Shown: positions 1-52,569 of the stretch, in pieces
Layout: each line of letters opens with the position of its first letter
Numbering within the stretch: position 1 is the stretch's first letter
DNA from: an uncultured Burkholderiales bacterium
GTDB taxonomy: Bacteria; Pseudomonadota; Gammaproteobacteria; Burkholderiales; Burkholderiaceae_C
Assembly (NCBI GenBank): GCA_903894995.1
Contig: CAITSG010000545.1
Location: forward strand, 1-52,569
Length of the DNA stretch: 52,569 bases
Direction: 5' to 3'
Notes under the pieces: model-generated
Told to the model about the DNA's origin: nothing
Databases searched by the model: none
Seen by the model: the letters and a program-made list of their open reading frames with translations, nothing else
Position numbers and translations under genes: made by a program

Positions 1-178
1 ATGGGTCGTGGTCTGCGAGGCTTATCGCGACGAGGGCGTCGCTCCTACAGGGGAATGCCTGCATTTGTAGGAGCCCCGCCCTCGGGGCGATGGGTGGTGG
101 TCTTCGAGGCTTATCGCGACGAGGGCGTCGCTCCTACAGGGGAATGCCTGCATTTGTAGGAGCCCCGCCCACGGGGCG
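1..178. repeat. Two tandem REPIN-like units, 89-bp period
   Basis: Copies at 1-89 and 90-178 are nearly identical, and a third copy starts at 179 but decays after about 20 bases. Each unit holds two REP-like hairpins facing each other. On the minus strand is GTAGGAGC followed by stem GACG/CGTC (loop CCCT). After an 18-base spacer, GTAGGAGC is followed on the plus strand by stem CCCG/CGGG (same loop). The two stems differ but both pair, so the structure looks selected. The head resembles the GTAGGAGC/GTGGGAGC head of Pseudomonas REPs, which are mobilised by RAYT transposases. No RAYT gene is in the window. Confidence 0.8.
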
Positions 179-239
179 ATGGGTCGTGGTCTGCGAGCCA
201 TATCGCTGCGGCGCGCATCCAAACAAGAAAGGACGCTTT

Positions 240-560
240 ATGCCCAAAACACGAATTAAACCCACCGCGACGGATTGGGATCGCGTCAAGCGAGAGGCTT
301 TGCAGGATGCACCGATTGCACATGGTGTGGCCGATGGTCCTTATGACCCCAATGATGCGGCAGCAGTTGCCGCCTATTGGCAACAAGCAAACATCAAGCG
401 GGGGCGTGGTCGGCCGGCCGGAGCCGTGAAACGTCCTACGCTGAACATGCGGGTTGACGCCGATGTTCTCGAAACTTTCAAGGCGACGGGACAAGGCTGG
501 CAAACCCGCATCAACGCGGCATTGCGCGAAGCCGTCGCTCAGGGCTTGTCCAAAGCGTAA
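240..560 (+). CDS. BrnA-family (DUF4415-like) antitoxin, no toxin partner seen
   Basis: This 106-residue protein has a basic middle (RGRGRP, about residues 57-62). Its C-terminal stretch matches the BrnA/DUF4415 ribbon-helix-helix pattern: KRPTLNMRVDADVLETFK, then GWQTRINAALREAV. BrnA is the DNA-binding antitoxin that neutralises the RNase BrnT and represses the brnTA operon. Start ATG 240 is chosen because AAAGGA lies just upstream; the longer frame from 90 would translate the repeats. brnT normally lies directly upstream and overlaps or abuts brnA, but here only REPIN repeats are found. It is therefore an orphan antitoxin, or its partner was lost by rearrangement at the repeats. Confidence 0.75.
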   Translation: MPKTRIKPTATDWDRVKREALQDAPIAHGVADGPYDPNDAAAVAAYWQQANIKRGRGRPAGAVKRPTLNMRVDADVLETFKATGQGWQTRINAALREAVAQGLSKA

Positions 561-584
561 CGCCTCAGTGAAAGATCGTTGCGC

Positions 585-618
585 AAAAAAGGTCAGCAGA
601 CCGTGACCGGCTGACCTT
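585..618 (-). terminator. Rho-independent terminator of fbp
   Basis: A 9-bp perfect stem (AAGGTCAGC 589-597 with GCTGACCTT 610-618) has a 12-base loop. Read on the minus strand it is followed directly by a run of T (585-590), just past the fbp stop. On the plus strand it would close the brnA-like gene, but the T tail there is poor. Confidence 0.75.
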
Positions 619-624
619 CAAAAA

Positions 625-1629
625 TCAAACCTTCGCGTGGTAGCCGGTCACGCGCTCGACTTCGTTTTTCGAACCCAACATCACGCTCACGCGTTCGTGC
701 AGTTGGCTCGGTTGCAGGTCAAGGATGCGGGTCTTGCCGTTGGTGGCGGCACCACCGGCTTGCTCGACCAGCCAGCTCATGGGGTTGGCTTCGTACATCA
801 GGCGCAGCTTGCCGGCTTTGTGCGGTTCGCGCTTGTCCCAGGGGTACATGAAGACGCCGCCACGGGTCAGGATGCGGTGCACGTCGGCCACCATGCTGGC
901 GATCCAGCGCATGTTGAAGTCCTTGCCGCGTGGGCCTTCTTTGCCTTGCAGGCATTCGCCGATGTAGCGGCTAACGGGCTCGTCCCAGTGGCGCATATTG
1001 CTCATGTTGATGGCAAATTCTTGGGTGTCGGCAGGAATTTGCACGTTTTCATGGGTGAGCACAAAAGAGCCTTGCTCGCGGTCCAAGGTGAACATGACCA
1101 CGCCGTCGCCCACGGTGAGCACCAGGGTGGTTTGCGGCCCATACACGCAGTAGCCTGCAGCCACTTGCTGCTTGCCCGCTTGCAGGAAGTCCTGCTCGGT
1201 CACGCCCTGGTTGCCTTCGGGTTTTTTGAGCACGCTGAAGATGGTGCCGATGCTGACGTTGACGTCGATGTTCGAAGACCCGTCCAAAGGATCAAACAGC
1301 AGCAGGTATTCGCCTTGCGGGTAGCGGTTGGGCACCAGGTAGATGCTGTCCATTTCTTCGGAGGCCATGGCCGCGAGGTGTCCGCCCCATTCGTTGGCTT
1401 CGAGCAGCACTTCATTGGCAATGATGTCGAGCTTTTTTTGCACTTCGCCTTGCACGTTTTCGCTGTCGGCGCTGCCCAGCACTCCGCCCAAAGCGCCTTT
1501 GTTGACGGCGTGGCTGATGCTTTTGCAGGCGCGGGCCACCACTTCGAGCAGCAAGCGCAGGTCAGCCGGAATGTGGCCTTTCTCGCGTTGCTGCTCCACC
1601 AGGTAGCGGGAGAGGGAAATTTTGCTCAT
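625..1629 (-). CDS. fbp: Class I fructose-1,6-bisphosphatase
   Basis: This 334-residue cytosolic enzyme hydrolyses fructose 1,6-bisphosphate to fructose 6-phosphate in gluconeogenesis and, in autotrophs, the Calvin cycle. The metal/phosphate motif DPLDGSSN is at residues 113-120. Further class I blocks include the [16 protein letters not shown] stretch and the GGVFMYPWD segment near residue 265. Length matches the family (about 330). Start ATG 1629 begins [10 protein letters not shown], as in beta-proteobacterial homologues. It lies 48 bp downstream of pepN on the same strand and ends at a clear terminator, so the two may be co-transcribed. Confidence 0.97.
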
Positions 1630-1677
1630 GGGTTTCCTTGATTCGGATCGGGCGGGGTCAGTTCAAGCGGTGTGTGT

Positions 1678-4383
1678 TCAAGCCGCACTCAGCGCACGGC
1701 TGATGACTTCACGCACGTCGTTGGACAGGTCAGCTTTGGCGGCCACGCGTTCGATGGCGACTTTGGCTGCGCTGCGGTACGGCTCGGTCAGGCGGCTCCA
1801 GCGGTCCATGGCGCGGGCCAGTCGGGCGGCCACTTGCGGGTTGATCGCATCCAGGGCCAGCACTTGTTCGCTCCAGTACACATAGCCTGCGGCATCGGCG
1901 CGGTGGAAGGCGGCGGGGTTGGCGCTGCAGTAGCTGAAGATCAGGCTGCGGGCGCGGTTGGGGTTACGCAGGCTGAAGTCGGCATGTAGCATGAGTTGGC
2001 GCACACGCGGCAACACGTCGCCCGCGCGGTCAGGTGCACCGGCTTGCAGGGCAAACCATTTGTCAATGACCAAGGCTTCGTGCTGGAAGAGTTTGTGGAA
2101 CAGCGCCAATGCGTCGTTGGCCAAAAGGTGACCACTGACGACCAGAGCCGACAAGGCGTTGAAGCGGTCGGTCATGTTGCCCGCGTCCTTGAACTGCTGG
2201 TACACGCGGCCGGGCGTCACATCGTCACCCGCCTGCACGGCGGCGATGCACAACATGTTCATGGCCAGGCCCGACAAGGCGCGGCGGCCGCTGGATTGGG
2301 CATCGGGCGAGTAAGCGCCGTTGTTCTTGTGGGCATCCCAGGCCCATTGCCAATCGGATTGCAAGGCGGTGGCCAGTTGCAAACGCATGGCTTCGCGCAA
2401 GGCGTGCACGCGCTGTGGGTCCACCAGGCTCAGTTGGTCCGCGATGTAATTCTCGGACGGCAGGGTGAGTGCCAGGTCTTTGAAGGCCGCATCCAGACCG
2501 GGGTTGCGCAGCACGTTGCGCAGCGCAGTGACGAGCTCATCCGAAAGCACGGGGCCCGAAGCCTCGGCCTGTGTCAGGGCTTGAACAGCGCTTTGCAGCA
2601 TCAGGCGTTGACCGGCTTCCCATTGGTTGAAGGGGTCGTTGTCGTGGGCCAGCAGGCACAGCAGGTCGGCGGTGCTCAGGCCATCTTGGAGCACCACTGG
2701 GGCGCTGAATCCGCGCAACAGTGAGGGCACGGGTTCGCTGTCCAAGTTGACGAAGGTGTAGCTGGCGCTGGCTTCGGTCAGCACCAGGGTTTGCTGGGGC
2801 AAGACGTCGGCGCTACCAGCTTGTTGCAAGGACAGCGCTTGGCCATCGCGTGACAGCAGGCCCAGCGTGACTGGGATCACGAAGGGCTGTTTGCTGGCTT
2901 GGTCGGGTGTGGCGGGGCAGCTTTGACTGAGTGTGAGGGTGTAGCTGCGTTCGGCCGCGTTGTAGGCACCACGCGCTTGCAATCGCGGCGTGCCCGCTTG
3001 GCTGTACCAGCGCTTGAAGGTGCTCAGGTTTTGCGCCAAGGCTGAGCCGGGATTGGCGTCGGCAATGGCTTGCGCAAAGTCATCGCAGGTCACGGCCTGG
3101 CCATCGTGGCGCTCAAAGTAAAGCTTCATGCCTTTGGCAAAGCCGTCACGGCCTTGCAGGTCAGTTGGGCTGGCCACCAAGGTCTGCATCATGCGTACGA
3201 CTTCAGAGCCTTTTTCGTAGATGGTGACGGTGTAGAAGTTGTTGATCTCGACGTAGCTGTCGGGGCGCACCGGGTGGGCCATGGGGCCGGCGTCTTCGGC
3301 AAACTGCACGGTGCGCAGCACCCGCACGTCTTCGATGCGCTTGACGGCGCGGGCGCTGGCAACGCCTGCCATGTCCTGGCTGAATTCCTGGTCGCGAAAG
3401 ACCGTGAGGCCCTCTTTGAGCGAGAGCTGGAACCAGTCGCGGCAGGTGATGCGGTTGCCGGTCCAGTTGTGGAAGTACTCGTGGCCGACCACGCTTTCGA
3501 TGTTGCCAAAATCCATGTCAGTGGCGGTGTTCGGGTTGGCCAGCACGAACTTGGTGTTGAAGATGTTCAGGCCCTTGTTTTCCATCGCGCCCATATTGAA
3601 GTCGCTGGTGGCGACGATCATGAAGCGCTCCAGATCGAGCGGCAGGCCAAAGCGGGCTTCGTCCCAGGCCACACTGGCCATGAGTGAGTTCATCGCATGC
3701 TCGGTTTTGTCCAGGTCGCCGGGGCGTACAAACACTTGCAGCAAATGGTCGGTGCCGCTGCGGCTGGTGATGCGCTGCTCGCGTGCGACCAGTTGGCCCG
3801 CGACGAGCGCAAACAGGTAGCAGGGTTTTTTGTGCGGATCAACCCACTTGGCGAAGTGACGTCCGGCGTCCAGCGCGCCTTGTTCGACCAGATTACCGTT
3901 GGAGAGCAGCACCGGGTACTTGGCCTTGTCGGCGCGCAGCGTGACGGTGTAGCTGGCCATCACGTCCGGACGGTCCAAAAAATAAGTGATGCGTCTAAAG
4001 CCCTCGGCCTCGCATTGCGTGAAGAAGGTGCCTTGGCTGACGTACAGGCCCATCAGCTGGGTGTTCTTTTTGGGGTTGCAGGTGGTGAAGATTTCCAGAT
4101 CGAAGGGCTCGTGGCCTTCGGGCAGGTTCTCCAGCACCAGTTGCGCACCGTCCATCTTGAACGAGGTGCCACCGCCGTTGACCAGCACACGCGCCAGGTT
4201 GAGGTCTTCGCCATCCAAACGCAGCGGCTGGGCCGGCACATCAGGGTTGCGGCGCAGGCGCATTTTGTTCAGGACACGGGTTTTGGCCGGGTCCAGATCA
4301 AAGGTCAGATCGACGGTATCGATCCAAAAAGCCGGGGCGGTGTACGCCTCGCGCTGGATTGCGGTGGGTTGTCCTTCACGCAT
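1678..4383 (-). CDS. pepN: Aminopeptidase N (M1 zinc metallopeptidase)
   Basis: This 901-residue enzyme removes N-terminal amino acids from peptides in the cytosol. The M1 exopeptidase motif GAMEN is at about residues 265-269. The zinc site HEYFH is at about 301-305 with the third ligand Glu about 19 residues later in LKEGLTVF. The C-terminal ARM-like half is complete. Two starts are possible: GTG 4386 or ATG 4383. GGAG sits 6 bases before the ATG and only 3 before the GTG, so ATG 4383 is preferred. The gene lies 33 bp downstream of the prfB stop on the same strand. Confidence 0.95.
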   Translation of the reverse strand: MREGQPTAIQREAYTAPAFWIDTVDLTFDLDPAKTRVLNKMRLRRNPDVPAQPLRLDGEDLNLARVLVNGGGTSFKMDGAQLVLENLPEGHEPFDLEIFTTCNPKKNTQLMGLYVSQGTFFTQCEAEGFRRITYFLDRPDVMASYTVTLRADKAKYPVLLSNGNLVEQGALDAGRHFAKWVDPHKKPCYLFALVAGQLVAREQRITSRSGTDHLLQVFVRPGDLDKTEHAMNSLMASVAWDEARFGLPLDLERFMIVATSDFNMGAMENKGLNIFNTKFVLANPNTATDMDFGNIESVVGHEYFHNWTGNRITCRDWFQLSLKEGLTVFRDQEFSQDMAGVASARAVKRIEDVRVLRTVQFAEDAGPMAHPVRPDSYVEINNFYTVTIYEKGSEVVRMMQTLVASPTDLQGRDGFAKGMKLYFERHDGQAVTCDDFAQAIADANPGSALAQNLSTFKRWYSQAGTPRLQARGAYNAAERSYTLTLSQSCPATPDQASKQPFVIPVTLGLLSRDGQALSLQQAGSADVLPQQTLVLTEASASYTFVNLDSEPVPSLLRGFSAPVVLQDGLSTADLLCLLAHDNDPFNQWEAGQRLMLQSAVQALTQAEASGPVLSDELVTALRNVLRNPGLDAAFKDLALTLPSENYIADQLSLVDPQRVHALREAMRLQLATALQSDWQWAWDAHKNNGAYSPDAQSSGRRALSGLAMNMLCIAAVQAGDDVTPGRVYQQFKDAGNMTDRFNALSALVVSGHLLANDALALFHKLFQHEALVIDKWFALQAGAPDRAGDVLPRVRQLMLHADFSLRNPNRARSLIFSYCSANPAAFHRADAAGYVYWSEQVLALDAINPQVAARLARAMDRWSRLTEPYRSAAKVAIERVAAKADLSNDVREVISRALSAA

Positions 4384-4416
4384 CACTAACTCCGTTTTTG
4401 TTGAGGTCTGAGCAGC

Positions 4417-5521
4417 TCAGAGGCCTTGTTTCAGTGAGGCTTCGATGAACGCATCAAGGTCGCCATCGAGCACCTTTTGGGTGGCCGAAATTTCGACGTT
4501 GGTGCGCAAATCCTTGATGCGGCTGTTGTCCAGCACATAGCTGCGGATCTGGTGACCCCAGCCCACATCGGTCTTGGTGTCTTCCAGCTTTTGCTGCTCT
4601 TCCATGCGCTTGCGCATTTCAAAGTCGTACAGGCGCGAGCGCAGGCGTTGCCAAGCCACATCGCGGTTGCTGTGCTGGCTGCGGCCGTCTTGGCACTGCA
4701 CCACGATGCCCGTGGGGATGTGCGTCAAGCGCACGGCCGAGTCGGTTTTGTTGATGTGCTGACCGCCCGCGCCGCTGGCCCGGAAGGTGTCGGTGCGCAC
4801 GTCGGACGGGTTGATGTTGATCTCGATCGAGTCGTCGATCTCGGGGTACACAAACAGCGAGGCAAAAGACGTGTGGCGGCCGCCCGACGAGTCAAACGGG
4901 CTCTTGCGCACCAAACGGTGCACGCCGGTTTCGGTGCGCAGCAGGCCAAAGGCATATTCGCCTTCGATTTTGATGGTCGCGCCCTTGATGCCTGCGGTGT
5001 CACCCGGGGTTTCGTCTTCCACCGTGGCCTTGAAGCCTTTGCGTTCGGCGTACTTGATGTACTGGCGCAGCAGCATGCTGGCCCAGTCGCAGGCTTCTGT
5101 GCCACCGGCACCCGCCTGGATGTCTACAAAGCAGTTGAGCGGATCGGCCTCGTGGCGGAACATGCGGCGAAATTCGAGGTCTTGCACCAGCGCGGTCAGT
5201 TTGATGGTTTCGGCTTCGATGGTCAGCAGGCCATCGTCGTCGCCTTCTTCCTTGCTCATTTCAAAGAGCTCAAGGTTGTCGGCCAACTCGCTGGTCAGGT
5301 TGGTGATGGTCACCACCACGCCGTCGAGGGCTTTTTTCTCTTTGCCCAGCTCTTGGGCTTTTTTGGGGTCGTTCCAGACCGTGGGATCTTCGAGCGATGC
5401 GTTGACGGTTCTCAGCCGTTCAGATTTGGCATCGTAGTCAAAGATACCCCCGTAACTCTTGGGTCCGGGCGCTCAGGTCGGTGAGGGTGGTGCCAATCTG
5501 GTTGATGCGTTCTGCGTCCAT
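4417..5521 (-). CDS. prfB: Peptide chain release factor 2, made by programmed +1 frameshift
   Basis: RF2 recognises UGA and UAA stop codons and triggers peptide release on the ribosome. The first frame starts at ATG 5521 ([10 protein letters not shown]), runs 27 codons and hits TGA at 5440-5438. A +1 shift at CTT-TGA-C continues in the frame that ends at 4417, giving about 367 residues (E. coli has 365). The stop-recognition tripeptide SPF (in [15 protein letters not shown]) and the catalytic GGQ loop ([15 protein letters not shown]) are both present. An annotation starting at 5319 would miss the N-terminal domain. pepN follows on the same strand. Confidence 0.96.
5437..5451 (-). promoter_or_regulatory. 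prfB: prfB +1 frameshift site
   Basis: On the minus strand the sequence reads GGGGGTATCTTTGAC. It has an internal Shine-Dalgarno-like G run, the CTT slippery codon and the in-frame TGA followed by C. It matches the E. coli site as I know it. Low RF2 slows termination at TGA and favours the shift, so RF2 controls its own level. Confidence 0.95.
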
Positions 5522-5640
5522 GGGGAAATGCTCCGGTTCGGTAAACCGGGCATTTTCTCATGACTTCGACCTTGTGCCTGTCACAAGTTCTTGAGGGTCT
5601 GGGCAGGCCAGGTGTCAAGTTTTTTGGGACTTGATTTTTT

Positions 5641-6171
5641 TTAAAAGAGTCTGCCGTAAGAAAACATCAAACCAGCAGTTCCCAACACTTTCATTTGTAC
5701 GGAATCGTGCGCATTCAATTTGTAGCCCAATGCAGGAATCACTGCAGGCGAGAATCCATTTCGGTTCAGCGGAACTTTGTTTTGGTAAGGTGCGACATAA
5801 CCGTACATCAAGCCTGCCGTCAATTTGACAAAAAGGTCTTGAACGCCAAAGACATTGTTGATTTGACGGCCGCCATAAAGGTAGACCGTGGGCTGTCCAA
5901 AGGAGTTGCTGAAAAAACTCACGCCGCAAAATCGATCACCTGGCAATTGTTCATCCATTGCAAACAGAAGCACATTTTTATGCTCCGGGCTTCGACTCCA
6001 ATGGAGGGTATAAGGTGAAAAAGTGAATTCACCCCGATGGGTTGGCTCGGGTGCACCTTGCACACTCAGGAAAGAGGGGCAATGTGTTTCTGATGCAATG
6101 GCTTGACTTGTGATGGAGAAAAAAATGGTTGAAGATATTAAAAGAAAACGGTTTTTTAATTTATTTTTCAT
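5641..6171 (-). CDS. Secreted protein of unknown function, possible small outer-membrane beta-barrel
   Basis: I do not recognise the family with certainty. This 176-residue protein has a clear Sec signal peptide (basic MKNKLKNR, hydrophobic core, cleavage near SQAIASETH). Two cysteines in the mature part (THCPSF and DRFCGV) could form a disulfide. It has alternating strand-like segments and a C-terminal aromatic residue (YGRLF), as in outer-membrane barrels. The order of blocks (FSNSFGQP, the PAVIPALGYK segment, then a final strand) loosely recalls the lipid A palmitoyltransferase PagP, but this is inference. It is AT-rich compared with its neighbours. It sits 33 bp downstream of the polymerase gene as the last gene of the exopolysaccharide run, so an envelope role fits. 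Confidence 0.6.
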   Translation of the reverse strand: MKNKLKNRFLLISSTIFFSITSQAIASETHCPSFLSVQGAPEPTHRGEFTFSPYTLHWSRSPEHKNVLLFAMDEQLPGDRFCGVSFFSNSFGQPTVYLYGGRQINNVFGVQDLFVKLTAGLMYGYVAPYQNKVPLNRNGFSPAVIPALGYKLNAHDSVQMKVLGTAGLMFSYGRLF

Positions 6172-6204
6172 TTGGGTCCCTGATTTTTTTGAATGAATTT
6201 ATTT

Positions 6205-7533
6205 TTATATTTTGAGTCCCTCCGTTTCATGAAATAAGTAGCGAACTGCCATGCCAGCGGCAATGGCAAAAAAACCACTCTCGACCACATTGGCCGTGAT
6301 CCCATAAACCAGAGTCGCCAGCAAAAGACAATAGGCTACGGCTTCAACAGGGTCTCGCCACGGATTGAGTCTGAGCGACCTCAGCAACAATAGTAAAAAA
6401 CCAGGCAGCGCTACCCAACCAAAAATAACAAACCAATAAACAAATATATTGTCTGCTGCATTGAATCGATTAAATTCGAAATAAGTTTGAGGCGTACCGA
6501 TGCCGCCCAATCCGCGACCCCAAAGTAAATTGCCTTGGTTTTCCAGTAATTTCCAAGCGTTTGGCCACATGTCATTCAGGCGGTCCCAAAACGAAAACGT
6601 CAAATTGGCCAATTCTTGATCTCTGATGTAAAAATTCACATCCATGAACAAGGGGGTCATGGGTAAAAGCAAAGCCACTAAACCCAGTGCCAAAGGCCAC
6701 CATCGAATGGCGGAGGACGGTATCTTTTGACCCAATATGACCACGGGCGACAATAATGCAAACATGTTGTAAGCGCCTTTGCTGGTGGTCATGTAAATGG
6801 TCAAAAATGTGATACTCCAAATTAAAAGTCGAAGCCAGACAGAGCGTGTTCCGAGCACCACAATGACGCCTAACAACAAGGCCTGCAGGGCGGCATCAAA
6901 TGAGGCCCTTGAAAATCCTGCCAAGCGTTTACCCCCGCCTATGCTTTCCCATTCGCGTGAGCTGACGACATCAAGGTCACCCACCGAGTAACCAAATCCT
7001 TCCCAAGGATAGTCAATCCAGTAGTTCAAAATAACACCAGTGACCACCACAAACCAAAGCCAAACAGACGTTTTGAAAACAAGATGCCAGTGTCTGAAAA
7101 TAATTTCAGAACAAGATAATCCAAACCAAAATGGCAGCAAGGTGTAAATGCCAAAAAGAACCTGATACACCGGTGTATGAAAAAAACCAACCAAAATAGA
7201 ATATGAAATGACCAACAGCGTCATGGCTCGGAGTGGTTGCAAACCTTGGCGTGATTCCCACACCACCACAGCCAAGGTGGATGCAAGCATCAAGACTTGT
7301 GGAAAGTAAATGATGGGCGTCAGCCCAACAAGTCCAGCGGCCCACCTGAACGGCCCGGTGATGGCGGCGGTTGCGCAATAACTCAACAGCGAGAGCAACG
7401 CGAGGGCCTGAACCCCATCGTTCACCGACCAACTGTGCAAGTGGATGTTTTGAACGGGCAAGGCCAAGGCCGTGTGTTTCATCCCAGGGTCAAGCCTGGC
7501 TTGGCGAGCAGGCATGCGGTCAGCCGAGGGCAT
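6205..7533 (-). CDS. O-antigen ligase/polymerase-like membrane protein (Wzy type)
   Basis: This protein of about 442 residues has roughly 10-12 hydrophobic helices and a larger polar loop in the second half (about residues 300-385, DVNFYIRDQELANLTFSFWDR to the FNRFNAADN segment), the layout of Wzy polymerases and WaaL ligases. Wzy joins undecaprenyl-linked repeat units on the periplasmic face of the inner membrane. Its position directly after the flippase gene favours polymerase. The start is uncertain: ATG 7533 lies 3 bases after the flippase stop, but ATG 7515 and ATG 7482 (MKHTALALPV) are also possible and none has a strong ribosome-binding site. This family varies greatly in sequence, so the call rests on topology and context. 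Confidence 0.8.
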   Translation of the reverse strand: MPSADRMPARQARLDPGMKHTALALPVQNIHLHSWSVNDGVQALALLSLLSYCATAAITGPFRWAAGLVGLTPIIYFPQVLMLASTLAVVVWESRQGLQPLRAMTLLVISYSILVGFFHTPVYQVLFGIYTLLPFWFGLSCSEIIFRHWHLVFKTSVWLWFVVVTGVILNYWIDYPWEGFGYSVGDLDVVSSREWESIGGGKRLAGFSRASFDAALQALLLGVIVVLGTRSVWLRLLIWSITFLTIYMTTSKGAYNMFALLSPVVILGQKIPSSAIRWWPLALGLVALLLPMTPLFMDVNFYIRDQELANLTFSFWDRLNDMWPNAWKLLENQGNLLWGRGLGGIGTPQTYFEFNRFNAADNIFVYWFVIFGWVALPGFLLLLLRSLRLNPWRDPVEAVAYCLLLATLVYGITANVVESGFFAIAAGMAVRYLFHETEGLKI

Positions 7534-7536
7534 GTC

Positions 7537-8808
7537 TCAGTTGCGATTTTTGGACAGCAGACCGCTGCGATGGGCCAGCAAACAGGTCATGAATGCTTCG
7601 CAAATGACCCAGGCCCACAAGGCCGATTCAGTGTTGACGGTATTGAGTGCCAATACAAAAACGCTGGCTTGAAGCGCAGCACCGGGCAACACCCTTTTGG
7701 CCAGCTGTTTTTCTCTGCCTGAGGCCACCCACCACCACGCGCTGAGCATGGTATTGGCCACGCTAAAGGGCAACCAAAATGACAAAATTTTTGCCCAATC
7801 AGCGTGCAGGGCGGTCGCCTCATTGAACAAGAGAGTCAAACCCCATTCGGCAAAAATATGCGCATTCAATGCACCCAACAATGCCAGTAAAAAAAACACC
7901 AGAGTCCATCTGTGCAATCTCAGGGGCTGAAAGATTTGTTCTTGTCGATGCCAAGCTTGAACCCACCGTGGTTGCGCGGCTTGAATCAAAGGAGAAAACA
8001 TACTGGCTGCGGCGCGTATTGTTTTTTCTATCGCGGCGTACATGCCCACCACTTCTTTTGAATACACCGTACCCATCAAAAAAACGGTGCTGTTGGCCAA
8101 AGCCGTTAACGTGTAATCGGTGATGGCCAAGTGGCGGCTTTTTCGTGCGACATCACAGATGCCTGCCCAATGGGGTCTGGACCATGCCAAGCAGGGAAGG
8201 GCCAAAATGGTGGGCAAGGCCATGAGGCCTGACAAGAAGGTGGCGCTGCTTTGCAGTGCAGCGGCCCACAGCAGGTCTTGGGGCCCATCCACGAGCATAA
8301 AAATGCCGCAAGTTGCCACGAAACGACCGGCTAGACCAAAAATAAGGGTGTTGTGCATGATTTGCAAACCCTGAAACAACCATGTGGGGAACACGGCAGA
8401 GCCAACCACGGTCATGAAGCACCAGGCAAACAGGGGCCACTGGGCATGCCATGAAGTGATCAAGGCAGTGCAGGTCAGCATCACCAAGGCGCTTGCAAAA
8501 AGCAAAAGCCATTTCAGGGCTGTGACATGAACCACCAACGCACCAGCAGCCTGTCTGTTTTCTGTTTTGCGTTGAGGGTCCAGTTTGGCAAGTTCTTTCG
8601 AGGCATGTGTGTTCATGCCCGCATCCACCAACAAAACAAAATAAAAATTGACAGCGGCGCTCCAGGCGAGCCAACCAAATGACTCTGCCCCTAAAGACCG
8701 AACCAAAAAAGGCAGTGTCAGCAATGGAATGATGTAGTTGGCCAGCTGAAGGGTATACAAAGCATAGGCATTGCGCAGCAAGGTGGAGGGCATGGGCAAT
8801 GTCCTCAT
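7537..8808 (-). CDS. Polysaccharide flippase (Wzx/PST family)
   Basis: This 423-residue membrane protein has about 12 predicted helices and the N-terminal pattern of Wzx/RfbX proteins (LQLANYIIPLLTLPFLVRSLG, then FGWLAWSAAVNFYFVLLVDAG). Flippases of this group move lipid-linked oligosaccharide units across the inner membrane to the polymerase. Start ATG 8808 overlaps the stop of the chain-length gene in an ATGA arrangement, which suggests translational coupling. ATG 8793 is an alternative. It lies between the chain-length determinant and the polymerase, the expected context. Confidence 0.9.
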   Translation of the reverse strand: MRTLPMPSTLLRNAYALYTLQLANYIIPLLTLPFLVRSLGAESFGWLAWSAAVNFYFVLLVDAGMNTHASKELAKLDPQRKTENRQAAGALVVHVTALKWLLLFASALVMLTCTALITSWHAQWPLFAWCFMTVVGSAVFPTWLFQGLQIMHNTLIFGLAGRFVATCGIFMLVDGPQDLLWAAALQSSATFLSGLMALPTILALPCLAWSRPHWAGICDVARKSRHLAITDYTLTALANSTVFLMGTVYSKEVVGMYAAIEKTIRAAASMFSPLIQAAQPRWVQAWHRQEQIFQPLRLHRWTLVFFLLALLGALNAHIFAEWGLTLLFNEATALHADWAKILSFWLPFSVANTMLSAWWWVASGREKQLAKRVLPGAALQASVFVLALNTVNTESALWAWVICEAFMTCLLAHRSGLLSKNRN

Positions 8809-10067
8809 TGGGGGCGCTTCAAAGGGTTTTTGAACAATTCATTTTTAAGAATGACGAATTGGTCGGCAAATTTGGAGCTCGCTGTTCGGCGTTGTCGAAC
8901 GTAGGCGCGAGCCCAAATGAACATGATCGTCAGCATGGTGGAGCCCACCCCGGAAAGGATGACGTTGACTTTGATGCGTGGCCGCGATTTGTTCTGGGGG
9001 CTGATGGCGATGTCGAGGATCTGAAACAGTGAAAAATCCCTGGTTTCATCCATCTTGCCCAACTCGGTGTATTGCCCCAGAATGGTCACAATATTTTCCC
9101 AATATTCGACATCGCGCTTGCGTTGACTGTGCTCCATCAAGGCATCGGGCGCCTTGGAAAGAGGGACAAACGCGCCTTGGCTGTTGGCTTTTGACGCTGA
9201 GCCTGGTATTTCACCGGTGGATTCTTGGACTTTTTGTTTCAGGTTGCCGAGTTCACTGCGCAACAGTCGGACGTCGGGGTTGTCGTCAGTGGCATAACTG
9301 AGCAAGGTTCTCAGTTGGACTTCCTTGTTGGCAATTTGACTTCGTAAATCTCTTGCGGTGCTCAAAATGGCTTCATCCTGGCCGCGAAGACGCGTGAAGC
9401 CTGTGCGCTTTTCGGTTCTTCGCAGTTGTTCATCCGCTTCGTTGAGGCTTTGTCGGGCTTTGCTCAGTGCGTTGTTGAAAAAGTCACTTCGCCTGCCACC
9501 CTCTTTTTTGGCCAGATCACTGGAAAAGGTTTGAAGTTCCTGGACGTAGGCGTTGGCCAGTTGTGCTGCGCGAATCGGGTCAGAGTCTTCAACCGAAATC
9601 TCCACAATGCCATCTTTGCCGGAATTGATGTCGGTGCGAGACTCGAGCAATTGCCGGGCCGTGTCCATGTCCTTGGCATCGTAGTGTTTGAGCAAGTCAT
9701 GGTTTTGAATCACGCCATCGAGGATGGTTCGACTGCGCAAAATGCCCACAAAAAGATCGGTTGGGTTTTTCAGGTTGAGCGCTGAATTGCCCAAGGCACT
9801 CTCACCGCCCATGGCAATCAGGCCGCGACTGATGGTGTTTTGGTTGTATTGAGGCGGTAAAACCCGGGTCGATGCTTTGAAATACGGGGTCGAAAAGATC
9901 CCATGCAAAAGAACGAGTACCGAGACCACCAAAGGCACCCCTATCACCCACCATTTCGCTTGCACCAAAGGCAAGAGCACAGGCATGAGACTGTAAGTGT
10001 CCGAGCTTGCAAAGGATGATCTCGATGAGATATCTCTGTGCTTGGGCAGGGGGCGGCTGGGTTTCAT
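8805..10067 (-). CDS. Polysaccharide co-polymerase / chain-length determinant (Wzz/GumC-like), no kinase domain
   Basis: This 420-residue protein has an N-terminal membrane helix (about 39-60), a long periplasmic part with coiled-coil stretches (about 215-300, rich in E, K, Q and R around LNEADEQLRRTEKR) and a second helix near 370-395. This is the polysaccharide co-polymerase layout that sets chain length and contacts the outer-membrane exporter. The cytoplasmic tail after helix 2 is short and has no Walker motifs or tyrosine cluster, so the BY-kinase found fused in Wzc/EpsB-type proteins is absent; none is elsewhere in the locus. ATG 10067 directly follows the exporter stop (TAAATG). Confidence 0.9.
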   Translation of the reverse strand: MKPSRPLPKHRDISSRSSFASSDTYSLMPVLLPLVQAKWWVIGVPLVVSVLVLLHGIFSTPYFKASTRVLPPQYNQNTISRGLIAMGGESALGNSALNLKNPTDLFVGILRSRTILDGVIQNHDLLKHYDAKDMDTARQLLESRTDINSGKDGIVEISVEDSDPIRAAQLANAYVQELQTFSSDLAKKEGGRRSDFFNNALSKARQSLNEADEQLRRTEKRTGFTRLRGQDEAILSTARDLRSQIANKEVQLRTLLSYATDDNPDVRLLRSELGNLKQKVQESTGEIPGSASKANSQGAFVPLSKAPDALMEHSQRKRDVEYWENIVTILGQYTELGKMDETRDFSLFQILDIAISPQNKSRPRIKVNVILSGVGSTMLTIMFIWARAYVRQRRTASSKFADQFVILKNELFKNPLKRPQ

Positions 10068-12434
10068 TTACAGCCCTTTGACAATGCGTATGCCTGCAAT
10101 GCCCATGCCCAGTTGGTAGACGATTTGTGAGATGTCCTTGACGCGCCGAATCCAGCTGACTGCTTCGGTGTTTTCTTCGACCCAGATCGTGTCACCCGGG
10201 GCAATGTCTTCAGCCCCGAGCTGATCTGCAGCAACCAGGGTGCCATCTGGACGAATCACGATCGCGGTCGTGCTTCTGGCCGAGCTTCGACGACCTCCGG
10301 CCATTTGGATGTAGTCTTCGGCGTCTCTGTTTTTTTGCCAAAGGAAGGAACGCTCCGCCATGACGGAGCCCATGACTTCCACAGTTTCAGGAACGGCCGG
10401 AATGTAAAAACTGTCGTTGTTTTCAAGCCGAATTTTGGGCAACTGATCCGGATGTCGCGTTTGGGTGTTGAGCTCCAAAATCATCCGACCTTCGGGTTTG
10501 AGTTTGCGCAGGTTATCCAAGAAGGACTGCACCGCATTTTTTTCTGCCGAAACGGTTTCGGCTTCACCTGTTGCGACCGTTTCACGGCTGCGTTCAATCA
10601 GGAATTTGGCGAAATCACGCTCCATGGCGTTGAGGGCATCATCCGTGCGGCGTTGTTGCTGCTGCCTGACCGAATCTCGAAACAATTGAGCGCCGTAAAG
10701 ATAACCCAGGCGCGTGACGCCGCCTGCTTTTTCCAAGAGCGATGACAGAGTGTCTCCCGCTTGGACGGTGTACATGCCAGGTCTGCGAACTTCACCTTCG
10801 ATTTTGACCACACGCGTGCTTTGTTCGATGGGGCCTCGAAAGTTGTTGCGTGAGAAAACGGTGATGGTGTCACCGGGTTGCAGCACCAAATTGTGTTGAG
10901 GGTCTCGGTTAAAGACGACCTTGCCCAGTTCAAAGGGTATCAAGGTCATTTGAAGTGAAGGGTTCAAAACCCTTTCAATGACTGCATATTCCCAATTGAT
11001 TTCAGGAAATCGGGGTTCAATTTTGATGTTGGCGGGATCTGTTAAAAAAGATGCAATCTTGTTTTGACTGTTCTTTTCAATCCAGTAGGCGGGTGAAATC
11101 AGCGCGTTCACATCTGGAAGAATGTCCGAGATGCGCAAGCCCTCTTTCCATGCATACCGCAAAGGCAGGGCCACTTGTCCTTTGAGGGTCACGGCATTGT
11201 TGAATTGTGGTGAGACAGGCACCAGCACCACCAGATCACCATCGCGCAAAACGGTTTGCATGGCCTCTTTACCAAAGTCCAACTCCTCAATCAAACGGCT
11301 GGCCTTTGGCGTCGGGGTCTTTTTGTCTGCAGGTTTGGCAATGCGTTCGAGTTTGATGCGCAAACCATCCGCTGTTGATGTTGTTCCCCCGCTGATGCTC
11401 AACAACTGAGCCAGCGTCATCCCCGCTTTGTATTGGTAGATGGCCGAATTGCGCACGCTGCCTGCAATCGCCACTTGTCCCTGCATGGGGGGGATGTGGA
11501 TGACGTCTTCGTTTTGCAGGCGCATGTCGGCACTGCGGTTGCCGTTGAGCAAAAAATCATACAAATCAATTTCGGCAATTTTTTGATTGCCACGTCGCAG
11601 CTCAATGTTTCGCAGGTTGCCGTTGGTTGCAGGTCCTCCGGTGATGAACAGCGCACTGATGAGCGAGGACAGTGAATTGACTTGGTAGGTCCCGGGTTTG
11701 CGTGCAAATCCGGTCACGTAAAGGCTGATGCTGCGCAAGCTGCCCATGGTCACAGACAATTCAAAGCTTTTGTAAACCCGCGCCATCGCTTGATTTAAGA
11801 CGGGTTGCAGTTCTTTGTAAGTCAGACCAGACAACTGAATGCTGCCCACTTTGGGAATGAACACGCTGCCCCTGCGGTCAACAGTGACGGCGTATTCCAG
11901 TTCAACCGAGCCCCAAGCTCGAACGATGATGTCATCGCCAGGACCGATCACAAAGTCAGCGGGGACATTCACCTGGTCGCCGATGTTGAACGAGGCGTTT
12001 GGGCCTTGAAAAAGATGGTCTGCAAAGACAGGCAGGGCAATGCCCAGACTTTGTTGAACGAGTATTTCAAAATCGGACATGTCCGATTTCAGGGGTGTTG
12101 TTTTTTCAGGGGGGCGTGATTGGGTGGGTGATTCGACCACCACCCTGGTGGACAGGTTGTTGGCACGCAAACTCGGATAAAGACTGTTGGGCCTTTCTTG
12201 CCGAAGCGTGGTGTTGTCCTGTGGGGCTTCAGTGCTTGTATTGGCGTTTTGTGGCTTGGGGCTGCCATAAAACTCAGTGATGGAAGGGGCCTTGTATTCT
12301 TGGGCGAATGACTCCGGCACACACAGCAAGGTGTATGAGAAAATGCAGACAAGGACGGAGTGCATCCATTGCTTGTAGCCCACATTTTCAGCACATGATG
12401 GGGCAGCCATAGGGTTTAAAAAAAACGGTGTCAT
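10068..12434 (-). CDS. Wza-like outer-membrane polysaccharide export protein with several SLBB domains
   Basis: The protein is 788 residues from ATG 12434. This start is chosen because it overlaps the preceding stop (ATGA), while the longer frame from 12512 adds no recognisable sequence. A signal peptide follows an N-terminal extension (hydrophobic core in MHSVLVCIFSYTLLCVPESFAQ, about 24-45). The Poly_export domain begins near FVIGPGDDIIVRAWGSVE. Repeated SLBB-type modules follow, seen as recurring GxVxxPGxY and LxxAGG patterns (ARKPGTYQV, then LLSISGG, VRRPGMYTV with LLEKAGG, and YIQMAGG). It is far longer than E. coli Wza (about 380). No lipobox cysteine is obvious at the signal cleavage site. 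It forms the exit channel for the polymer. Confidence 0.93.
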   Translation of the reverse strand: MTPFFLNPMAAPSCAENVGYKQWMHSVLVCIFSYTLLCVPESFAQEYKAPSITEFYGSPKPQNANTSTEAPQDNTTLRQERPNSLYPSLRANNLSTRVVVESPTQSRPPEKTTPLKSDMSDFEILVQQSLGIALPVFADHLFQGPNASFNIGDQVNVPADFVIGPGDDIIVRAWGSVELEYAVTVDRRGSVFIPKVGSIQLSGLTYKELQPVLNQAMARVYKSFELSVTMGSLRSISLYVTGFARKPGTYQVNSLSSLISALFITGGPATNGNLRNIELRRGNQKIAEIDLYDFLLNGNRSADMRLQNEDVIHIPPMQGQVAIAGSVRNSAIYQYKAGMTLAQLLSISGGTTSTADGLRIKLERIAKPADKKTPTPKASRLIEELDFGKEAMQTVLRDGDLVVLVPVSPQFNNAVTLKGQVALPLRYAWKEGLRISDILPDVNALISPAYWIEKNSQNKIASFLTDPANIKIEPRFPEINWEYAVIERVLNPSLQMTLIPFELGKVVFNRDPQHNLVLQPGDTITVFSRNNFRGPIEQSTRVVKIEGEVRRPGMYTVQAGDTLSSLLEKAGGVTRLGYLYGAQLFRDSVRQQQQRRTDDALNAMERDFAKFLIERSRETVATGEAETVSAEKNAVQSFLDNLRKLKPEGRMILELNTQTRHPDQLPKIRLENNDSFYIPAVPETVEVMGSVMAERSFLWQKNRDAEDYIQMAGGRRSSARSTTAIVIRPDGTLVAADQLGAEDIAPGDTIWVEENTEAVSWIRRVKDISQIVYQLGMGIAGIRIVKGL

Positions 12435-14104
12435 GGGGTCACCCCGATGGGATGAATGTGAATGGATTGTTCTTGGGGCCAAGGCTTGTAGGTGACGATG
12501 GATTGGCCGCAAGAGATGCTGGTGAAGTAGTGGACGTGTTCAAAAACCGCATCAATGATGGACAGTCCATAACCCGATTGGGCCAGCAAGTCGGGTTCAG
12601 GAAATGTTCGTGATTCCCGTTCGGCTGATGTGAACGCCTTGCCTTGGTAATGCCATTCAAGCCACAGTCCGTTGAGGTCCAGGATGACCAGCAAATGAAT
12701 CGGTTTGGCGTGGGACTTTTCTGCCAGGCACGCATGTCCGATGACATTGCTTGCTGTCTCTGACAGTCCCAATGTCATGTGCTGTTTCCAGTGCACGCTG
12801 CTTGCTTCTTCAGTCTGGATCAGACAGGGAGAAACGATGTGATCAACCCAAGCGCGTATGTCCGGTAAAACTCGCATTTCGGCTTTGAACTGCTTTGAAT
12901 GGACTGCTCTGGGGGGTGGATTCGGGGCGGTGTAGTGCAAGGCAACGCATGAACGGTCGTCAGCGACCCCTGTGCTTGCACAGGGTTGCTTGACCAGCGC
13001 ATTGACCAATGGGGCTTCTTGCCCCATTGGATAAAGGGCCATGATCTGCGCTATTTTTTGGTAAGCCTCTTGGGCCAAGGGCAGTCCCCAAGCGTCAAGA
13101 ATGCCGTCTGAGACCAGCAGCAAGCGGTCATCTTGCAACACGGGCACCAAGCAACTGGTGATGGTTTCTGTCGCAATGCCCAAGGGCATCATGTTGCCCG
13201 CAATGAACAAAATATGCCCATCACAGGCTCTTTGCAGCAACAGATGAGGTGCGCCGCAATCGACCCATTCGAGCAGGCCTTGCTGGGTATCTATGTCAGC
13301 CAAGCTCAAAGTCAAAAGACTTTCACTTTCTTTGAGCATGGGCGTGACTTTTTCCCTGAGCTGTTTGAGCACCTGCCTGGGGCTGGCCATGTATTGCAGG
13401 GGCCTGAGTTGGGAGAGGCTGATTTTGATTCCAGCAGAAACAATGGCCGCACCCAAACCCTTGCCCATCACGTCACCGCTGACCAGACAAACACCGCGCT
13501 GCGTTGCGACCACATCGACCAAGTCCCCACTGGCACCGTCTTGTGCTTGTGATGCGGCGTGAATTTGTAGCCCGGGAATGCTTTCTTCGGGCAAAGAAAA
13601 AAGAAGGTATTTTTGGGCCAATGTGGCCAGTTTTTGCTCGTGTAGACGGCGTGTTTGGAGTTCTTCGTTTTGCTGCTCCAACAAGATTTGAGCGGCCTTG
13701 AGTGCTTCTCGCGTTTGCCGAATGTCCTGCAATCTTTTGAGCGTGGCAAAGAAAGTTTGTTTTAAAAAGGGTTTGATCAGGATTTGATCGACGCCGAGAT
13801 TGACGGCACTTGAAAACTCTTCTTGTTTTCCGTGTGCGGTCATCAAGACGCAAGCGGCTTGGGGGTGCAGGCGGTGCGCGGCCTCGACCAAACTCAGACC
13901 ACCTCCATCTGGATGGTGGCTGCCTAAATTCAGGTCTACAAAAAAAATATCCCAGTGCTTGCCGTTCAGGGCCTCAAGGGCCATGTTGGGGGTGTTCACG
14001 GCCAGACAGTGTGCTTGGCCCTTCAGCCATGTTTTGACAAGATGACGCATGACGGCGTCATCGTCAACCATCAGCACATTCACGGGTGATAACGTTTCTG
14101 TCAC
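12431..14104 (-). CDS. Response regulator with PP2C phosphatase and RsbW-like kinase domains (HsbR-type partner-switch regulator)
   Basis: This 557-residue protein has three domains. The receiver (1-125) has acidic residues D14-D16, phosphoacceptor D57 in FFVDLNL, T89 and K111. A helical linker (about 125-165) probably forms a coiled coil. The SpoIIE/RsbU-type PP2C phosphatase (about 175-390) has D194, D211 in SGDVMGKG, D333 in SDGI and D383. The HATPase kinase of RsbW type (about 405-540) has N-box E449 and N453 in LSETASNVIGHA and a G-box at GYGLSII (511-517). The order REC-PP2C-HATPase is that of Pseudomonas HsbR. It should set the phosphorylation state of a STAS partner; one is encoded at 18116-18457. 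It starts at GTG 14104 and is the first gene of the exporter run. Confidence 0.88.
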   Translation of the reverse strand: MTETLSPVNVLMVDDDAVMRHLVKTWLKGQAHCLAVNTPNMALEALNGKHWDIFFVDLNLGSHHPDGGGLSLVEAAHRLHPQAACVLMTAHGKQEEFSSAVNLGVDQILIKPFLKQTFFATLKRLQDIRQTREALKAAQILLEQQNEELQTRRLHEQKLATLAQKYLLFSLPEESIPGLQIHAASQAQDGASGDLVDVVATQRGVCLVSGDVMGKGLGAAIVSAGIKISLSQLRPLQYMASPRQVLKQLREKVTPMLKESESLLTLSLADIDTQQGLLEWVDCGAPHLLLQRACDGHILFIAGNMMPLGIATETITSCLVPVLQDDRLLLVSDGILDAWGLPLAQEAYQKIAQIMALYPMGQEAPLVNALVKQPCASTGVADDRSCVALHYTAPNPPPRAVHSKQFKAEMRVLPDIRAWVDHIVSPCLIQTEEASSVHWKQHMTLGLSETASNVIGHACLAEKSHAKPIHLLVILDLNGLWLEWHYQGKAFTSAERESRTFPEPDLLAQSGYGLSIIDAVFEHVHYFTSISCGQSIVTYKPWPQEQSIHIHPIGVTP

Positions 14105-14176
14105 TTTGATAGGCTGTTGAATTTAGATATGATGAATTTATTCTTTATTATCCACATTTAAACCAAAAGATTTGAA
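14105..14176. promoter_or_regulatory. AT-rich divergent intergenic region, likely two promoters
   Basis: These 72 bp separate the start of the HsbR-like gene (minus) from a glycosyltransferase gene (plus). The stretch is strongly AT-rich compared with its surroundings, with TTGAAT at about 14114 on the plus strand and several TAT-rich hexamers. No pair is good enough to fix a start site, so the promoter role is inferred from the divergent arrangement. Confidence 0.4.
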
Positions 14177-15310
14177 ATGATCGGAGAAATGTTACCTGCA
14201 GAGAAGTCCATTTGGATCAATGCGCGCTTTTTGACGCGACCTGTGACGGGGGTCGAGCGCGTGGCTCGCGAAGTCATTTCGGCTTTGGTACGCCATCATC
14301 TGGACTCACAGGGATGCTGGCGGGGTTCGGGGCAGGTGCTTCGTTTTGGCTTGATTGCCCCATGTACGCCAGAAGTTCTGCCCAACCCTTGGCCAGAACT
14401 GCGTTTGTGGCAAACCGGTGTCTTTCAGGGGCATGCTTGGGAGCAGTGGGATTTGCCACGCTGCACTGCGGGTCATCTTTTGCTCAATTTTTGCAACACC
14501 GCCCCACTGTTTAAGCGGCGTCAATGGACGTTTTTGCACGACGCCCAGACATTTGCTATTCCGCAAAATTTCACGTTTGCGCTGCGTTTTTGGTATCGCT
14601 TGATGTTTCGGATGGTGGCCCGTTTGGGATTGGGGGTGTTGACCAATTCAGCGTTTTCAGCGAACGAGTTGGTCAAATTTCTGGGTGTGGACCGATCTCG
14701 ATTGACCGTGGCCCATCTGGGGGCTGATCACATGGCGCATGTGACGCCGGATTTGACCCCAAGACTCAAAACTTTGATGGACTCCTTGGCCGATCAACCC
14801 TTTGTGTTGGCAGTATCGAGCGACAACCCGAATAAGAATTTTTTGAGCGTCATCAAGGCCTTGGAGTTGATGGGGCCGAATGCGCCAGCCTGCGTCATTG
14901 TGGGGAGAGAAAATAACCGGGTTTTCTCACGCAGCACACTCAGTACCGAAAAAATTCACCATTTGGGATACGTCAGTGATGCGGAATTGGTGACCCTTTA
15001 CCGACACGCCACTGCCATGGCCTATCCCTCTTTTTATGAAGGTTTTGGTTTGCCACCCTTGGAGGCCATGTGGCATGGCTGCCCAGTCGTGGTCTCTCAC
15101 ACATCGGCATTGCCCGAGATCAATGCAGATTCGGCGCTTTACTGTGATCCGGATGACCCTGCCTCCTTGGCAAAGGCCCTGAATTCCTTGGTCAACGACC
15201 CTGTTATTCGTCGGCAAATGAGTCAACGCGGCCAAGACAGGGCGAGGACTTTTGTCTGGCGGCAGACAGCAAGAGTCATTTTGGATGCTGTCACCGCACC
15301 ATGCCGATGA
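14177..15310 (+). CDS. GT4-type glycosyltransferase on the opposite strand of the EPS locus
   Basis: This 377-residue protein has a GT-B fold: an N-terminal acceptor half with TGVERVAREV, then a C-terminal nucleotide-sugar half with LAVSSDNPNKNF, HHLGYVSDAELVTLYRHA and the EX7E-type motif YEGFGLPPLEAM (about residue 295). This family transfers a sugar from a nucleotide donor to the growing lipid-linked unit at the cytosolic membrane face. The donor and acceptor are not predictable. It has no membrane helix. ATG 14177 is used; ATG 14189 has GGAGA just before it, but the spacing is too short. It runs against the rest of the locus, convergent with the next gene (10 bp between stops). Confidence 0.88.
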   Translation: MIGEMLPAEKSIWINARFLTRPVTGVERVAREVISALVRHHLDSQGCWRGSGQVLRFGLIAPCTPEVLPNPWPELRLWQTGVFQGHAWEQWDLPRCTAGHLLLNFCNTAPLFKRRQWTFLHDAQTFAIPQNFTFALRFWYRLMFRMVARLGLGVLTNSAFSANELVKFLGVDRSRLTVAHLGADHMAHVTPDLTPRLKTLMDSLADQPFVLAVSSDNPNKNFLSVIKALELMGPNAPACVIVGRENNRVFSRSTLSTEKIHHLGYVSDAELVTLYRHATAMAYPSFYEGFGLPPLEAMWHGCPVVVSHTSALPEINADSALYCDPDDPASLAKALNSLVNDPVIRRQMSQRGQDRARTFVWRQTARVILDAVTAPCR

Positions 15311-15320
15311 CCCTTTGAAG

Positions 15321-16541
15321 TCATGTGTTTCCGTTTGAGATTTCAAAGGCTGGTGTTTGGCCTGCCTTGAGTGCCTCATTAACGGCCCGTGCAAAGCTGG
15401 CTTTGAAGGCGGGTACTGAAAAAATTTGGGCGTGCTGACAAATTTTCTCGGCATCAAGCTCTGTGGCAATCCGTTCAAATTGCCAAACTGCTTCAGACAA
15501 ACTCTCTGCCGTTTGTTCATGAAAAAAAACACCTGTGGGGTAAAGACCTTGTTGTGGTGTGCCAGGCCAAGGAATCACAGTTTCCAGTGCGCCCCCCCGA
15601 CCGTATGCAATCACCGGCGTGCCACAAGCCTGCGCTTCGACGGGAACGATGCCAAAGTCTTCTTCGGAGGGGAAAATGAAAGCCCGCGCCTTGGCCAAAT
15701 AAGCCCGAACTTGCCCTGGCGGTAAAAAGCCTGTGAAGGTGACATTGGGTCCTGCTTTGCTTCGAATTTTGGCCATTTCAGGACCATCACCGATGAGAAT
15801 CAACCGTTTTTCAGGCATGCTGGTGAATGCTTGTGCGACCAGATCAATGCGTTTGAAGGGCACAAATCGGCCTGCACAAACATAAAAATTTTCGCGTTCA
15901 GTCTCTAAACAGAACAAGTCGGTGTCCACGGGCGGTGAGATCACGAGGGGGGTGCGACGGTAGTATTTGGCGATGCGTTTGGCCACAAATTTGGAGTTGG
16001 CGATGAACTGGTCAACGCCATTGGCACTTTGAATGTCCCAGCCGCGTATGCGGTGAAGTTGCCAGCGGGCAAACCAGGATTTCAGGCCCCGCTCCAGATT
16101 CATTTCGCGCAGGTATTCGTGGTAATGGTCCCATGCATAACGCATGGGGGAATGACAGTAACAAACATGGGTTTGATTGGGGCCTGTCAACACCCCTTTG
16201 GCAACGCTGTAGTGGCTGGAGATGATCAGGTCATAACTGCTGAGGTCGAGTTGCTCAATGGCCAGAGGCATCAGGGGCAACATTTTTCGGTAATGGTGGC
16301 GTGCACCTGGAATTTTTTGCAGAAAACTGGTGATGGGTGTTTTGCCGCGCAAAAAATGCCGCTGATCATCTTGCACAAAATCGATCAACGAAAAGACATC
16401 GGCATCAGGGTAAAGGTCAATGATGTGCTCGAGCACACGCTCTGCCCCACCGTAGATCACCAACCAGTCATGAACGATGGCCACTTTAAGTGGATGTGCA
16501 TCCCGCAAGTTGGATTCATGTGCGGTGAGCATGCAAGACAT
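15321..16541 (-). CDS. GT4-type glycosyltransferase
   Basis: This 406-residue GT-B protein begins KVAIVHDWLVIYGGAERVLE, the opening of the mannosyltransferase WbaZ-like group of GT4. It continues with SSHYSVAKGVLTG, CHSPMRYAWDHYHEYL and, in the donor half, GRFVPFKRIDLV, LIGDGPEM and FPSEEDFGIVPVEAQACGTPVIAYG, which carries the EX7E pair. It is expected to add a sugar, perhaps mannose, to the repeat unit; substrate assignment is inference. The start ATG 16541 overlaps the end of the preceding glycosyltransferase gene by 26 bp; ATG 16532 is an alternative. Confidence 0.9.
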   Translation of the reverse strand: MSCMLTAHESNLRDAHPLKVAIVHDWLVIYGGAERVLEHIIDLYPDADVFSLIDFVQDDQRHFLRGKTPITSFLQKIPGARHHYRKMLPLMPLAIEQLDLSSYDLIISSHYSVAKGVLTGPNQTHVCYCHSPMRYAWDHYHEYLREMNLERGLKSWFARWQLHRIRGWDIQSANGVDQFIANSKFVAKRIAKYYRRTPLVISPPVDTDLFCLETERENFYVCAGRFVPFKRIDLVAQAFTSMPEKRLILIGDGPEMAKIRSKAGPNVTFTGFLPPGQVRAYLAKARAFIFPSEEDFGIVPVEAQACGTPVIAYGRGGALETVIPWPGTPQQGLYPTGVFFHEQTAESLSEAVWQFERIATELDAEKICQHAQIFSVPAFKASFARAVNEALKAGQTPAFEISNGNT

Positions 16542-17730
16542 CCTTGAATAAATCGGTGAATTGCCTCAGGCGGCGTTGTGTGGTGAAGGCTTGTGCTTTT
16601 TGGCGAGCATGCAGACCCATGTCGTGCCAGCGACCGTGTTCTTGATCCAACTCAAAGATGACGCGGGCCAAGTCGTGTGCATTGCCTGGCTCGAAGAAGG
16701 CACCACTGACGCCCTCTTCAATCAATTCGACCCCGCCACCATGTCGACTGGCAACGCAGGCTTTGGCGGCAGATGCGGCCTCCAAAATGACGTTGCCAAG
16801 TGCTTCGTAAGAGTTGCTTGGAAAGACCAGTGCATCCACGTCTGGCCACAAGGTGTCAGGCTCAATGAATCCACGCCATTGAAGATCGAGCATAGGGTAT
16901 TGCATTTGCCAGCGTTCAATATCTTGGCTTGGTCCTTTGCCCGCCAATACCCATTGAACAGGGAAGCCTTTCAAGCGCAAGATCTCTGCGGCTGCCAGCA
17001 GCACATCCAGACCCTTGGCTTGGTCGAGTCTGCCCAAAAATCCCAATCTGAGTGGGTCGATGCGGCTTCGAGTAGCGGCTGGGCGCAGGTTTTTTTGTGG
17101 ACCCAGTGCGTTGTAGATGACTTGACCCCGGGCTTGTCTGAACAAGCCGTGTTCACGGTGGAGTTGCAAAATGAATTGACTGACCCCCACCACGGCGGAG
17201 ACCGAGGTGGTGTGGTTGGCGCGTGGTGCCGTCAACCAACGGCATTCGGTGCACCTGCGCTCATGCAGGCCACAGACGCGCCCGTTTTTGTAAAGCACGG
17301 TTCGAGGGCATAAAAGTGAAAAATCATGCAACACATGCACGATGGGCAGATTCAATGTTTGCAACCCCTGCCAAACGCCGGTCGAAAACCCCTGCAGGTT
17401 GTGCGTGTTGATGATGTCCAGATTTTTTTCGCGTGCCCATTGCCTAACCTGTTGAACCATCCAGGGATTGGACGTGTCCAACGCATGCCAAACCAGTCTT
17501 CGAAGTAAAGAGGGTGGTTTTTGGCCACGCTCATAGGGCCAGTAGATATTTTGAAGGGGGACACGATGAACGTGTGGTTCATCGGTCATGGGCGCTTGCG
17601 GTGCCTGCAGTGTCAAAACAAAGACATCCAAGCCTTGGTCGCGCAAACCGTCCACCAATTGTTGTGCCATGATCTCTGCGCCACCGATGGCCGTCGGCGG
17701 ATAAAGAGCAGAGATCACGCCAATGCGCAC
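16516..17730 (-). CDS. GT4-type glycosyltransferase
   Basis: This 404-residue GT-B protein has an N-terminal glycine-rich loop (YPPTAIGGAEIMAQQLVDGL) and a cysteine-containing segment with four Cys (LLCPRTVLYKNGRVCGLHERRCTECRW) typical of one GT4 subgroup. Its donor half has GFLGRLDQAKGLDVLL, VLAGKGPS and FPSNSYEALGNVILEAASA with the EX7E glutamates. GTG 17730 follows the Hpt-like gene stop by 2 bases, so it belongs to the same transcript. It probably adds one sugar of the exopolysaccharide unit in the cytosol; which sugar is unknown. Confidence 0.9.
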   Translation of the reverse strand: MRIGVISALYPPTAIGGAEIMAQQLVDGLRDQGLDVFVLTLQAPQAPMTDEPHVHRVPLQNIYWPYERGQKPPSLLRRLVWHALDTSNPWMVQQVRQWAREKNLDIINTHNLQGFSTGVWQGLQTLNLPIVHVLHDFSLLCPRTVLYKNGRVCGLHERRCTECRWLTAPRANHTTSVSAVVGVSQFILQLHREHGLFRQARGQVIYNALGPQKNLRPAATRSRIDPLRLGFLGRLDQAKGLDVLLAAAEILRLKGFPVQWVLAGKGPSQDIERWQMQYPMLDLQWRGFIEPDTLWPDVDALVFPSNSYEALGNVILEAASAAKACVASRHGGGVELIEEGVSGAFFEPGNAHDLARVIFELDQEHGRWHDMGLHARQKAQAFTTQRRLRQFTDLFKDVLHAHRT

Positions 17731-17732
17731 AG

Positions 17733-18119
17733 TCAGGTGGCCACTGTTCGTTGGTGTCGCGTCAGAGAATCAATGGTGTTCATCCAAATTTTCTGGACCA
17801 TTGGGGTCAAGCGTTTGCACGCCAATTCGTCCGACATGACAACAGCCGATTCAAAAGCCTCAAACACTTTGGCTTGTTGATCAAAACCCAGAATTTTTAA
17901 ACTCGGCAGTTGCGAGTGAGTCAGTCGCCTCAGGCTGTTGAAGTCATTTGAATTGGCTCGCATGTTCACGTCAAAGACGCGTTCACGCAAGGCAGTTTCA
18001 AGCAATGCAATGATTTCGCCCATGAGGACTTCATCGTGATCCAATCTTGACAGACCCAAGGTCGGCTGCCAGATCATGGTGTCAGCCACGTTGGCGCTGG
18101 CGTTGAATGAAAGAATCAT
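17733..18119 (-). CDS. Small alpha-helical protein resembling a degenerate Hpt domain
   Basis: This 128-residue all-helical protein (131 if started at ATG 18128) has no assured family. The pattern around RLTHSQLPSLKILGF (histidine at 68, glycine 10 residues later, followed by a helix ending FEAFESA) fits the spacing of Hpt domains, whose signature is HxxKGxxxxxG. Here the Lys-Gly pair is replaced by Leu-Pro. The His is kept, so phosphotransfer is possible but not certain. ATG 18119 is preferred because it forms ATGA with the STAS stop, as at other junctions here. The neighbour is a STAS gene, and the locus also encodes an HsbR-like receiver protein. In Pseudomonas HptB feeds HsbR and HsbA. 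Confidence 0.6.
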   Translation of the reverse strand: MILSFNASANVADTMIWQPTLGLSRLDHDEVLMGEIIALLETALRERVFDVNMRANSNDFNSLRRLTHSQLPSLKILGFDQQAKVFEAFESAVVMSDELACKRLTPMVQKIWMNTIDSLTRHQRTVAT

Positions 18120-18457
18120 TTTTCCCATGATTTCAAGGCCTCAAATTTGTCGTTGTAAATGTCAAAGACGCGGTGCATGCGTACCACCTCTAAAAGCATG
18201 ACAACTGGCTTTTGAAGGTTGCAGAGCTTGATTTGTCCTGCTTGTCCTTCCATTTCACGCAGCATCCAGACCAATGCACCCAAGCCTGAACTGTCGAGGA
18301 ATTCGATGTGTTCAAGATTCATCAAAAGACAAGGGCTGTCTTTGATGCGTTCGCGCAACATGTCTTTAAATACAGCCACGTTGGATGCATCCAGCGACTT
18401 GATTCTGGGGGTCAGTTCATTGATGCCATCGTGCAGGACTTGGCTTAATTCGATCAT
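18116..18457 (-). CDS. STAS-domain anti-sigma factor antagonist (HsbA/SpoIIAA-like)
   Basis: This 113-residue single STAS domain has the phosphorylation loop FLDSSGLGALVWML. By alignment with SpoIIAA, Ser57 (second Ser of DSSG) is the phosphoacceptor. In partner switching, the unphosphorylated STAS protein binds a target or anti-sigma factor; an RsbW-type kinase phosphorylates it and a PP2C phosphatase restores it. Both activities are predicted in one protein at 12431-14104. The gene starts one base after the stop of the fusion gene upstream (TGA-C-ATG) and overlaps the Hpt-like gene, so it is translated with the exopolysaccharide enzymes. Confidence 0.92.
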   Translation of the reverse strand: MIELSQVLHDGINELTPRIKSLDASNVAVFKDMLRERIKDSPCLLMNLEHIEFLDSSGLGALVWMLREMEGQAGQIKLCNLQKPVVMLLEVVRMHRVFDIYNDKFEALKSWEK

Positions 18458-18458
18458 G

Positions 18459-19958
18459 TCAGGTCTTTATGGCTTGAAGTTTGACGGGGTTGGAAGGGGT
18501 AAGGATTTTGTTTAAATACCGCCAGATCAATCCCCATTGGTAGGTCCATTCATGCGATCGGGTTTCCTGATAACGCTCAAGAACCATGCTTTGAAGAGGA
18601 TCGTTTTCATGGATACCCACGACCCATTCTTCTTGCAGCAATCCACATTTTTTTTGAGCCAACCACCGTTGGTGTTCCAGCGGCAACTGTGACCATTGGT
18701 CAAGGCTTCTGGGTCGAGCCCCGATAAGGTGGCACCTGCCTATCAAGACCCCTGGTAAATTGGGCAGTACAAAACCCACCAAGTGTTTCCAGCCAAGGGT
18801 GCAAGGGTGTGCTCCTAGCCAGCTGATGAATGCCACCGTAGGTATGGCCATGTGGCTGATGTCTGGCCCAACCAACTGAATGGTCTTTGGGCCTGCTCGA
18901 CCGGTGGCCGATGCGGTGGCCGCCAACAGAAAAATGGGCGCGAGCAGGAACACCACCACGAGCGCCAATGTGCGTTCAGTGAAGGTGTTGACGACGCTGC
19001 GCCATTTCAAAGTGGCATTACCGTGCGCCAAAATGAGCGCATCGAAGATGGTCATGCGCGCTTGGTGTTTGCTGCTCCAGATCACGCCCCTGAACACCAC
19101 GCATTCATGCAAGTCCAGTGAATCACCAATCCAGCTATCAGGTCCAATTTGGGTTTCAGACATGCGGCAACTGTGACCAATGTAGGTGCGCCCACTGAGG
19201 GCCACAGCCGGTCCGATTTGGCAATTTTTTTCGATTTCAACATGGGGCCCGGCGTAGAACGGGGCGATGATTTCAGCAGTTGGGTGAATGATGACGTTTC
19301 TGGACAAGAAAATGCCAGGCTCTACTTCGCTGGCATCCAAAACCACTGGAAATGACCTGTTGATCATGTGCGGTATGGCGTTCAATATGGCATGGCCATC
19401 CATCAGGCTGAGTGCTTGTGCGGGCAGTCGTGAATGGCAAGTTGCCGCTAAAGCTTGGGACCAAGCCTGCCAAGGATATTCTGCAATCATGTGTTGGCAA
19501 AGTTGGCGATCCAGCCAAGCCCAGCACCAAAGATCGTTGAAATCGGTTGTGTCTTTTTCTTGTGGCTCCAACAGTGTGCCAGGCAGTGCCATCTGTGTTG
19601 AAGGCCACCGCATCAAGGAGCATGTGGTGGCCAACAAAAAAGGCCCCTCTGGGGGTGCCAGGTCCACCAAGCGTGCAAAGGCTTGGTGCGGCCCAGACAA
19701 GGAGTGCCATGTGATGTGGCATCCCCACTGAAGTCCCGACTGCAGTTGTGCTTGGCATTGCTCGGGCTCATCCCAACCTATGCAGGTGATGTGCGTGATG
19801 CCCGCCTCGACCAAAGCTTGCACAGCAAAGACGAGTGGTGTTTTGCCCAGTAAGGGGGTCAGGTGCAGCGGCGTTTCCTGGGCCAGTGGTGTTCGCTCTG
19901 TGTCATCTGCAGGGGAACCAGCGATCAATATGGCGCACAGTTTGTGTGCGGCGCTCAT
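18459..19958 (-). CDS. Three-part fusion: nucleotidyltransferase-like, left-handed beta-helix, degenerate sugar-transferase domain
   Basis: The protein has 499 residues. Residues 1-130 start like a sugar nucleotidyltransferase (AILIAG, PLLGKTPLVFAVQALVEAGI), but the usual GxGTRLxPLT loop is not recognisable. About 205-315 holds hexapeptide-type repeats with I/V-G patterns (IGPAVALSGRTYIGHSC, QIGPDSWIGDSL), a left-handed beta-helix. A hydrophobic helix follows at about 329-350. The remainder aligns with polyprenyl-phosphate sugar transferases (LPNLPGVLIGRCHLIGARP against LPQLWSVLKGDMSLVGPRP), but the catalytic Asp-Glu before LPQL is Phe396-Val397, so it is probably inactive. ATG 19958 overlaps the upstream stop (TGATG) and has an AAGGGG site. 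It may act as a scaffold or modifier of the initiating transferase. Confidence 0.75.
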   Translation of the reverse strand: MSAAHKLCAILIAGSPADDTERTPLAQETPLHLTPLLGKTPLVFAVQALVEAGITHITCIGWDEPEQCQAQLQSGLQWGCHITWHSLSGPHQAFARLVDLAPPEGPFLLATTCSLMRWPSTQMALPGTLLEPQEKDTTDFNDLWCWAWLDRQLCQHMIAEYPWQAWSQALAATCHSRLPAQALSLMDGHAILNAIPHMINRSFPVVLDASEVEPGIFLSRNVIIHPTAEIIAPFYAGPHVEIEKNCQIGPAVALSGRTYIGHSCRMSETQIGPDSWIGDSLDLHECVVFRGVIWSSKHQARMTIFDALILAHGNATLKWRSVVNTFTERTLALVVVFLLAPIFLLAATASATGRAGPKTIQLVGPDISHMAIPTVAFISWLGAHPCTLGWKHLVGFVLPNLPGVLIGRCHLIGARPRSLDQWSQLPLEHQRWLAQKKCGLLQEEWVVGIHENDPLQSMVLERYQETRSHEWTYQWGLIWRYLNKILTPSNPVKLQAIKT

Positions 19959-20707
19959 CAATAGGCCCCTTTGCCTTGAATGACCGCAGGAATGGTTTTG
20001 ATCAGCAGCCAAATGTCGATCAAGACGCTTTGGCTGTCCACGTAATGGATGTCCATTTCGACCTGTTTTGCAAAGGGAATGTCGCCACGCCCTTCAACCT
20101 GCCAATAGCAGGTGAGACCAGGTTTCACGTCCAGACGTCGGCGGTCAGCGAGCTTGTATTTCAGGACTTCTTCGGGAATGGGCGGTCTGGGACCCACCAG
20201 TGACATATCCCCCTTCAGAACGGACCACAACTGAGGCAATTCGTCGATGCTTGTTTTTCGCAACCAGCGCCCGATCGGGGTGACGCGTGGATCACCATTG
20301 ATTTTGAAAGTGACACCATCCTTGTGGTGGTTTTGTGAACGTAATTGCTCTTTCAGCGCTTCTGCGTTGCAGACCATGGATCGGAACTTGGGAAAGTCAA
20401 ATTCTCGACCCCATTGGCCCACGCGTTTTTGGATAAAAAAAATGGGACCGCGATCATGAAATCCAATGGCGCATGCCACCATTAATAAAACAGGCAACAA
20501 AACCAAGAGGCCAGCAGACGCTCCTAAAATATCAATAGAACGCTTAAGTATTCTCGCCAGAGCCATCGTGCCGTACCAAGCATTTCGTTTCCACAGGCCA
20601 CGCCAATGAGGCCAACTCCAAGGACCTGCGGCAGAGTAACGGTCTTCAAGGGCCTTGAGTAAATGCTGTCTGTTGGGTGCAACGGTTGATTTCATCGAGC
20701 GATGCAT
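19958..20707 (-). CDS. Polyprenyl-phosphate sugar-1-phosphate transferase (initiating enzyme of the repeat unit)
   Basis: This 249-residue protein is the catalytic-core form of the bacterial sugar transferase family. It has one membrane helix (about 56-82), then GPIFFIQKRVGQWGREFDFPKFRSM, the catalytic dyad in SIDELPQLWSVLKGD, SLVGPRPPIPEEV, KPGLTCYWQVEGRG and the C-terminal end IQGKGAY. It transfers a sugar-1-phosphate from a nucleotide sugar to undecaprenyl phosphate at the inner membrane and so begins each repeat unit. The sugar is unknown. It is the first gene of the minus-strand run; ATG 20695 (MKSTVAPN) is an alternative start. Confidence 0.93.
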   Translation of the reverse strand: MHRSMKSTVAPNRQHLLKALEDRYSAAGPWSWPHWRGLWKRNAWYGTMALARILKRSIDILGASAGLLVLLPVLLMVACAIGFHDRGPIFFIQKRVGQWGREFDFPKFRSMVCNAEALKEQLRSQNHHKDGVTFKINGDPRVTPIGRWLRKTSIDELPQLWSVLKGDMSLVGPRPPIPEEVLKYKLADRRRLDVKPGLTCYWQVEGRGDIPFAKQVEMDIHYVDSQSVLIDIWLLIKTIPAVIQGKGAY

Positions 20708-20734
20708 TGAAATTTTGGTATTAGTGTCCTTTTA

Positions 20735-20763
20735 ATAATACTACAAAAGAGAGTTTTTTTGAA
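20735..20763 (-). promoter_or_regulatory. Candidate promoter of the exopolysaccharide run
   Basis: On the minus strand TTCAAA (20763-20758) and TATTAT (20740-20735) are 17 bp apart, in a strongly AT-rich stretch just upstream of the initiating transferase. The predicted transcript start would be about 20 bases before ATG 20707. Hexamers are only partly consensus, so this is a candidate only. Confidence 0.4.
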
Positions 20764-20861
20764 AATTTCGAAACCCGGATGCAGGAGATGTTCAATCTGA
20801 GCAAATTACCCGTGACCGGTGATTCAAGGCCGCTAGATAAAACAGGTGCGTGTTGACGTTC

Positions 20862-21788
20862 TCAGCTCGTCGGGTCTTTCAGATGGTTTTCAATGTGGCG
20901 GGCCAAAATTTCAGGTTGGTCGTGATGGAGCATGTGGCCTGCATCTTCAATGACAGCCATTTGAAGCTGTGGCACGGACTGCAATCGGGCGTGGTACTCG
21001 GCCAATGTGTATTGACCTTTCCACCATTGTTCAAGCGAGTTGTCGCTGGCTTCAACAGCGAGCAGCGGGGCTGAAATTTTTTTGTAAAGTTCCAGTGATT
21101 CTTGCTTTTGAAAAAGATAAGGATTTACCACTTTGTGGGCTGCATCGCCCAGAATGTGCCATTGACCATCCTGGTCGGGTCGAGCCCAGTGATGGGCCAA
21201 CCAGAGTGCTTTGTCCATTGGCAAACGCCGATTGGTTTTGACCAAGCGTGCGGCGACACCTTGGGCGTTGGGGTAGGGCTTGAGCTTTTTTTCATTCATT
21301 CTGGCGGGTTGAATGTCGTCCAACCACTGCGCCAGACGTCCGGGGGCTTGAGAGGGCTGGGTCTGGGCCATGCCAAAACCCTCAAGGTTGACCAATTTTC
21401 GGATGCGATGCGGTCGTGCGCCTGCGTACATCATCACCACATTGCCACCCATGCTGTGCCCCACCAGATCCACCTGCTGTCCCGGGTAGATGGCATCGAG
21501 AAGGGCATCGAGGTCGGCCAGGTAGTCGGGAAACCAATAGCTGTCGGTGAGTGGCGATTCGGTCAGGCCATAGCCGCGCCAGTCCATGGCCATGATGGGA
21601 CGTTGGCTGACAAAATCCTCGCTGAATGCGTCGACCATGAATTGGTAGGAAGCGGCCACGTCCATCCACCCGTGGGCCAATACCAGCGGGGTGGCTTGGG
21701 GCGTCAAAGTGCCCCAATGACGGACGTGGTAGCGGCAGCCGCGCAGCGGCACCCACTGACTTTGTGATGGGCGTTGAACTTGGTACAT
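20862..21788 (-). CDS. Alpha/beta hydrolase
   Basis: This 308-residue alpha/beta-fold hydrolase has the oxyanion-hole region VLAHGWMD and the nucleophile elbow GHSMGGN (Ser about residue 108). It has an acid/His end (VEASDNS for the Asp, DAGHMLHHDQP for the His). Substrate unknown; esterases and lactonases of this kind often sit beside acyl-CoA metabolism genes. ATG 21788 is chosen because the family starts just before WVPLRGCRYHVRHWG; the longer frame to 21875 would overlap the divergent ligase gene. Only 25 bp separate its start from that of the acyl-CoA ligase on the other strand. Confidence 0.88.
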   Translation of the reverse strand: MYQVQRPSQSQWVPLRGCRYHVRHWGTLTPQATPLVLAHGWMDVAASYQFMVDAFSEDFVSQRPIMAMDWRGYGLTESPLTDSYWFPDYLADLDALLDAIYPGQQVDLVGHSMGGNVVMMYAGARPHRIRKLVNLEGFGMAQTQPSQAPGRLAQWLDDIQPARMNEKKLKPYPNAQGVAARLVKTNRRLPMDKALWLAHHWARPDQDGQWHILGDAAHKVVNPYLFQKQESLELYKKISAPLLAVEASDNSLEQWWKGQYTLAEYHARLQSVPQLQMAVIEDAGHMLHHDQPEILARHIENHLKDPTS

Positions 21789-21813
21789 ACTTTGAATAAT
21801 AAGGAGACACACG

Positions 21814-23661
21814 ATGAGCGTCAGTCGCAGCCAAGACCGTCCACTGCCAACAGCTGGCCTGAAGGCACACACCAAGGCCCGCTATCCAGCAAACCCCCAG
21901 GCGGATGTCAAGCCGAAGGCCCATCCCGAGCCCACGGACCGTTATCAAAGCATTCACCAAGGTTTTGGCTGGAAAGTGCCCAAGCGTTTCAATATGGCCC
22001 ATGCTTGCTGCGGTCAATGGGCCGCCCAAGCCACTTCGGCCCGGCGCGTGGCCATTCGCGAGCATGTCGCGGGGGCGGGTTTGGGTCAAAGCTGGACGTT
22101 CAAGCAACTTCAAACGGCGGCCAATCGTTTGAGTGGGGTACTTCAGCGTCAAGGCGTCAAGCGGGGCGACCGGGTTGCGATCGTCTTGCCCCAGCGCTAT
22201 GAGACAGCCGTGGCTTACATCGCGGTGCTGCAAATGGGCGCGGTGGCCATGCCATTGTCCATGTTGTTTGGCCCCGAGGCGCTGTCTTTTCGCATCAACG
22301 ACAGTCAGGCGAAGGTGGCGGTTTGTGATGAGTCCACCGTGCAAGCGCTACTGCAGGCCAGGTCAGATTGCCCTGGGCTGCAAACCTTGATGGGCATGGG
22401 GCCTGCGGGCCCTTTGTCAGACCTCGATTTTGCGCAGGCCATGGCCACTGAGTCCGTTTCATTCAAACCTGTGAATACGCTGGCCGAAGACCCGGCTGTG
22501 TTGATCTACACCAGCGGCACCACCGGCAACCCCAAGGGCGCCTTGATCCCGCATCGCGCCTTGATCGGCAACCTCACGGGCTTTGTTTGCAGCCAGAACT
22601 GGTTTGGCTTTGACCCTTTCAAAGCGGATCGCCCCTCCAAAGCGGTGTTTTGGTCGCCCGCCGACTGGGCCTGGACCGGGGGTCTGATGGATGCCTTGCT
22701 GCCCAGCTTGTACTTTGGGCGGCCCATCGTGGCGTTCAATGGGCGGTTTTCGCCCGAGGTGGCGTTCGAGATTTTGCACAGCCACGGGGTGACGCACACC
22801 TTTTTGTTCCCCACTGCGCTCAAGGCCATGATGAAGGCTGTGCCCGACGCTAAATCGCGTTACCGCCTCAAGTTGCAAGCCATCATGAGCGCGGGAGAGG
22901 CCGTGGGCGATGCGGTGTTTGCCTACTGCCAGGAGCAGATGGGCGTGACGGTGAACGAGATGTTTGGCCAGACCGAAATCAACTACGTGGTGGGCAACTG
23001 CGCACGCCTGTGGCCCGCCAAACCCGGCAGCATGGGCAAGGGCTACCCCGGTCACCGCGTGGCGGTGATCGACGAGGCGGGCCAGCTGTGCCCCGCAGGC
23101 ACCCCAGGTGAGGTGGCGGTCAATCGCCTGGATGTGCACGACCACCCCGACCCGGTGTTCTTTCTGGGTTACTGGAACAACGACAAATCCACCACCGCCA
23201 AATACACAGGCGACTGGTGCCGCACTGGCGACATGGCCGTGGCCGATGAGGACGGCTACCTCTGGTACCAAGGCCGCACCGACGACATGTTCAAGGCGGC
23301 GGGTTACCGCATCGGTCCGGGCGAGATTGAAAACTGCTTGGTCAAGCACCCGGCCGTGGCCAACGCCGCCGTTGTGCCCAAGCCCGACAAAGACCGGGGG
23401 GCGTTGGTCAAGGCCTATGTGGTGCTGTCGCCCGACGCGCTGGCGCAGCGGGCCAACGCGGCCAGCAGCGCAGAGTTTGAGGACGCAGTTCGCCAGGCGC
23501 TTCAGGCCCATGTGCGCGGTCTGTTGGCGCCTTACGAGTACCCCAAAGAGATCGAGTTCATTGAACAGCTGCCCATGACCACCACCGGCAAGGTGCAGCG
23601 TCGCGTGCTGCGTCTGCAGGAAGAAGCAAGGGCAAGAGGTGAAGTGGATTCAAGCTCGTGA
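21814..23661 (+). CDS. AMP-forming acyl-CoA synthetase (acetyl/medium-chain type)
   Basis: This 615-residue member of the ANL superfamily activates a carboxylic acid with ATP to an acyl-AMP and then to the CoA thioester. The P-loop YTSGTTGNPKG is near residue 230, the A5-like motif NEMFGQTEINY near 385, the hinge region YLWYQGRTDDMFKAAGYRIGPGEIE near 487, and the catalytic lysine lies in TTTGKVQRR near the C-terminus. ATG 21814 follows AAGGAG at a 7-base spacing. The first 60 residues are extended and low in conservation. The exact acid is not predictable; short to medium chain is likely. Confidence 0.92.
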   Translation: MSVSRSQDRPLPTAGLKAHTKARYPANPQADVKPKAHPEPTDRYQSIHQGFGWKVPKRFNMAHACCGQWAAQATSARRVAIREHVAGAGLGQSWTFKQLQTAANRLSGVLQRQGVKRGDRVAIVLPQRYETAVAYIAVLQMGAVAMPLSMLFGPEALSFRINDSQAKVAVCDESTVQALLQARSDCPGLQTLMGMGPAGPLSDLDFAQAMATESVSFKPVNTLAEDPAVLIYTSGTTGNPKGALIPHRALIGNLTGFVCSQNWFGFDPFKADRPSKAVFWSPADWAWTGGLMDALLPSLYFGRPIVAFNGRFSPEVAFEILHSHGVTHTFLFPTALKAMMKAVPDAKSRYRLKLQAIMSAGEAVGDAVFAYCQEQMGVTVNEMFGQTEINYVVGNCARLWPAKPGSMGKGYPGHRVAVIDEAGQLCPAGTPGEVAVNRLDVHDHPDPVFFLGYWNNDKSTTAKYTGDWCRTGDMAVADEDGYLWYQGRTDDMFKAAGYRIGPGEIENCLVKHPAVANAAVVPKPDKDRGALVKAYVVLSPDALAQRANAASSAEFEDAVRQALQAHVRGLLAPYEYPKEIEFIEQLPMTTTGKVQRRVLRLQEEARARGEVDSSS

Positions 23662-23680
23662 TGTATAAAAGCCCTTGTCG

Positions 23681-23705
23681 TATAGGAGCGACGCCCTCAT
23701 CGCGA
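23681..23705 (+). repeat. Solitary REP-like element
   Basis: The sequence TATAGGAGCGACGCCCTCATCGCGAT differs from the GACG-type REP at the window edges by one head base and one stem base (CGTC to CATC, which breaks one pair). It lies alone between the acyl-CoA ligase and the aldo/keto reductase, without a partner, so it looks like a decaying copy. Confidence 0.75.
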
Positions 23706-23874
23706 TTGACACTGGCAGACCACCAGCGTTTGTCTCTATGCCATGGTCTGGCGTCGGGCGTGACAAAATACAGTCCGCCGTATCGGTACCCATCAGATGC
23801 GCCTGGCCACCAGACGGCTTGACCGGTCAAACCATGTGCCCGCATTAACCGCCCCCAACTTCACAGGAAACACC

Positions 23875-24936
23875 ATGAAACTGGTCCAACTTGGCCAAAC
23901 CGATCTGCAGGTAACCCCTATTTGCTTGGGCACCATGACCTTTGGCCAGCAAGTGAGCGAAGAAGGGGCACATGCCATCCTTGACCGTTCTTTGGCTGCG
24001 GGCATCAATTTCATTGACACCGCCGAGATGTACGCCGTGCCCGCCTCAGCCGACACTTGTGGGTTGACCGAAAGTTACATCGGCAACTGGTTTGCGAAAA
24101 CCCCCGGTGCCCGCCAGAAGTTGGTGCTGGCCACCAAGGTGGCGGGCCCCTCGCGTGGCATGCCCTGGATCCGCGAGGGTTCAGGCATGACCGGGCAAGA
24201 CATCCTCAACGCCTGCGACGCCAGCCTGCGCCGCCTGCAAACCGACGTGATTGACCTGTACCAAATCCACTGGCCCGAGCGCCATGCGCCGGTGTTTGGC
24301 ATGAAGTACTTTGACCCGGCCAAGGACAAGTCAGTCACCTCCATCCATGAGCAGCTTGAAGCCTTGTCCAAGCTGGTGCAGGCGGGCAAGGTGCGTTACA
24401 TCGGCCTGTCCAATGAAACGCCGTATGGTGTGCACGAATTTGTGCGCCTGGCCGAGCAGCACGGCTTGCCCCGCGTGGCCACCGTGCAAAACCCCTATGC
24501 GCTGGTGAGCCGCACCTATGACAATGGGCTGGACGAAACCTGTTACCGCCTGAACGTGTCGATGCTGGCCTATTCGCCACTGGCCTTTGGCTTGCTGACA
24601 GGCAAATACGACCACGACGATTTGAAGGGCCCACTGGTGCCTGATGGTGGCCGCATTGCCCGTTACGACTCGATGCGCAAGCAACGCTGGGGTCGCCCCG
24701 AAGCGCTGGCCGCCGCCCGCCGCTACAACCAGTTGGCACGCGACAACGGCATGACGCCGACCCAGATGGCGCTGGCGTTTTGCTACCACCGCTGGAGCGT
24801 GGCCAGCACCATCATCGGTGTCACCTCTTTGGCGCAGCTGAACGAAGACTTGGCAGCTTGGAGCACCGAGCTGACGCCCGAAGTGCTCAAGGCGATTGAC
24901 GAGATCCGTTGGGAAATGCGCGACCCGGCTTTGTGA
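23875..24936 (+). CDS. tas: Aldo/keto reductase of the Tas type
   Basis: This 353-residue NADPH-dependent oxidoreductase has a TIM-barrel fold. It opens with MKLVQLGQTDLQVTPICLGTMTFG and has the active-site DTAEMY (Asp and Tyr), the Lys in LVLATKVAGPSRG and the His in DLYQIHWPERH. The C-terminal cofactor region includes STIIGVTSLAQLNEDL. Length and sequence closely follow E. coli Tas (346). ATG 23875 is chosen for its AGGA site and because upstream codons lack family similarity. The physiological substrate of Tas proteins is not settled. ybaK follows after 9 bp. Confidence 0.92.
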   Translation: MKLVQLGQTDLQVTPICLGTMTFGQQVSEEGAHAILDRSLAAGINFIDTAEMYAVPASADTCGLTESYIGNWFAKTPGARQKLVLATKVAGPSRGMPWIREGSGMTGQDILNACDASLRRLQTDVIDLYQIHWPERHAPVFGMKYFDPAKDKSVTSIHEQLEALSKLVQAGKVRYIGLSNETPYGVHEFVRLAEQHGLPRVATVQNPYALVSRTYDNGLDETCYRLNVSMLAYSPLAFGLLTGKYDHDDLKGPLVPDGGRIARYDSMRKQRWGRPEALAAARRYNQLARDNGMTPTQMALAFCYHRWSVASTIIGVTSLAQLNEDLAAWSTELTPEVLKAIDEIRWEMRDPAL

Positions 24937-24945
24937 TCTGAGGCG

Positions 24946-25437
24946 ATGGCCAAGAAAGACAAGGTCAGTGAAACCCCGGCCACGGCGCTCTTGCGCCAGC
25001 AGGGGGTGAGTTTCACCGAACACCCCTACGAGTATGTGGAGCACGGCGGGGCCCAGCACAGCGCCCAGGTGTTGGGCATGGACCCGTTCAGCGTGGTCAA
25101 GACCCTCATCATGCAGGACCAGGACGCCAAGCCGCTGGTGGTGCTGATGCACGGCAACCGCAAGGTCTCGACCAAGAACTTGGCGCGGCAAGCGGGCCTC
25201 AAATCCATTGAGCCGTGTGCCCCCGAGGTGGCCAATCGGCACAGCGGTTATTTGGTGGGCGGTACCTCGCCCTTTGCCACGCGCAGGCAGATGCCGGTGT
25301 TCATCGAGGAAGCCATCCTGGCTTTGCCGCGCATCTGCATCAATGGCGGCAGGCGCGGTTATCTGGTGGGCATCGACCCACAGGTGTGTGTGCGGTTGCT
25401 CGGTGCCCAGCCGGTGAACTGCGCACTGGCAGAGTGA
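24946..25437 (+). CDS. ybaK: Cys-tRNA(Pro) deacylase YbaK
   Basis: This 163-residue cytosolic protein of the YbaK/ProX editing family hydrolyses Cys-tRNA(Pro) mischarged by prolyl-tRNA synthetase. Family blocks are TPATALLRQQGVSFTEHPYEY, VVKTLIMQ, the conserved lysine in GNRKVSTKNLA, and the GYLVGGTSPFATRRQMPVFIEE segment. Length is typical (about 159). It lies 9 bp after tas and 27 bp before plsY, all plus strand, so probably one transcript. Confidence 0.95.
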   Translation: MAKKDKVSETPATALLRQQGVSFTEHPYEYVEHGGAQHSAQVLGMDPFSVVKTLIMQDQDAKPLVVLMHGNRKVSTKNLARQAGLKSIEPCAPEVANRHSGYLVGGTSPFATRRQMPVFIEEAILALPRICINGGRRGYLVGIDPQVCVRLLGAQPVNCALAE

Positions 25438-25464
25438 TGTCCGAGCAAAAAAAGGGAGATGTTG

Positions 25465-26094
25465 ATGGATGTTTTGATTTTGATGGCGGTGGTGATGGCC
25501 AGTTATGTGTTGGGCTCGCTCAGCTTCGCGGTCATTGTGAGCCGCCTCATGGGTCTGAATGACCCGCGCAGTTACGGCAGCAAAAACCCGGGTGCCACCA
25601 ATGTGCTGCGTTCGGGCAGCAAGAAAGCCGCCATTTTGACCCTGTTGCTGGACGCGCTGAAGGGCTGGCTGCCCGTGGCCGTGGTGCTGGCGTATGGCCC
25701 CGAATTCGGTTTGGGTCCGCAGGTAGCGGCTTTGGCGGGGCTGGCAGCTTTTCTGGGGCACCTGTACCCGGTCTTTTTCGGTTTTGCAGGCGGCAAAGGT
25801 GTGGCCACCGCCGTGGGCGTGGTCATTGGTGTACATGGCCTGCTGGCACTGGCCACGGTGCTGACTTTTGTCATCGTGGTCTTTTTCAGCCGCTACGTGT
25901 CTCTGGCCTCGATGGTCGCCGCCGTGTTCGCGCCCGTGTTTTATCTTTTTGGCGATGGTGTGGCATGGCAGGCCTCTGCAACCGAGGTTTTGAGTTTGGC
26001 CATCATGGCCTTGCTCTTGGTCTGGCGTCATCGCGAGAACATCAACCGCCTGTTGGCTGGGACCGAGTCCCAACTGGGAAAGAAAAAAGCATGA
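25465..26094 (+). CDS. plsY: Acyl-phosphate:glycerol-3-phosphate acyltransferase PlsY
   Basis: This 209-residue inner-membrane enzyme makes lysophosphatidic acid, the first step of phospholipid synthesis, from acyl-phosphate and glycerol 3-phosphate. Family motifs include GSLSFAVIVSRL, SYGSKNPGATNVLRSG (glycerol-3-phosphate binding), LLDALKGWLPV and GHLYPVFFGFAGGKGVATAVG. About five to seven hydrophobic segments are visible. ATG 25465 is preferred over ATG 25459 because the AGGGAG site sits 6 bases before it. Its stop overlaps the next gene (ATGA). Confidence 0.96.
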   Translation: MDVLILMAVVMASYVLGSLSFAVIVSRLMGLNDPRSYGSKNPGATNVLRSGSKKAAILTLLLDALKGWLPVAVVLAYGPEFGLGPQVAALAGLAAFLGHLYPVFFGFAGGKGVATAVGVVIGVHGLLALATVLTFVIVVFFSRYVSLASMVAAVFAPVFYLFGDGVAWQASATEVLSLAIMALLLVWRHRENINRLLAGTESQLGKKKA

Positions 26095-26450
26095 GCCAGG
26101 ACATTCAACGACTGCATGTGGCAACCCGATACAGCGAGGCCGCCGTATTCAATGGTGTGATTTATTTGGCGGGCATGGTGCCCGAATGCGAAGCCAAAGA
26201 CATACGCAGCCAGACGGCCGATGTTCTGGCTCAGATCGACCTGCGCCTGATGGAGGCGGGCAGTGACAAAACCCGCATCCTTCGCACCCAAATTTACCTT
26301 CAGGACATCGGTGACATTGCGGCCATGAACGAGGTTTGGGACGCCTGGGTGACGGCGGGCAGTGCACCACCCCGTGCCACGGTGCAGGCCGCTTTGGCCA
26401 ACCCGGATTACAAGATTGAAGTGGTGGTGACGGCGGCCGTCAGAGGGTAA
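26091..26450 (+). CDS. RidA/YjgF-family deaminase
   Basis: This 119-residue RidA-like protein has NGVIYLAGMVPE, TADVLAQIDLRL, ILRTQIYLQDIGD and the substrate-binding arginine in APPRATVQAAL. Close relatives release ammonia from reactive enamine/imine intermediates. The version here ends VVVTAAVRG, as in the subgroup sometimes called YjgH/TdcF-like. Start ATG 26091 overlaps the plsY stop by ATGA; the upstream frame back to 25965 lies inside plsY and is not used. Confidence 0.9.
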   Translation: MSQDIQRLHVATRYSEAAVFNGVIYLAGMVPECEAKDIRSQTADVLAQIDLRLMEAGSDKTRILRTQIYLQDIGDIAAMNEVWDAWVTAGSAPPRATVQAALANPDYKIEVVVTAAVRG

Positions 26451-26477
26451 GGCGCGAGGGCAGGCCCTCGATGCCCG

Positions 26478-26963
26478 TCAATCGCGGAAATTGTCGAACG
26501 ACAGCGGCAACTCGGTCATGTCTTTGCGCAAAAGCGCCATCGCTTCTTGCAGGTCATCACGCTTGGCACCGGTCACACGCACCGCGTCGCCTTGGATGGA
26601 CGCTTGCACCTTGATCTTGCTGTCCTTGATGAGGCGGGTGATCTTCTTGGCATCTTCGGTCTCGATGCCGTTTTTCACCTTGATCACTTGCTTGACCTTG
26701 TCGCCGCCGATTTTTTCGACTTTGCCAATGTCCAAAAAGCGCACGTCCACACTGCGCTTGGTGAGCTTGTTGCGCAAGATGTCTTCGACTTGTGTGAGTT
26801 GAAACTCGGCATCGCCGAACATCGTGATCTCTTTGTCTTTGAGCTCGATCTTGGCCGATGTGCCTTTGAAGTCAAAGCGGGTGCCGATTTCTTTGGCGGA
26901 AGTGTCAACGGCGTTGCGCACTTCGGCCATATTGGGTTCGCAAACGGTATCAAACGAGGGCAT
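26478..26963 (-). CDS. yajQ: YajQ-family nucleotide-binding protein
   Basis: This 161-residue protein has the YajQ pattern: [20 protein letters not shown] at the start, [10 protein letters not shown], then [19 protein letters not shown], and an end [23 protein letters not shown]. It folds into two ferredoxin-like domains; Xanthomonas and Pseudomonas homologues bind cyclic di-GMP, E. coli YajQ binds nucleotides and tRNA. ATG 26963 matches the family start, so the longer frame to 27005 is not used. It is divergent from murB with 40 bp between start codons. Confidence 0.94.
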
Positions 26964-27003
26964 GGCGGTAAAAGTCCGAGGGTGAGAATGCGACAATTCT
27001 CCC

Positions 27004-28065
27004 ATGTTCCTAGAGAAAAATGTCCCCCTGCAGCCCTACAACACCTTCGGCATCGCCGCCAAAGCCCAGGCTTTGGTGCGAGTGCGCACCGAAGCCGACC
27101 TTTTGGCGGTGCTGGCCGACCCCCAATTGACCACTTTGCCCCGACAAGTGCTGGGCGGTGGTAGCAACATCGTTTTGACGGGCGACGTCAAGGCCCTGGT
27201 GCTCAAAATCGAGGTGCCAGGCTTGCGTCTGTCGGCAGAGACGGACAAACACTGGGTGATTGAGGCGGGGGCAGGGGTGGATTGGCACGCCTTGGTCGCG
27301 TGGACGCTGGACAAGGGCTACCCGGGTCTAGAAAACTTGGCCCTGATCCCCGGCACCGTGGGCGCATCGCCCGTGCAAAACATCGGCGCCTATGGCGTGG
27401 AGCTGCAAGACCGCTTTGACTCGCTGGACGCCATAGACCTTTTCACGGGCGAGGTATTCAGCCTGAATGCGGCTCAGTGCGGCTTCAGCTACCGTGACTC
27501 GGTGTTCAAGCACGCATCCGTCGGCTCTAGAGGCCCGGATGGCTTGGGCCTGGCGGGCAGGGCGGTGATTTTGCGGGTGCGCTTTGCGCTGCCCAAGCGC
27601 TGGAAGCCCGAGTTGGGCTATCTGGACCTGGAGCGCAAGATGGTCGAGACCGGCATCCACAGCCCAGATGCCCGGCAGATTTTTGACTGGGTTGTGGCGA
27701 TTCGCCGTGCCAAATTGCCTGACCCGGCAGTGATTGGCAATGCGGGCAGCTTCTTCAAGAACCCCACGGTCACTCCCGAGCAATGCGCCGACATCATCGC
27801 CCGTGACCCCAAGGTGGTGCACTACCCCATGCCCGACGGCACCATCAAGCTGGCTGCAGGCTGGTTGATCGACGCCTGCGGCTGGAAAGGCAAAAGCGTG
27901 GGCCACGCTGGGGTCTATGAAAAGCAGGCGCTGGTGTTGGTGAACCGGGGTGGGCGTGAGAACCCCTGCACGGGTGGCGAGGTGATGACCTTAGCCAAGG
28001 CCATTCAGACCAGCGTGTACGAGCGGTTTGGGATTCGGTTGGAGCCCGAGCCTGTTGTGATTTGA
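27004..28065 (+). CDS. murB: UDP-N-acetylenolpyruvoylglucosamine reductase MurB
   Basis: This 353-residue FAD enzyme uses NADPH to reduce enolpyruvyl-UDP-GlcNAc to UDP-MurNAc in peptidoglycan synthesis. FAD-binding blocks are [10 protein letters not shown] and [21 protein letters not shown]. The type I marker YRDSVFK is present. The catalytic serine lies in [10 protein letters not shown], and the C-terminal glutamate in [13 protein letters not shown]. Length is usual for the E. coli-like type I group (342). It starts [16 protein letters not shown] at ATG 27004. Confidence 0.97.
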
Positions 28066-28090
28066 AGTTCTGGGTTAGTGGTTTTGTTCC

Positions 28091-28174
28091 GCACCGGGTT
28101 GTGGCATGAGCGGTCCGCCTCATAACTCCCTTCGCTCGCCAAATCGGCCGATCCGCTCAGGCCCCAACCCGGCG
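28091..28174. repeat. Long palindromic element, copy 1
   Basis: Arms GCACCGGGTTGTGGCATGAG (28091-28110) and its imperfect complement (about 28155-28174) enclose a core at about 28117-28149. The core reads CGCCTCATAACTCCCTTCGC and onward through CTCGCCAAATCGG. The core is the reverse complement, with one mismatch over about 32 bases, of the core of a second element at 29340-29424, while the arms differ but stay self-complementary. No gene lies in this 195-bp interval. Confidence 0.75.
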
Positions 28175-28260
28175 CTTTGTCATGGGCTCTTCTGGGATTC
28201 CCTGATGCGCAAACACATTTCTGACGGTTACAGTTTTCGGGTTTCACAGGAGAGCTCCCA

Positions 28261-28686
28261 ATGACACCAGAACAACTTGTCCGCAAAGTCACGGCCATCA
28301 CCGGTTACACCCACGCCGCAGGTGTAGAGGTGGTGTCCGCAGAGCCTGGCCATGTGACGTTGTCATTGGCCAAAAAGCCTGAACTCTTGCAGTTCAATGG
28401 CTTTTTCCATGGGGGCGTAGTGTCAGGCTTGGCCGACCATGCAGCGGGTGCAGCGGCCACCACCGCATTGCCGGCAGGCAAAATCGCGGTCACGGTAGAT
28501 TTGCATGTGAACTTCTTGGCCCCGGCCAAAGGGCAAACCTTGTATGCCAAGGCGCGAACCCTGCAGGTGGGGGGCACCATTTGTGTGGTGGCCGTTGAGT
28601 TGGAAACCAACCCAGCCGAAGGCCAAGGGCCCTGTGCGGTGGCCCATGTCACCCTGCGGGTGGTGGACATGCCACCGCTGAAATAA
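28261..28686 (+). CDS. PaaI-family acyl-CoA thioesterase (hotdog fold)
   Basis: This 141-residue hotdog-fold protein has the PaaI/YdiI signature LLQFNGFFHGGVVSGLADHAAGAAA, with the HGG loop and the acidic Asp. The second half reads VTVDLHVNFLAPAKGQTLYAKA. These enzymes hydrolyse aryl- or acyl-CoA thioesters; the substrate here is not known. ATG 28261 follows AGGAG at a good distance. A strong terminator overlaps its stop. It lies between the two palindromic elements together with the DUF2442/DUF4160 pair. Confidence 0.92.
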   Translation: MTPEQLVRKVTAITGYTHAAGVEVVSAEPGHVTLSLAKKPELLQFNGFFHGGVVSGLADHAAGAAATTALPAGKIAVTVDLHVNFLAPAKGQTLYAKARTLQVGGTICVVAVELETNPAEGQGPCAVAHVTLRVVDMPPLK

Positions 28687-28710
28687 AAAAACGGCCTACA
28701 GGCCGTTTTT
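28686..28710 (+). terminator. Rho-independent terminator after the thioesterase gene
   Basis: AAAAACGGCC and GGCCGTTTTT pair perfectly around a 4-5 base loop, directly after the stop codon. The T run ends the plus-strand hairpin and A runs precede it, so it may also work for the minus-strand DUF2442 gene. Confidence 0.9.
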
Positions 28711-28759
28711 AATTGGTGCAAAGCGCACGACATTCTTTCGCGTTCAATGACGTTCCAGG

Positions 28760-29002
28760 TTAGGCGGCCACCGATCTTGCGTATAAGGTTTCAGGTGAAA
28801 TGTCGATGTTGCCGGGCCAGTTCACCGTGCCGGCAAACACATAAGCTTGCTCAAAGACATGCTGTTGCTTTAATGGCTCAAATGGTTTTTTGCTTAACAG
28901 TGGTTTGACATCAAACAGACGTTTTTCGCCATTTTCAAAAGACAAAGCCAGCCAATGGTTTTGCATGGGCTTGACCAAGATCACGTCCAACAAGTCTTGC
29001 AT
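28760..29002 (-). CDS. DUF2442-family protein
   Basis: This 80-residue protein matches the DUF2442 pattern: LLDVILVKPMQNHWLALSFENGEKRLFDVKPLL, then an end with WPGNIDISPETLYARS. The function is not established; such genes commonly sit beside DUF4160 genes and are sometimes discussed as toxin-antitoxin-like pairs. ATG 29002 is chosen because GAGGAG lies 7 bases upstream, within the end of the DUF4160 gene. TTG 29017 would be the longest frame. It overlaps or closely follows its partner, so the two are translationally coupled. Confidence 0.85.
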   Translation of the reverse strand: MQDLLDVILVKPMQNHWLALSFENGEKRLFDVKPLLSKKPFEPLKQQHVFEQAYVFAGTVNWPGNIDISPETLYARSVAA

Positions 29003-29013
29003 GGTCATGCTCC

Positions 29014-29268
29014 TCAACGCAAAGGGTCAATCGGATAGAGCTGCTCACCAGCCTTGGCAAGTTCCCAGTCGGCCAGCAGTTCATCTTTGTGGATTTCAAT
29101 CCAAGCTTGAACCATTTTCAATTGCTTGGGTGGAAAACCTCCAGCCAACACGTGTCCGTCGTCAATGGCAATGGCCGCTTTATCGCCTGCGTAGCGCACA
29201 TGGATGTGGGCAAGGTGATGCCTGTCCGTGTCCTCAAAGAACATGGAAACCAAAATTCCGTAAAACAT
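29014..29268 (-). CDS. DUF4160-family protein, possibly lacking its normal start codon
   Basis: This protein of 84 residues from ATG 29268 belongs to the DUF4160 family (FYGILVSMFFEDTDRHHLAHIHVRYAGDKA, with HIHV in place of the usual HFHA-like motif, and GGFPPKQLKMVQAW). Homologues usually begin MPxIS before FYGI. Here the five codons upstream read ATA-CCC-ACC-ATC-AGC, so the family start would be an ATA codon at 29281-29283. Either ATA is used or the gene now starts 5 codons later. Function unknown; the DUF2442 partner follows. Confidence 0.82.
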   Translation of the reverse strand: MFYGILVSMFFEDTDRHHLAHIHVRYAGDKAAIAIDDGHVLAGGFPPKQLKMVQAWIEIHKDELLADWELAKAGEQLYPIDPLR

Positions 29269-29339
29269 GCTGATGGTGGGTATGGGCGGATTGTATGGGG
29301 TAAATCAAAGATGGTCACGGTGATTGAGTTAGCCAGGTA

Positions 29340-29424
29340 GCCTTGGTGCGGGCGCCTGCCGGACCCGCCGATTTGGCGAGCGAAGCGAGTTATGAGGCGG
29401 GCCGGTAGGCACCCGCACCAAGGC
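29340..29424. repeat. Long palindromic element, copy 2
   Basis: Arms GCCTTGGTGCGGGCGCCTGC (29340-29359) and its near-perfect complement (about 29405-29424) enclose the core CCGATTTGGCGAGCGAAGCG plus AGTTATGAGGCGG (about 29367-29399). The outer bases of the core also pair (CCCGCC with GGCGGG). The core matches copy 1 at 28091-28174 in inverted orientation; the arms are unrelated in detail. The transcript could fold into a very long hairpin. Confidence 0.8.
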
Positions 29425-29453
29425 GGAAAACAACAGAATTGCAAGCAGACAAG

Positions 29454-29479
29454 AAAAAACGGCCCGAAGGCCGTTTTTT
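29454..29479 (-). terminator. Rho-independent terminator of argG (bidirectional form)
   Basis: AAAAAACGGCC and GGCCGTTTTTT pair perfectly around CGAA. It lies 18 bases past the argG stop on the minus strand, with T runs on both strands. The stem base sequence is the same as that of the terminator at 28686-28710. Confidence 0.9.
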
Positions 29480-29497
29480 ATAGAGGCGACAGAGGCA

Positions 29498-31175
<1,678 letters not shown>

Positions 31176-31216
31176 GGTGGGTGCTTCAAGGGGGCGGGGT
31201 GGTCCCGCATCAATGG

Positions 31217-31240
31217 AAAAGGGCGTCTTTGGACGCCCTT
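31217..31240 (-). terminator. Rho-independent terminator of the glycine-zipper gene
   Basis: AAGGGCGTC (31219-31227) and GACGCCCTT (31232-31240) form a perfect 9-bp stem with a 4-base loop, followed on the minus strand by a short T run. It separates the gene ending at 31307 from ppnP. Confidence 0.75.
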
Positions 31241-31306
31241 GACGGTCAATCAACGCCACATTTTAGGCGCTTTGGTGTGCGGCCCGATCATGTTTGTCCA
31301 GGTCTT

Positions 31307-31993
31307 TCAACGCCAGCGGCCGTCTCTTCGGCTGTAGCCGTGGCCATGACCATGCCGCCAACCCCAGCCCAGATCAACATGGGTATAAATGGGAGCATAG
31401 CTTCTGTAAACCGGAGTCGGAACATACACCACGCGTGACTCCTGGATCACGGTCGGTGTCGTGTGGGTCACCATGGGCACTGTGGTCAAGGCTGTCGGGT
31501 TCAATTCAGCGTTGCTGGGCACTTCTGAACGAGGGGCCATCAAGGGCGTGACCTGCAGTTGCAGCGTTGGCCCGGGGTCCTGGGGTAAGACCACGTTGTA
31601 TTGTTTGCCGGCAAATTCATAGACAACGTTGTAACCCGTCAGCCGGTTTTCATAAATGTTTTGGGTGGTGCAAGTGGTCTGATTTTGTATTTGGGAACCG
31701 GGGTTTTCAACTCTGTCCCCCATCATGGCACCGCCCATCACGCCTGCGATGGTGGCCAAGGCGCGTCCTGAACCGCCGCCTATTTGGTTGCCAACCACTC
31801 CCCCTGCAATGGCCCCCAGCACCGCGCCAGCGCCCGAGCTGGGGTTGGAGACGGCCACAGGGGTCTGGCTGCAGGTTTGACGGGGCACAAGCACTTGTTG
31901 GTAAACCGCTGTGCGTGAAATCACTTGGCCTACTTCTTGTGCATGCGCTGCACATGTGGCCGACATCAAGAGGGCAATTGCCAAATTTTTCAT
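31307..31993 (-). CDS. Exported glycine-zipper (2TM, Rick_17kDa/SlyB-like) protein
   Basis: This 228-residue protein has a Sec signal peptide (MKNLAIALLMSATCAAHAQ) with no lipobox. A glycine-zipper segment (GAGAVLGAIAGGVVGNQIGGGSGRALATIAGVMGGAMMGD, about 54-93) may insert in or associate with a membrane. The middle (about 105-150, CTTQNIYENRLTGYNVVYEFAGKQYNVVLP) is the conserved tail of the 17 kDa-antigen-like group. The C-terminal tail is rich in Tyr, His, Gly and Arg (GWGWRHGHGHGY), possibly metal-binding. RBS AAGGGA is near ATG 31993. The envelope role is inferred. Confidence 0.85.
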   Translation of the reverse strand: MKNLAIALLMSATCAAHAQEVGQVISRTAVYQQVLVPRQTCSQTPVAVSNPSSGAGAVLGAIAGGVVGNQIGGGSGRALATIAGVMGGAMMGDRVENPGSQIQNQTTCTTQNIYENRLTGYNVVYEFAGKQYNVVLPQDPGPTLQLQVTPLMAPRSEVPSNAELNPTALTTVPMVTHTTPTVIQESRVVYVPTPVYRSYAPIYTHVDLGWGWRHGHGHGYSRRDGRWR

Positions 31994-32096
31994 GTGGTTT
32001 TCCCTTTTCAGTTGAATTTATCAAGTGTAGCGCGGGCAAACCCCGCTGCCTATGAAGGGCAGGTAAAGTTGCGTTCAACTTGGCGCTGCGGGGGCT

Positions 32097-32441
32097 TCAA
32101 GCGGGCCAACCGTCTGGTGTGAAGCCGACCGTCCACCGTCCAGAAGGCCAGGCGATCACGGGGCGTTTGATCGTGCTGGCGTGCTCCAGCATGACGGCCT
32201 TGGCACCGGCACGGTCGATCACGCCCGCTTGTATGTCGGGATCAAGCTTTCGCCAGGTGCTGCCTTTGCGGTTGAGCAGTGTTTCCCAGCCCAATGCATC
32301 GATCCATTTGTCGATTTCTGCAACGGGCACACCTTGTTTTTTGAAGTCGTGAAATGTGGCGCTCATGTTTTGGGCGACCAACCAGGCGCGTGCTTTTTTC
32401 ACGCTGTCGCAGTTGGGAATGCCGTAAACGATCAGGTCCAT
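32097..32441 (-). CDS. ArsC/Spx-family (YffB-like) thioredoxin-fold protein
   Basis: This 114-residue protein has the ArsC-family N-terminus IVYGIPNCDSVKKARAWL with a single active-site cysteine (Cys10). The DFKKQGVPVAEIDKWIDALGWETLLNRKGSTWR block is typical of YffB-type members. These are thiol reductase-like proteins of unclear role; true arsenate reductase activity is doubtful without an ars context. It is divergent from folC, with 50 bp between start codons. Confidence 0.92.
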   Translation of the reverse strand: MDLIVYGIPNCDSVKKARAWLVAQNMSATFHDFKKQGVPVAEIDKWIDALGWETLLNRKGSTWRKLDPDIQAGVIDRAGAKAVMLEHASTIKRPVIAWPSGRWTVGFTPDGWPA

Positions 32442-32491
32442 GTTGTTTTTCTCTCATGAAATCGGGTGGGAGTCGGCGACAATCGCGCCCT

Positions 32492-33781
32492 ATGAAGACT
32501 CTACAACAATGGCTCGACTGGTGCGAGCAGTTACACCCCGTGGCCATTGACATGGGGCTCGAACGTGTCAAAACCGTTGCCGACCGCATGACACTGCATT
32601 TTGACTGTCCGGTGATCACGGTGGCCGGCACCAATGGCAAGGGTTCAACCTGCGCCATGCTAGAGGCTGTTTTGTTGCAAGCGGGTTACAAAACCGGGGT
32701 TTATACCTCGCCCCATTTGGTTCATTTTGAAGAGCGTTGCCGTTTGCATGGCGAGTCCGCTTCGTCTGCAGCCTTTGCGCAAGCTTTTGCTTTTGTCGAG
32801 TCTGTTCGCGGTGATGTCAGCCTCACCTACTTTGAATTCAGCACACTCGCCATTCTTCACCTGATGTCCAAAGCCGATCTGGAGGTGGCTATTTTGGAGG
32901 TGGGTTTGGGGGGCCGTTTGGATGCGGTCAACATCATCGACACCGATTGTGCGGTGATCACCAGCATCGACATCGACCATACGGCCATTTTGGGCTTGGA
33001 CCGTGAAAGCATTGGTTTTGAAAAGGCCGGCATCATGCGCGCGGGGCGGCCGGTGATCGTGAGCGATCCGGTGCCGCCGCAAAGCGTGATCGACCATGCG
33101 CATGCCTTGGGTGCTCAGCTGTGGCAATTTGGGCGGGATTTCAATTTTTCGGGTGATCCCCAGCAGTGGGCTTGGGCCGGGCGTGATCGACGTTACAGTG
33201 GAATGGCCTACCCCGCGCTGCGCGGGGCCAATCAATTGATCAACGCATCGGGGGTGTTGGCTGCCTTGGAGGCTTTGCGTCAACGAATACCCGTGACGGC
33301 TCAAGCTATCCGCAATGGCTTGGCCATGGTGGAGTTGCCCGGACGGTTCCAGATCGTGCCGGGTCAACCCGTGCTGGTGTTGGATGTGGCGCACAACCCC
33401 CATTCTGTGGCCGCCCTGGCGGTCAATCTCGATGCCATGGGTTTTTACCCGACCACCCATGCGGTGTTGGGTGCCATGGCTGACAAGGACCTTTTGCCCA
33501 TGTTCAAGCATGTCAATCCGATGGTTGACAAGTGGTATTTCACGGATTTGCCCCTGAGCCGGGCCGCGACTGCCGAACAACTTCAATCGCTTTGGCAGTC
33601 GCAAAACACCCGCAAAGATGTGACCAGCAGTGTTCATGCCAGCCCCATGGAGGCTTTCCATGCGGCCATCCAGAGCGCAGACCCGGCTGATAGAATCGTC
33701 GTCTTTGGTTCCTTCCATACAGTGGGGGGTGTTTTGCAAGATGGCATCCCTCGTCTTCAGGCCAAACACCTCAGCCCCTGA
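32492..33781 (+). CDS. folC: Bifunctional folylpolyglutamate synthase/dihydrofolate synthase
   Basis: This 429-residue cytosolic enzyme adds glutamate to dihydropteroate and to folates. The Mur-ligase-type P-loop is TVAGTNGKGSTCAMLE. Other blocks are YTSPHLVHFEERCR, LEVGLGGRLDAVNIIDTD, ITSIDIDHTAILG and DVAHNPHSVAAL. ATG 32492 (MKTLQQWLDW) fits the family; the frame upstream to 32354 does not. It heads the conserved run folC-SPOR-cvpA-purF, also found in E. coli. Confidence 0.96.
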   Translation: MKTLQQWLDWCEQLHPVAIDMGLERVKTVADRMTLHFDCPVITVAGTNGKGSTCAMLEAVLLQAGYKTGVYTSPHLVHFEERCRLHGESASSAAFAQAFAFVESVRGDVSLTYFEFSTLAILHLMSKADLEVAILEVGLGGRLDAVNIIDTDCAVITSIDIDHTAILGLDRESIGFEKAGIMRAGRPVIVSDPVPPQSVIDHAHALGAQLWQFGRDFNFSGDPQQWAWAGRDRRYSGMAYPALRGANQLINASGVLAALEALRQRIPVTAQAIRNGLAMVELPGRFQIVPGQPVLVLDVAHNPHSVAALAVNLDAMGFYPTTHAVLGAMADKDLLPMFKHVNPMVDKWYFTDLPLSRAATAEQLQSLWQSQNTRKDVTSSVHASPMEAFHAAIQSADPADRIVVFGSFHTVGGVLQDGIPRLQAKHLSP

Positions 33782-33789
33782 ACATCGCC

Positions 33790-34563
33790 ATGGCGTTTTT
33801 CAAGTTCCGTGTTCCCGGTCAGGCTGACCCCGATGCCCCCGTTTCAGAAGTGGCCGTGCTGAGTGCGAGTGAAAACATCGACGTCGTCAGAAGGCGTGCC
33901 AGGCACCGCTTAATTGGCGCTGTGGTGTTGGTTCTGCTGGCCGTACTCGGTTTTCCTTTGTTGTTTGACACCCAGCCTCGTCCTGTCGCGGTGGATACGC
34001 CGATCGTTATTCCTGACAGACATGTGACCCCTGCACTGGTTGCAGCGGCTCCTGCACCAACGGTTTCGGTGCCAGCCAAACCCTTGGTCAATCAGGCTAA
34101 ACCTCTGCCTGTTCAAAGCGGACTCGATGAGGGCGAAGAAGTGGTGGTGAGATCAGCGCCTGTGCTGAGTCCCAAACCGAATCCAGCGCCTGTCCCTGCG
34201 CAAGCCAAGCCTGTAGAGCCCAAGTCAACACCCGACAAAGCCGAACTTGCCCCACCCATCAAGCCCAAGCCAAAAGACGATGGAAGCAAAGCCAAGTCCC
34301 TGCTCGACGGCAGGGACAACACTGCAGTTGTGGAGCGCCATGTCATCCAAGTGGGCGCATTTTCTGACGCAAACAGGGTTCGAGAAGTTCGTAAAAAACT
34401 GGAACAAGGGGGGCTGTCCACGTACACCCAGTCGGTGGACGACAAAGAGGGCAAAACCTCCACCCGTGTGCGAGTGGGGCCGTTTGGATCGCGAGAGGAG
34501 GCAGACCAAGTTGCCGCACGGATCCGGGCCCTGGGTTTTTCGCCTGCTGTGTTGAGGTTATGA
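33790..34563 (+). CDS. SPOR-domain protein (DedD-like)
   Basis: This 257-residue protein has a cytosolic N-terminus, one membrane helix (about 41-60, LIGAVVLVLLAVLGFPLLF), a long Pro/Ala/Lys-rich periplasmic linker (about 75-175) and a C-terminal SPOR domain (about 180-255: VIQVGAFSDANRVREVRKKLEQGG, then TRVRVGPFGSREEAD). SPOR domains bind denuded septal peptidoglycan; DedD takes part in cell division. Position directly after folC is the same as E. coli dedD. Confidence 0.9.
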   Translation: MAFFKFRVPGQADPDAPVSEVAVLSASENIDVVRRRARHRLIGAVVLVLLAVLGFPLLFDTQPRPVAVDTPIVIPDRHVTPALVAAAPAPTVSVPAKPLVNQAKPLPVQSGLDEGEEVVVRSAPVLSPKPNPAPVPAQAKPVEPKSTPDKAELAPPIKPKPKDDGSKAKSLLDGRDNTAVVERHVIQVGAFSDANRVREVRKKLEQGGLSTYTQSVDDKEGKTSTRVRVGPFGSREEADQVAARIRALGFSPAVLRL

Positions 34564-34564
34564 C

Positions 34565-35059
34565 GTGGACGTGTCACTGACAGACTGGATTTTGCTGCTT
34601 GTCCTGTTCGTTTCCATGGTGGTCGGTTTTTGGCGGGGACTTGTCTATGAAGTGCTGTCTTTGGCCGGTTGGGTGGCTGCATTCATCTTGGCCCAATGGT
34701 TCGCTTCCGATGTCATCGTTTGGCTCCCATTTCTGAAAAGTGCCGCTGAGCCCTTGCAGTACGCCATCGCTTTTGTTGTGGTGTTTATCGCCTCGTTGTT
34801 TGCAGCGGGCATGGTTTCTTGGCTGATCAAAATGCTGGTGGAAACCGTGGGATTGCGTCCCGTTGACCGCAGCTTGGGGGCTTTGTTTGGCTTGGCCCGT
34901 GGCATGGTGTTGTTGCTCGCCCTCACGGTGGTCGTCCAGTTGACTGGGTTTTCGACCGAGGTCTGGTGGAAAAACGCCCATGGACCCATCTGGTTGAATG
35001 CAAGTTTGGACCGGTTGAAGCCCTTGTTGCCAGAGAGTTTTGCAGAGGTATTGCCCTGA
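34565..35059 (+). CDS. cvpA: CvpA family membrane protein
   Basis: This 164-residue inner-membrane protein has four hydrophobic segments and the CvpA pattern TDWILLLVLFVSMVVGFWRGLVYEVLSLAGWVAAF, then DRSLGALFGLARGMVLL. E. coli CvpA is needed for colicin V production; its basic role is unclear. GTG 34565 directly follows the SPOR gene with GAGG upstream. The next gene is purF, the same pairing as in E. coli. Confidence 0.93.
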   Translation: MDVSLTDWILLLVLFVSMVVGFWRGLVYEVLSLAGWVAAFILAQWFASDVIVWLPFLKSAAEPLQYAIAFVVVFIASLFAAGMVSWLIKMLVETVGLRPVDRSLGALFGLARGMVLLLALTVVVQLTGFSTEVWWKNAHGPIWLNASLDRLKPLLPESFAEVLP

Positions 35060-35097
35060 TATTTTGGTGCGTATCGCTTTTTGAACGGATTAAAAGT

Positions 35098-36612
35098 ATG
35101 TGTGGAATTGTTGGCGTTGTCAGTAACGCGCCGGTCAACCAATTGATTTATGACGCCTTGTTGCTGTTGCAACACCGGGGCCAAGACGCGGCGGGCATCG
35201 TCACGCAGCTGGACCGAAAATTTTTCATGCACAAGGCCAAAGGCATGGTGCGTGATGTGTTTCGCACCCGCAACATGCGCAGTTTGCCGGGCAACTGCGG
35301 ATTGGGACAAGTGCGTTACCCCACGGCGGGTAACGCATTCAGTGAAGAAGAGGCCCAGCCTTTTTATGTGAACGCACCTTTTGGCTTGGTGCTGGTGCAC
35401 AACGGCAACCTGACCAATGCCCATGCGTTGAAATCGGAGTTGTTTTCAGTGGACCACCGCCACATCAACACCGACAGTGATTCCGAGGTCTTGCTCAATG
35501 TGTTGGCCCATGAGTTGGAGAAAACCACGCGCGGCTTGCCACTCAAACCCCTGGACGTGTTTGAGGCTGTGCGCGGTGTGAACCGCCGTGTCAAAGGTTC
35601 TTACGCGGTGATTGCCTTGATCGCAGGGCATGGCCTGGTCGCCTTTCGTGACCCGCATGGCATTCGGCCTTTGTGCATGGGCCGCAGCAAAGACGGCTCC
35701 ATCATGTTGGCCAGCGAGTCGGTGGCTTTGGATGGCACCTCACACCAATTTGAGCGAGACGTGGCTCCGGGGGAAGCCGTCTTTGTTGACCTTGAGGGAA
35801 AGATGCATACCCAAGCATGCGCTGACAAAACGCAATTGAGTCCGTGCATCTTTGAATACGTGTATTTGGCCCGCCCCGACTCGACCATGGACGGCATTTC
35901 GGTGTACCAAGCCCGTTTGAATTTGGGCGAGACATTGGCCAAGCGGGTTATTTCAACCGTGCCCCCCAGCGACATCGATGTGGTGATCCCGATCCCCGAG
36001 TCCAGCCGTCCCAGCGCCACCCAATTGGCCCATTTGCTGGGCATTCCCTATCGAGAAGGTTTTGTCAAAAACCGTTATGTCGGCCGCACGTTCATCATGC
36101 CCGGACAAGCGGTGCGCAAAAAGTCGGTGCGCCAAAAACTCAACACCATCGTCAGCGAGTTCAAGGGCCGCAATGTGCTGCTGGTCGATGATTCCATCGT
36201 GCGCGGCACCACCAGCCGCGAGATCGTGCAAATGGCGCGGGACGCCGGGGCCCGCAAGGTGTACATGGCCAGCGCTGCGCCGCCGGTGCGCTTTCCCAAT
36301 GTGTACGGCATCGACATGCCGACCAAAGAAGAGCTGGTGGCCCATGGCCGCAGCATCGAAGAAATCCGCCAAATCATTGGCTGTGATGCGCTCATTTACC
36401 AAGACGTGGATGCCATGAAAACCGCTGTCGCCCAAGCGCGGGTCAATGCAGCAGGTGCGCTGTCTGACTTTGATGCGTCTTGCTTTGATGGTGTGTACGT
36501 GACGGGCGATATCTCGGCTGACGACATCCACCGTTTGAACCAAACCCGCCCTCAAACCGAAGAGGGCGATGACGACAATTCGCGTTTGGCATTGCCCAAC
36601 GCCAGCGAGTGA
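35098..36612 (+). CDS. purF: Amidophosphoribosyltransferase
   Basis: This 504-residue enzyme makes 5-phosphoribosylamine from PRPP and glutamine, the first committed step of purine synthesis. The catalytic Cys2 follows the start Met (MCGIVGVV); the Met is removed in the mature enzyme. Glutaminase-domain blocks include LQHRGQDAAGI and GNLTNA. The PRPP-binding motif is VLLVDDSIVRGTTSREIV. ATG 35098 is fixed by the need for Cys2, so the longer frame back to 34966 is wrong. Length matches E. coli PurF (505). metZ follows after 9 bp. Confidence 0.97.
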   Translation: MCGIVGVVSNAPVNQLIYDALLLLQHRGQDAAGIVTQLDRKFFMHKAKGMVRDVFRTRNMRSLPGNCGLGQVRYPTAGNAFSEEEAQPFYVNAPFGLVLVHNGNLTNAHALKSELFSVDHRHINTDSDSEVLLNVLAHELEKTTRGLPLKPLDVFEAVRGVNRRVKGSYAVIALIAGHGLVAFRDPHGIRPLCMGRSKDGSIMLASESVALDGTSHQFERDVAPGEAVFVDLEGKMHTQACADKTQLSPCIFEYVYLARPDSTMDGISVYQARLNLGETLAKRVISTVPPSDIDVVIPIPESSRPSATQLAHLLGIPYREGFVKNRYVGRTFIMPGQAVRKKSVRQKLNTIVSEFKGRNVLLVDDSIVRGTTSREIVQMARDAGARKVYMASAAPPVRFPNVYGIDMPTKEELVAHGRSIEEIRQIIGCDALIYQDVDAMKTAVAQARVNAAGALSDFDASCFDGVYVTGDISADDIHRLNQTRPQTEEGDDDNSRLALPNASE

Positions 36613-36621
36613 GCCCACAAC

Positions 36622-37833
36622 ATGACAGCATCTTCACGATTTGACGATTTGCACATTGAAACCCTGGCCGTGCGTGCCGCAGTGGAGCGCAGCCAATACG
36701 GCGAAAACTCCGAAGCCTTGTACCTGACCAGCGGCTACGTGCAGCCCACAGCCGAATCCGCCGCGCGCCGCTTTGCGGGTGACGAAGAAGGCTTTACCTA
36801 CGGCCGCTATGGCAACCCCACGGTCAGCAGCATGGAAATGCGCTTGGCGGCTTTGGAGGGCACTGAAGCCGCCATGGGCACCGCATCGGGCATGTCCGCC
36901 ATTTTGATGATGTGCATGGGCCTGCTCAAAGCGGGCGATCATGTGGTGTGCTCGCGCTCCATGTTTGGCTCCACCATCAAGCTGATCGGTTCTGACTTGG
37001 CCAAGTTTGGCGTTGAATCGAGCTTTGTCTCGCAAACCGATTTGAAGGAATGGCAATCCGCGGTCCGGCCCAACACACGTTTGCTGTTTGCCGAAACGCC
37101 CACCAACCCCCTGACCGAGGTGTGCGACATCCAGGCGCTGGCCGACATTGCGCACAACGCCGATGCCTTGTTTGCGGTGGACAACTGCTTTGCCACACCC
37201 GCCTTGCAACGCCCTGTGGCCATGGGGGCCGACATCATCATGCATTCAGGCACCAAATACCTCGACGGCCAAGGCCGCGTGATGGCAGGCGCGCTGTGTG
37301 CATCACAGCAAATGATCACTGAGAAATTTTTGCCTGTGCTCAAAAGTGGCGGCATGACATTGGCCCCTTTTAATGCTTGGGTGGTGCTCAAGGGCCTTGA
37401 AACACTGGACTTGCGCATGCGAGCCCAAACGGCCCGTGCGCAAATGTTGGCCGAATGGCTCGAAAAACACCCCGCCGTGGCGCGTGTGCACTACCCTGGC
37501 TTGGCCAGCCACCCTCAACATGATTTGGCCATGCGCCAGATGTCGGGTCTGGGCGGTGCGGTTTTGTCTTTTGATGTCAAAGCCGATGGTCCCGAGCAAT
37601 CGCGTCAACGCGCATTCCATGTGATGGACCAAATGCAAATGCTGTCCTTGGCCACCAATTTGGGCGACACCAAAACCATGGTGGCGCACCCCGCCAGCAC
37701 CTCGCACGGTCGACTGACCGAGGCGCAGCGCCAAGCCGCAGGCATTGGTCAAGGCCTGATTCGAGTCGCTGTTGGCCTCGAATACCCCCAAGATGTTCAA
37801 AAAGACCTGTGCCGTGGTCTCGATACCTTCTGA
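36622..37833 (+). CDS. metZ: O-succinylhomoserine sulfhydrylase MetZ
   Basis: This 403-residue PLP enzyme of the Cys/Met metabolism family makes homocysteine from O-succinylhomoserine and sulfide for methionine synthesis. The PLP lysine lies in [43 protein letters not shown] and [13 protein letters not shown] are family blocks. Cystathionine gamma-synthases and beta-lyases share the fold, but the GQGRVMAG context and the purF linkage in beta-proteobacteria favour MetZ. It starts 9 bp after purF and ends 1 base before gltX. Confidence 0.93.
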
Positions 37834-37834
37834 T

Positions 37835-39220
37835 ATGACCAAAACACGCACCCGCTTTGCCCCATCGCCCACAGGTTTCATCCATCTGGGCAACATCCGT
37901 TCGGCTTTGTACCCTTGGGCGTTTGCCCGTGCGACAGGTGGTGATTTCATCTTGCGCATCGAAGATACAGACCTTGATCGTTCTACCCAAGCTTCTGTCG
38001 ATGTGATCATTGAAGGCATGGCTTGGTTAGAGCTCAACCATGACGAGGGTCCTTTCTACCAAATGCAGCGCATGGAGCGTTACAAGGCTGTGCTGGCCGA
38101 GTTGATCGCTGCAGGGCATGTTTACCCCTGTTATATGAGCATGCAAGATTTGGATGCTCTGCGTGAGCGACAAATGGCCAACAAGGAAAAACCCCGTTAC
38201 GACGGCACTTGGCGTCCCGCAGAAGGCAAAAGCCTCCCTGACATCCCGGAGGGTGTGAAACCTGTGCTGCGATTCAAGAATCCTATAGGAGGTGTGGTCG
38301 CCTGGGACGACAAGGTCAAAGGCCTGATTGAAATCAGCAATGACGAGCTGGACGACCTGGTCATTGCGCGCCCTGATGGCACGCCCACTTACAACTTTTG
38401 CGTTGTGGTGGATGACATCGACATGCAGATCACCCACGTGATCCGTGGCGATGACCATGTGAACAACACGCCACGCCAGATCAACATCTTCAAAGCCCTT
38501 GGCAAAGAGCCACCGGTTTACGCCCACCTGCCCACTGTGCTCAACGAACAGGGTGAGAAGATGAGCAAACGCAATGGTGCCAAAGCCGTGACGGCCTACC
38601 GCGATGAAGGCTATCTGCCCGATGCCATGGTCAATTATTTGGCACGATTGGGCTGGAGTCATGGCGATGACGAAATTTTCAGCCGAGCGCAGTTCTTGGC
38701 GTGGTTCAATTTGGATCACTTGGGTCGAAGCGCTGCGCAATTCGACGAAGCCAAGCTCAAGTGGGTCAACGCGCAGCACCTCAAGGCCATGAGCGATGAC
38801 GCCCTGTCTGAGTGCGTGAAACCCTTCTTGGCCAAACTGGGTGTGGCGACTGACGAGCGCTTGGCCAGCATTTGCGGCTTGTTCAAAGACCGATGCGACA
38901 CCTTGGTTGTTTTAGCGCAATGGATTTCAGCTTTTTATCTGGATGTGGTGCCCAATCCGCAAGAGAAAGCCTTGCATGTGACCGATGCCGTTAAGCCAGC
39001 GCTGCGCGTTTTGGCTGACAAGTTGGCAATATGTGCCTGGGACAAGGTGTCGATTGCTGCGGCCATCAAAGAAACCTTGGGTGAAGTTGGGATGAAAATG
39101 CCTCAGCTGGCCATGCCCGTGCGTGTATTGGTCATGGGCACTGCGCAGACGCCATCACTGGATGCCGTTCTTTTTTTGAGTAAAAGAGAAAAAATTGTTG
39201 GCACCTTAAAAAACGCCTAG
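37835..39220 (+). CDS. gltX: Glutamyl-tRNA synthetase
   Basis: This 461-residue class I synthetase charges tRNA(Glu). The HIGH-type motif is [18 protein letters not shown] and the KMSKR loop is [17 protein letters not shown] is the conserved substrate loop. Length is usual for bacteria (about 470). ATG 37835 begins [12 protein letters not shown] and follows the metZ stop by one base, so the earlier in-frame ATG at 37772 is not used. tRNA genes, including tRNA-Glu, follow directly. Confidence 0.96.
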
Positions 39221-39229
39221 AAACCTGTC

Positions 39230-39235
39230 TATAAT
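39230..39235 (+). promoter_or_regulatory. Candidate -10 box of the tRNA-Ala/Glu/Asp cluster
   Basis: A consensus TATAAT lies 10 bases after the gltX stop and about 75 bases before tRNA-Ala. A weak -35 (TTAAAA, 39206-39211) would be 18 bp upstream, inside the end of gltX. This would let the tRNAs be transcribed apart from the upstream operon. Confidence 0.5.
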
Positions 39236-39309
39236 TCAAGTCTCGACACCATCGAGGCATAACAAGAAAGCTAACAGCGGCAACAATGTTTGTATCAGAA
39301 GATGCCAAA

Positions 39310-39385
<76 letters not shown>

Positions 39386-39423
39386 AAGTGTTGAGATGAT
39401 TCGAAAGAATCCGTCCAGGTTAT

Positions 39424-39499
39424 GACCCTATCGTCTAGAGGCCTAGGACATCACCCTTTCACGGTGAGTACCGGGGTTCGAATCCCCGTAGGGTCGCCA
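39424..39499 (+). tRNA. tRNA-Glu (TTC)
   Basis: A 76-nt cloverleaf with encoded CCA. Acceptor arm GACCCTA pairs with TAGGGTC. The anticodon loop in TCACCCTTTCACGGTGA gives TTC. The T-arm is GGGGTTCGAATCCCC. It is the substrate of the gltX product encoded just upstream. Confidence 0.97.
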
Positions 39500-39555
39500 A
39501 GTTTTGTAGCACTTGTTCAGTTGCCAAGTCAACTCGTTAAAAGCTACAGCTATCA

Positions 39556-39632
39556 GGAGTGGTAGTTCAGTTGGTTAGAATACCGGCCTGTCACGCCGGG
39601 GGTCGCGGGTTCGAGTCCCGTCCACTCCGCCA
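39556..39632 (+). tRNA. tRNA-Asp (GTC)
   Basis: A 77-nt cloverleaf with encoded CCA. Acceptor arm GGAGTGG pairs with CCACTCC. The anticodon stem CCGGC/GCCGG holds loop CTGTCAC, giving GTC. The T-arm is CGGGTTCGAGTCCCG. Confidence 0.97.
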
Positions 39633-39636
39633 GATC

Positions 39637-39669
39637 AAAGCCTAAGTAGTCATCTACTTGGGCTTTTTT
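39637..39669 (+). terminator. Rho-independent terminator of the tRNA cluster
   Basis: AAGCCTAAGTAG and CTACTTGGGCTT pair around a TCAT loop, followed by a T run (39664-39669). It starts 5 bases after tRNA-Asp. Confidence 0.92.
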
Positions 39670-39704
39670 CATGGATGGATCAAATCCTCAATTGATTGGG
39701 TTGC

Positions 39705-39726
39705 GGTGTCCGCCACGCCGGACACC
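39705..39726. other. Perfect 8-bp hairpin of unknown role
   Basis: GGTGTCCG and CGGACACC pair perfectly around a 6-base loop in the 196-bp stretch between the tRNA terminator and the MerR-like gene. No T run follows, so it is not a standard terminator. Nothing else was seen in this stretch apart from a repeated CTAGGT near 39845-39858. Confidence 0.5.
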
Positions 39727-39865
39727 ATACAGTCTCAAACGCCACGGTGATCAATTTGCCTAATTCATCGGGTTTTGTTGGGCTTTTGCAGCGAAACCAC
39801 TGCTCAGCGTTGCTGGACGAAGACAGCACTGTTGCAGTAAGCTACTAGGTTTTCTAGGTAACTCG

Positions 39866-40333
39866 TTGTCAAACATGGACAGTTTGCTCCCACCCATTCC
39901 GGCTAAGCGCTACTTCACCATTGGTGAAGTCGGTGAGCTGTGCGGTGTCAAACCCCATGTTCTTCGTTACTGGGAGCAAGAATTCACCCAACTTCGCCCG
40001 GTCAAGCGCAGAGGCAATAGACGCTACTACCAGCGTCACGAAGTGATGATGATCCGGTGCATCCGTGGTCTTCTGTACGACCAAGGGTTCACGATCAGCG
40101 GCGCTCGCAACAAGTTGCAAGAGCTGGTCCAAACTGAACGCCAACTTTCTCGTTTGTCGCAAAACGAAGTCGACACCGCTGAAGAAGATTTTTTGGTGGA
40201 CCTGCAAGAGGACATGAACGCAGACATGGGCGCATGGCCGACTCCATCGACCTCAGCTTTGCCTCTGCCCTTGATGGCCCCTGTCTCGATTCATGAAGAG
40301 CTTTTGCAAATCAGAGCCCTTTTGACAATTTAA
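39866..40333 (+). CDS. MerR-family transcriptional regulator
   Basis: This 155-residue protein has an N-terminal winged-helix MerR domain: YFTIGEVGELCGVKPHVLRYWEQEFTQLRPVKRRGNRRYYQRHEVMMI (about 16-63), followed by a helix (GFTISGARNKLQELVQ). The C-terminal part is acidic then Pro/Ser-rich, without metal-binding cysteines. In many beta-proteobacteria this gene follows ihfA and precedes a tRNA-Pro gene; here ihfA is missing upstream but tRNA-Pro follows. Two starts are possible: TTG 39866 with AGGT about 7 bases upstream, or ATG 39875 with no clear site. The TTG is preferred. The target genes are unknown. Confidence 0.88.
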   Translation: MSNMDSLLPPIPAKRYFTIGEVGELCGVKPHVLRYWEQEFTQLRPVKRRGNRRYYQRHEVMMIRCIRGLLYDQGFTISGARNKLQELVQTERQLSRLSQNEVDTAEEDFLVDLQEDMNADMGAWPTPSTSALPLPLMAPVSIHEELLQIRALLTI

Positions 40334-40354
40334 GGCCATGGAACAGGCTATAAT
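40322..40354 (+). promoter_or_regulatory. Candidate promoter of tRNA-Pro
   Basis: A consensus TATAAT is at 40349-40354, 11 bases before the tRNA. TTGACA is at 40322-40327, overlapping the end of the MerR-like gene, but the spacer is 21 bp, longer than the usual 16-18. The -10 is convincing; the -35 is doubtful. Confidence 0.55.
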
Positions 40355-40365
40355 TTAAAGCTTGT

Positions 40366-40442
40366 CGGCGTGTAGCGCAGCCTGGTAGCGCACTTGCATG
40401 GGGTGCAAGGGGTCGCGAGTTCGAATCCCGCCACGCCGACCA
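40366..40442 (+). tRNA. tRNA-Pro (GGG)
   Basis: A 77-nt cloverleaf with encoded CCA. Acceptor arm CGGCGTG pairs with CACGCCG. The anticodon stem CTTGC/GCAAG holds loop ATGGGGT, giving GGG. The T-arm is GCGAGTTCGAATCCCGC. Confidence 0.97.
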
Positions 40443-40461
40443 TTTATTCCTAATGAAATCA

Positions 40462-40497
40462 ACGGGTTACAGCTCACAAGGCTGTGACCTGTTTTTC
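40462..40497 (+). terminator. Rho-independent terminator after tRNA-Pro
   Basis: ACGGGTTACAGC and GCTGTGACCTGT form a stem (one mismatch, one G-T) around a 7-base loop, followed by TTTTTC. No gene lies in the rest of the 172-bp gap to 40615. Confidence 0.85.
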
Positions 40498-40614
40498 TTT
40501 CCGGGTCGGGTCTCTCTAATGGCTCCCCCACCCGTCAAAGCTTGAGGGTTTTCACCCGTTACAGACGGTGTTTTGCAGACAAAAATCAGGGTATTCAACC
40601 ACTCGGAACATCAC

Positions 40615-41580
40615 ATGTGCAAAACCATCGCCATGGCTCTGGCCTTCAGTTTTTCAATTTTGGGCAGCGTTTTGGCCCAAGACAAATACCCCAACAAACC
40701 GGTGACCATCATCGTCCCCCAAGCTGCAGGTGGAGCCAATGATGCCATTGCGCGCGTGGTGGCCCAAAAACTGACCGAGCAAACAGGACAATCTTTTGTG
40801 GTCGAAAACAGGGCGGGCGCAGGCGGCAATGTGGGCACTGCGGCGGCGGCCAAGGCCAAGCCCGATGGCTACACGCTCATGATCACGGCCGACAGTGCGC
40901 AGGTCATCAACCCATTTTTGTACCAGCGCACAGGGTTCGACCCGGTCAAGGACTTTGAACCTGTGGCCCCTTTGGCCCGTGCGGGCTATGTGCTGGTGGC
41001 CAACCCGGCATTCCCGGCCAACAACATGTCTGAGTTCATTGCGCAGGCCAAAGCCAATCCCGGCAAATTTGCCATTGCCTCTGCGGGCAACGGCACGCTC
41101 AACCACCTGATTGGTGAAATGCTGCAAAAGGCCACCGACATCAAACTTCAGCATATTCCCTACAAAGGCGCTGCTGCGGCGGCGACCGATGTGGTCAGTG
41201 GGCAAGTGCCTTTGTCCGTTCAAAGCATGCCATCGTCCATCGCTTTTGTGCGTGCAGGCAAACTCAAGGTCTTGGGTGTGGTGAACGAAAAACGGGTCGC
41301 TGCTTTGCCCGATGCGCCCACCATTGGCGAAACGGTCAAAGGCTTCGGTGCCACACCTTGGTATGGCATGTTTGCGCCTGCTGGCACACCCAAAGAGCTC
41401 TTGCAGTTTGTGCAAAACGAAGTTTCCAAAGCTTTGGACAGTGCCGATGCCCGTGAGCGCCTGGCCACCTTGGGTTGTGAGCCCTTCAAGGGCACTTCTG
41501 AGCAACTGGCTGCGATCGTGCGCGATGATTTGGTGCGGTGGTCACGCATCGTCAAGGAATCGGGCGCCAAGGTGGATTGA
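40615..41580 (+). CDS. Bug/TctC-type periplasmic solute-binding protein
   Basis: This 321-residue protein has a Sec signal peptide (MCKTIAMALAFSFSILGSVLAQ). The Bug fold motifs follow: YPNKPVTIIVPQAAGGANDAIARVVAQKL, VVENRAGAGGNVGTAAAAKAKPDGYTL and LQHIPYKGAAAAATDVVSGQVPL. Bug proteins capture carboxylates or related small molecules for tripartite tricarboxylate transporters. No TctA or TctB gene is near, as is common for these expanded families. ATG 40615 is used; the longer frame starts at a TTG before any signal sequence. The ligand cannot be told from sequence. Confidence 0.93.
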   Translation: MCKTIAMALAFSFSILGSVLAQDKYPNKPVTIIVPQAAGGANDAIARVVAQKLTEQTGQSFVVENRAGAGGNVGTAAAAKAKPDGYTLMITADSAQVINPFLYQRTGFDPVKDFEPVAPLARAGYVLVANPAFPANNMSEFIAQAKANPGKFAIASAGNGTLNHLIGEMLQKATDIKLQHIPYKGAAAAATDVVSGQVPLSVQSMPSSIAFVRAGKLKVLGVVNEKRVAALPDAPTIGETVKGFGATPWYGMFAPAGTPKELLQFVQNEVSKALDSADARERLATLGCEPFKGTSEQLAAIVRDDLVRWSRIVKESGAKVD

Positions 41581-41666
41581 CCCGCAGTCTGCTTCGACAA
41601 AAAGAAGACTTGACCACGGCAGTTGTGGCTCGGAGTGACTATGATGGCAATCCACCAAGGACCATC

Positions 41667-42035
41667 ATGACCCGACCTCTCCTCGATGAATCGGCCATTC
41701 ATCCGGCCATTCGCCAACACGTTTCAGAACTGAACCTGCCCGTCATTCAGCGAGTTCAAACCGCCATTGCTCTGCACCCTGTGGTGGTGGTTGGCTTGTC
41801 AGGCAACCCCTTTGTGCGCAAAGCCCGCAAGGCCTTACAAGCCGCGGAACTGGCCCATGAGTACATCGAGTTCGGCAGCTATTTTTCGCAGTGGCGCTTG
41901 CGCAATGCCCTCAAGATGTGGACCGGTTGGCCCACTTTCCCAATGGTTTTTGTGCGCGGAACCTTGGTTGGCGGGGCCGATGACCTTCGCCGCCTGATCG
42001 ACAGTGGCGAACTTCAAACTTGGCTCAAAGCCTGA
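41667..42035 (+). CDS. Glutaredoxin-fold protein without active-site cysteines
   Basis: This 122-residue protein aligns with glutaredoxins (GrxD-like): PVVVVGLSGNPFVRKARKALQAAEL, then WTGWPTFPMVFVRGTLVGGADDLRRLIDSGEL, which holds the cis-Pro (TFP) and GG-D glutathione-binding motifs. In the CPYC position it has N47-P-F-V50, and the whole protein has no cysteine. It therefore cannot do thiol-disulfide or Fe-S chemistry in the usual way; a binding or scaffold role is inferred. ATG 41667 has AAGGA 6 bases upstream. A small gene of unknown function follows 5 bp later. Confidence 0.85.
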   Translation: MTRPLLDESAIHPAIRQHVSELNLPVIQRVQTAIALHPVVVVGLSGNPFVRKARKALQAAELAHEYIEFGSYFSQWRLRNALKMWTGWPTFPMVFVRGTLVGGADDLRRLIDSGELQTWLKA

Positions 42036-42040
42036 AACCC

Positions 42041-42397
42041 ATGGCGTCCTCCGCTCAACCCGAGTTGTGGCGTACCGAGGTGGGCGATGCGGTGGCCGTG
42101 CTCCACATTCCCGGTGCACTCCAACGTGCGCGTACTTTTGACATCGATGTGAGCCTGATGGTGCGTGTGCCTGAGAACAACGCAGAGGCTTGGCATGCTT
42201 TGACGCTGGACATCGATGGCAAGCAACAATGGAGTCGGCGCATTGCCAGCAGTTGCCCGGGCCAGACCGATGGTCTAGATTACCACTGCCGCGTGGCGCT
42301 CGAAGCCGGTCCGGCGCTGCGAATTCGCGCAGTGGCAGGCACGCGTGGTGCCGTGGTCCAGCGCTTGCAAATCGAGGCCCGTGAAGACAAGCCTTGA
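42041..42397 (+). CDS. Hypothetical protein
   Basis: This 118-residue protein has no family I recognise. It is soluble, without signal peptide or membrane helix, and rich in Val, Ala and Arg. The likely secondary structure is beta-rich (DAVAVLHIPG, FDIDVSLMVRVP, ALTLDIDGKQQWSRRI). Two cysteines (SSCPGQ, YHCRVAL) are 10 residues apart. It begins 5 bp after the cysteine-free glutaredoxin-like gene, so the two are probably co-translated. ATG 42041 is used; TTG 42020 would overlap the upstream gene. Confidence 0.7.
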   Translation: MASSAQPELWRTEVGDAVAVLHIPGALQRARTFDIDVSLMVRVPENNAEAWHALTLDIDGKQQWSRRIASSCPGQTDGLDYHCRVALEAGPALRIRAVAGTRGAVVQRLQIEAREDKP

Positions 42398-42430
42398 TGC
42401 AGCCTCAAAGCCTGTGCATGGACGCGCCTT

Positions 42431-42455
42431 GTTGGGGCTGCGCCCTCGCTGCGAT
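42431..42455 (+). repeat. Degenerate REP-like remnant
   Basis: GTTGGGGCTGCGCCCTCGCTGCGAT keeps the length, the CCCT loop and the CGAT tail of the REP elements at 1-178. Head bases are changed and the stem (GCTGCG/CGCTGC) has a T-T mismatch. It lies in the 120-bp gap between the hypothetical gene and the FAD oxidoreductase. Confidence 0.5.
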
Positions 42456-42517
42456 GTAAGGTCGTTGACCCCCACCACCCCGGGGCGGGTCTGCCACAAA
42501 TACCGCAGCAGGCCTGC

Positions 42518-43687
42518 TTAACCAATCACCTGCAACTCGCGCAGCGGTTTGTTGTGAAGCAGGCGCTCAAAACCCAGTTCATCCACCGCGATGGTTCGCG
42601 CTTGTCCGTGCAGCATCCACTCGGCCAGCGCCAGACCCGCACCGGCGGCGTGTTGCATGCCGTGACCAGAAAAACCGTTGATGAAATACAGGTTGTGCAA
42701 CTCAGGGTGAGGGCCGATCACGGCGTTGTGATCGAAGGTGTTCATCTCGTAATAACCCGCCCAGGCCCGCTTGACCCGCAGCGCAGCCAGCGCCGGAATG
42801 CGGTGGGCCAGCGAAGCCCATTGCGCGTCGTTCCACTCGGACCAGTCGGGCTCGAGCGGCAGGTTGGGTTCGGTGTGCAGGGGCTCTGAGCCGCTGATCA
42901 AAAACCGACCCTCCGGGCGCAGCCACCAACCGGTGGGGTCGATCAGCAAAGGGCACAGGGGCAAGGGCTCGGGGCAAGACAGCACAAACACCGTGCGCCT
43001 GGCCCCCACCACCGGCAGATGCACCCCGGCCATGGCCGCCACTTCGCCGCCCCAGGCCCCTGCAGCGTTGACCACCTGAGCGCAGCCCAAAGTGCCGCCA
43101 CTGGCCAGGCGTACCCCCGTGATTTGGGTGGCTGTGTGGTCCATGCCTACCACCCGGTCGTGCAGGCGCTGCACGCCCTGCGCCATGGCTTTTTTCAAGA
43201 ATGCTTGGTGAAGGGCAGGGCCGTCAAACCAACCCTCGCCGCTCAGGCCCAAGCTGCCCAGCGCCACATCGTCCACATTCAGCCAGGGGTAGCGTTGGCG
43301 CAGGGCGTCTGGTGTCAGCAAAGCCACGTCGGCACCGGCCTGCTTTTGAATTTGATGCGCGGTTTGCAGTGCGGCCACTTGTTCGGTCTGGGCCAGGTAC
43401 AGGTAACCGGGTTCCTGCAAACCCAGCGCCACCGGGTGATCGGGCACGCCCAGGTGCTGCTCGGCATCGCGTAAAAACGCGATGCCGTATTGGCTCAGGC
43501 GGATGTTCACGGGGCAGGTGAACTGTTGGCGGATGGAGCTGGCCGACAGCGATGACGAGGCTTTTTCGTAGCGGGTGTCCGACTCGACCAGCGTCACGCG
43601 CAAGCCCGGTTGCAATCGGGTCAACCAATAGGCCGTGGCAGCACCCATCACGCCACTGCCCACCATCACTACGTCGGTGGTTTTCAT
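42518..43687 (-). CDS. FAD-dependent oxidoreductase (DAO family, sarcosine/amino-acid oxidase type)
   Basis: This 389-residue protein has the Rossmann dinucleotide motif VVMVGSGVMGAATAYWL at its start, followed by LVESD and the SSLSASSIRQQF segment. The C-terminal DAO part has VKRAWAGYYEMNTFDHNAVIGPHPELHNLYFINGFSGHGMQHAAGAG. Such enzymes oxidise secondary or primary amines or hydroxy acids. The ATG overlaps the stop of the ornithine cyclodeaminase-like gene (ATGA). It is the last gene of the seven-gene minus-strand operon, and works perhaps on an imino or amino acid made by its neighbour. Confidence 0.92.
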   Translation of the reverse strand: MKTTDVVMVGSGVMGAATAYWLTRLQPGLRVTLVESDTRYEKASSSLSASSIRQQFTCPVNIRLSQYGIAFLRDAEQHLGVPDHPVALGLQEPGYLYLAQTEQVAALQTAHQIQKQAGADVALLTPDALRQRYPWLNVDDVALGSLGLSGEGWFDGPALHQAFLKKAMAQGVQRLHDRVVGMDHTATQITGVRLASGGTLGCAQVVNAAGAWGGEVAAMAGVHLPVVGARRTVFVLSCPEPLPLCPLLIDPTGWWLRPEGRFLISGSEPLHTEPNLPLEPDWSEWNDAQWASLAHRIPALAALRVKRAWAGYYEMNTFDHNAVIGPHPELHNLYFINGFSGHGMQHAAGAGLALAEWMLHGQARTIAVDELGFERLLHNKPLRELQVIG

Positions 43688-44607
43688 GTTCGAGCACCTT
43701 CAGCCAAAGCTGCGCGGTACACCAGCCGTGCCGCCACCGTGTCCTCGACCGCCTGGCCCAGCGATTTGAAAATCACCGTGGTGCCTGCAGGCGGCGCGGC
43801 CACACGCCCGCACAAAATTTCGCCAATTTCCGCCGCCACTTTTGCGCCTGACAGCAACACATCGCCCGATTCTTTTTCGGCGGCTTCGCGTTGATCGGCC
43901 ACCACCCAATGCTGCATGGCCGCGTCGTCCAGCTCACGCCAGGTGGGGCGGGGCGCACCGACTGCCGCCACAAAGGCACCCGATTTGAGCCAGGCACCTT
44001 GAAGCACCGGTTCGCTCGAATTGGTCACGGTGCACACGATGTCGGCCCCGCGTACCGCTTCTTCGGCGCTGTCGCAGGCCACGCCGCCAATGTCGCGTGC
44101 ACATTGCTGCGCGTTGGCGGCCGTGGGGCTCCACACACGGATTTCAGACACTTCGCGCACGGCCCGCAGCATTTGCGCGTGGCTGCGGGCCAGCACGCCG
44201 CTGCCCAACATGGCCACCACCTGGGGCGTGCGCGGCACCAGCGCGTCGGCCGCCACGGCAGACGCCGCCGCCGTGCGCATGGCGGTGATGGTGTTGCCCT
44301 CCATCACCGCCAAGGTCTGGCCTGTGGCTGGGTCCATCAGCACAATGGTGCTCAGCAGTGTGGGCAAACCTTTTTGCGCATTGCCTGGCACCAGGGTGAT
44401 GAGCTTGGTGCTCAGCGCATCACCCAGCTGCGCGGGCTTCAAAAACAGCAGGCCATCTGCCGATGCCTCGCCAATGGGCATGACCATGCGCAGCGGCTGC
44501 ACCACCTGGCCCAGCGTCAGCGCCACCAAGGCTTCACGCACACCTTGCAGCAAATCGGGCACGCTCAGCAGTTGCTGAACACGGGCTTCGTCAAAGTAGT
44601 GGACCAT
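43684..44607 (-). CDS. Ornithine cyclodeaminase/mu-crystallin-family protein
   Basis: This 307-residue NAD(P)-binding protein has VHYFDEARVQQLLSVPDLLQGVREAL at the start, then MPIGEASADGLLFLKP, EGNTITAMRTAAASAVAADAL and the Rossmann motif VAMLGSGVLARSHAQML. Family members include ornithine cyclodeaminase, alanine dehydrogenase and ketimine reductases; which one this is cannot be told. ATG 44607 follows the leuD-like stop by one base and the gene ends in an ATGA overlap, so it is tightly coupled to both neighbours. Confidence 0.92.
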   Translation of the reverse strand: MVHYFDEARVQQLLSVPDLLQGVREALVALTLGQVVQPLRMVMPIGEASADGLLFLKPAQLGDALSTKLITLVPGNAQKGLPTLLSTIVLMDPATGQTLAVMEGNTITAMRTAAASAVAADALVPRTPQVVAMLGSGVLARSHAQMLRAVREVSEIRVWSPTAANAQQCARDIGGVACDSAEEAVRGADIVCTVTNSSEPVLQGAWLKSGAFVAAVGAPRPTWRELDDAAMQHWVVADQREAAEKESGDVLLSGAKVAAEIGEILCGRVAAPPAGTTVIFKSLGQAVEDTVAARLVYRAALAEGART

Positions 44608-44608
44608 G

Positions 44609-45277
44609 TCAATTCTCTTGTGGAGGTTTTTGCATTGGGGGCATTTCCTGAGGTGGCAGCACCCAAGGGTTGGCCTGTAAATACCGGGCTTCAAAGGCGT
44701 GGATGTCCGGCGCATGGGTCAGGCTCATGCCCACCGCATCCAGGCCGCGCAGCAGCATCCCTTGGTGCAGTGGGTCGATGTCAAAGCGCAAGGTCTGCCC
44801 ATCGGCCGGGGTGTGCAGCGTTTGGGCTGCCAAGTCCAAGGCCATTTGGCAGCGCTGCGGGTCTTGGGCCAGGGCCATCAGTCGGTCCACATCGACTGCG
44901 GGCAACACCAGTGCAGGCACGCCGTTGCGCATGCAGTTGTCGCTGAAAATGCCGCCAAAGCTGGTGCCCAGCACGCATCGTATGCCCAACTCGCGCATGC
45001 CCCACACCGCGTGTTCGCGGCTGGAGCCACAACCAAAATTGGCACCCGTGACCAAAAACTTCGCCTCAGTCCACGGGGCCTGGTTCAGCACAAAATCGCG
45101 GCGGGCTAGGCCCGATGCGTCAAAACGCATGTCGTGCAAAAAACCTTGCGCCAGGCCTTGCCGATCAATCCCTTTGAGGAACTGCTTGGGCATGATCTGG
45201 TCGGTGTCCACATGTGGCAAGGGCAGGGCACAGGCGGTGCCTGAGAGAGTAGTGATGGCTTGGAATGCGGAAGTCAT
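44609..45277 (-). CDS. leuD: 3-isopropylmalate dehydratase small subunit-like protein
   Basis: This protein of about 222 residues has the LeuD swivel-domain pattern LPLPHVDTDQIMPKQFLKGIDRQGL, then FLVTGANFGCGSSREHAVWGM (the GSSREH substrate loop) and FGGIFSDNCMRNGVPAL. With the large subunit it isomerises a hydroxy-dicarboxylate by dehydration and rehydration. ATG 45277 is used (GTG 45280 also possible). No leuB is adjacent, and the operon mixes it with aldolase-, oxidase- and uptake-type genes, so a role outside leucine synthesis is possible. Confidence 0.88.
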   Translation of the reverse strand: MTSAFQAITTLSGTACALPLPHVDTDQIMPKQFLKGIDRQGLAQGFLHDMRFDASGLARRDFVLNQAPWTEAKFLVTGANFGCGSSREHAVWGMRELGIRCVLGTSFGGIFSDNCMRNGVPALVLPAVDVDRLMALAQDPQRCQMALDLAAQTLHTPADGQTLRFDIDPLHQGMLLRGLDAVGMSLTHAPDIHAFEARYLQANPWVLPPQEMPPMQKPPQEN

Positions 45278-45287
45278 CACATCGCTT

Positions 45288-46712
45288 TCAATGACAGGGC
45301 AGGTTGCGCAAGTCGGTCAGCGCGCCTGTGACCGCCGCCGCCGCCACCATGGCGGGGCTCATCAGGTGGGTGCGTGCACCCAGGCCCTGGCGACCTTCAA
45401 AGTTGCGGTTGGTGCTGGAGGCGCAGCGGTCCCCGGCGTTCAAGTGATCTTCGTTCATGGCCACACACATCGAGCAACCCGCCTGCCGCCACTCAAAACC
45501 CGCTTCTTCAAAAATGCGTCCCAGGCCTTCCGCCTCGGCCTGCGCACGCACCATCGACGAGCCGGGCACCACCAAGGCGCGCACGCCGGGTGCGACACGT
45601 CGGCCTTTCAAAAAACGCGCCGCATCGCGAAGGTCGTCAATGCGGCTGTTGGTGCACGAGCCAATGAAGGCGTGGCTGATGGGCAAGCTTTGCAGGCGCT
45701 GGCCGGGCTGCAAATCCATGTAAGCCAAGGCGCGTTGCATGCCTTGTCGGCGTTGCGGGTCGGCTTCCAGCGCCGGGTCGGGCACCACACCGTCGATGGG
45801 CACGCCCTGGTCCGGGCTGGTGCCCCAGGTCACGCGCGGGGCCAAGCTTCGGGCGTCCAGAATGACTTCTTGGTCAAACACCGCGTCGTCGTCGCTGCGC
45901 AGTGCACGCCACTGCGCCACGGCCGCGTCCCACTGTGCGCCTAGCGGCACACGCGGGCGACCGTGCAGATAATCAAACAGGGCATCGTCCGGGGCCACGA
46001 TGGCCCCCCGAGCGGCAGCTTCCACGCTCATATTGCACAGCGTCAAGCGGCCTTCCACGCCCATGGCGCGAATGGCCTCTCCCGCGTACTCGATCACATG
46101 GCCCGACGCCCCGTCGGCCCCGATCTGCGCGATCAGGCTCAGTACCAGGTCTTTGGCCGTCACGCCGGCAGGCATCTGGCCGTGCACCGTGACGCGCATG
46201 TTTTTTTGAGGGCGGTAAATGAGCGTTTGGGTGGCCAGCAGGTGTTCGATCTCGCTGCTGCCAATGCCAAAACCCAAAGCGCCCATGGCCCCGTGGGTGG
46301 TGGTGTGGCTGTCCCCGGCCGCCATCACCATGCCGGGCAGCACCCAGCCTTGCTCGCTGGCCACCACATGTTCAATGCCTTGGCGAGCGTCGAGCATGTC
46401 AAACAGCTCAATGCCGTGCCGTGCGCAGTTTTGTGCGAGCGTGCTGACTTGACGGGCGCGGTCGGCATCGTGCAGCACCATGGTGCGTGCGTTGCGCACC
46501 GGCGTGGTGGCGTTCACATGGTCCACCACCGCCAGGGTGGACGCGGGGCGCCACACGTTACGCCCTTGCGCGTGCAAGGCGGCAAAGGCCTGTGGGCTGG
46601 TGTATTCGTTCAGAACCTGGCGGTCCACGTACAACAAAATTTGCCCGCTGTTGCCCAGCGGCCGCACCGTGTGCGCATCCACGATGCGCTGGTACAGGGT
46701 GCGCGGATTCAT
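45288..46712 (-). CDS. leuC: 3-isopropylmalate dehydratase large subunit-like protein (4Fe-4S)
   Basis: This 474-residue aconitase-family protein has the three [4Fe-4S] cysteines: C353 in GSCTNSR, C413 and C416 in AGCSMCVAMN. Substrate and fold blocks include VVDHVNATTP, AAGDSHTTTHGAMGALGFGIGSSEIEH, LTLCNMSVEAAARGAIVAPD and CASSTNRNFEGRQG. Length fits LeuC (about 466-475). Its start overlaps the rraA-like stop (ATGA) and the leuD-like gene follows after 10 bp. Whether it is the biosynthetic isomerase or a paralogue for a catabolic hydroxy acid depends on whether another leuCD-leuB exists elsewhere. Confidence 0.9.
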   Translation of the reverse strand: MNPRTLYQRIVDAHTVRPLGNSGQILLYVDRQVLNEYTSPQAFAALHAQGRNVWRPASTLAVVDHVNATTPVRNARTMVLHDADRARQVSTLAQNCARHGIELFDMLDARQGIEHVVASEQGWVLPGMVMAAGDSHTTTHGAMGALGFGIGSSEIEHLLATQTLIYRPQKNMRVTVHGQMPAGVTAKDLVLSLIAQIGADGASGHVIEYAGEAIRAMGVEGRLTLCNMSVEAAARGAIVAPDDALFDYLHGRPRVPLGAQWDAAVAQWRALRSDDDAVFDQEVILDARSLAPRVTWGTSPDQGVPIDGVVPDPALEADPQRRQGMQRALAYMDLQPGQRLQSLPISHAFIGSCTNSRIDDLRDAARFLKGRRVAPGVRALVVPGSSMVRAQAEAEGLGRIFEEAGFEWRQAGCSMCVAMNEDHLNAGDRCASSTNRNFEGRQGLGARTHLMSPAMVAAAAVTGALTDLRNLPCH

Positions 46713-47269
46713 GGCTGGTGTGTTGCCGCCGGGCCCGCCGCATAAGCGGCCGTGGCCGCGACCACATCGTCCACGGCAATGGTGGCCGCCGTCAGGCCCG
46801 TGGGCAGCACGATCACACCATCGGCATCGACCACCACATGGTCACCGGGTGTGAAGGTCACACCGCCAAAATGCACCGGCACATCGCGTTCGCCCGCACC
46901 GGTGCGGCTGCCGCGCTTGGGCACCGTGCCCAAGGCTTTCACGCCAATGTCGATGGTATTGAGCTCATCAGCATCGCGCACCACACCATGAATGACCAGC
47001 CCTGCCCAGCCATTGCGCGAAGCCAGCTCGGCCATCACGTCGCCAAACAAGGCCCGCGCGACGGAGCCGCCGCCATCGATCACCAGCACTTGGCCTTGGC
47101 CTGGCTGGCTCACGGTGTCGCGCATCAGGCCAATGTCTTCGTGGATGCGCAGGGTGCGAATCGGCCCGGTGAAGGCCCGACGCAGGCCATAGCTTTGAAA
47201 CAGCACGGCGCAGGCCTGTGCCTCATCGCATGCATCACACAGGTCGGTGGTTTTGGGAATGGGTTTCAC
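46709..47269 (-). CDS. RraA-family protein (RNase E regulator RraA / HMG aldolase-like)
   Basis: This 186-residue protein has TTDLCDACDEAQACAVLFQSYGLRRAFTGPI, VLVIDGGGSVARALFGDVMAELASRNGWAGLVIHGVVRDADEL and DVPVHFGGVTFTPGDHVVVDADGVIVLP. The family holds both RraA, a regulator of RNase E, and 4-hydroxy-4-methyl-2-oxoglutarate aldolases that release pyruvate. The Arg-Asp pair in GVVRDAD is present. Whole-length similarity is closer to RraA, but the neighbours are metabolic, so an aldolase role is favoured by context. GTG 47269 starts 3 bases after the Bug stop. Confidence 0.88.
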   Translation of the reverse strand: MKPIPKTTDLCDACDEAQACAVLFQSYGLRRAFTGPIRTLRIHEDIGLMRDTVSQPGQGQVLVIDGGGSVARALFGDVMAELASRNGWAGLVIHGVVRDADELNTIDIGVKALGTVPKRGSRTGAGERDVPVHFGGVTFTPGDHVVVDADGVIVLPTGLTAATIAVDDVVAATAAYAAGPAATHQP

Positions 47270-47272
47270 ACA

Positions 47273-48247
47273 TCAGTCCATGCGCACATTGGCGTCTTTG
47301 ACCAGCTTGGCCCAAGACGCGCTGTCTTCGGGAATGAACGCCGCAAAAGACTCGGGCGTGCCGCCAATGATTTCACCGCCTTGCGAAGCGATTTTTTCGG
47401 CCACATCGGGCAGCTTCAAAATCGCGGCAATCTCGGTGTTCAAGCGTCGGGTGATGTCGGCAGGCAATTTGGCCGGGCCCAGCACGGCAAACCACTGCAG
47501 CATCTCGGCGTTGGGCACGCCGGCTTCGGCCAGGGTGGGCACATTGGGCATCAGGGGCGAGCGCTTTTCGCTGGTGATGGCCAACACCCGCAGCTTGCCC
47601 GCTTGGTAGTGCGGCAGCACATTGGGTGGGCTTTCAAAGTTCAGGTTCACCTGGCCCGACAGCAAATCCACAATCGCCTGGCCGCTGCCTTTGTAGGGAA
47701 TGTGGTTCATCTGCGTCTGCGTGGCCAACATGAAGCGGGCTGCAGCCAGGTGTTGCGCGCTGCCGCTGCCCGACGACGCAAAGCTCAGGCCCATGGGCTT
47801 TTGTTTGGCCAGCGCCACAAACGAGCGCACATCGGTGGCCGGCACGCCAGGGTTCACCGTCAACAGCAAAGGCGTAGAGGCCACACGGATGATGGGTGTG
47901 AAATCTTTCACCACGTCGTAAGGCAGCTTGGGGTAAAGCGCAGGGGCCACCGAGTTGGAATTGCTATGGCCCAGCAGCAGCGTGTAGCCATCGGGCCGGG
48001 CCTTGGCCACGATGTCGGCGCCCACGGTGCCCGCTGCACCGGCCTTGTTGTCCACCACCACCGACTGCCCCAAGCGCTCTTGCAGCTTTTGGCCAATGGT
48101 GCGGGCCAGCACATCGGTGAAACCACCGGGCGCAAAACCCACCACGATGCGGATGGGTTTGTCAGGCCAGTTCTGTGCAAAAGCGCCGGTGCTCAGGCTC
48201 AGCGCCAAGGCCACAGCGGTGCGGCGAGAAATTTTGTTCAAGTTCAT
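47273..48247 (-). CDS. Bug/TctC-type periplasmic solute-binding protein
   Basis: This 324-residue protein has a signal peptide (MNLNKISRRTAVALALSLSTGAFAQ; the twin Arg is followed by TAV) and Bug motifs: WPDKPIRIVVGFAPGGFTDVLARTIGQKLQERL, VVDNKAGAAGTVGADIVAKARPDGYTLLLGH and MNHIPYKGSGQAIVDLLSGQVNLNFE. It lies 18 bp after another Bug gene and directly before the rraA-like gene, so it probably supplies the substrate of that pathway. Ligand unknown; the transporter permease is not in the window. Confidence 0.92.
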   Translation of the reverse strand: MNLNKISRRTAVALALSLSTGAFAQNWPDKPIRIVVGFAPGGFTDVLARTIGQKLQERLGQSVVVDNKAGAAGTVGADIVAKARPDGYTLLLGHSNSNSVAPALYPKLPYDVVKDFTPIIRVASTPLLLTVNPGVPATDVRSFVALAKQKPMGLSFASSGSGSAQHLAAARFMLATQTQMNHIPYKGSGQAIVDLLSGQVNLNFESPPNVLPHYQAGKLRVLAITSEKRSPLMPNVPTLAEAGVPNAEMLQWFAVLGPAKLPADITRRLNTEIAAILKLPDVAEKIASQGGEIIGGTPESFAAFIPEDSASWAKLVKDANVRMD

Positions 48248-48265
48248 GAGTTATCTCAGTTGGGG

Positions 48266-49234
48266 TCAGTCAATCTGTGCGCCAGAGGCCTTGACCACCA
48301 CGGCCCACTTGGCCAGGTCTTTTTTCAGCATGCCGGCAAACTCAGCAGGTTGGGTGATCAGCACATCGGCGCCTTGCGCATTGAAGCGCTCGATCACGTC
48401 CTTGTTTTTCAGCACTTCTTGCACATCCTGGTTGATGCGGCGAATCACGGCAGCCGGGGTTTTGGCTGGGGCAAACAATCCAAACCAGGGCGACACATCA
48501 AACTCTTTGAAGCCCCCCTCGGCGATGGTGGGAATGTTCGGGAAGTTGCCCGAACGCGCCCCGCTGGTCACCGCCACCGGACGCAAGGTGCCGCTCTTGA
48601 TGGCCCCCGACACCGACGGCAAACTGGTGAACACCATGTTGATCTGCCCGCCCATCAGGTCTTGCATGGCCGGTGCTGCGCCCCGGTAAGGAATGTGTTC
48701 GAGCTTGGTGTTGGCGGCGGCATTGAACATGACGCCCAGCAAATGGTTCACCGAACCGTTGCCTGCAGAGCCAAAAGTCAAAGGCGAACGCTGGCCTTGG
48801 TCCACCAGATCCTTGATGCTTTTGACCGGCGAGTCGGGGCGCACCACCAGCACAAAGGGCAGGGTGGCCAGTGTGGCGACAGGCTCAAAATCTTTTTCGG
48901 GATCAAAGGGCAGTTTTTTGTACAAAGCCGCGTTGATGGCGTGTGAACCGGCGTAGCTCATCAGCAGCGTGTGGCCATCGGCCGTGGCCTGCGCCACATG
49001 CTCCATGCCCACGTTGCCACCCGCGCCTGCACGGTTTTCGATCACCACCGCCTGGCCCCATTTTTCGCTCAACTTTTGACCCACGATGCGGGCCAAGGCA
49101 TCTGATGCACCGCCCGGTGTTTGTGGCACCACAATGCGCACAGGCTTGGACAAAAATTCTTGCGCCAACACGGCGCTTTGGCCCACGCACAGACCCAAAG
49201 CCAAGGCCAGTAAATTCAATCGACGGTTCAGCAT
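48266..49234 (-). CDS. Bug/TctC-type periplasmic solute-binding protein
   Basis: This 322-residue protein has a signal peptide (MLNRRLNLLALALGLCVGQSAVLAQ) and Bug motifs: SKPVRIVVPQTPGGASDALARIVGQKLSEKW, VVIENRAGAGGNVGMEHVAQATADGHTLLMSYAG and LEHIPYRGAAPAMQDLMGGQINMVF. ATG 49234 has GGAG 5 bases upstream; the very long frame to 50059 is antisense to the dioxygenase and not used. It is the first gene of the seven-gene operon, divergent from the dioxygenase gene across 111 bp. The two adjacent Bug proteins are distinct, not recent copies. Confidence 0.92.
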   Translation of the reverse strand: MLNRRLNLLALALGLCVGQSAVLAQEFLSKPVRIVVPQTPGGASDALARIVGQKLSEKWGQAVVIENRAGAGGNVGMEHVAQATADGHTLLMSYAGSHAINAALYKKLPFDPEKDFEPVATLATLPFVLVVRPDSPVKSIKDLVDQGQRSPLTFGSAGNGSVNHLLGVMFNAAANTKLEHIPYRGAAPAMQDLMGGQINMVFTSLPSVSGAIKSGTLRPVAVTSGARSGNFPNIPTIAEGGFKEFDVSPWFGLFAPAKTPAAVIRRINQDVQEVLKNKDVIERFNAQGADVLITQPAEFAGMLKKDLAKWAVVVKASGAQID

Positions 49235-49345
49235 GTCTGCTCCAGAAAATAATCGCTCAAGAATGACACGAAGCCCCGCCAGCACTTGTCTCGCTGTGGA
49301 CAAAATCGATGGGGGTTTACCCAAGGCCCGTGACACAATCAAAAA

Positions 49346-50170
49346 ATGATGATTCGCCAAATTGCAGGTGCCCTGGGCGCCGAGCTGCACGGGGTCGATC
49401 TGACCCACCCCCTGTCTGCCGATCTGCAAAGTGAGATCCGCGCCGCCTTGCTGCAGCACCAGGTCATTTTTTTCCGAGACCAGGACCTCTCGCCCGATCA
49501 ATTCATGCGCTTTGCGCACACCCTGGGCCAGCCGGTTGAATATCCTTTTGTCAAAGGCTTGGACAGCTTTCCTTGTGTCATCGAAGTCAAGAAGCTGGAG
49601 CACGAAAAAGTCAACTTTGGTGGCATCTGGCACTCCGACACCACTTACCTCGAACAGCCCCCCATGGGCTCGATGCTGCTGGCCAAAGAAATTCCGCCCT
49701 ACGGCGGCGACACCCTGTTTGCCAACCAATACATGGCCTGGGACAGTTTGTCGGACACCATGAAATCCTTGCTCGATGGCCTGGTGGGCATCAGCAGTTC
49801 GGCCAAAGCCGATGTGTCCAAAACCCGTGAAGACCGCATCAAAAGCGACGGCAAGGACAGCGCGCCCAAAAACTACCTGGCACACCACCCCTTGGTGCGC
49901 ACGCACCCCGAAACTGGACGCAAAGCTTTGTATGTGAACGTCGCTCACACCTCGGGCATTGTGGGCATGACCGACGCCGAAAGTGCGCCCATCCTGAACT
50001 TCCTGTTTCAGCACCAGGTCAAGCCCGAATTCACCTGCCGCTTTGTGTGGCAAGCCCACTCACTGGCCGTGTGGGACAACCGCTGCACCCAGCACAACCC
50101 CATCAACGATTACCACGGGTTTCGCCGGGTGATGCACCGCATCACCTTGGCGGGCGACACACCCGTTTGA
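49346..50170 (+). CDS. TauD/TfdA-family Fe(II)/2-oxoglutarate dioxygenase
   Basis: This 274-residue enzyme has IRQIAGALGAELHGVDLTHPL, VIFFRDQDLSPDQFMRFAHTLG and the metal triad: His and Asp in WHSDTTY and the distal His in RVMHRI. The 2-oxoglutarate contact Arg lies in the C-terminal segment NDYHGFRRVMHRITLAG. It hydroxylates an organic substrate using O2 and 2-oxoglutarate in the cytosol. TauD acts on taurine and TfdA on aryloxyacetates; the substrate here is open. It is divergent from the Bug operon, suggesting shared control. ATG 49346 and 49349 are both possible. Confidence 0.93.
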   Translation: MMIRQIAGALGAELHGVDLTHPLSADLQSEIRAALLQHQVIFFRDQDLSPDQFMRFAHTLGQPVEYPFVKGLDSFPCVIEVKKLEHEKVNFGGIWHSDTTYLEQPPMGSMLLAKEIPPYGGDTLFANQYMAWDSLSDTMKSLLDGLVGISSSAKADVSKTREDRIKSDGKDSAPKNYLAHHPLVRTHPETGRKALYVNVAHTSGIVGMTDAESAPILNFLFQHQVKPEFTCRFVWQAHSLAVWDNRCTQHNPINDYHGFRRVMHRITLAGDTPV

Positions 50171-50222
50171 TAATGTGCCGTGCGGCCATGCAGGCCGCTT
50201 TTCTGATCGTCAGGGAGCGCGT

Positions 50223-50801
50223 GTGAAATTCAAGATGCCCGAGAAATCGTTGTTTGCGGTGCTGTTGCGCTCGCCATGGTGGATCAGCTTTGTGTTGGTG
50301 GCTGTGATCGCCCTGGCGGCCGGGGCCTTGTTGCCTGCGCAGTACGCAGGTGTGGGCATGTTGGGCGGATTTCCATTCTTTGTGATCGGCTGCATGGCCC
50401 TTTGGCGTCAGCGCAATTTGCCCAGCGCAGCCGAGACCGAGCAGGTCTTGCAAACCCTGGCGACCATGAATTGGCGCGACTTTTCTGCCCTGCTGGAGAC
50501 CGCATTCACCCGCCAGGGCTACGGCGTGTCGCCACTGAAAGGCTCGGCCGACATGCAGCTCGAAAAAAAGGGCGTGCTCACGGTGGTCAGCGCCAAACGT
50601 TGGAAGGCCGCAGCCTTGGGCATCGAGCCCTTGCGCGAACTGGTGGCTGAGCGCGACCGCCTGCAAGCGGCCAACGGCGTGTGCATCACCCTCGGGCAAG
50701 TCAGTGCCAAGGCCCATGACTATGCGGCCCAAAACCGCATCACGCTCATCTCGGATGCCGATCTGGTGGTCTTGACCGCTGGCGCCTTCAAAACCTTGTG
50801 A
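50223..50801 (+). CDS. Membrane-anchored Mrr/restriction-endonuclease-like protein
   Basis: This protein of about 192 residues has two membrane helices (about 20-40 and 44-60) and then a restriction-endonuclease-like domain: TMNWRDFSALLETAFTRQGYGVSPLKGSADMQLEKKG, then VVSAKRWKAAALGIEPLRELVAE. In Mrr-like nucleases the core is D-(E/Q)-x-K. Here D110 and K125 are present but S123 takes the place of the E/Q (usual QCKRWK is SAKRWK), so activity may be lost. GTG 50223 is chosen because GGAG lies 5 bases upstream. The role is unknown. It follows the dioxygenase gene and precedes a Cys-rich gene 4 bp later. Confidence 0.8.
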   Translation: MKFKMPEKSLFAVLLRSPWWISFVLVAVIALAAGALLPAQYAGVGMLGGFPFFVIGCMALWRQRNLPSAAETEQVLQTLATMNWRDFSALLETAFTRQGYGVSPLKGSADMQLEKKGVLTVVSAKRWKAAALGIEPLRELVAERDRLQAANGVCITLGQVSAKAHDYAAQNRITLISDADLVVLTAGAFKTL

Positions 50802-50805
50802 ACCC

Positions 50806-51225
50806 ATGACCGCTGAACGTCAAATCCTCGATGCCCAAGCCCTCAAGGCTTTGGGCGAAGCCTCTGCGCCCAAGGCCTGCACCTGCGCCGTAGGGGCCTG
50901 CCCTGGATGGGAAAGCATCACCGAAGACCGCTGGCCTGCAGCACAAATGAACCGCCTGGGCTCTTTGCGTTCAGCGCCCGCCGATCCCTATGCAGGGGCA
51001 GACGCTGAGCCCACGTTTGAAGAGTTTCACCCGAATGGCACGCGTTACGAATCACCCAACGCCCCGATCGCGCCACGGTTTTTTCCGTACAACCGCTGCG
51101 AGGTACTGGCCTGCAGCCGATGCCAACAGGTGTTGCTCAAATACACCGAATTTGGCGGCTACTACGTGGACCACCGCGTGCGTGCGCTGCAGCCCAAGCT
51201 GGTGGTCGAGACCCCCAAGTTGTAG
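50806..51225 (+). CDS. Hypothetical cysteine-rich protein
   Basis: This 139-residue soluble protein has no family I can name. It has six cysteines in two groups: KACTCAVGACPGW near the N-terminus and NRCEVLACSRCQQVLLKY near residue 100. The spacing C-x-C-x4-C and C-x4-C-x2-C suggests a metal (Zn) site. The tail (YTEFGGYYVDHRVRAL) is followed by a short charged end. It starts 4 bp after the Mrr-like gene, so the two are co-translated. Function cannot be given. Confidence 0.75.
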   Translation: MTAERQILDAQALKALGEASAPKACTCAVGACPGWESITEDRWPAAQMNRLGSLRSAPADPYAGADAEPTFEEFHPNGTRYESPNAPIAPRFFPYNRCEVLACSRCQQVLLKYTEFGGYYVDHRVRALQPKLVVETPKL

Positions 51226-51275
51226 GCGCAGCTTTGAGCCCCGACATGGTGAATGGGCACCTGTCGGGTCAGAAC

Positions 51276-52244
51276 TCAATCGGCCTTGATGCCGTTCTCG
51301 CGCACCACCTTGGCCCAGGTGTCGATCTGGCCGTCGATGAAAGTTTTGGCTTTTTCCACGCTGCCGCCTGAAATCTCGATGCCCTGAGCCACCAAGCGTT
51401 TGGACACATCCGGGTTGGCCAAGGCCTTGTTCAGCTCTTCGTTCATGCGCTTGACAATCTCGGGCGGTGTTTTGGCCGAGGCCAGCAAAGCCCACCAGGC
51501 AGGGGCTTCAAAACCTGGAAAGCCCATTTCAGCAATGGTGGGGACATCCGGAAACTCGGCCACCCGTTTGGCAGACGTCACGGCCAAAGGCCGCAGGCGT
51601 TTGCTGTCGATGTGTGGCTTGGTCAAAAACACCGTGCCCACGCTCAAGGGAATGTGCCCGGCAATCGCGTCGTTCATCAGGGGACCGCCGCCTTTGAAAG
51701 GCACATGGTTGAATTCCATGCCTCCGTTTTTGGCCAGCAACGTCATGGCCAGATGGGCCAAGCTGCCGTTGCCAATGGTGCCAAAGGACACGTTCTTTTT
51801 GGCTTTTGCTGCTGCTGTGACGTCGGTGAAAGTTTTGTACTCGGTGCTGGCGTGTGTGGTCATCATCATGGCCGAAGTGCCCACCAGCACCAGCGGCACC
51901 AAGTCTTTTTTGCTGTCATAAGGCATGTTGGGCATCAAACTTTGGTTGACACCATGTGTGTCAAACACCACGGCAAAGGTGTAGCCATCGGCCGGTGCAC
52001 TGAGCACGCCGGCCGTGCCAATCACGCCCGAGGCACCGCCCTTGTTTTCCACCACCACGCTTTGGCCCAATTGCTGGGAAAGCGGACCCGACAAAATGCG
52101 CGCCACCTGGTCCACCGAGCCACCGGGTGGAAACACCGCCACCAGTTTGATCGGCTGTTTGCTGGGCCAAGCTTGGGCCCAGGACGCCAGTGGCAAGCTG
52201 GCCAATATGGCAGCGTAGGCCCAACGAGAAATCTTTGTTTTCAT
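51276..52244 (-). CDS. Bug/TctC-type periplasmic solute-binding protein
   Basis: This 322-residue protein has a signal peptide (MKTKISRWAYAAILASLPLASWAQ) and Bug motifs: WPSKQPIKLVAVFPPGGSVDQVARILSGPL, VVENKGGASGVIGTAGVLSAPADGYTF and FNHVPFKGGGPLMNDAIAGHIPLS. ATG 52244 is preferred over TTG 52259. It stands alone on the minus strand. The 128 bases upstream to the repeats hold no recognisable gene. Ligand unknown. Confidence 0.92.
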   Translation of the reverse strand: MKTKISRWAYAAILASLPLASWAQAWPSKQPIKLVAVFPPGGSVDQVARILSGPLSQQLGQSVVVENKGGASGVIGTAGVLSAPADGYTFAVVFDTHGVNQSLMPNMPYDSKKDLVPLVLVGTSAMMMTTHASTEYKTFTDVTAAAKAKKNVSFGTIGNGSLAHLAMTLLAKNGGMEFNHVPFKGGGPLMNDAIAGHIPLSVGTVFLTKPHIDSKRLRPLAVTSAKRVAEFPDVPTIAEMGFPGFEAPAWWALLASAKTPPEIVKRMNEELNKALANPDVSKRLVAQGIEISGGSVEKAKTFIDGQIDTWAKVVRENGIKAD

Positions 52245-52372
52245 GAGCAACACCTTCAAAAATTCAACAACAAGCAGTATCGACTCTGAAGCTGTTTTGG
52301 CGTTGAGCGTATTCCCTTAGGGATCCTGCTCTGTGAAGTTTGAAGTGAAAGGCTTGTCTTGGGCACAACGAG

Positions 52373-52569
52373 TGTGGGAGCCCCGCCGCCTGGGCGATGG
52401 GTGGTGGTTTGCGAGGGTGATCGCGACGAGGGCGTCGCTCCTACAGGGGGATGCCCTGCATTTTGTGGGAGCCCCGCCTCGGGGCGATGGGTGGTGGTTT
52501 GCGAGGGCGATCGCGACGAGGGCGTCGCTCCTACAGGGGGGAATGCCCTGCATTTTGTGGGAGCCCCGC
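52373..52569. repeat. REPIN-like repeats at the right edge of the window
   Basis: Just over two units of the 1-178 repeat family lie here in the same orientation as at the left edge. Their head form is GTGGGAGC on the CCCG-type side and GTAGGAGC on the GACG-type side, and units start at about 52373, 52464 and 52556 (periods 91-92). The window stops inside a third copy. Short frames here are not genes. Confidence 0.8.

Follow-up and report, generated by a model that had tools for sequence, protein, structure and literature searches.

In the syp polysaccharide locus of Vibrio fischeri, one of the closest described systems, a protein with receiver, PP2C phosphatase and HATPase kinase domains (SypE; N-terminal kinase, central REC and C-terminal phosphatase, PMC10120452) and a STAS protein (SypA) are encoded in the locus, and the Hpt domain of SypF feeds them (PMC10120452, PMC8256260, PMC12369376). 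SypE and SypA are placed below transcription in two accounts (PMC10120452; PMC12369376), whereas in a review it is SypA that sets off the transcription of biofilm genes (PMC8256260); the target of SypA, and of HmpV, is treated in these sources as an open question (PMC10120452, PMC8256260). In Pseudomonas aeruginosa, the Hpt protein HptB, the REC-PP2C-HATPase protein HsbR and the STAS protein HsbA make up a similar set, with HsbA binding the diguanylate cyclase HsbD (PMC6482189). Shewanella oneidensis has CrsR, a response regulator that carries PP2C and kinase/anti-sigma domains, and the STAS protein CrsA; the pair is described as controlling RpoS, which the HATPase domains of HsbR and CrsR bind (PMC6482189). 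A further partner switch tied to polysaccharide, HmpUWV, is found at a hormogonium motility and polysaccharide locus of Nostoc punctiforme (PMC8256260).

We have analysed a stretch of 52,569 nucleotides (the window) from a freshwater bacterium of the genus Limnohabitans, belonging to a fragmented genome, G000, that is 96.56% complete. It contains a polysaccharide locus (Table 1) in which, as the original prediction had it, three regulators lie amid polymer-making genes, and the coordinates and frames proposed for them are correct. Judged from their sequences, the three very probably form a relay. The full explanation that we favour, a phosphorelay-driven partner switch encoded within the locus and acting on polymer synthesis, is likely, to a lesser degree.

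Table 1 Genes of the polysaccharide locus in the window
Feature	Position	Strand	Remarks	Evidence
REC-PP2C-HATPase protein, HsbR-like order	12431..14104	-	557 aa, GTG start; proposed kinase/phosphatase	Pfam, residues
STAS protein, DSSG (Ser56/Ser57)	18116..18457	-	113 aa; proposed output	Pfam, NCBIfam
Hpt-fold protein, His71	17733..18128	-	numbered from ATG 18128; alternative ATG 18119	model, profile
Nucleotidyltransferase-like + hexapeptide protein, probable pseudoenzyme	18459..20012	-	start provisional	
Initiating polyprenyl-phosphate sugar transferase	19958..20707	-		Bac_transf 1.5e-63; TIGR03025 4.4e-83, below its cut-off
Glycosyltransferase	16516..17730	-	start 2 nt past Hpt gene	Pfam
Glycosyltransferase	15321..16541	-		Pfam
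Glycosyltransferase	14177..15310	+	divergent from PP2C gene	Pfam
Wza-type exporter	10068..12434	-	ATG overlaps PP2C-gene stop	Pfam
Wzz-type chain-length protein	8805..10067	-		Pfam
Wzx-type flippase (Polysacc_synt)	7537..8808	-		Pfam
Probable Wzy polymerase	6205..7533	-		Wzy_C 0.0022, below cut-off

The divergent plus-strand gene parts the locus into two minus-strand runs. In one of these the stop of the pseudoenzyme gene is separated by 1 nt from the STAS ATG, the STAS stop is overlapped by the Hpt-gene ATG at 18119 (the second lies at 18128), and the Hpt stop is followed after 2 nt by the GTG of a glycosyltransferase gene; in the other, the exporter ATG at 12434 overlaps the stop of the PP2C gene. 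Judged by sequence from these junctions, the proposed translational coupling of the STAS and Hpt-like genes to a glycosyltransferase holds, as does the placing of the HsbR-like gene at the head of the exporter run. A promoter scan gave 8 sites against 5.4 ± 2.2 in shuffles, an uninformative total, and the top-scoring site, 14106–14133 (+), falls within the divergent gap. No sensor kinase was found among the window genes examined, and no SypG-like activator among the window proteins examined.

The REC-PP2C-HATPase protein matches Response_reg (8.1e-14) and SpoIIE/PP2C (4.6e-24) in Pfam, together with HATPase_c_2 (1.5e-5) at 25.4 bits, below the cut-off of 27.4; the same HATPase stretch scores 28.5 bits in the genome search, above the cut-off. 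D57, the PP2C Asp residues and the N-box pair, on which the domain assignment had been based, are all present on direct reading, the residues being D14, D15, D57, T89 and K111 in REC, G193–D194, D211, D333–G334 and D382–D383 in PP2C and E449 and N453 in the HATPase N-box. All of them are invariant in the five aligned loci except D14 (D or E), and identity is only 35–41% in two of the six Limnohabitans carriers. Across the order, the PP2C profile at E 1e-60 returned the window alone (1/300 genomes); as this is a strict cut-off and only four candidates were scored in each genome, the result is not used as a sign of absence.

The STAS protein has a Pfam STAS domain (3.6e-13), scores 54.8 bits against the cut-off of 53.45 for the anti-sigma factor antagonist family TIGR00377, and has SpoIIAA-type proteins as its closest PDB structures. 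As in a syp-type relay, it is a serine-motif STAS protein encoded within a polysaccharide locus. The motif, D55-S56-S57-G58, is intact, in keeping with the phosphosite proposed at Ser57; since Ser56 is kept in 10/10 loci and Ser57 in 9/10 (DSAG in L102), Ser57 was dropped as the sole site.

The small protein encoded between the STAS and glycosyltransferase genes is matched by nothing in Pfam (limit 0.1) or NCBIfam (limit 0.001), and two divergent homologues have no match to the Pfam Hpt model, PF01627, at a limit of E 10. Its AlphaFold model is helical (pLDDT 80), and the first nine Foldseek matches in the PDB are all Hpt proteins (E 0.011 to 0.26), headed by 3myf (TM by target 0.74–0.78) and with P. 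aeruginosa HptB, 7c1i, at rank 4 (TM 0.61/0.68); as every E-value is above 0.01, the model gives support for an Hpt fold rather than proof of it. His71 aligns to the acceptor His of Hpt domains found elsewhere by the protein's own profile. Hpt domains usually carry Lys and Gly at the third and fourth positions after this His, and here they are replaced by Leu and Pro. The protein had been called degenerate, and it has indeed diverged; it is not plainly dead, because the acceptor His is invariant in all five aligned homologues, three of which are closely related to each other. A single-sequence search of 60 genomes, which found the window only, was superseded by a profile search of 90 genomes of the genus. 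In wider samples the profile matched 7/298 other genomes of the family (1.5e-5 to 3.3e-4) and 1/368 of the class (6.7e-7). In alignment all eight matches behave as Hpt domains and keep the His in register, one with a 3-residue insertion after it and one in an alignment shown incompletely; they were not counted as orthologues, seven lying in open frames of at least 557 aa, and four resemble hybrid kinases by eye.

Nucleotidyltransferases have the signature GGxGTR and sugar transferases an Asp-Glu pair. The nucleotidyltransferase-like protein encoded next to the STAS protein is a probable pseudoenzyme, whose AlphaFold model is poor (pLDDT 51) and whose open frame overlaps the initiating-transferase gene. 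Compared with the initiating transferase, it gives an E-value of 2.1e-4 and a match probability of 45.5%; because of the latter figure, despite the former, we read a decayed sugar-transferase tail into it only tentatively. A plasmid search with 1501 bases of its gene gave no match.

Full-length PP2C protein, Hpt protein, STAS protein and pseudoenzyme occur in the same 6/90 Limnohabitans genomes (window included), and in each of the six the four genes lie in one polysaccharide locus. The prediction that the three regulator genes travel together is not refuted, either here or by the more distant loci. For loci beyond it we chose by the pseudoenzyme alone, which gave 6/298 other genomes of the family sample, in four other genera; its presence in all six is therefore by selection. 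An initiating transferase is found in 6/6, STAS in 5/6, Hpt in 5/6 (one below the cut-off, one by eye only) and PP2C-HATPase in 4/6. The PP2C protein was not found in L101, where the stretch gives no excuse, or in L099, where the contig ends beside the pseudoenzyme gene; STAS was not found in L100, whose contig ends ~0.2 kb past the REC gene. The PP2C linkage persists down to 23–25% identity and over the four other genera, with key residues kept. Since all three genes are in 6/6 Limnohabitans loci and recur in the other genera, the relay genes are, by sequence comparison, a conserved cassette.

For STAS, pseudoenzyme, transferase and PP2C, the distances between loci are correlated from protein to protein (matrix r 0.94–0.99, values reached in 0 to 3 of 5000 permutations), which kinship alone could give. 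Each set comprised the loci with the gene in hand (10, 10, 10 and 9, respectively); G141 is absent from the pseudoenzyme and transferase sets, though tblastn found both there in pieces. The genome G064 (L003, near-identical to L002, the locus of Limnohabitans sp. WS1) was left out of alignments A1–A5, the serine counts and the distance matrices, and L004 out of alignments A4–A5.

Two of the distant loci encode STAS, then a REC-PAS-PP2C-HATPase protein, then a HisKA-HATPase-REC-Hpt protein. Pfam finds an Hpt-bearing hybrid kinase in L097 and L098; the frame L097:4424-6838, considered as an exporter, was ruled out as such, being the hybrid kinase. In L101 a hybrid kinase, REC, Hpt (below the cut-off) and STAS lie together with the initiating transferase and the pseudoenzyme, alongside a nucleotidyltransferase and an OmpR-type regulator and between unrelated flanks; no exporter was found among the 18 ORFs, of 21 listed, that were run against Pfam. 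Two of these loci encode glycosyltransferases of the WecG type whose C-terminus is fused to a STAS-like domain.

In the relay as we propose it, a sensor kinase encoded elsewhere would phosphorylate the Hpt protein at His71, and the phosphate would pass to Asp57 of the REC-PP2C-HATPase protein, which would alternate between adding phosphate to Ser56 or Ser57 of the STAS protein and removing it. The output would be one form of the STAS protein, with either direction of control conceivable, and the relay probably turns polymer production on and off. The STAS protein would act post-transcriptionally, the level at which two of the accounts above place SypE and SypA, and likeliest on initiation, that is, on the sugar transferase and/or the adjoining probable pseudoenzyme. 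The relatives keep much of the relay beside the initiating enzyme and therefore hint at its target. The 1-nt spacing of the STAS and pseudoenzyme genes also favours initiation, as does L101, with its kinase, Hpt, STAS and initiation genes and no exporter found, but STAS may lie near the initiation genes simply because they share an operon, and we put forward the initiation step only as a possible target. More speculative still is the suggestion that one phospho-state of the STAS protein binds the pseudoenzyme and thereby switches the initiating transferase on or off; were this so, SypA and HmpV could bind the same kind of target, and the WecG–STAS-like fusions would be a hard-wired form of the contact.

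The partner switch might instead work on a sigma factor, the HATPase domain holding sigma (e.g. RpoS) until one form of STAS frees it, with the locus as transcriptional target or mere residence. The domain order shared with the RpoS-binding HsbR and CrsR, and the resemblance of the STAS protein to TIGR00377 and SpoIIAA, would fit, but STAS and the initiation genes remain linked though the input modules vary between loci. FlgM (PF04316), moreover, was found in only two of the six carrier genomes, being found neither in G000 nor in three of the other five, and no stand-alone HATPase anti-sigma protein was found in the window genome, where PF13581 has seven further matches at E up to 0.001, all in open frames of at least 423 aa. 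We regard such a switch as possible, though less likely than the favoured explanation. Less likely again is an output like that of HsbA on HsbD, in which STAS would control the polymer through c-di-GMP, by setting an enzyme of its metabolism whose gene lies elsewhere: Pfam results for the window proteins submitted and for the relatives' loci contain no such gene save a weak sensor-domain match in L100.

The patchiness of the locus in the genus, and distance correlations explicable by kinship, are also what would be expected if the three relay genes were neighbours with no function in common, hitchhiking with a mobile polymer locus and serving other pathways; the persistence of PP2C linkage at low identity across genera, with key residues kept, makes this very improbable. 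A narrower doubt attaches to the Hpt protein, which could have kept the fold but lost phosphotransfer, serving instead for docking or regulation. The Leu and Pro after the His and the lack of a Pfam Hpt match point that way, against which stand the invariant His (with the kinship of three of the five proteins), the fold and the clear Hpt domains in relatives' loci, and we consider phosphotransfer loss improbable, yet to be kept in mind beside the favoured phosphorelay.

Among the papers listed on polysaccharide or glycosyltransferase together with STAS or partner switching, and on Limnohabitans exopolysaccharide, from a collection thin in subscription journals, none describes the cassette in its title or abstract opening. 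The cassette yields a short list of candidate targets for STAS outputs such as SypA, and offers a natural exporter-less version and natural STAS–glycosyltransferase fusions; the STAS-target question thereby becomes testable in freshwater bacteria.

The relay may be likened in its working to SypF(Hpt)–SypE–SypA of Vibrio, whereas its domain order is that of Pseudomonas HsbR. The original parallel with HptB–HsbR–HsbA stands for the architecture; FlgM, one HsbA target, was not found in G000, and here the genes are inside a polymer locus and the Hpt motif has diverged. CrsR–CrsA controls RpoS; in the present cassette a sigma factor would be a candidate target. HmpUWV differs in that the phosphatase HmpU and kinase HmpW have names of their own, and the review passages on it mention neither an Hpt nor a REC component (PMC8256260). 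Relative to syp, the domains here run REC-PP2C-HATPase, Hpt is a separate small protein rather than a domain of SypF, and a probable pseudoenzyme gene abuts STAS. The sypF gene lies within the syp locus, and a source of Hpt is likewise found inside the locus in the window (the stand-alone Hpt-fold protein) and in L097 and L098 (the hybrid kinase). The two distant loci with STAS, REC-PAS-PP2C-HATPase and HisKA-HATPase-REC-Hpt contain the same parts as SypA, SypE and SypF, and with this cassette the family of Limnohabitans would join those in which a polymer switch is encoded inside the locus itself.

The window locus encodes in-locus partner switching of a new variety, which is real and conserved. 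The relay, as read from the sequence, is well supported, and its output is hypothetical, with a small number of candidates. For the three regulators, the original prediction gave correct coordinates, domains and residues, and the gene junctions, which are 1–2 nt or ATGA-type overlaps, are compatible with the translational coupling it proposed. The host genome (3.92 Mb, 558 contigs, 96.56% complete) appears to belong to the genus of Limnohabitans sp. WS1, the genus name being taken from the matching contig of another carrier (L002/G066). At the window edge (90-560, +) lies a protein with a BrnA-type antitoxin domain (Pfam 2.8e-18). The exporter run is closed by a 176-aa protein (5641-6171, -) with 90–91% identity in three other Limnohabitans loci (L002-L004) and no match in Pfam or NCBIfam.

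Features of the window locus and of related loci
Feature	Position	Strand	Remark
Initiating sugar transferase	19958-20707	-	
Nucleotidyltransferase-like/hexapeptide protein	18459-20012	-	
STAS protein	18116-18457	-	
Hpt-like protein	17733-18128	-	
Two glycosyltransferase genes	after Hpt-like gene, minus-strand reading	-	
Divergent glycosyltransferase	14177-15310	+	
REC-PP2C-HATPase protein	12431-14104	-	
Wza, Wzz, Wzx, probable Wzy	after REC-PP2C-HATPase gene, in that order	-	
Second STAS gene of G069, after PP2C gene	L038:6186-6710	-	DSM replaces DSS
WecG/TagA-type glycosyltransferase, C-terminal STAS domain	L099:5972-7156	+	STAS_2 3.9e-11, over cut-off
Similar glycosyltransferase, C-terminal STAS-like domain	L038:50-955	+	STAS_2 0.002, under cut-off
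Compact cassette: STAS, OmpR-type regulator, nucleotidyltransferase, Hpt, REC, hybrid kinase, initiating transferase, pseudoenzyme	L101:3586-10777		

The three regulator genes do travel together, in the same locus, in 6/6 Limnohabitans carriers. Among 90 genomes of the genus, the full-length PP2C protein (other matches among those listed being partial and weak), the Hpt protein (profile search), STAS (E 1e-6) and the nucleotidyltransferase-like protein (E 1e-10) are each found in six, the identical six, and are clustered in each; since all share one locus, the agreement of the four counts amounts to a single observation. Four of these carriers are close to one another (PP2C protein 89–100% identical), and the distant ones are G071 (PP2C 41%, STAS 50% identity) and G069 (35% and 37%). 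In G069 the cassette is accompanied by two glycosyltransferases, one WecG-type and the other of family 2, and by a Wzc-like protein; within the 36 kb analysed, nothing matched Wza, Wzz, Wzx or Wzy of the window. Its Hpt, STAS and PP2C genes are immediately adjacent and are followed by the second STAS gene.

A 299-genome sample of the family, with five candidates scored per genome, yielded the nucleotidyltransferase-like protein in six further genomes of four other genera. Near its gene in the corresponding loci (L097-L102) lie an initiating transferase (6/6), STAS (5/6) and PP2C-HATPase (4/6). STAS is missing from L100, whose 13.2-kb contig stops ~0.2 kb past hybrid-kinase and REC genes; such genes precede STAS in L099 and L102. 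PP2C is missing from L099, where the contig stops next to the nucleotidyltransferase-like gene, and from 19.9 kb of L101, where a contig end is no explanation. The input module is REC-PAS-PP2C-HATPase with HK-REC-Hpt in L097 and L098, PAS-PP2C-HATPase with a hybrid kinase in L100 (where the PAS-PP2C-HATPase protein also has a dCache match under the cut-off) and L102, and hybrid kinase, REC and Hpt in L099 and L101. Across the loci the input modules differ, and STAS with the initiation genes is the constant part. A 186-aa hydrophobic protein follows the Wzc-like gene at L097:1173-1730 (this copy without Pfam match) and L098:13860-14420, and a similar-looking protein is found at L100:241-825.

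The Hpt-like protein of the window matches no model in Pfam or NCBIfam. Five aligned homologues, three of them mutually close, have R-x-x-T-H-x-x-L-P-x-L-K-I-x-G in common. AlphaFold predicts a helical structure (pLDDT 80), for which the best nine Foldseek matches in the PDB are histidine phosphotransfer proteins, none with an E-value <0.001 and with P. aeruginosa HptB at rank 4. The histidine of the window protein aligns with the acceptor histidine of eight Hpt domains matched elsewhere by its profile. It is therefore, most probably, a divergent Hpt protein that retains the acceptor. Hpt domains are clearer by Pfam in the relatives' loci, fused to the hybrid kinase in L097 (7.7e-9) and L098 (2.6e-12) and stand-alone in L099 (6.1e-10) and L101 (0.0035, under the cut-off); in L102, without a Pfam Hpt match, a similar motif was read by eye only.

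The N-terminal part of the nucleotidyltransferase-like protein weakly resembles RmlA-type enzymes, and the GGxGTR start, which we take to be the nucleotidyltransferase signature, is absent from 10/10 aligned proteins. A hexapeptide domain of eIF2B/pyrophosphorylase type occupies the middle part; its score is below the cut-off for the window protein and above that of Hexapep for L097, L100 and two Limnohabitans loci, L036 and L038. C-terminal to it are a hydrophobic stretch and a tail in which LPxLxxxxxGxxxLxGxRPR is retained and the preceding acidic pair lost; judged by these residues the tail may, tentatively, be a decayed sugar transferase. We infer that the protein is a pseudoenzyme and possibly a regulatory subunit.

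Four clues, none decisive, bear on the target of the switch. The relay genes of L101 (kinase, REC, Hpt, STAS) sit with the initiating transferase and the nucleotidyltransferase-like protein, between a dehydrogenase gene on one side and YaaA/QueF on the other; its full nucleotidyltransferase scores 4.1e-56 (Pfam), and no export gene was found among the 18 ORFs, of 21 listed, that were compared with Pfam. The window STAS gene starts 1 nt past the end of the nucleotidyltransferase-like gene, and STAS is directly 3' of that gene in L097, L098 and each of the five remaining Limnohabitans loci. Both WecG/TagA-type glycosyltransferases, with a STAS domain in L099 and a STAS-like one under the cut-off in L038, sit in or near relay-type loci; a passage of a review records Anabaena all4160 as a glycosyltransferase with a STAS domain (PMC8256260). 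Neither a stand-alone HATPase anti-sigma protein nor FlgM was found in the host genome at E 0.001, so two classical targets, an anti-sigma kinase and FlgM, look thin.

The whole chain would most likely run from a sensor kinase to His71 of the Hpt protein and on to Asp57 of the REC domain, which would shift the kinase/phosphatase balance on STAS Ser56/57 and, through STAS, polymer initiation. According to PMC10120452 and PMC12369376, the V. fischeri syp polysaccharide is controlled by SypF (via its Hpt domain), SypE and SypA, with SypE and SypA placed below transcription and the SypA target described as unknown, whereas a passage of the review speaks of transcription for the syp case (PMC8256260). 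The proposed chain runs parallel to SypF-SypE-SypA, but the domain order of the REC-PP2C-HATPase protein is unlike that of SypE and like that of HsbR and CrsR (of P. aeruginosa and Shewanella oneidensis, respectively); the cassette would thus resemble syp in its working mode and does resemble HsbR in its build.
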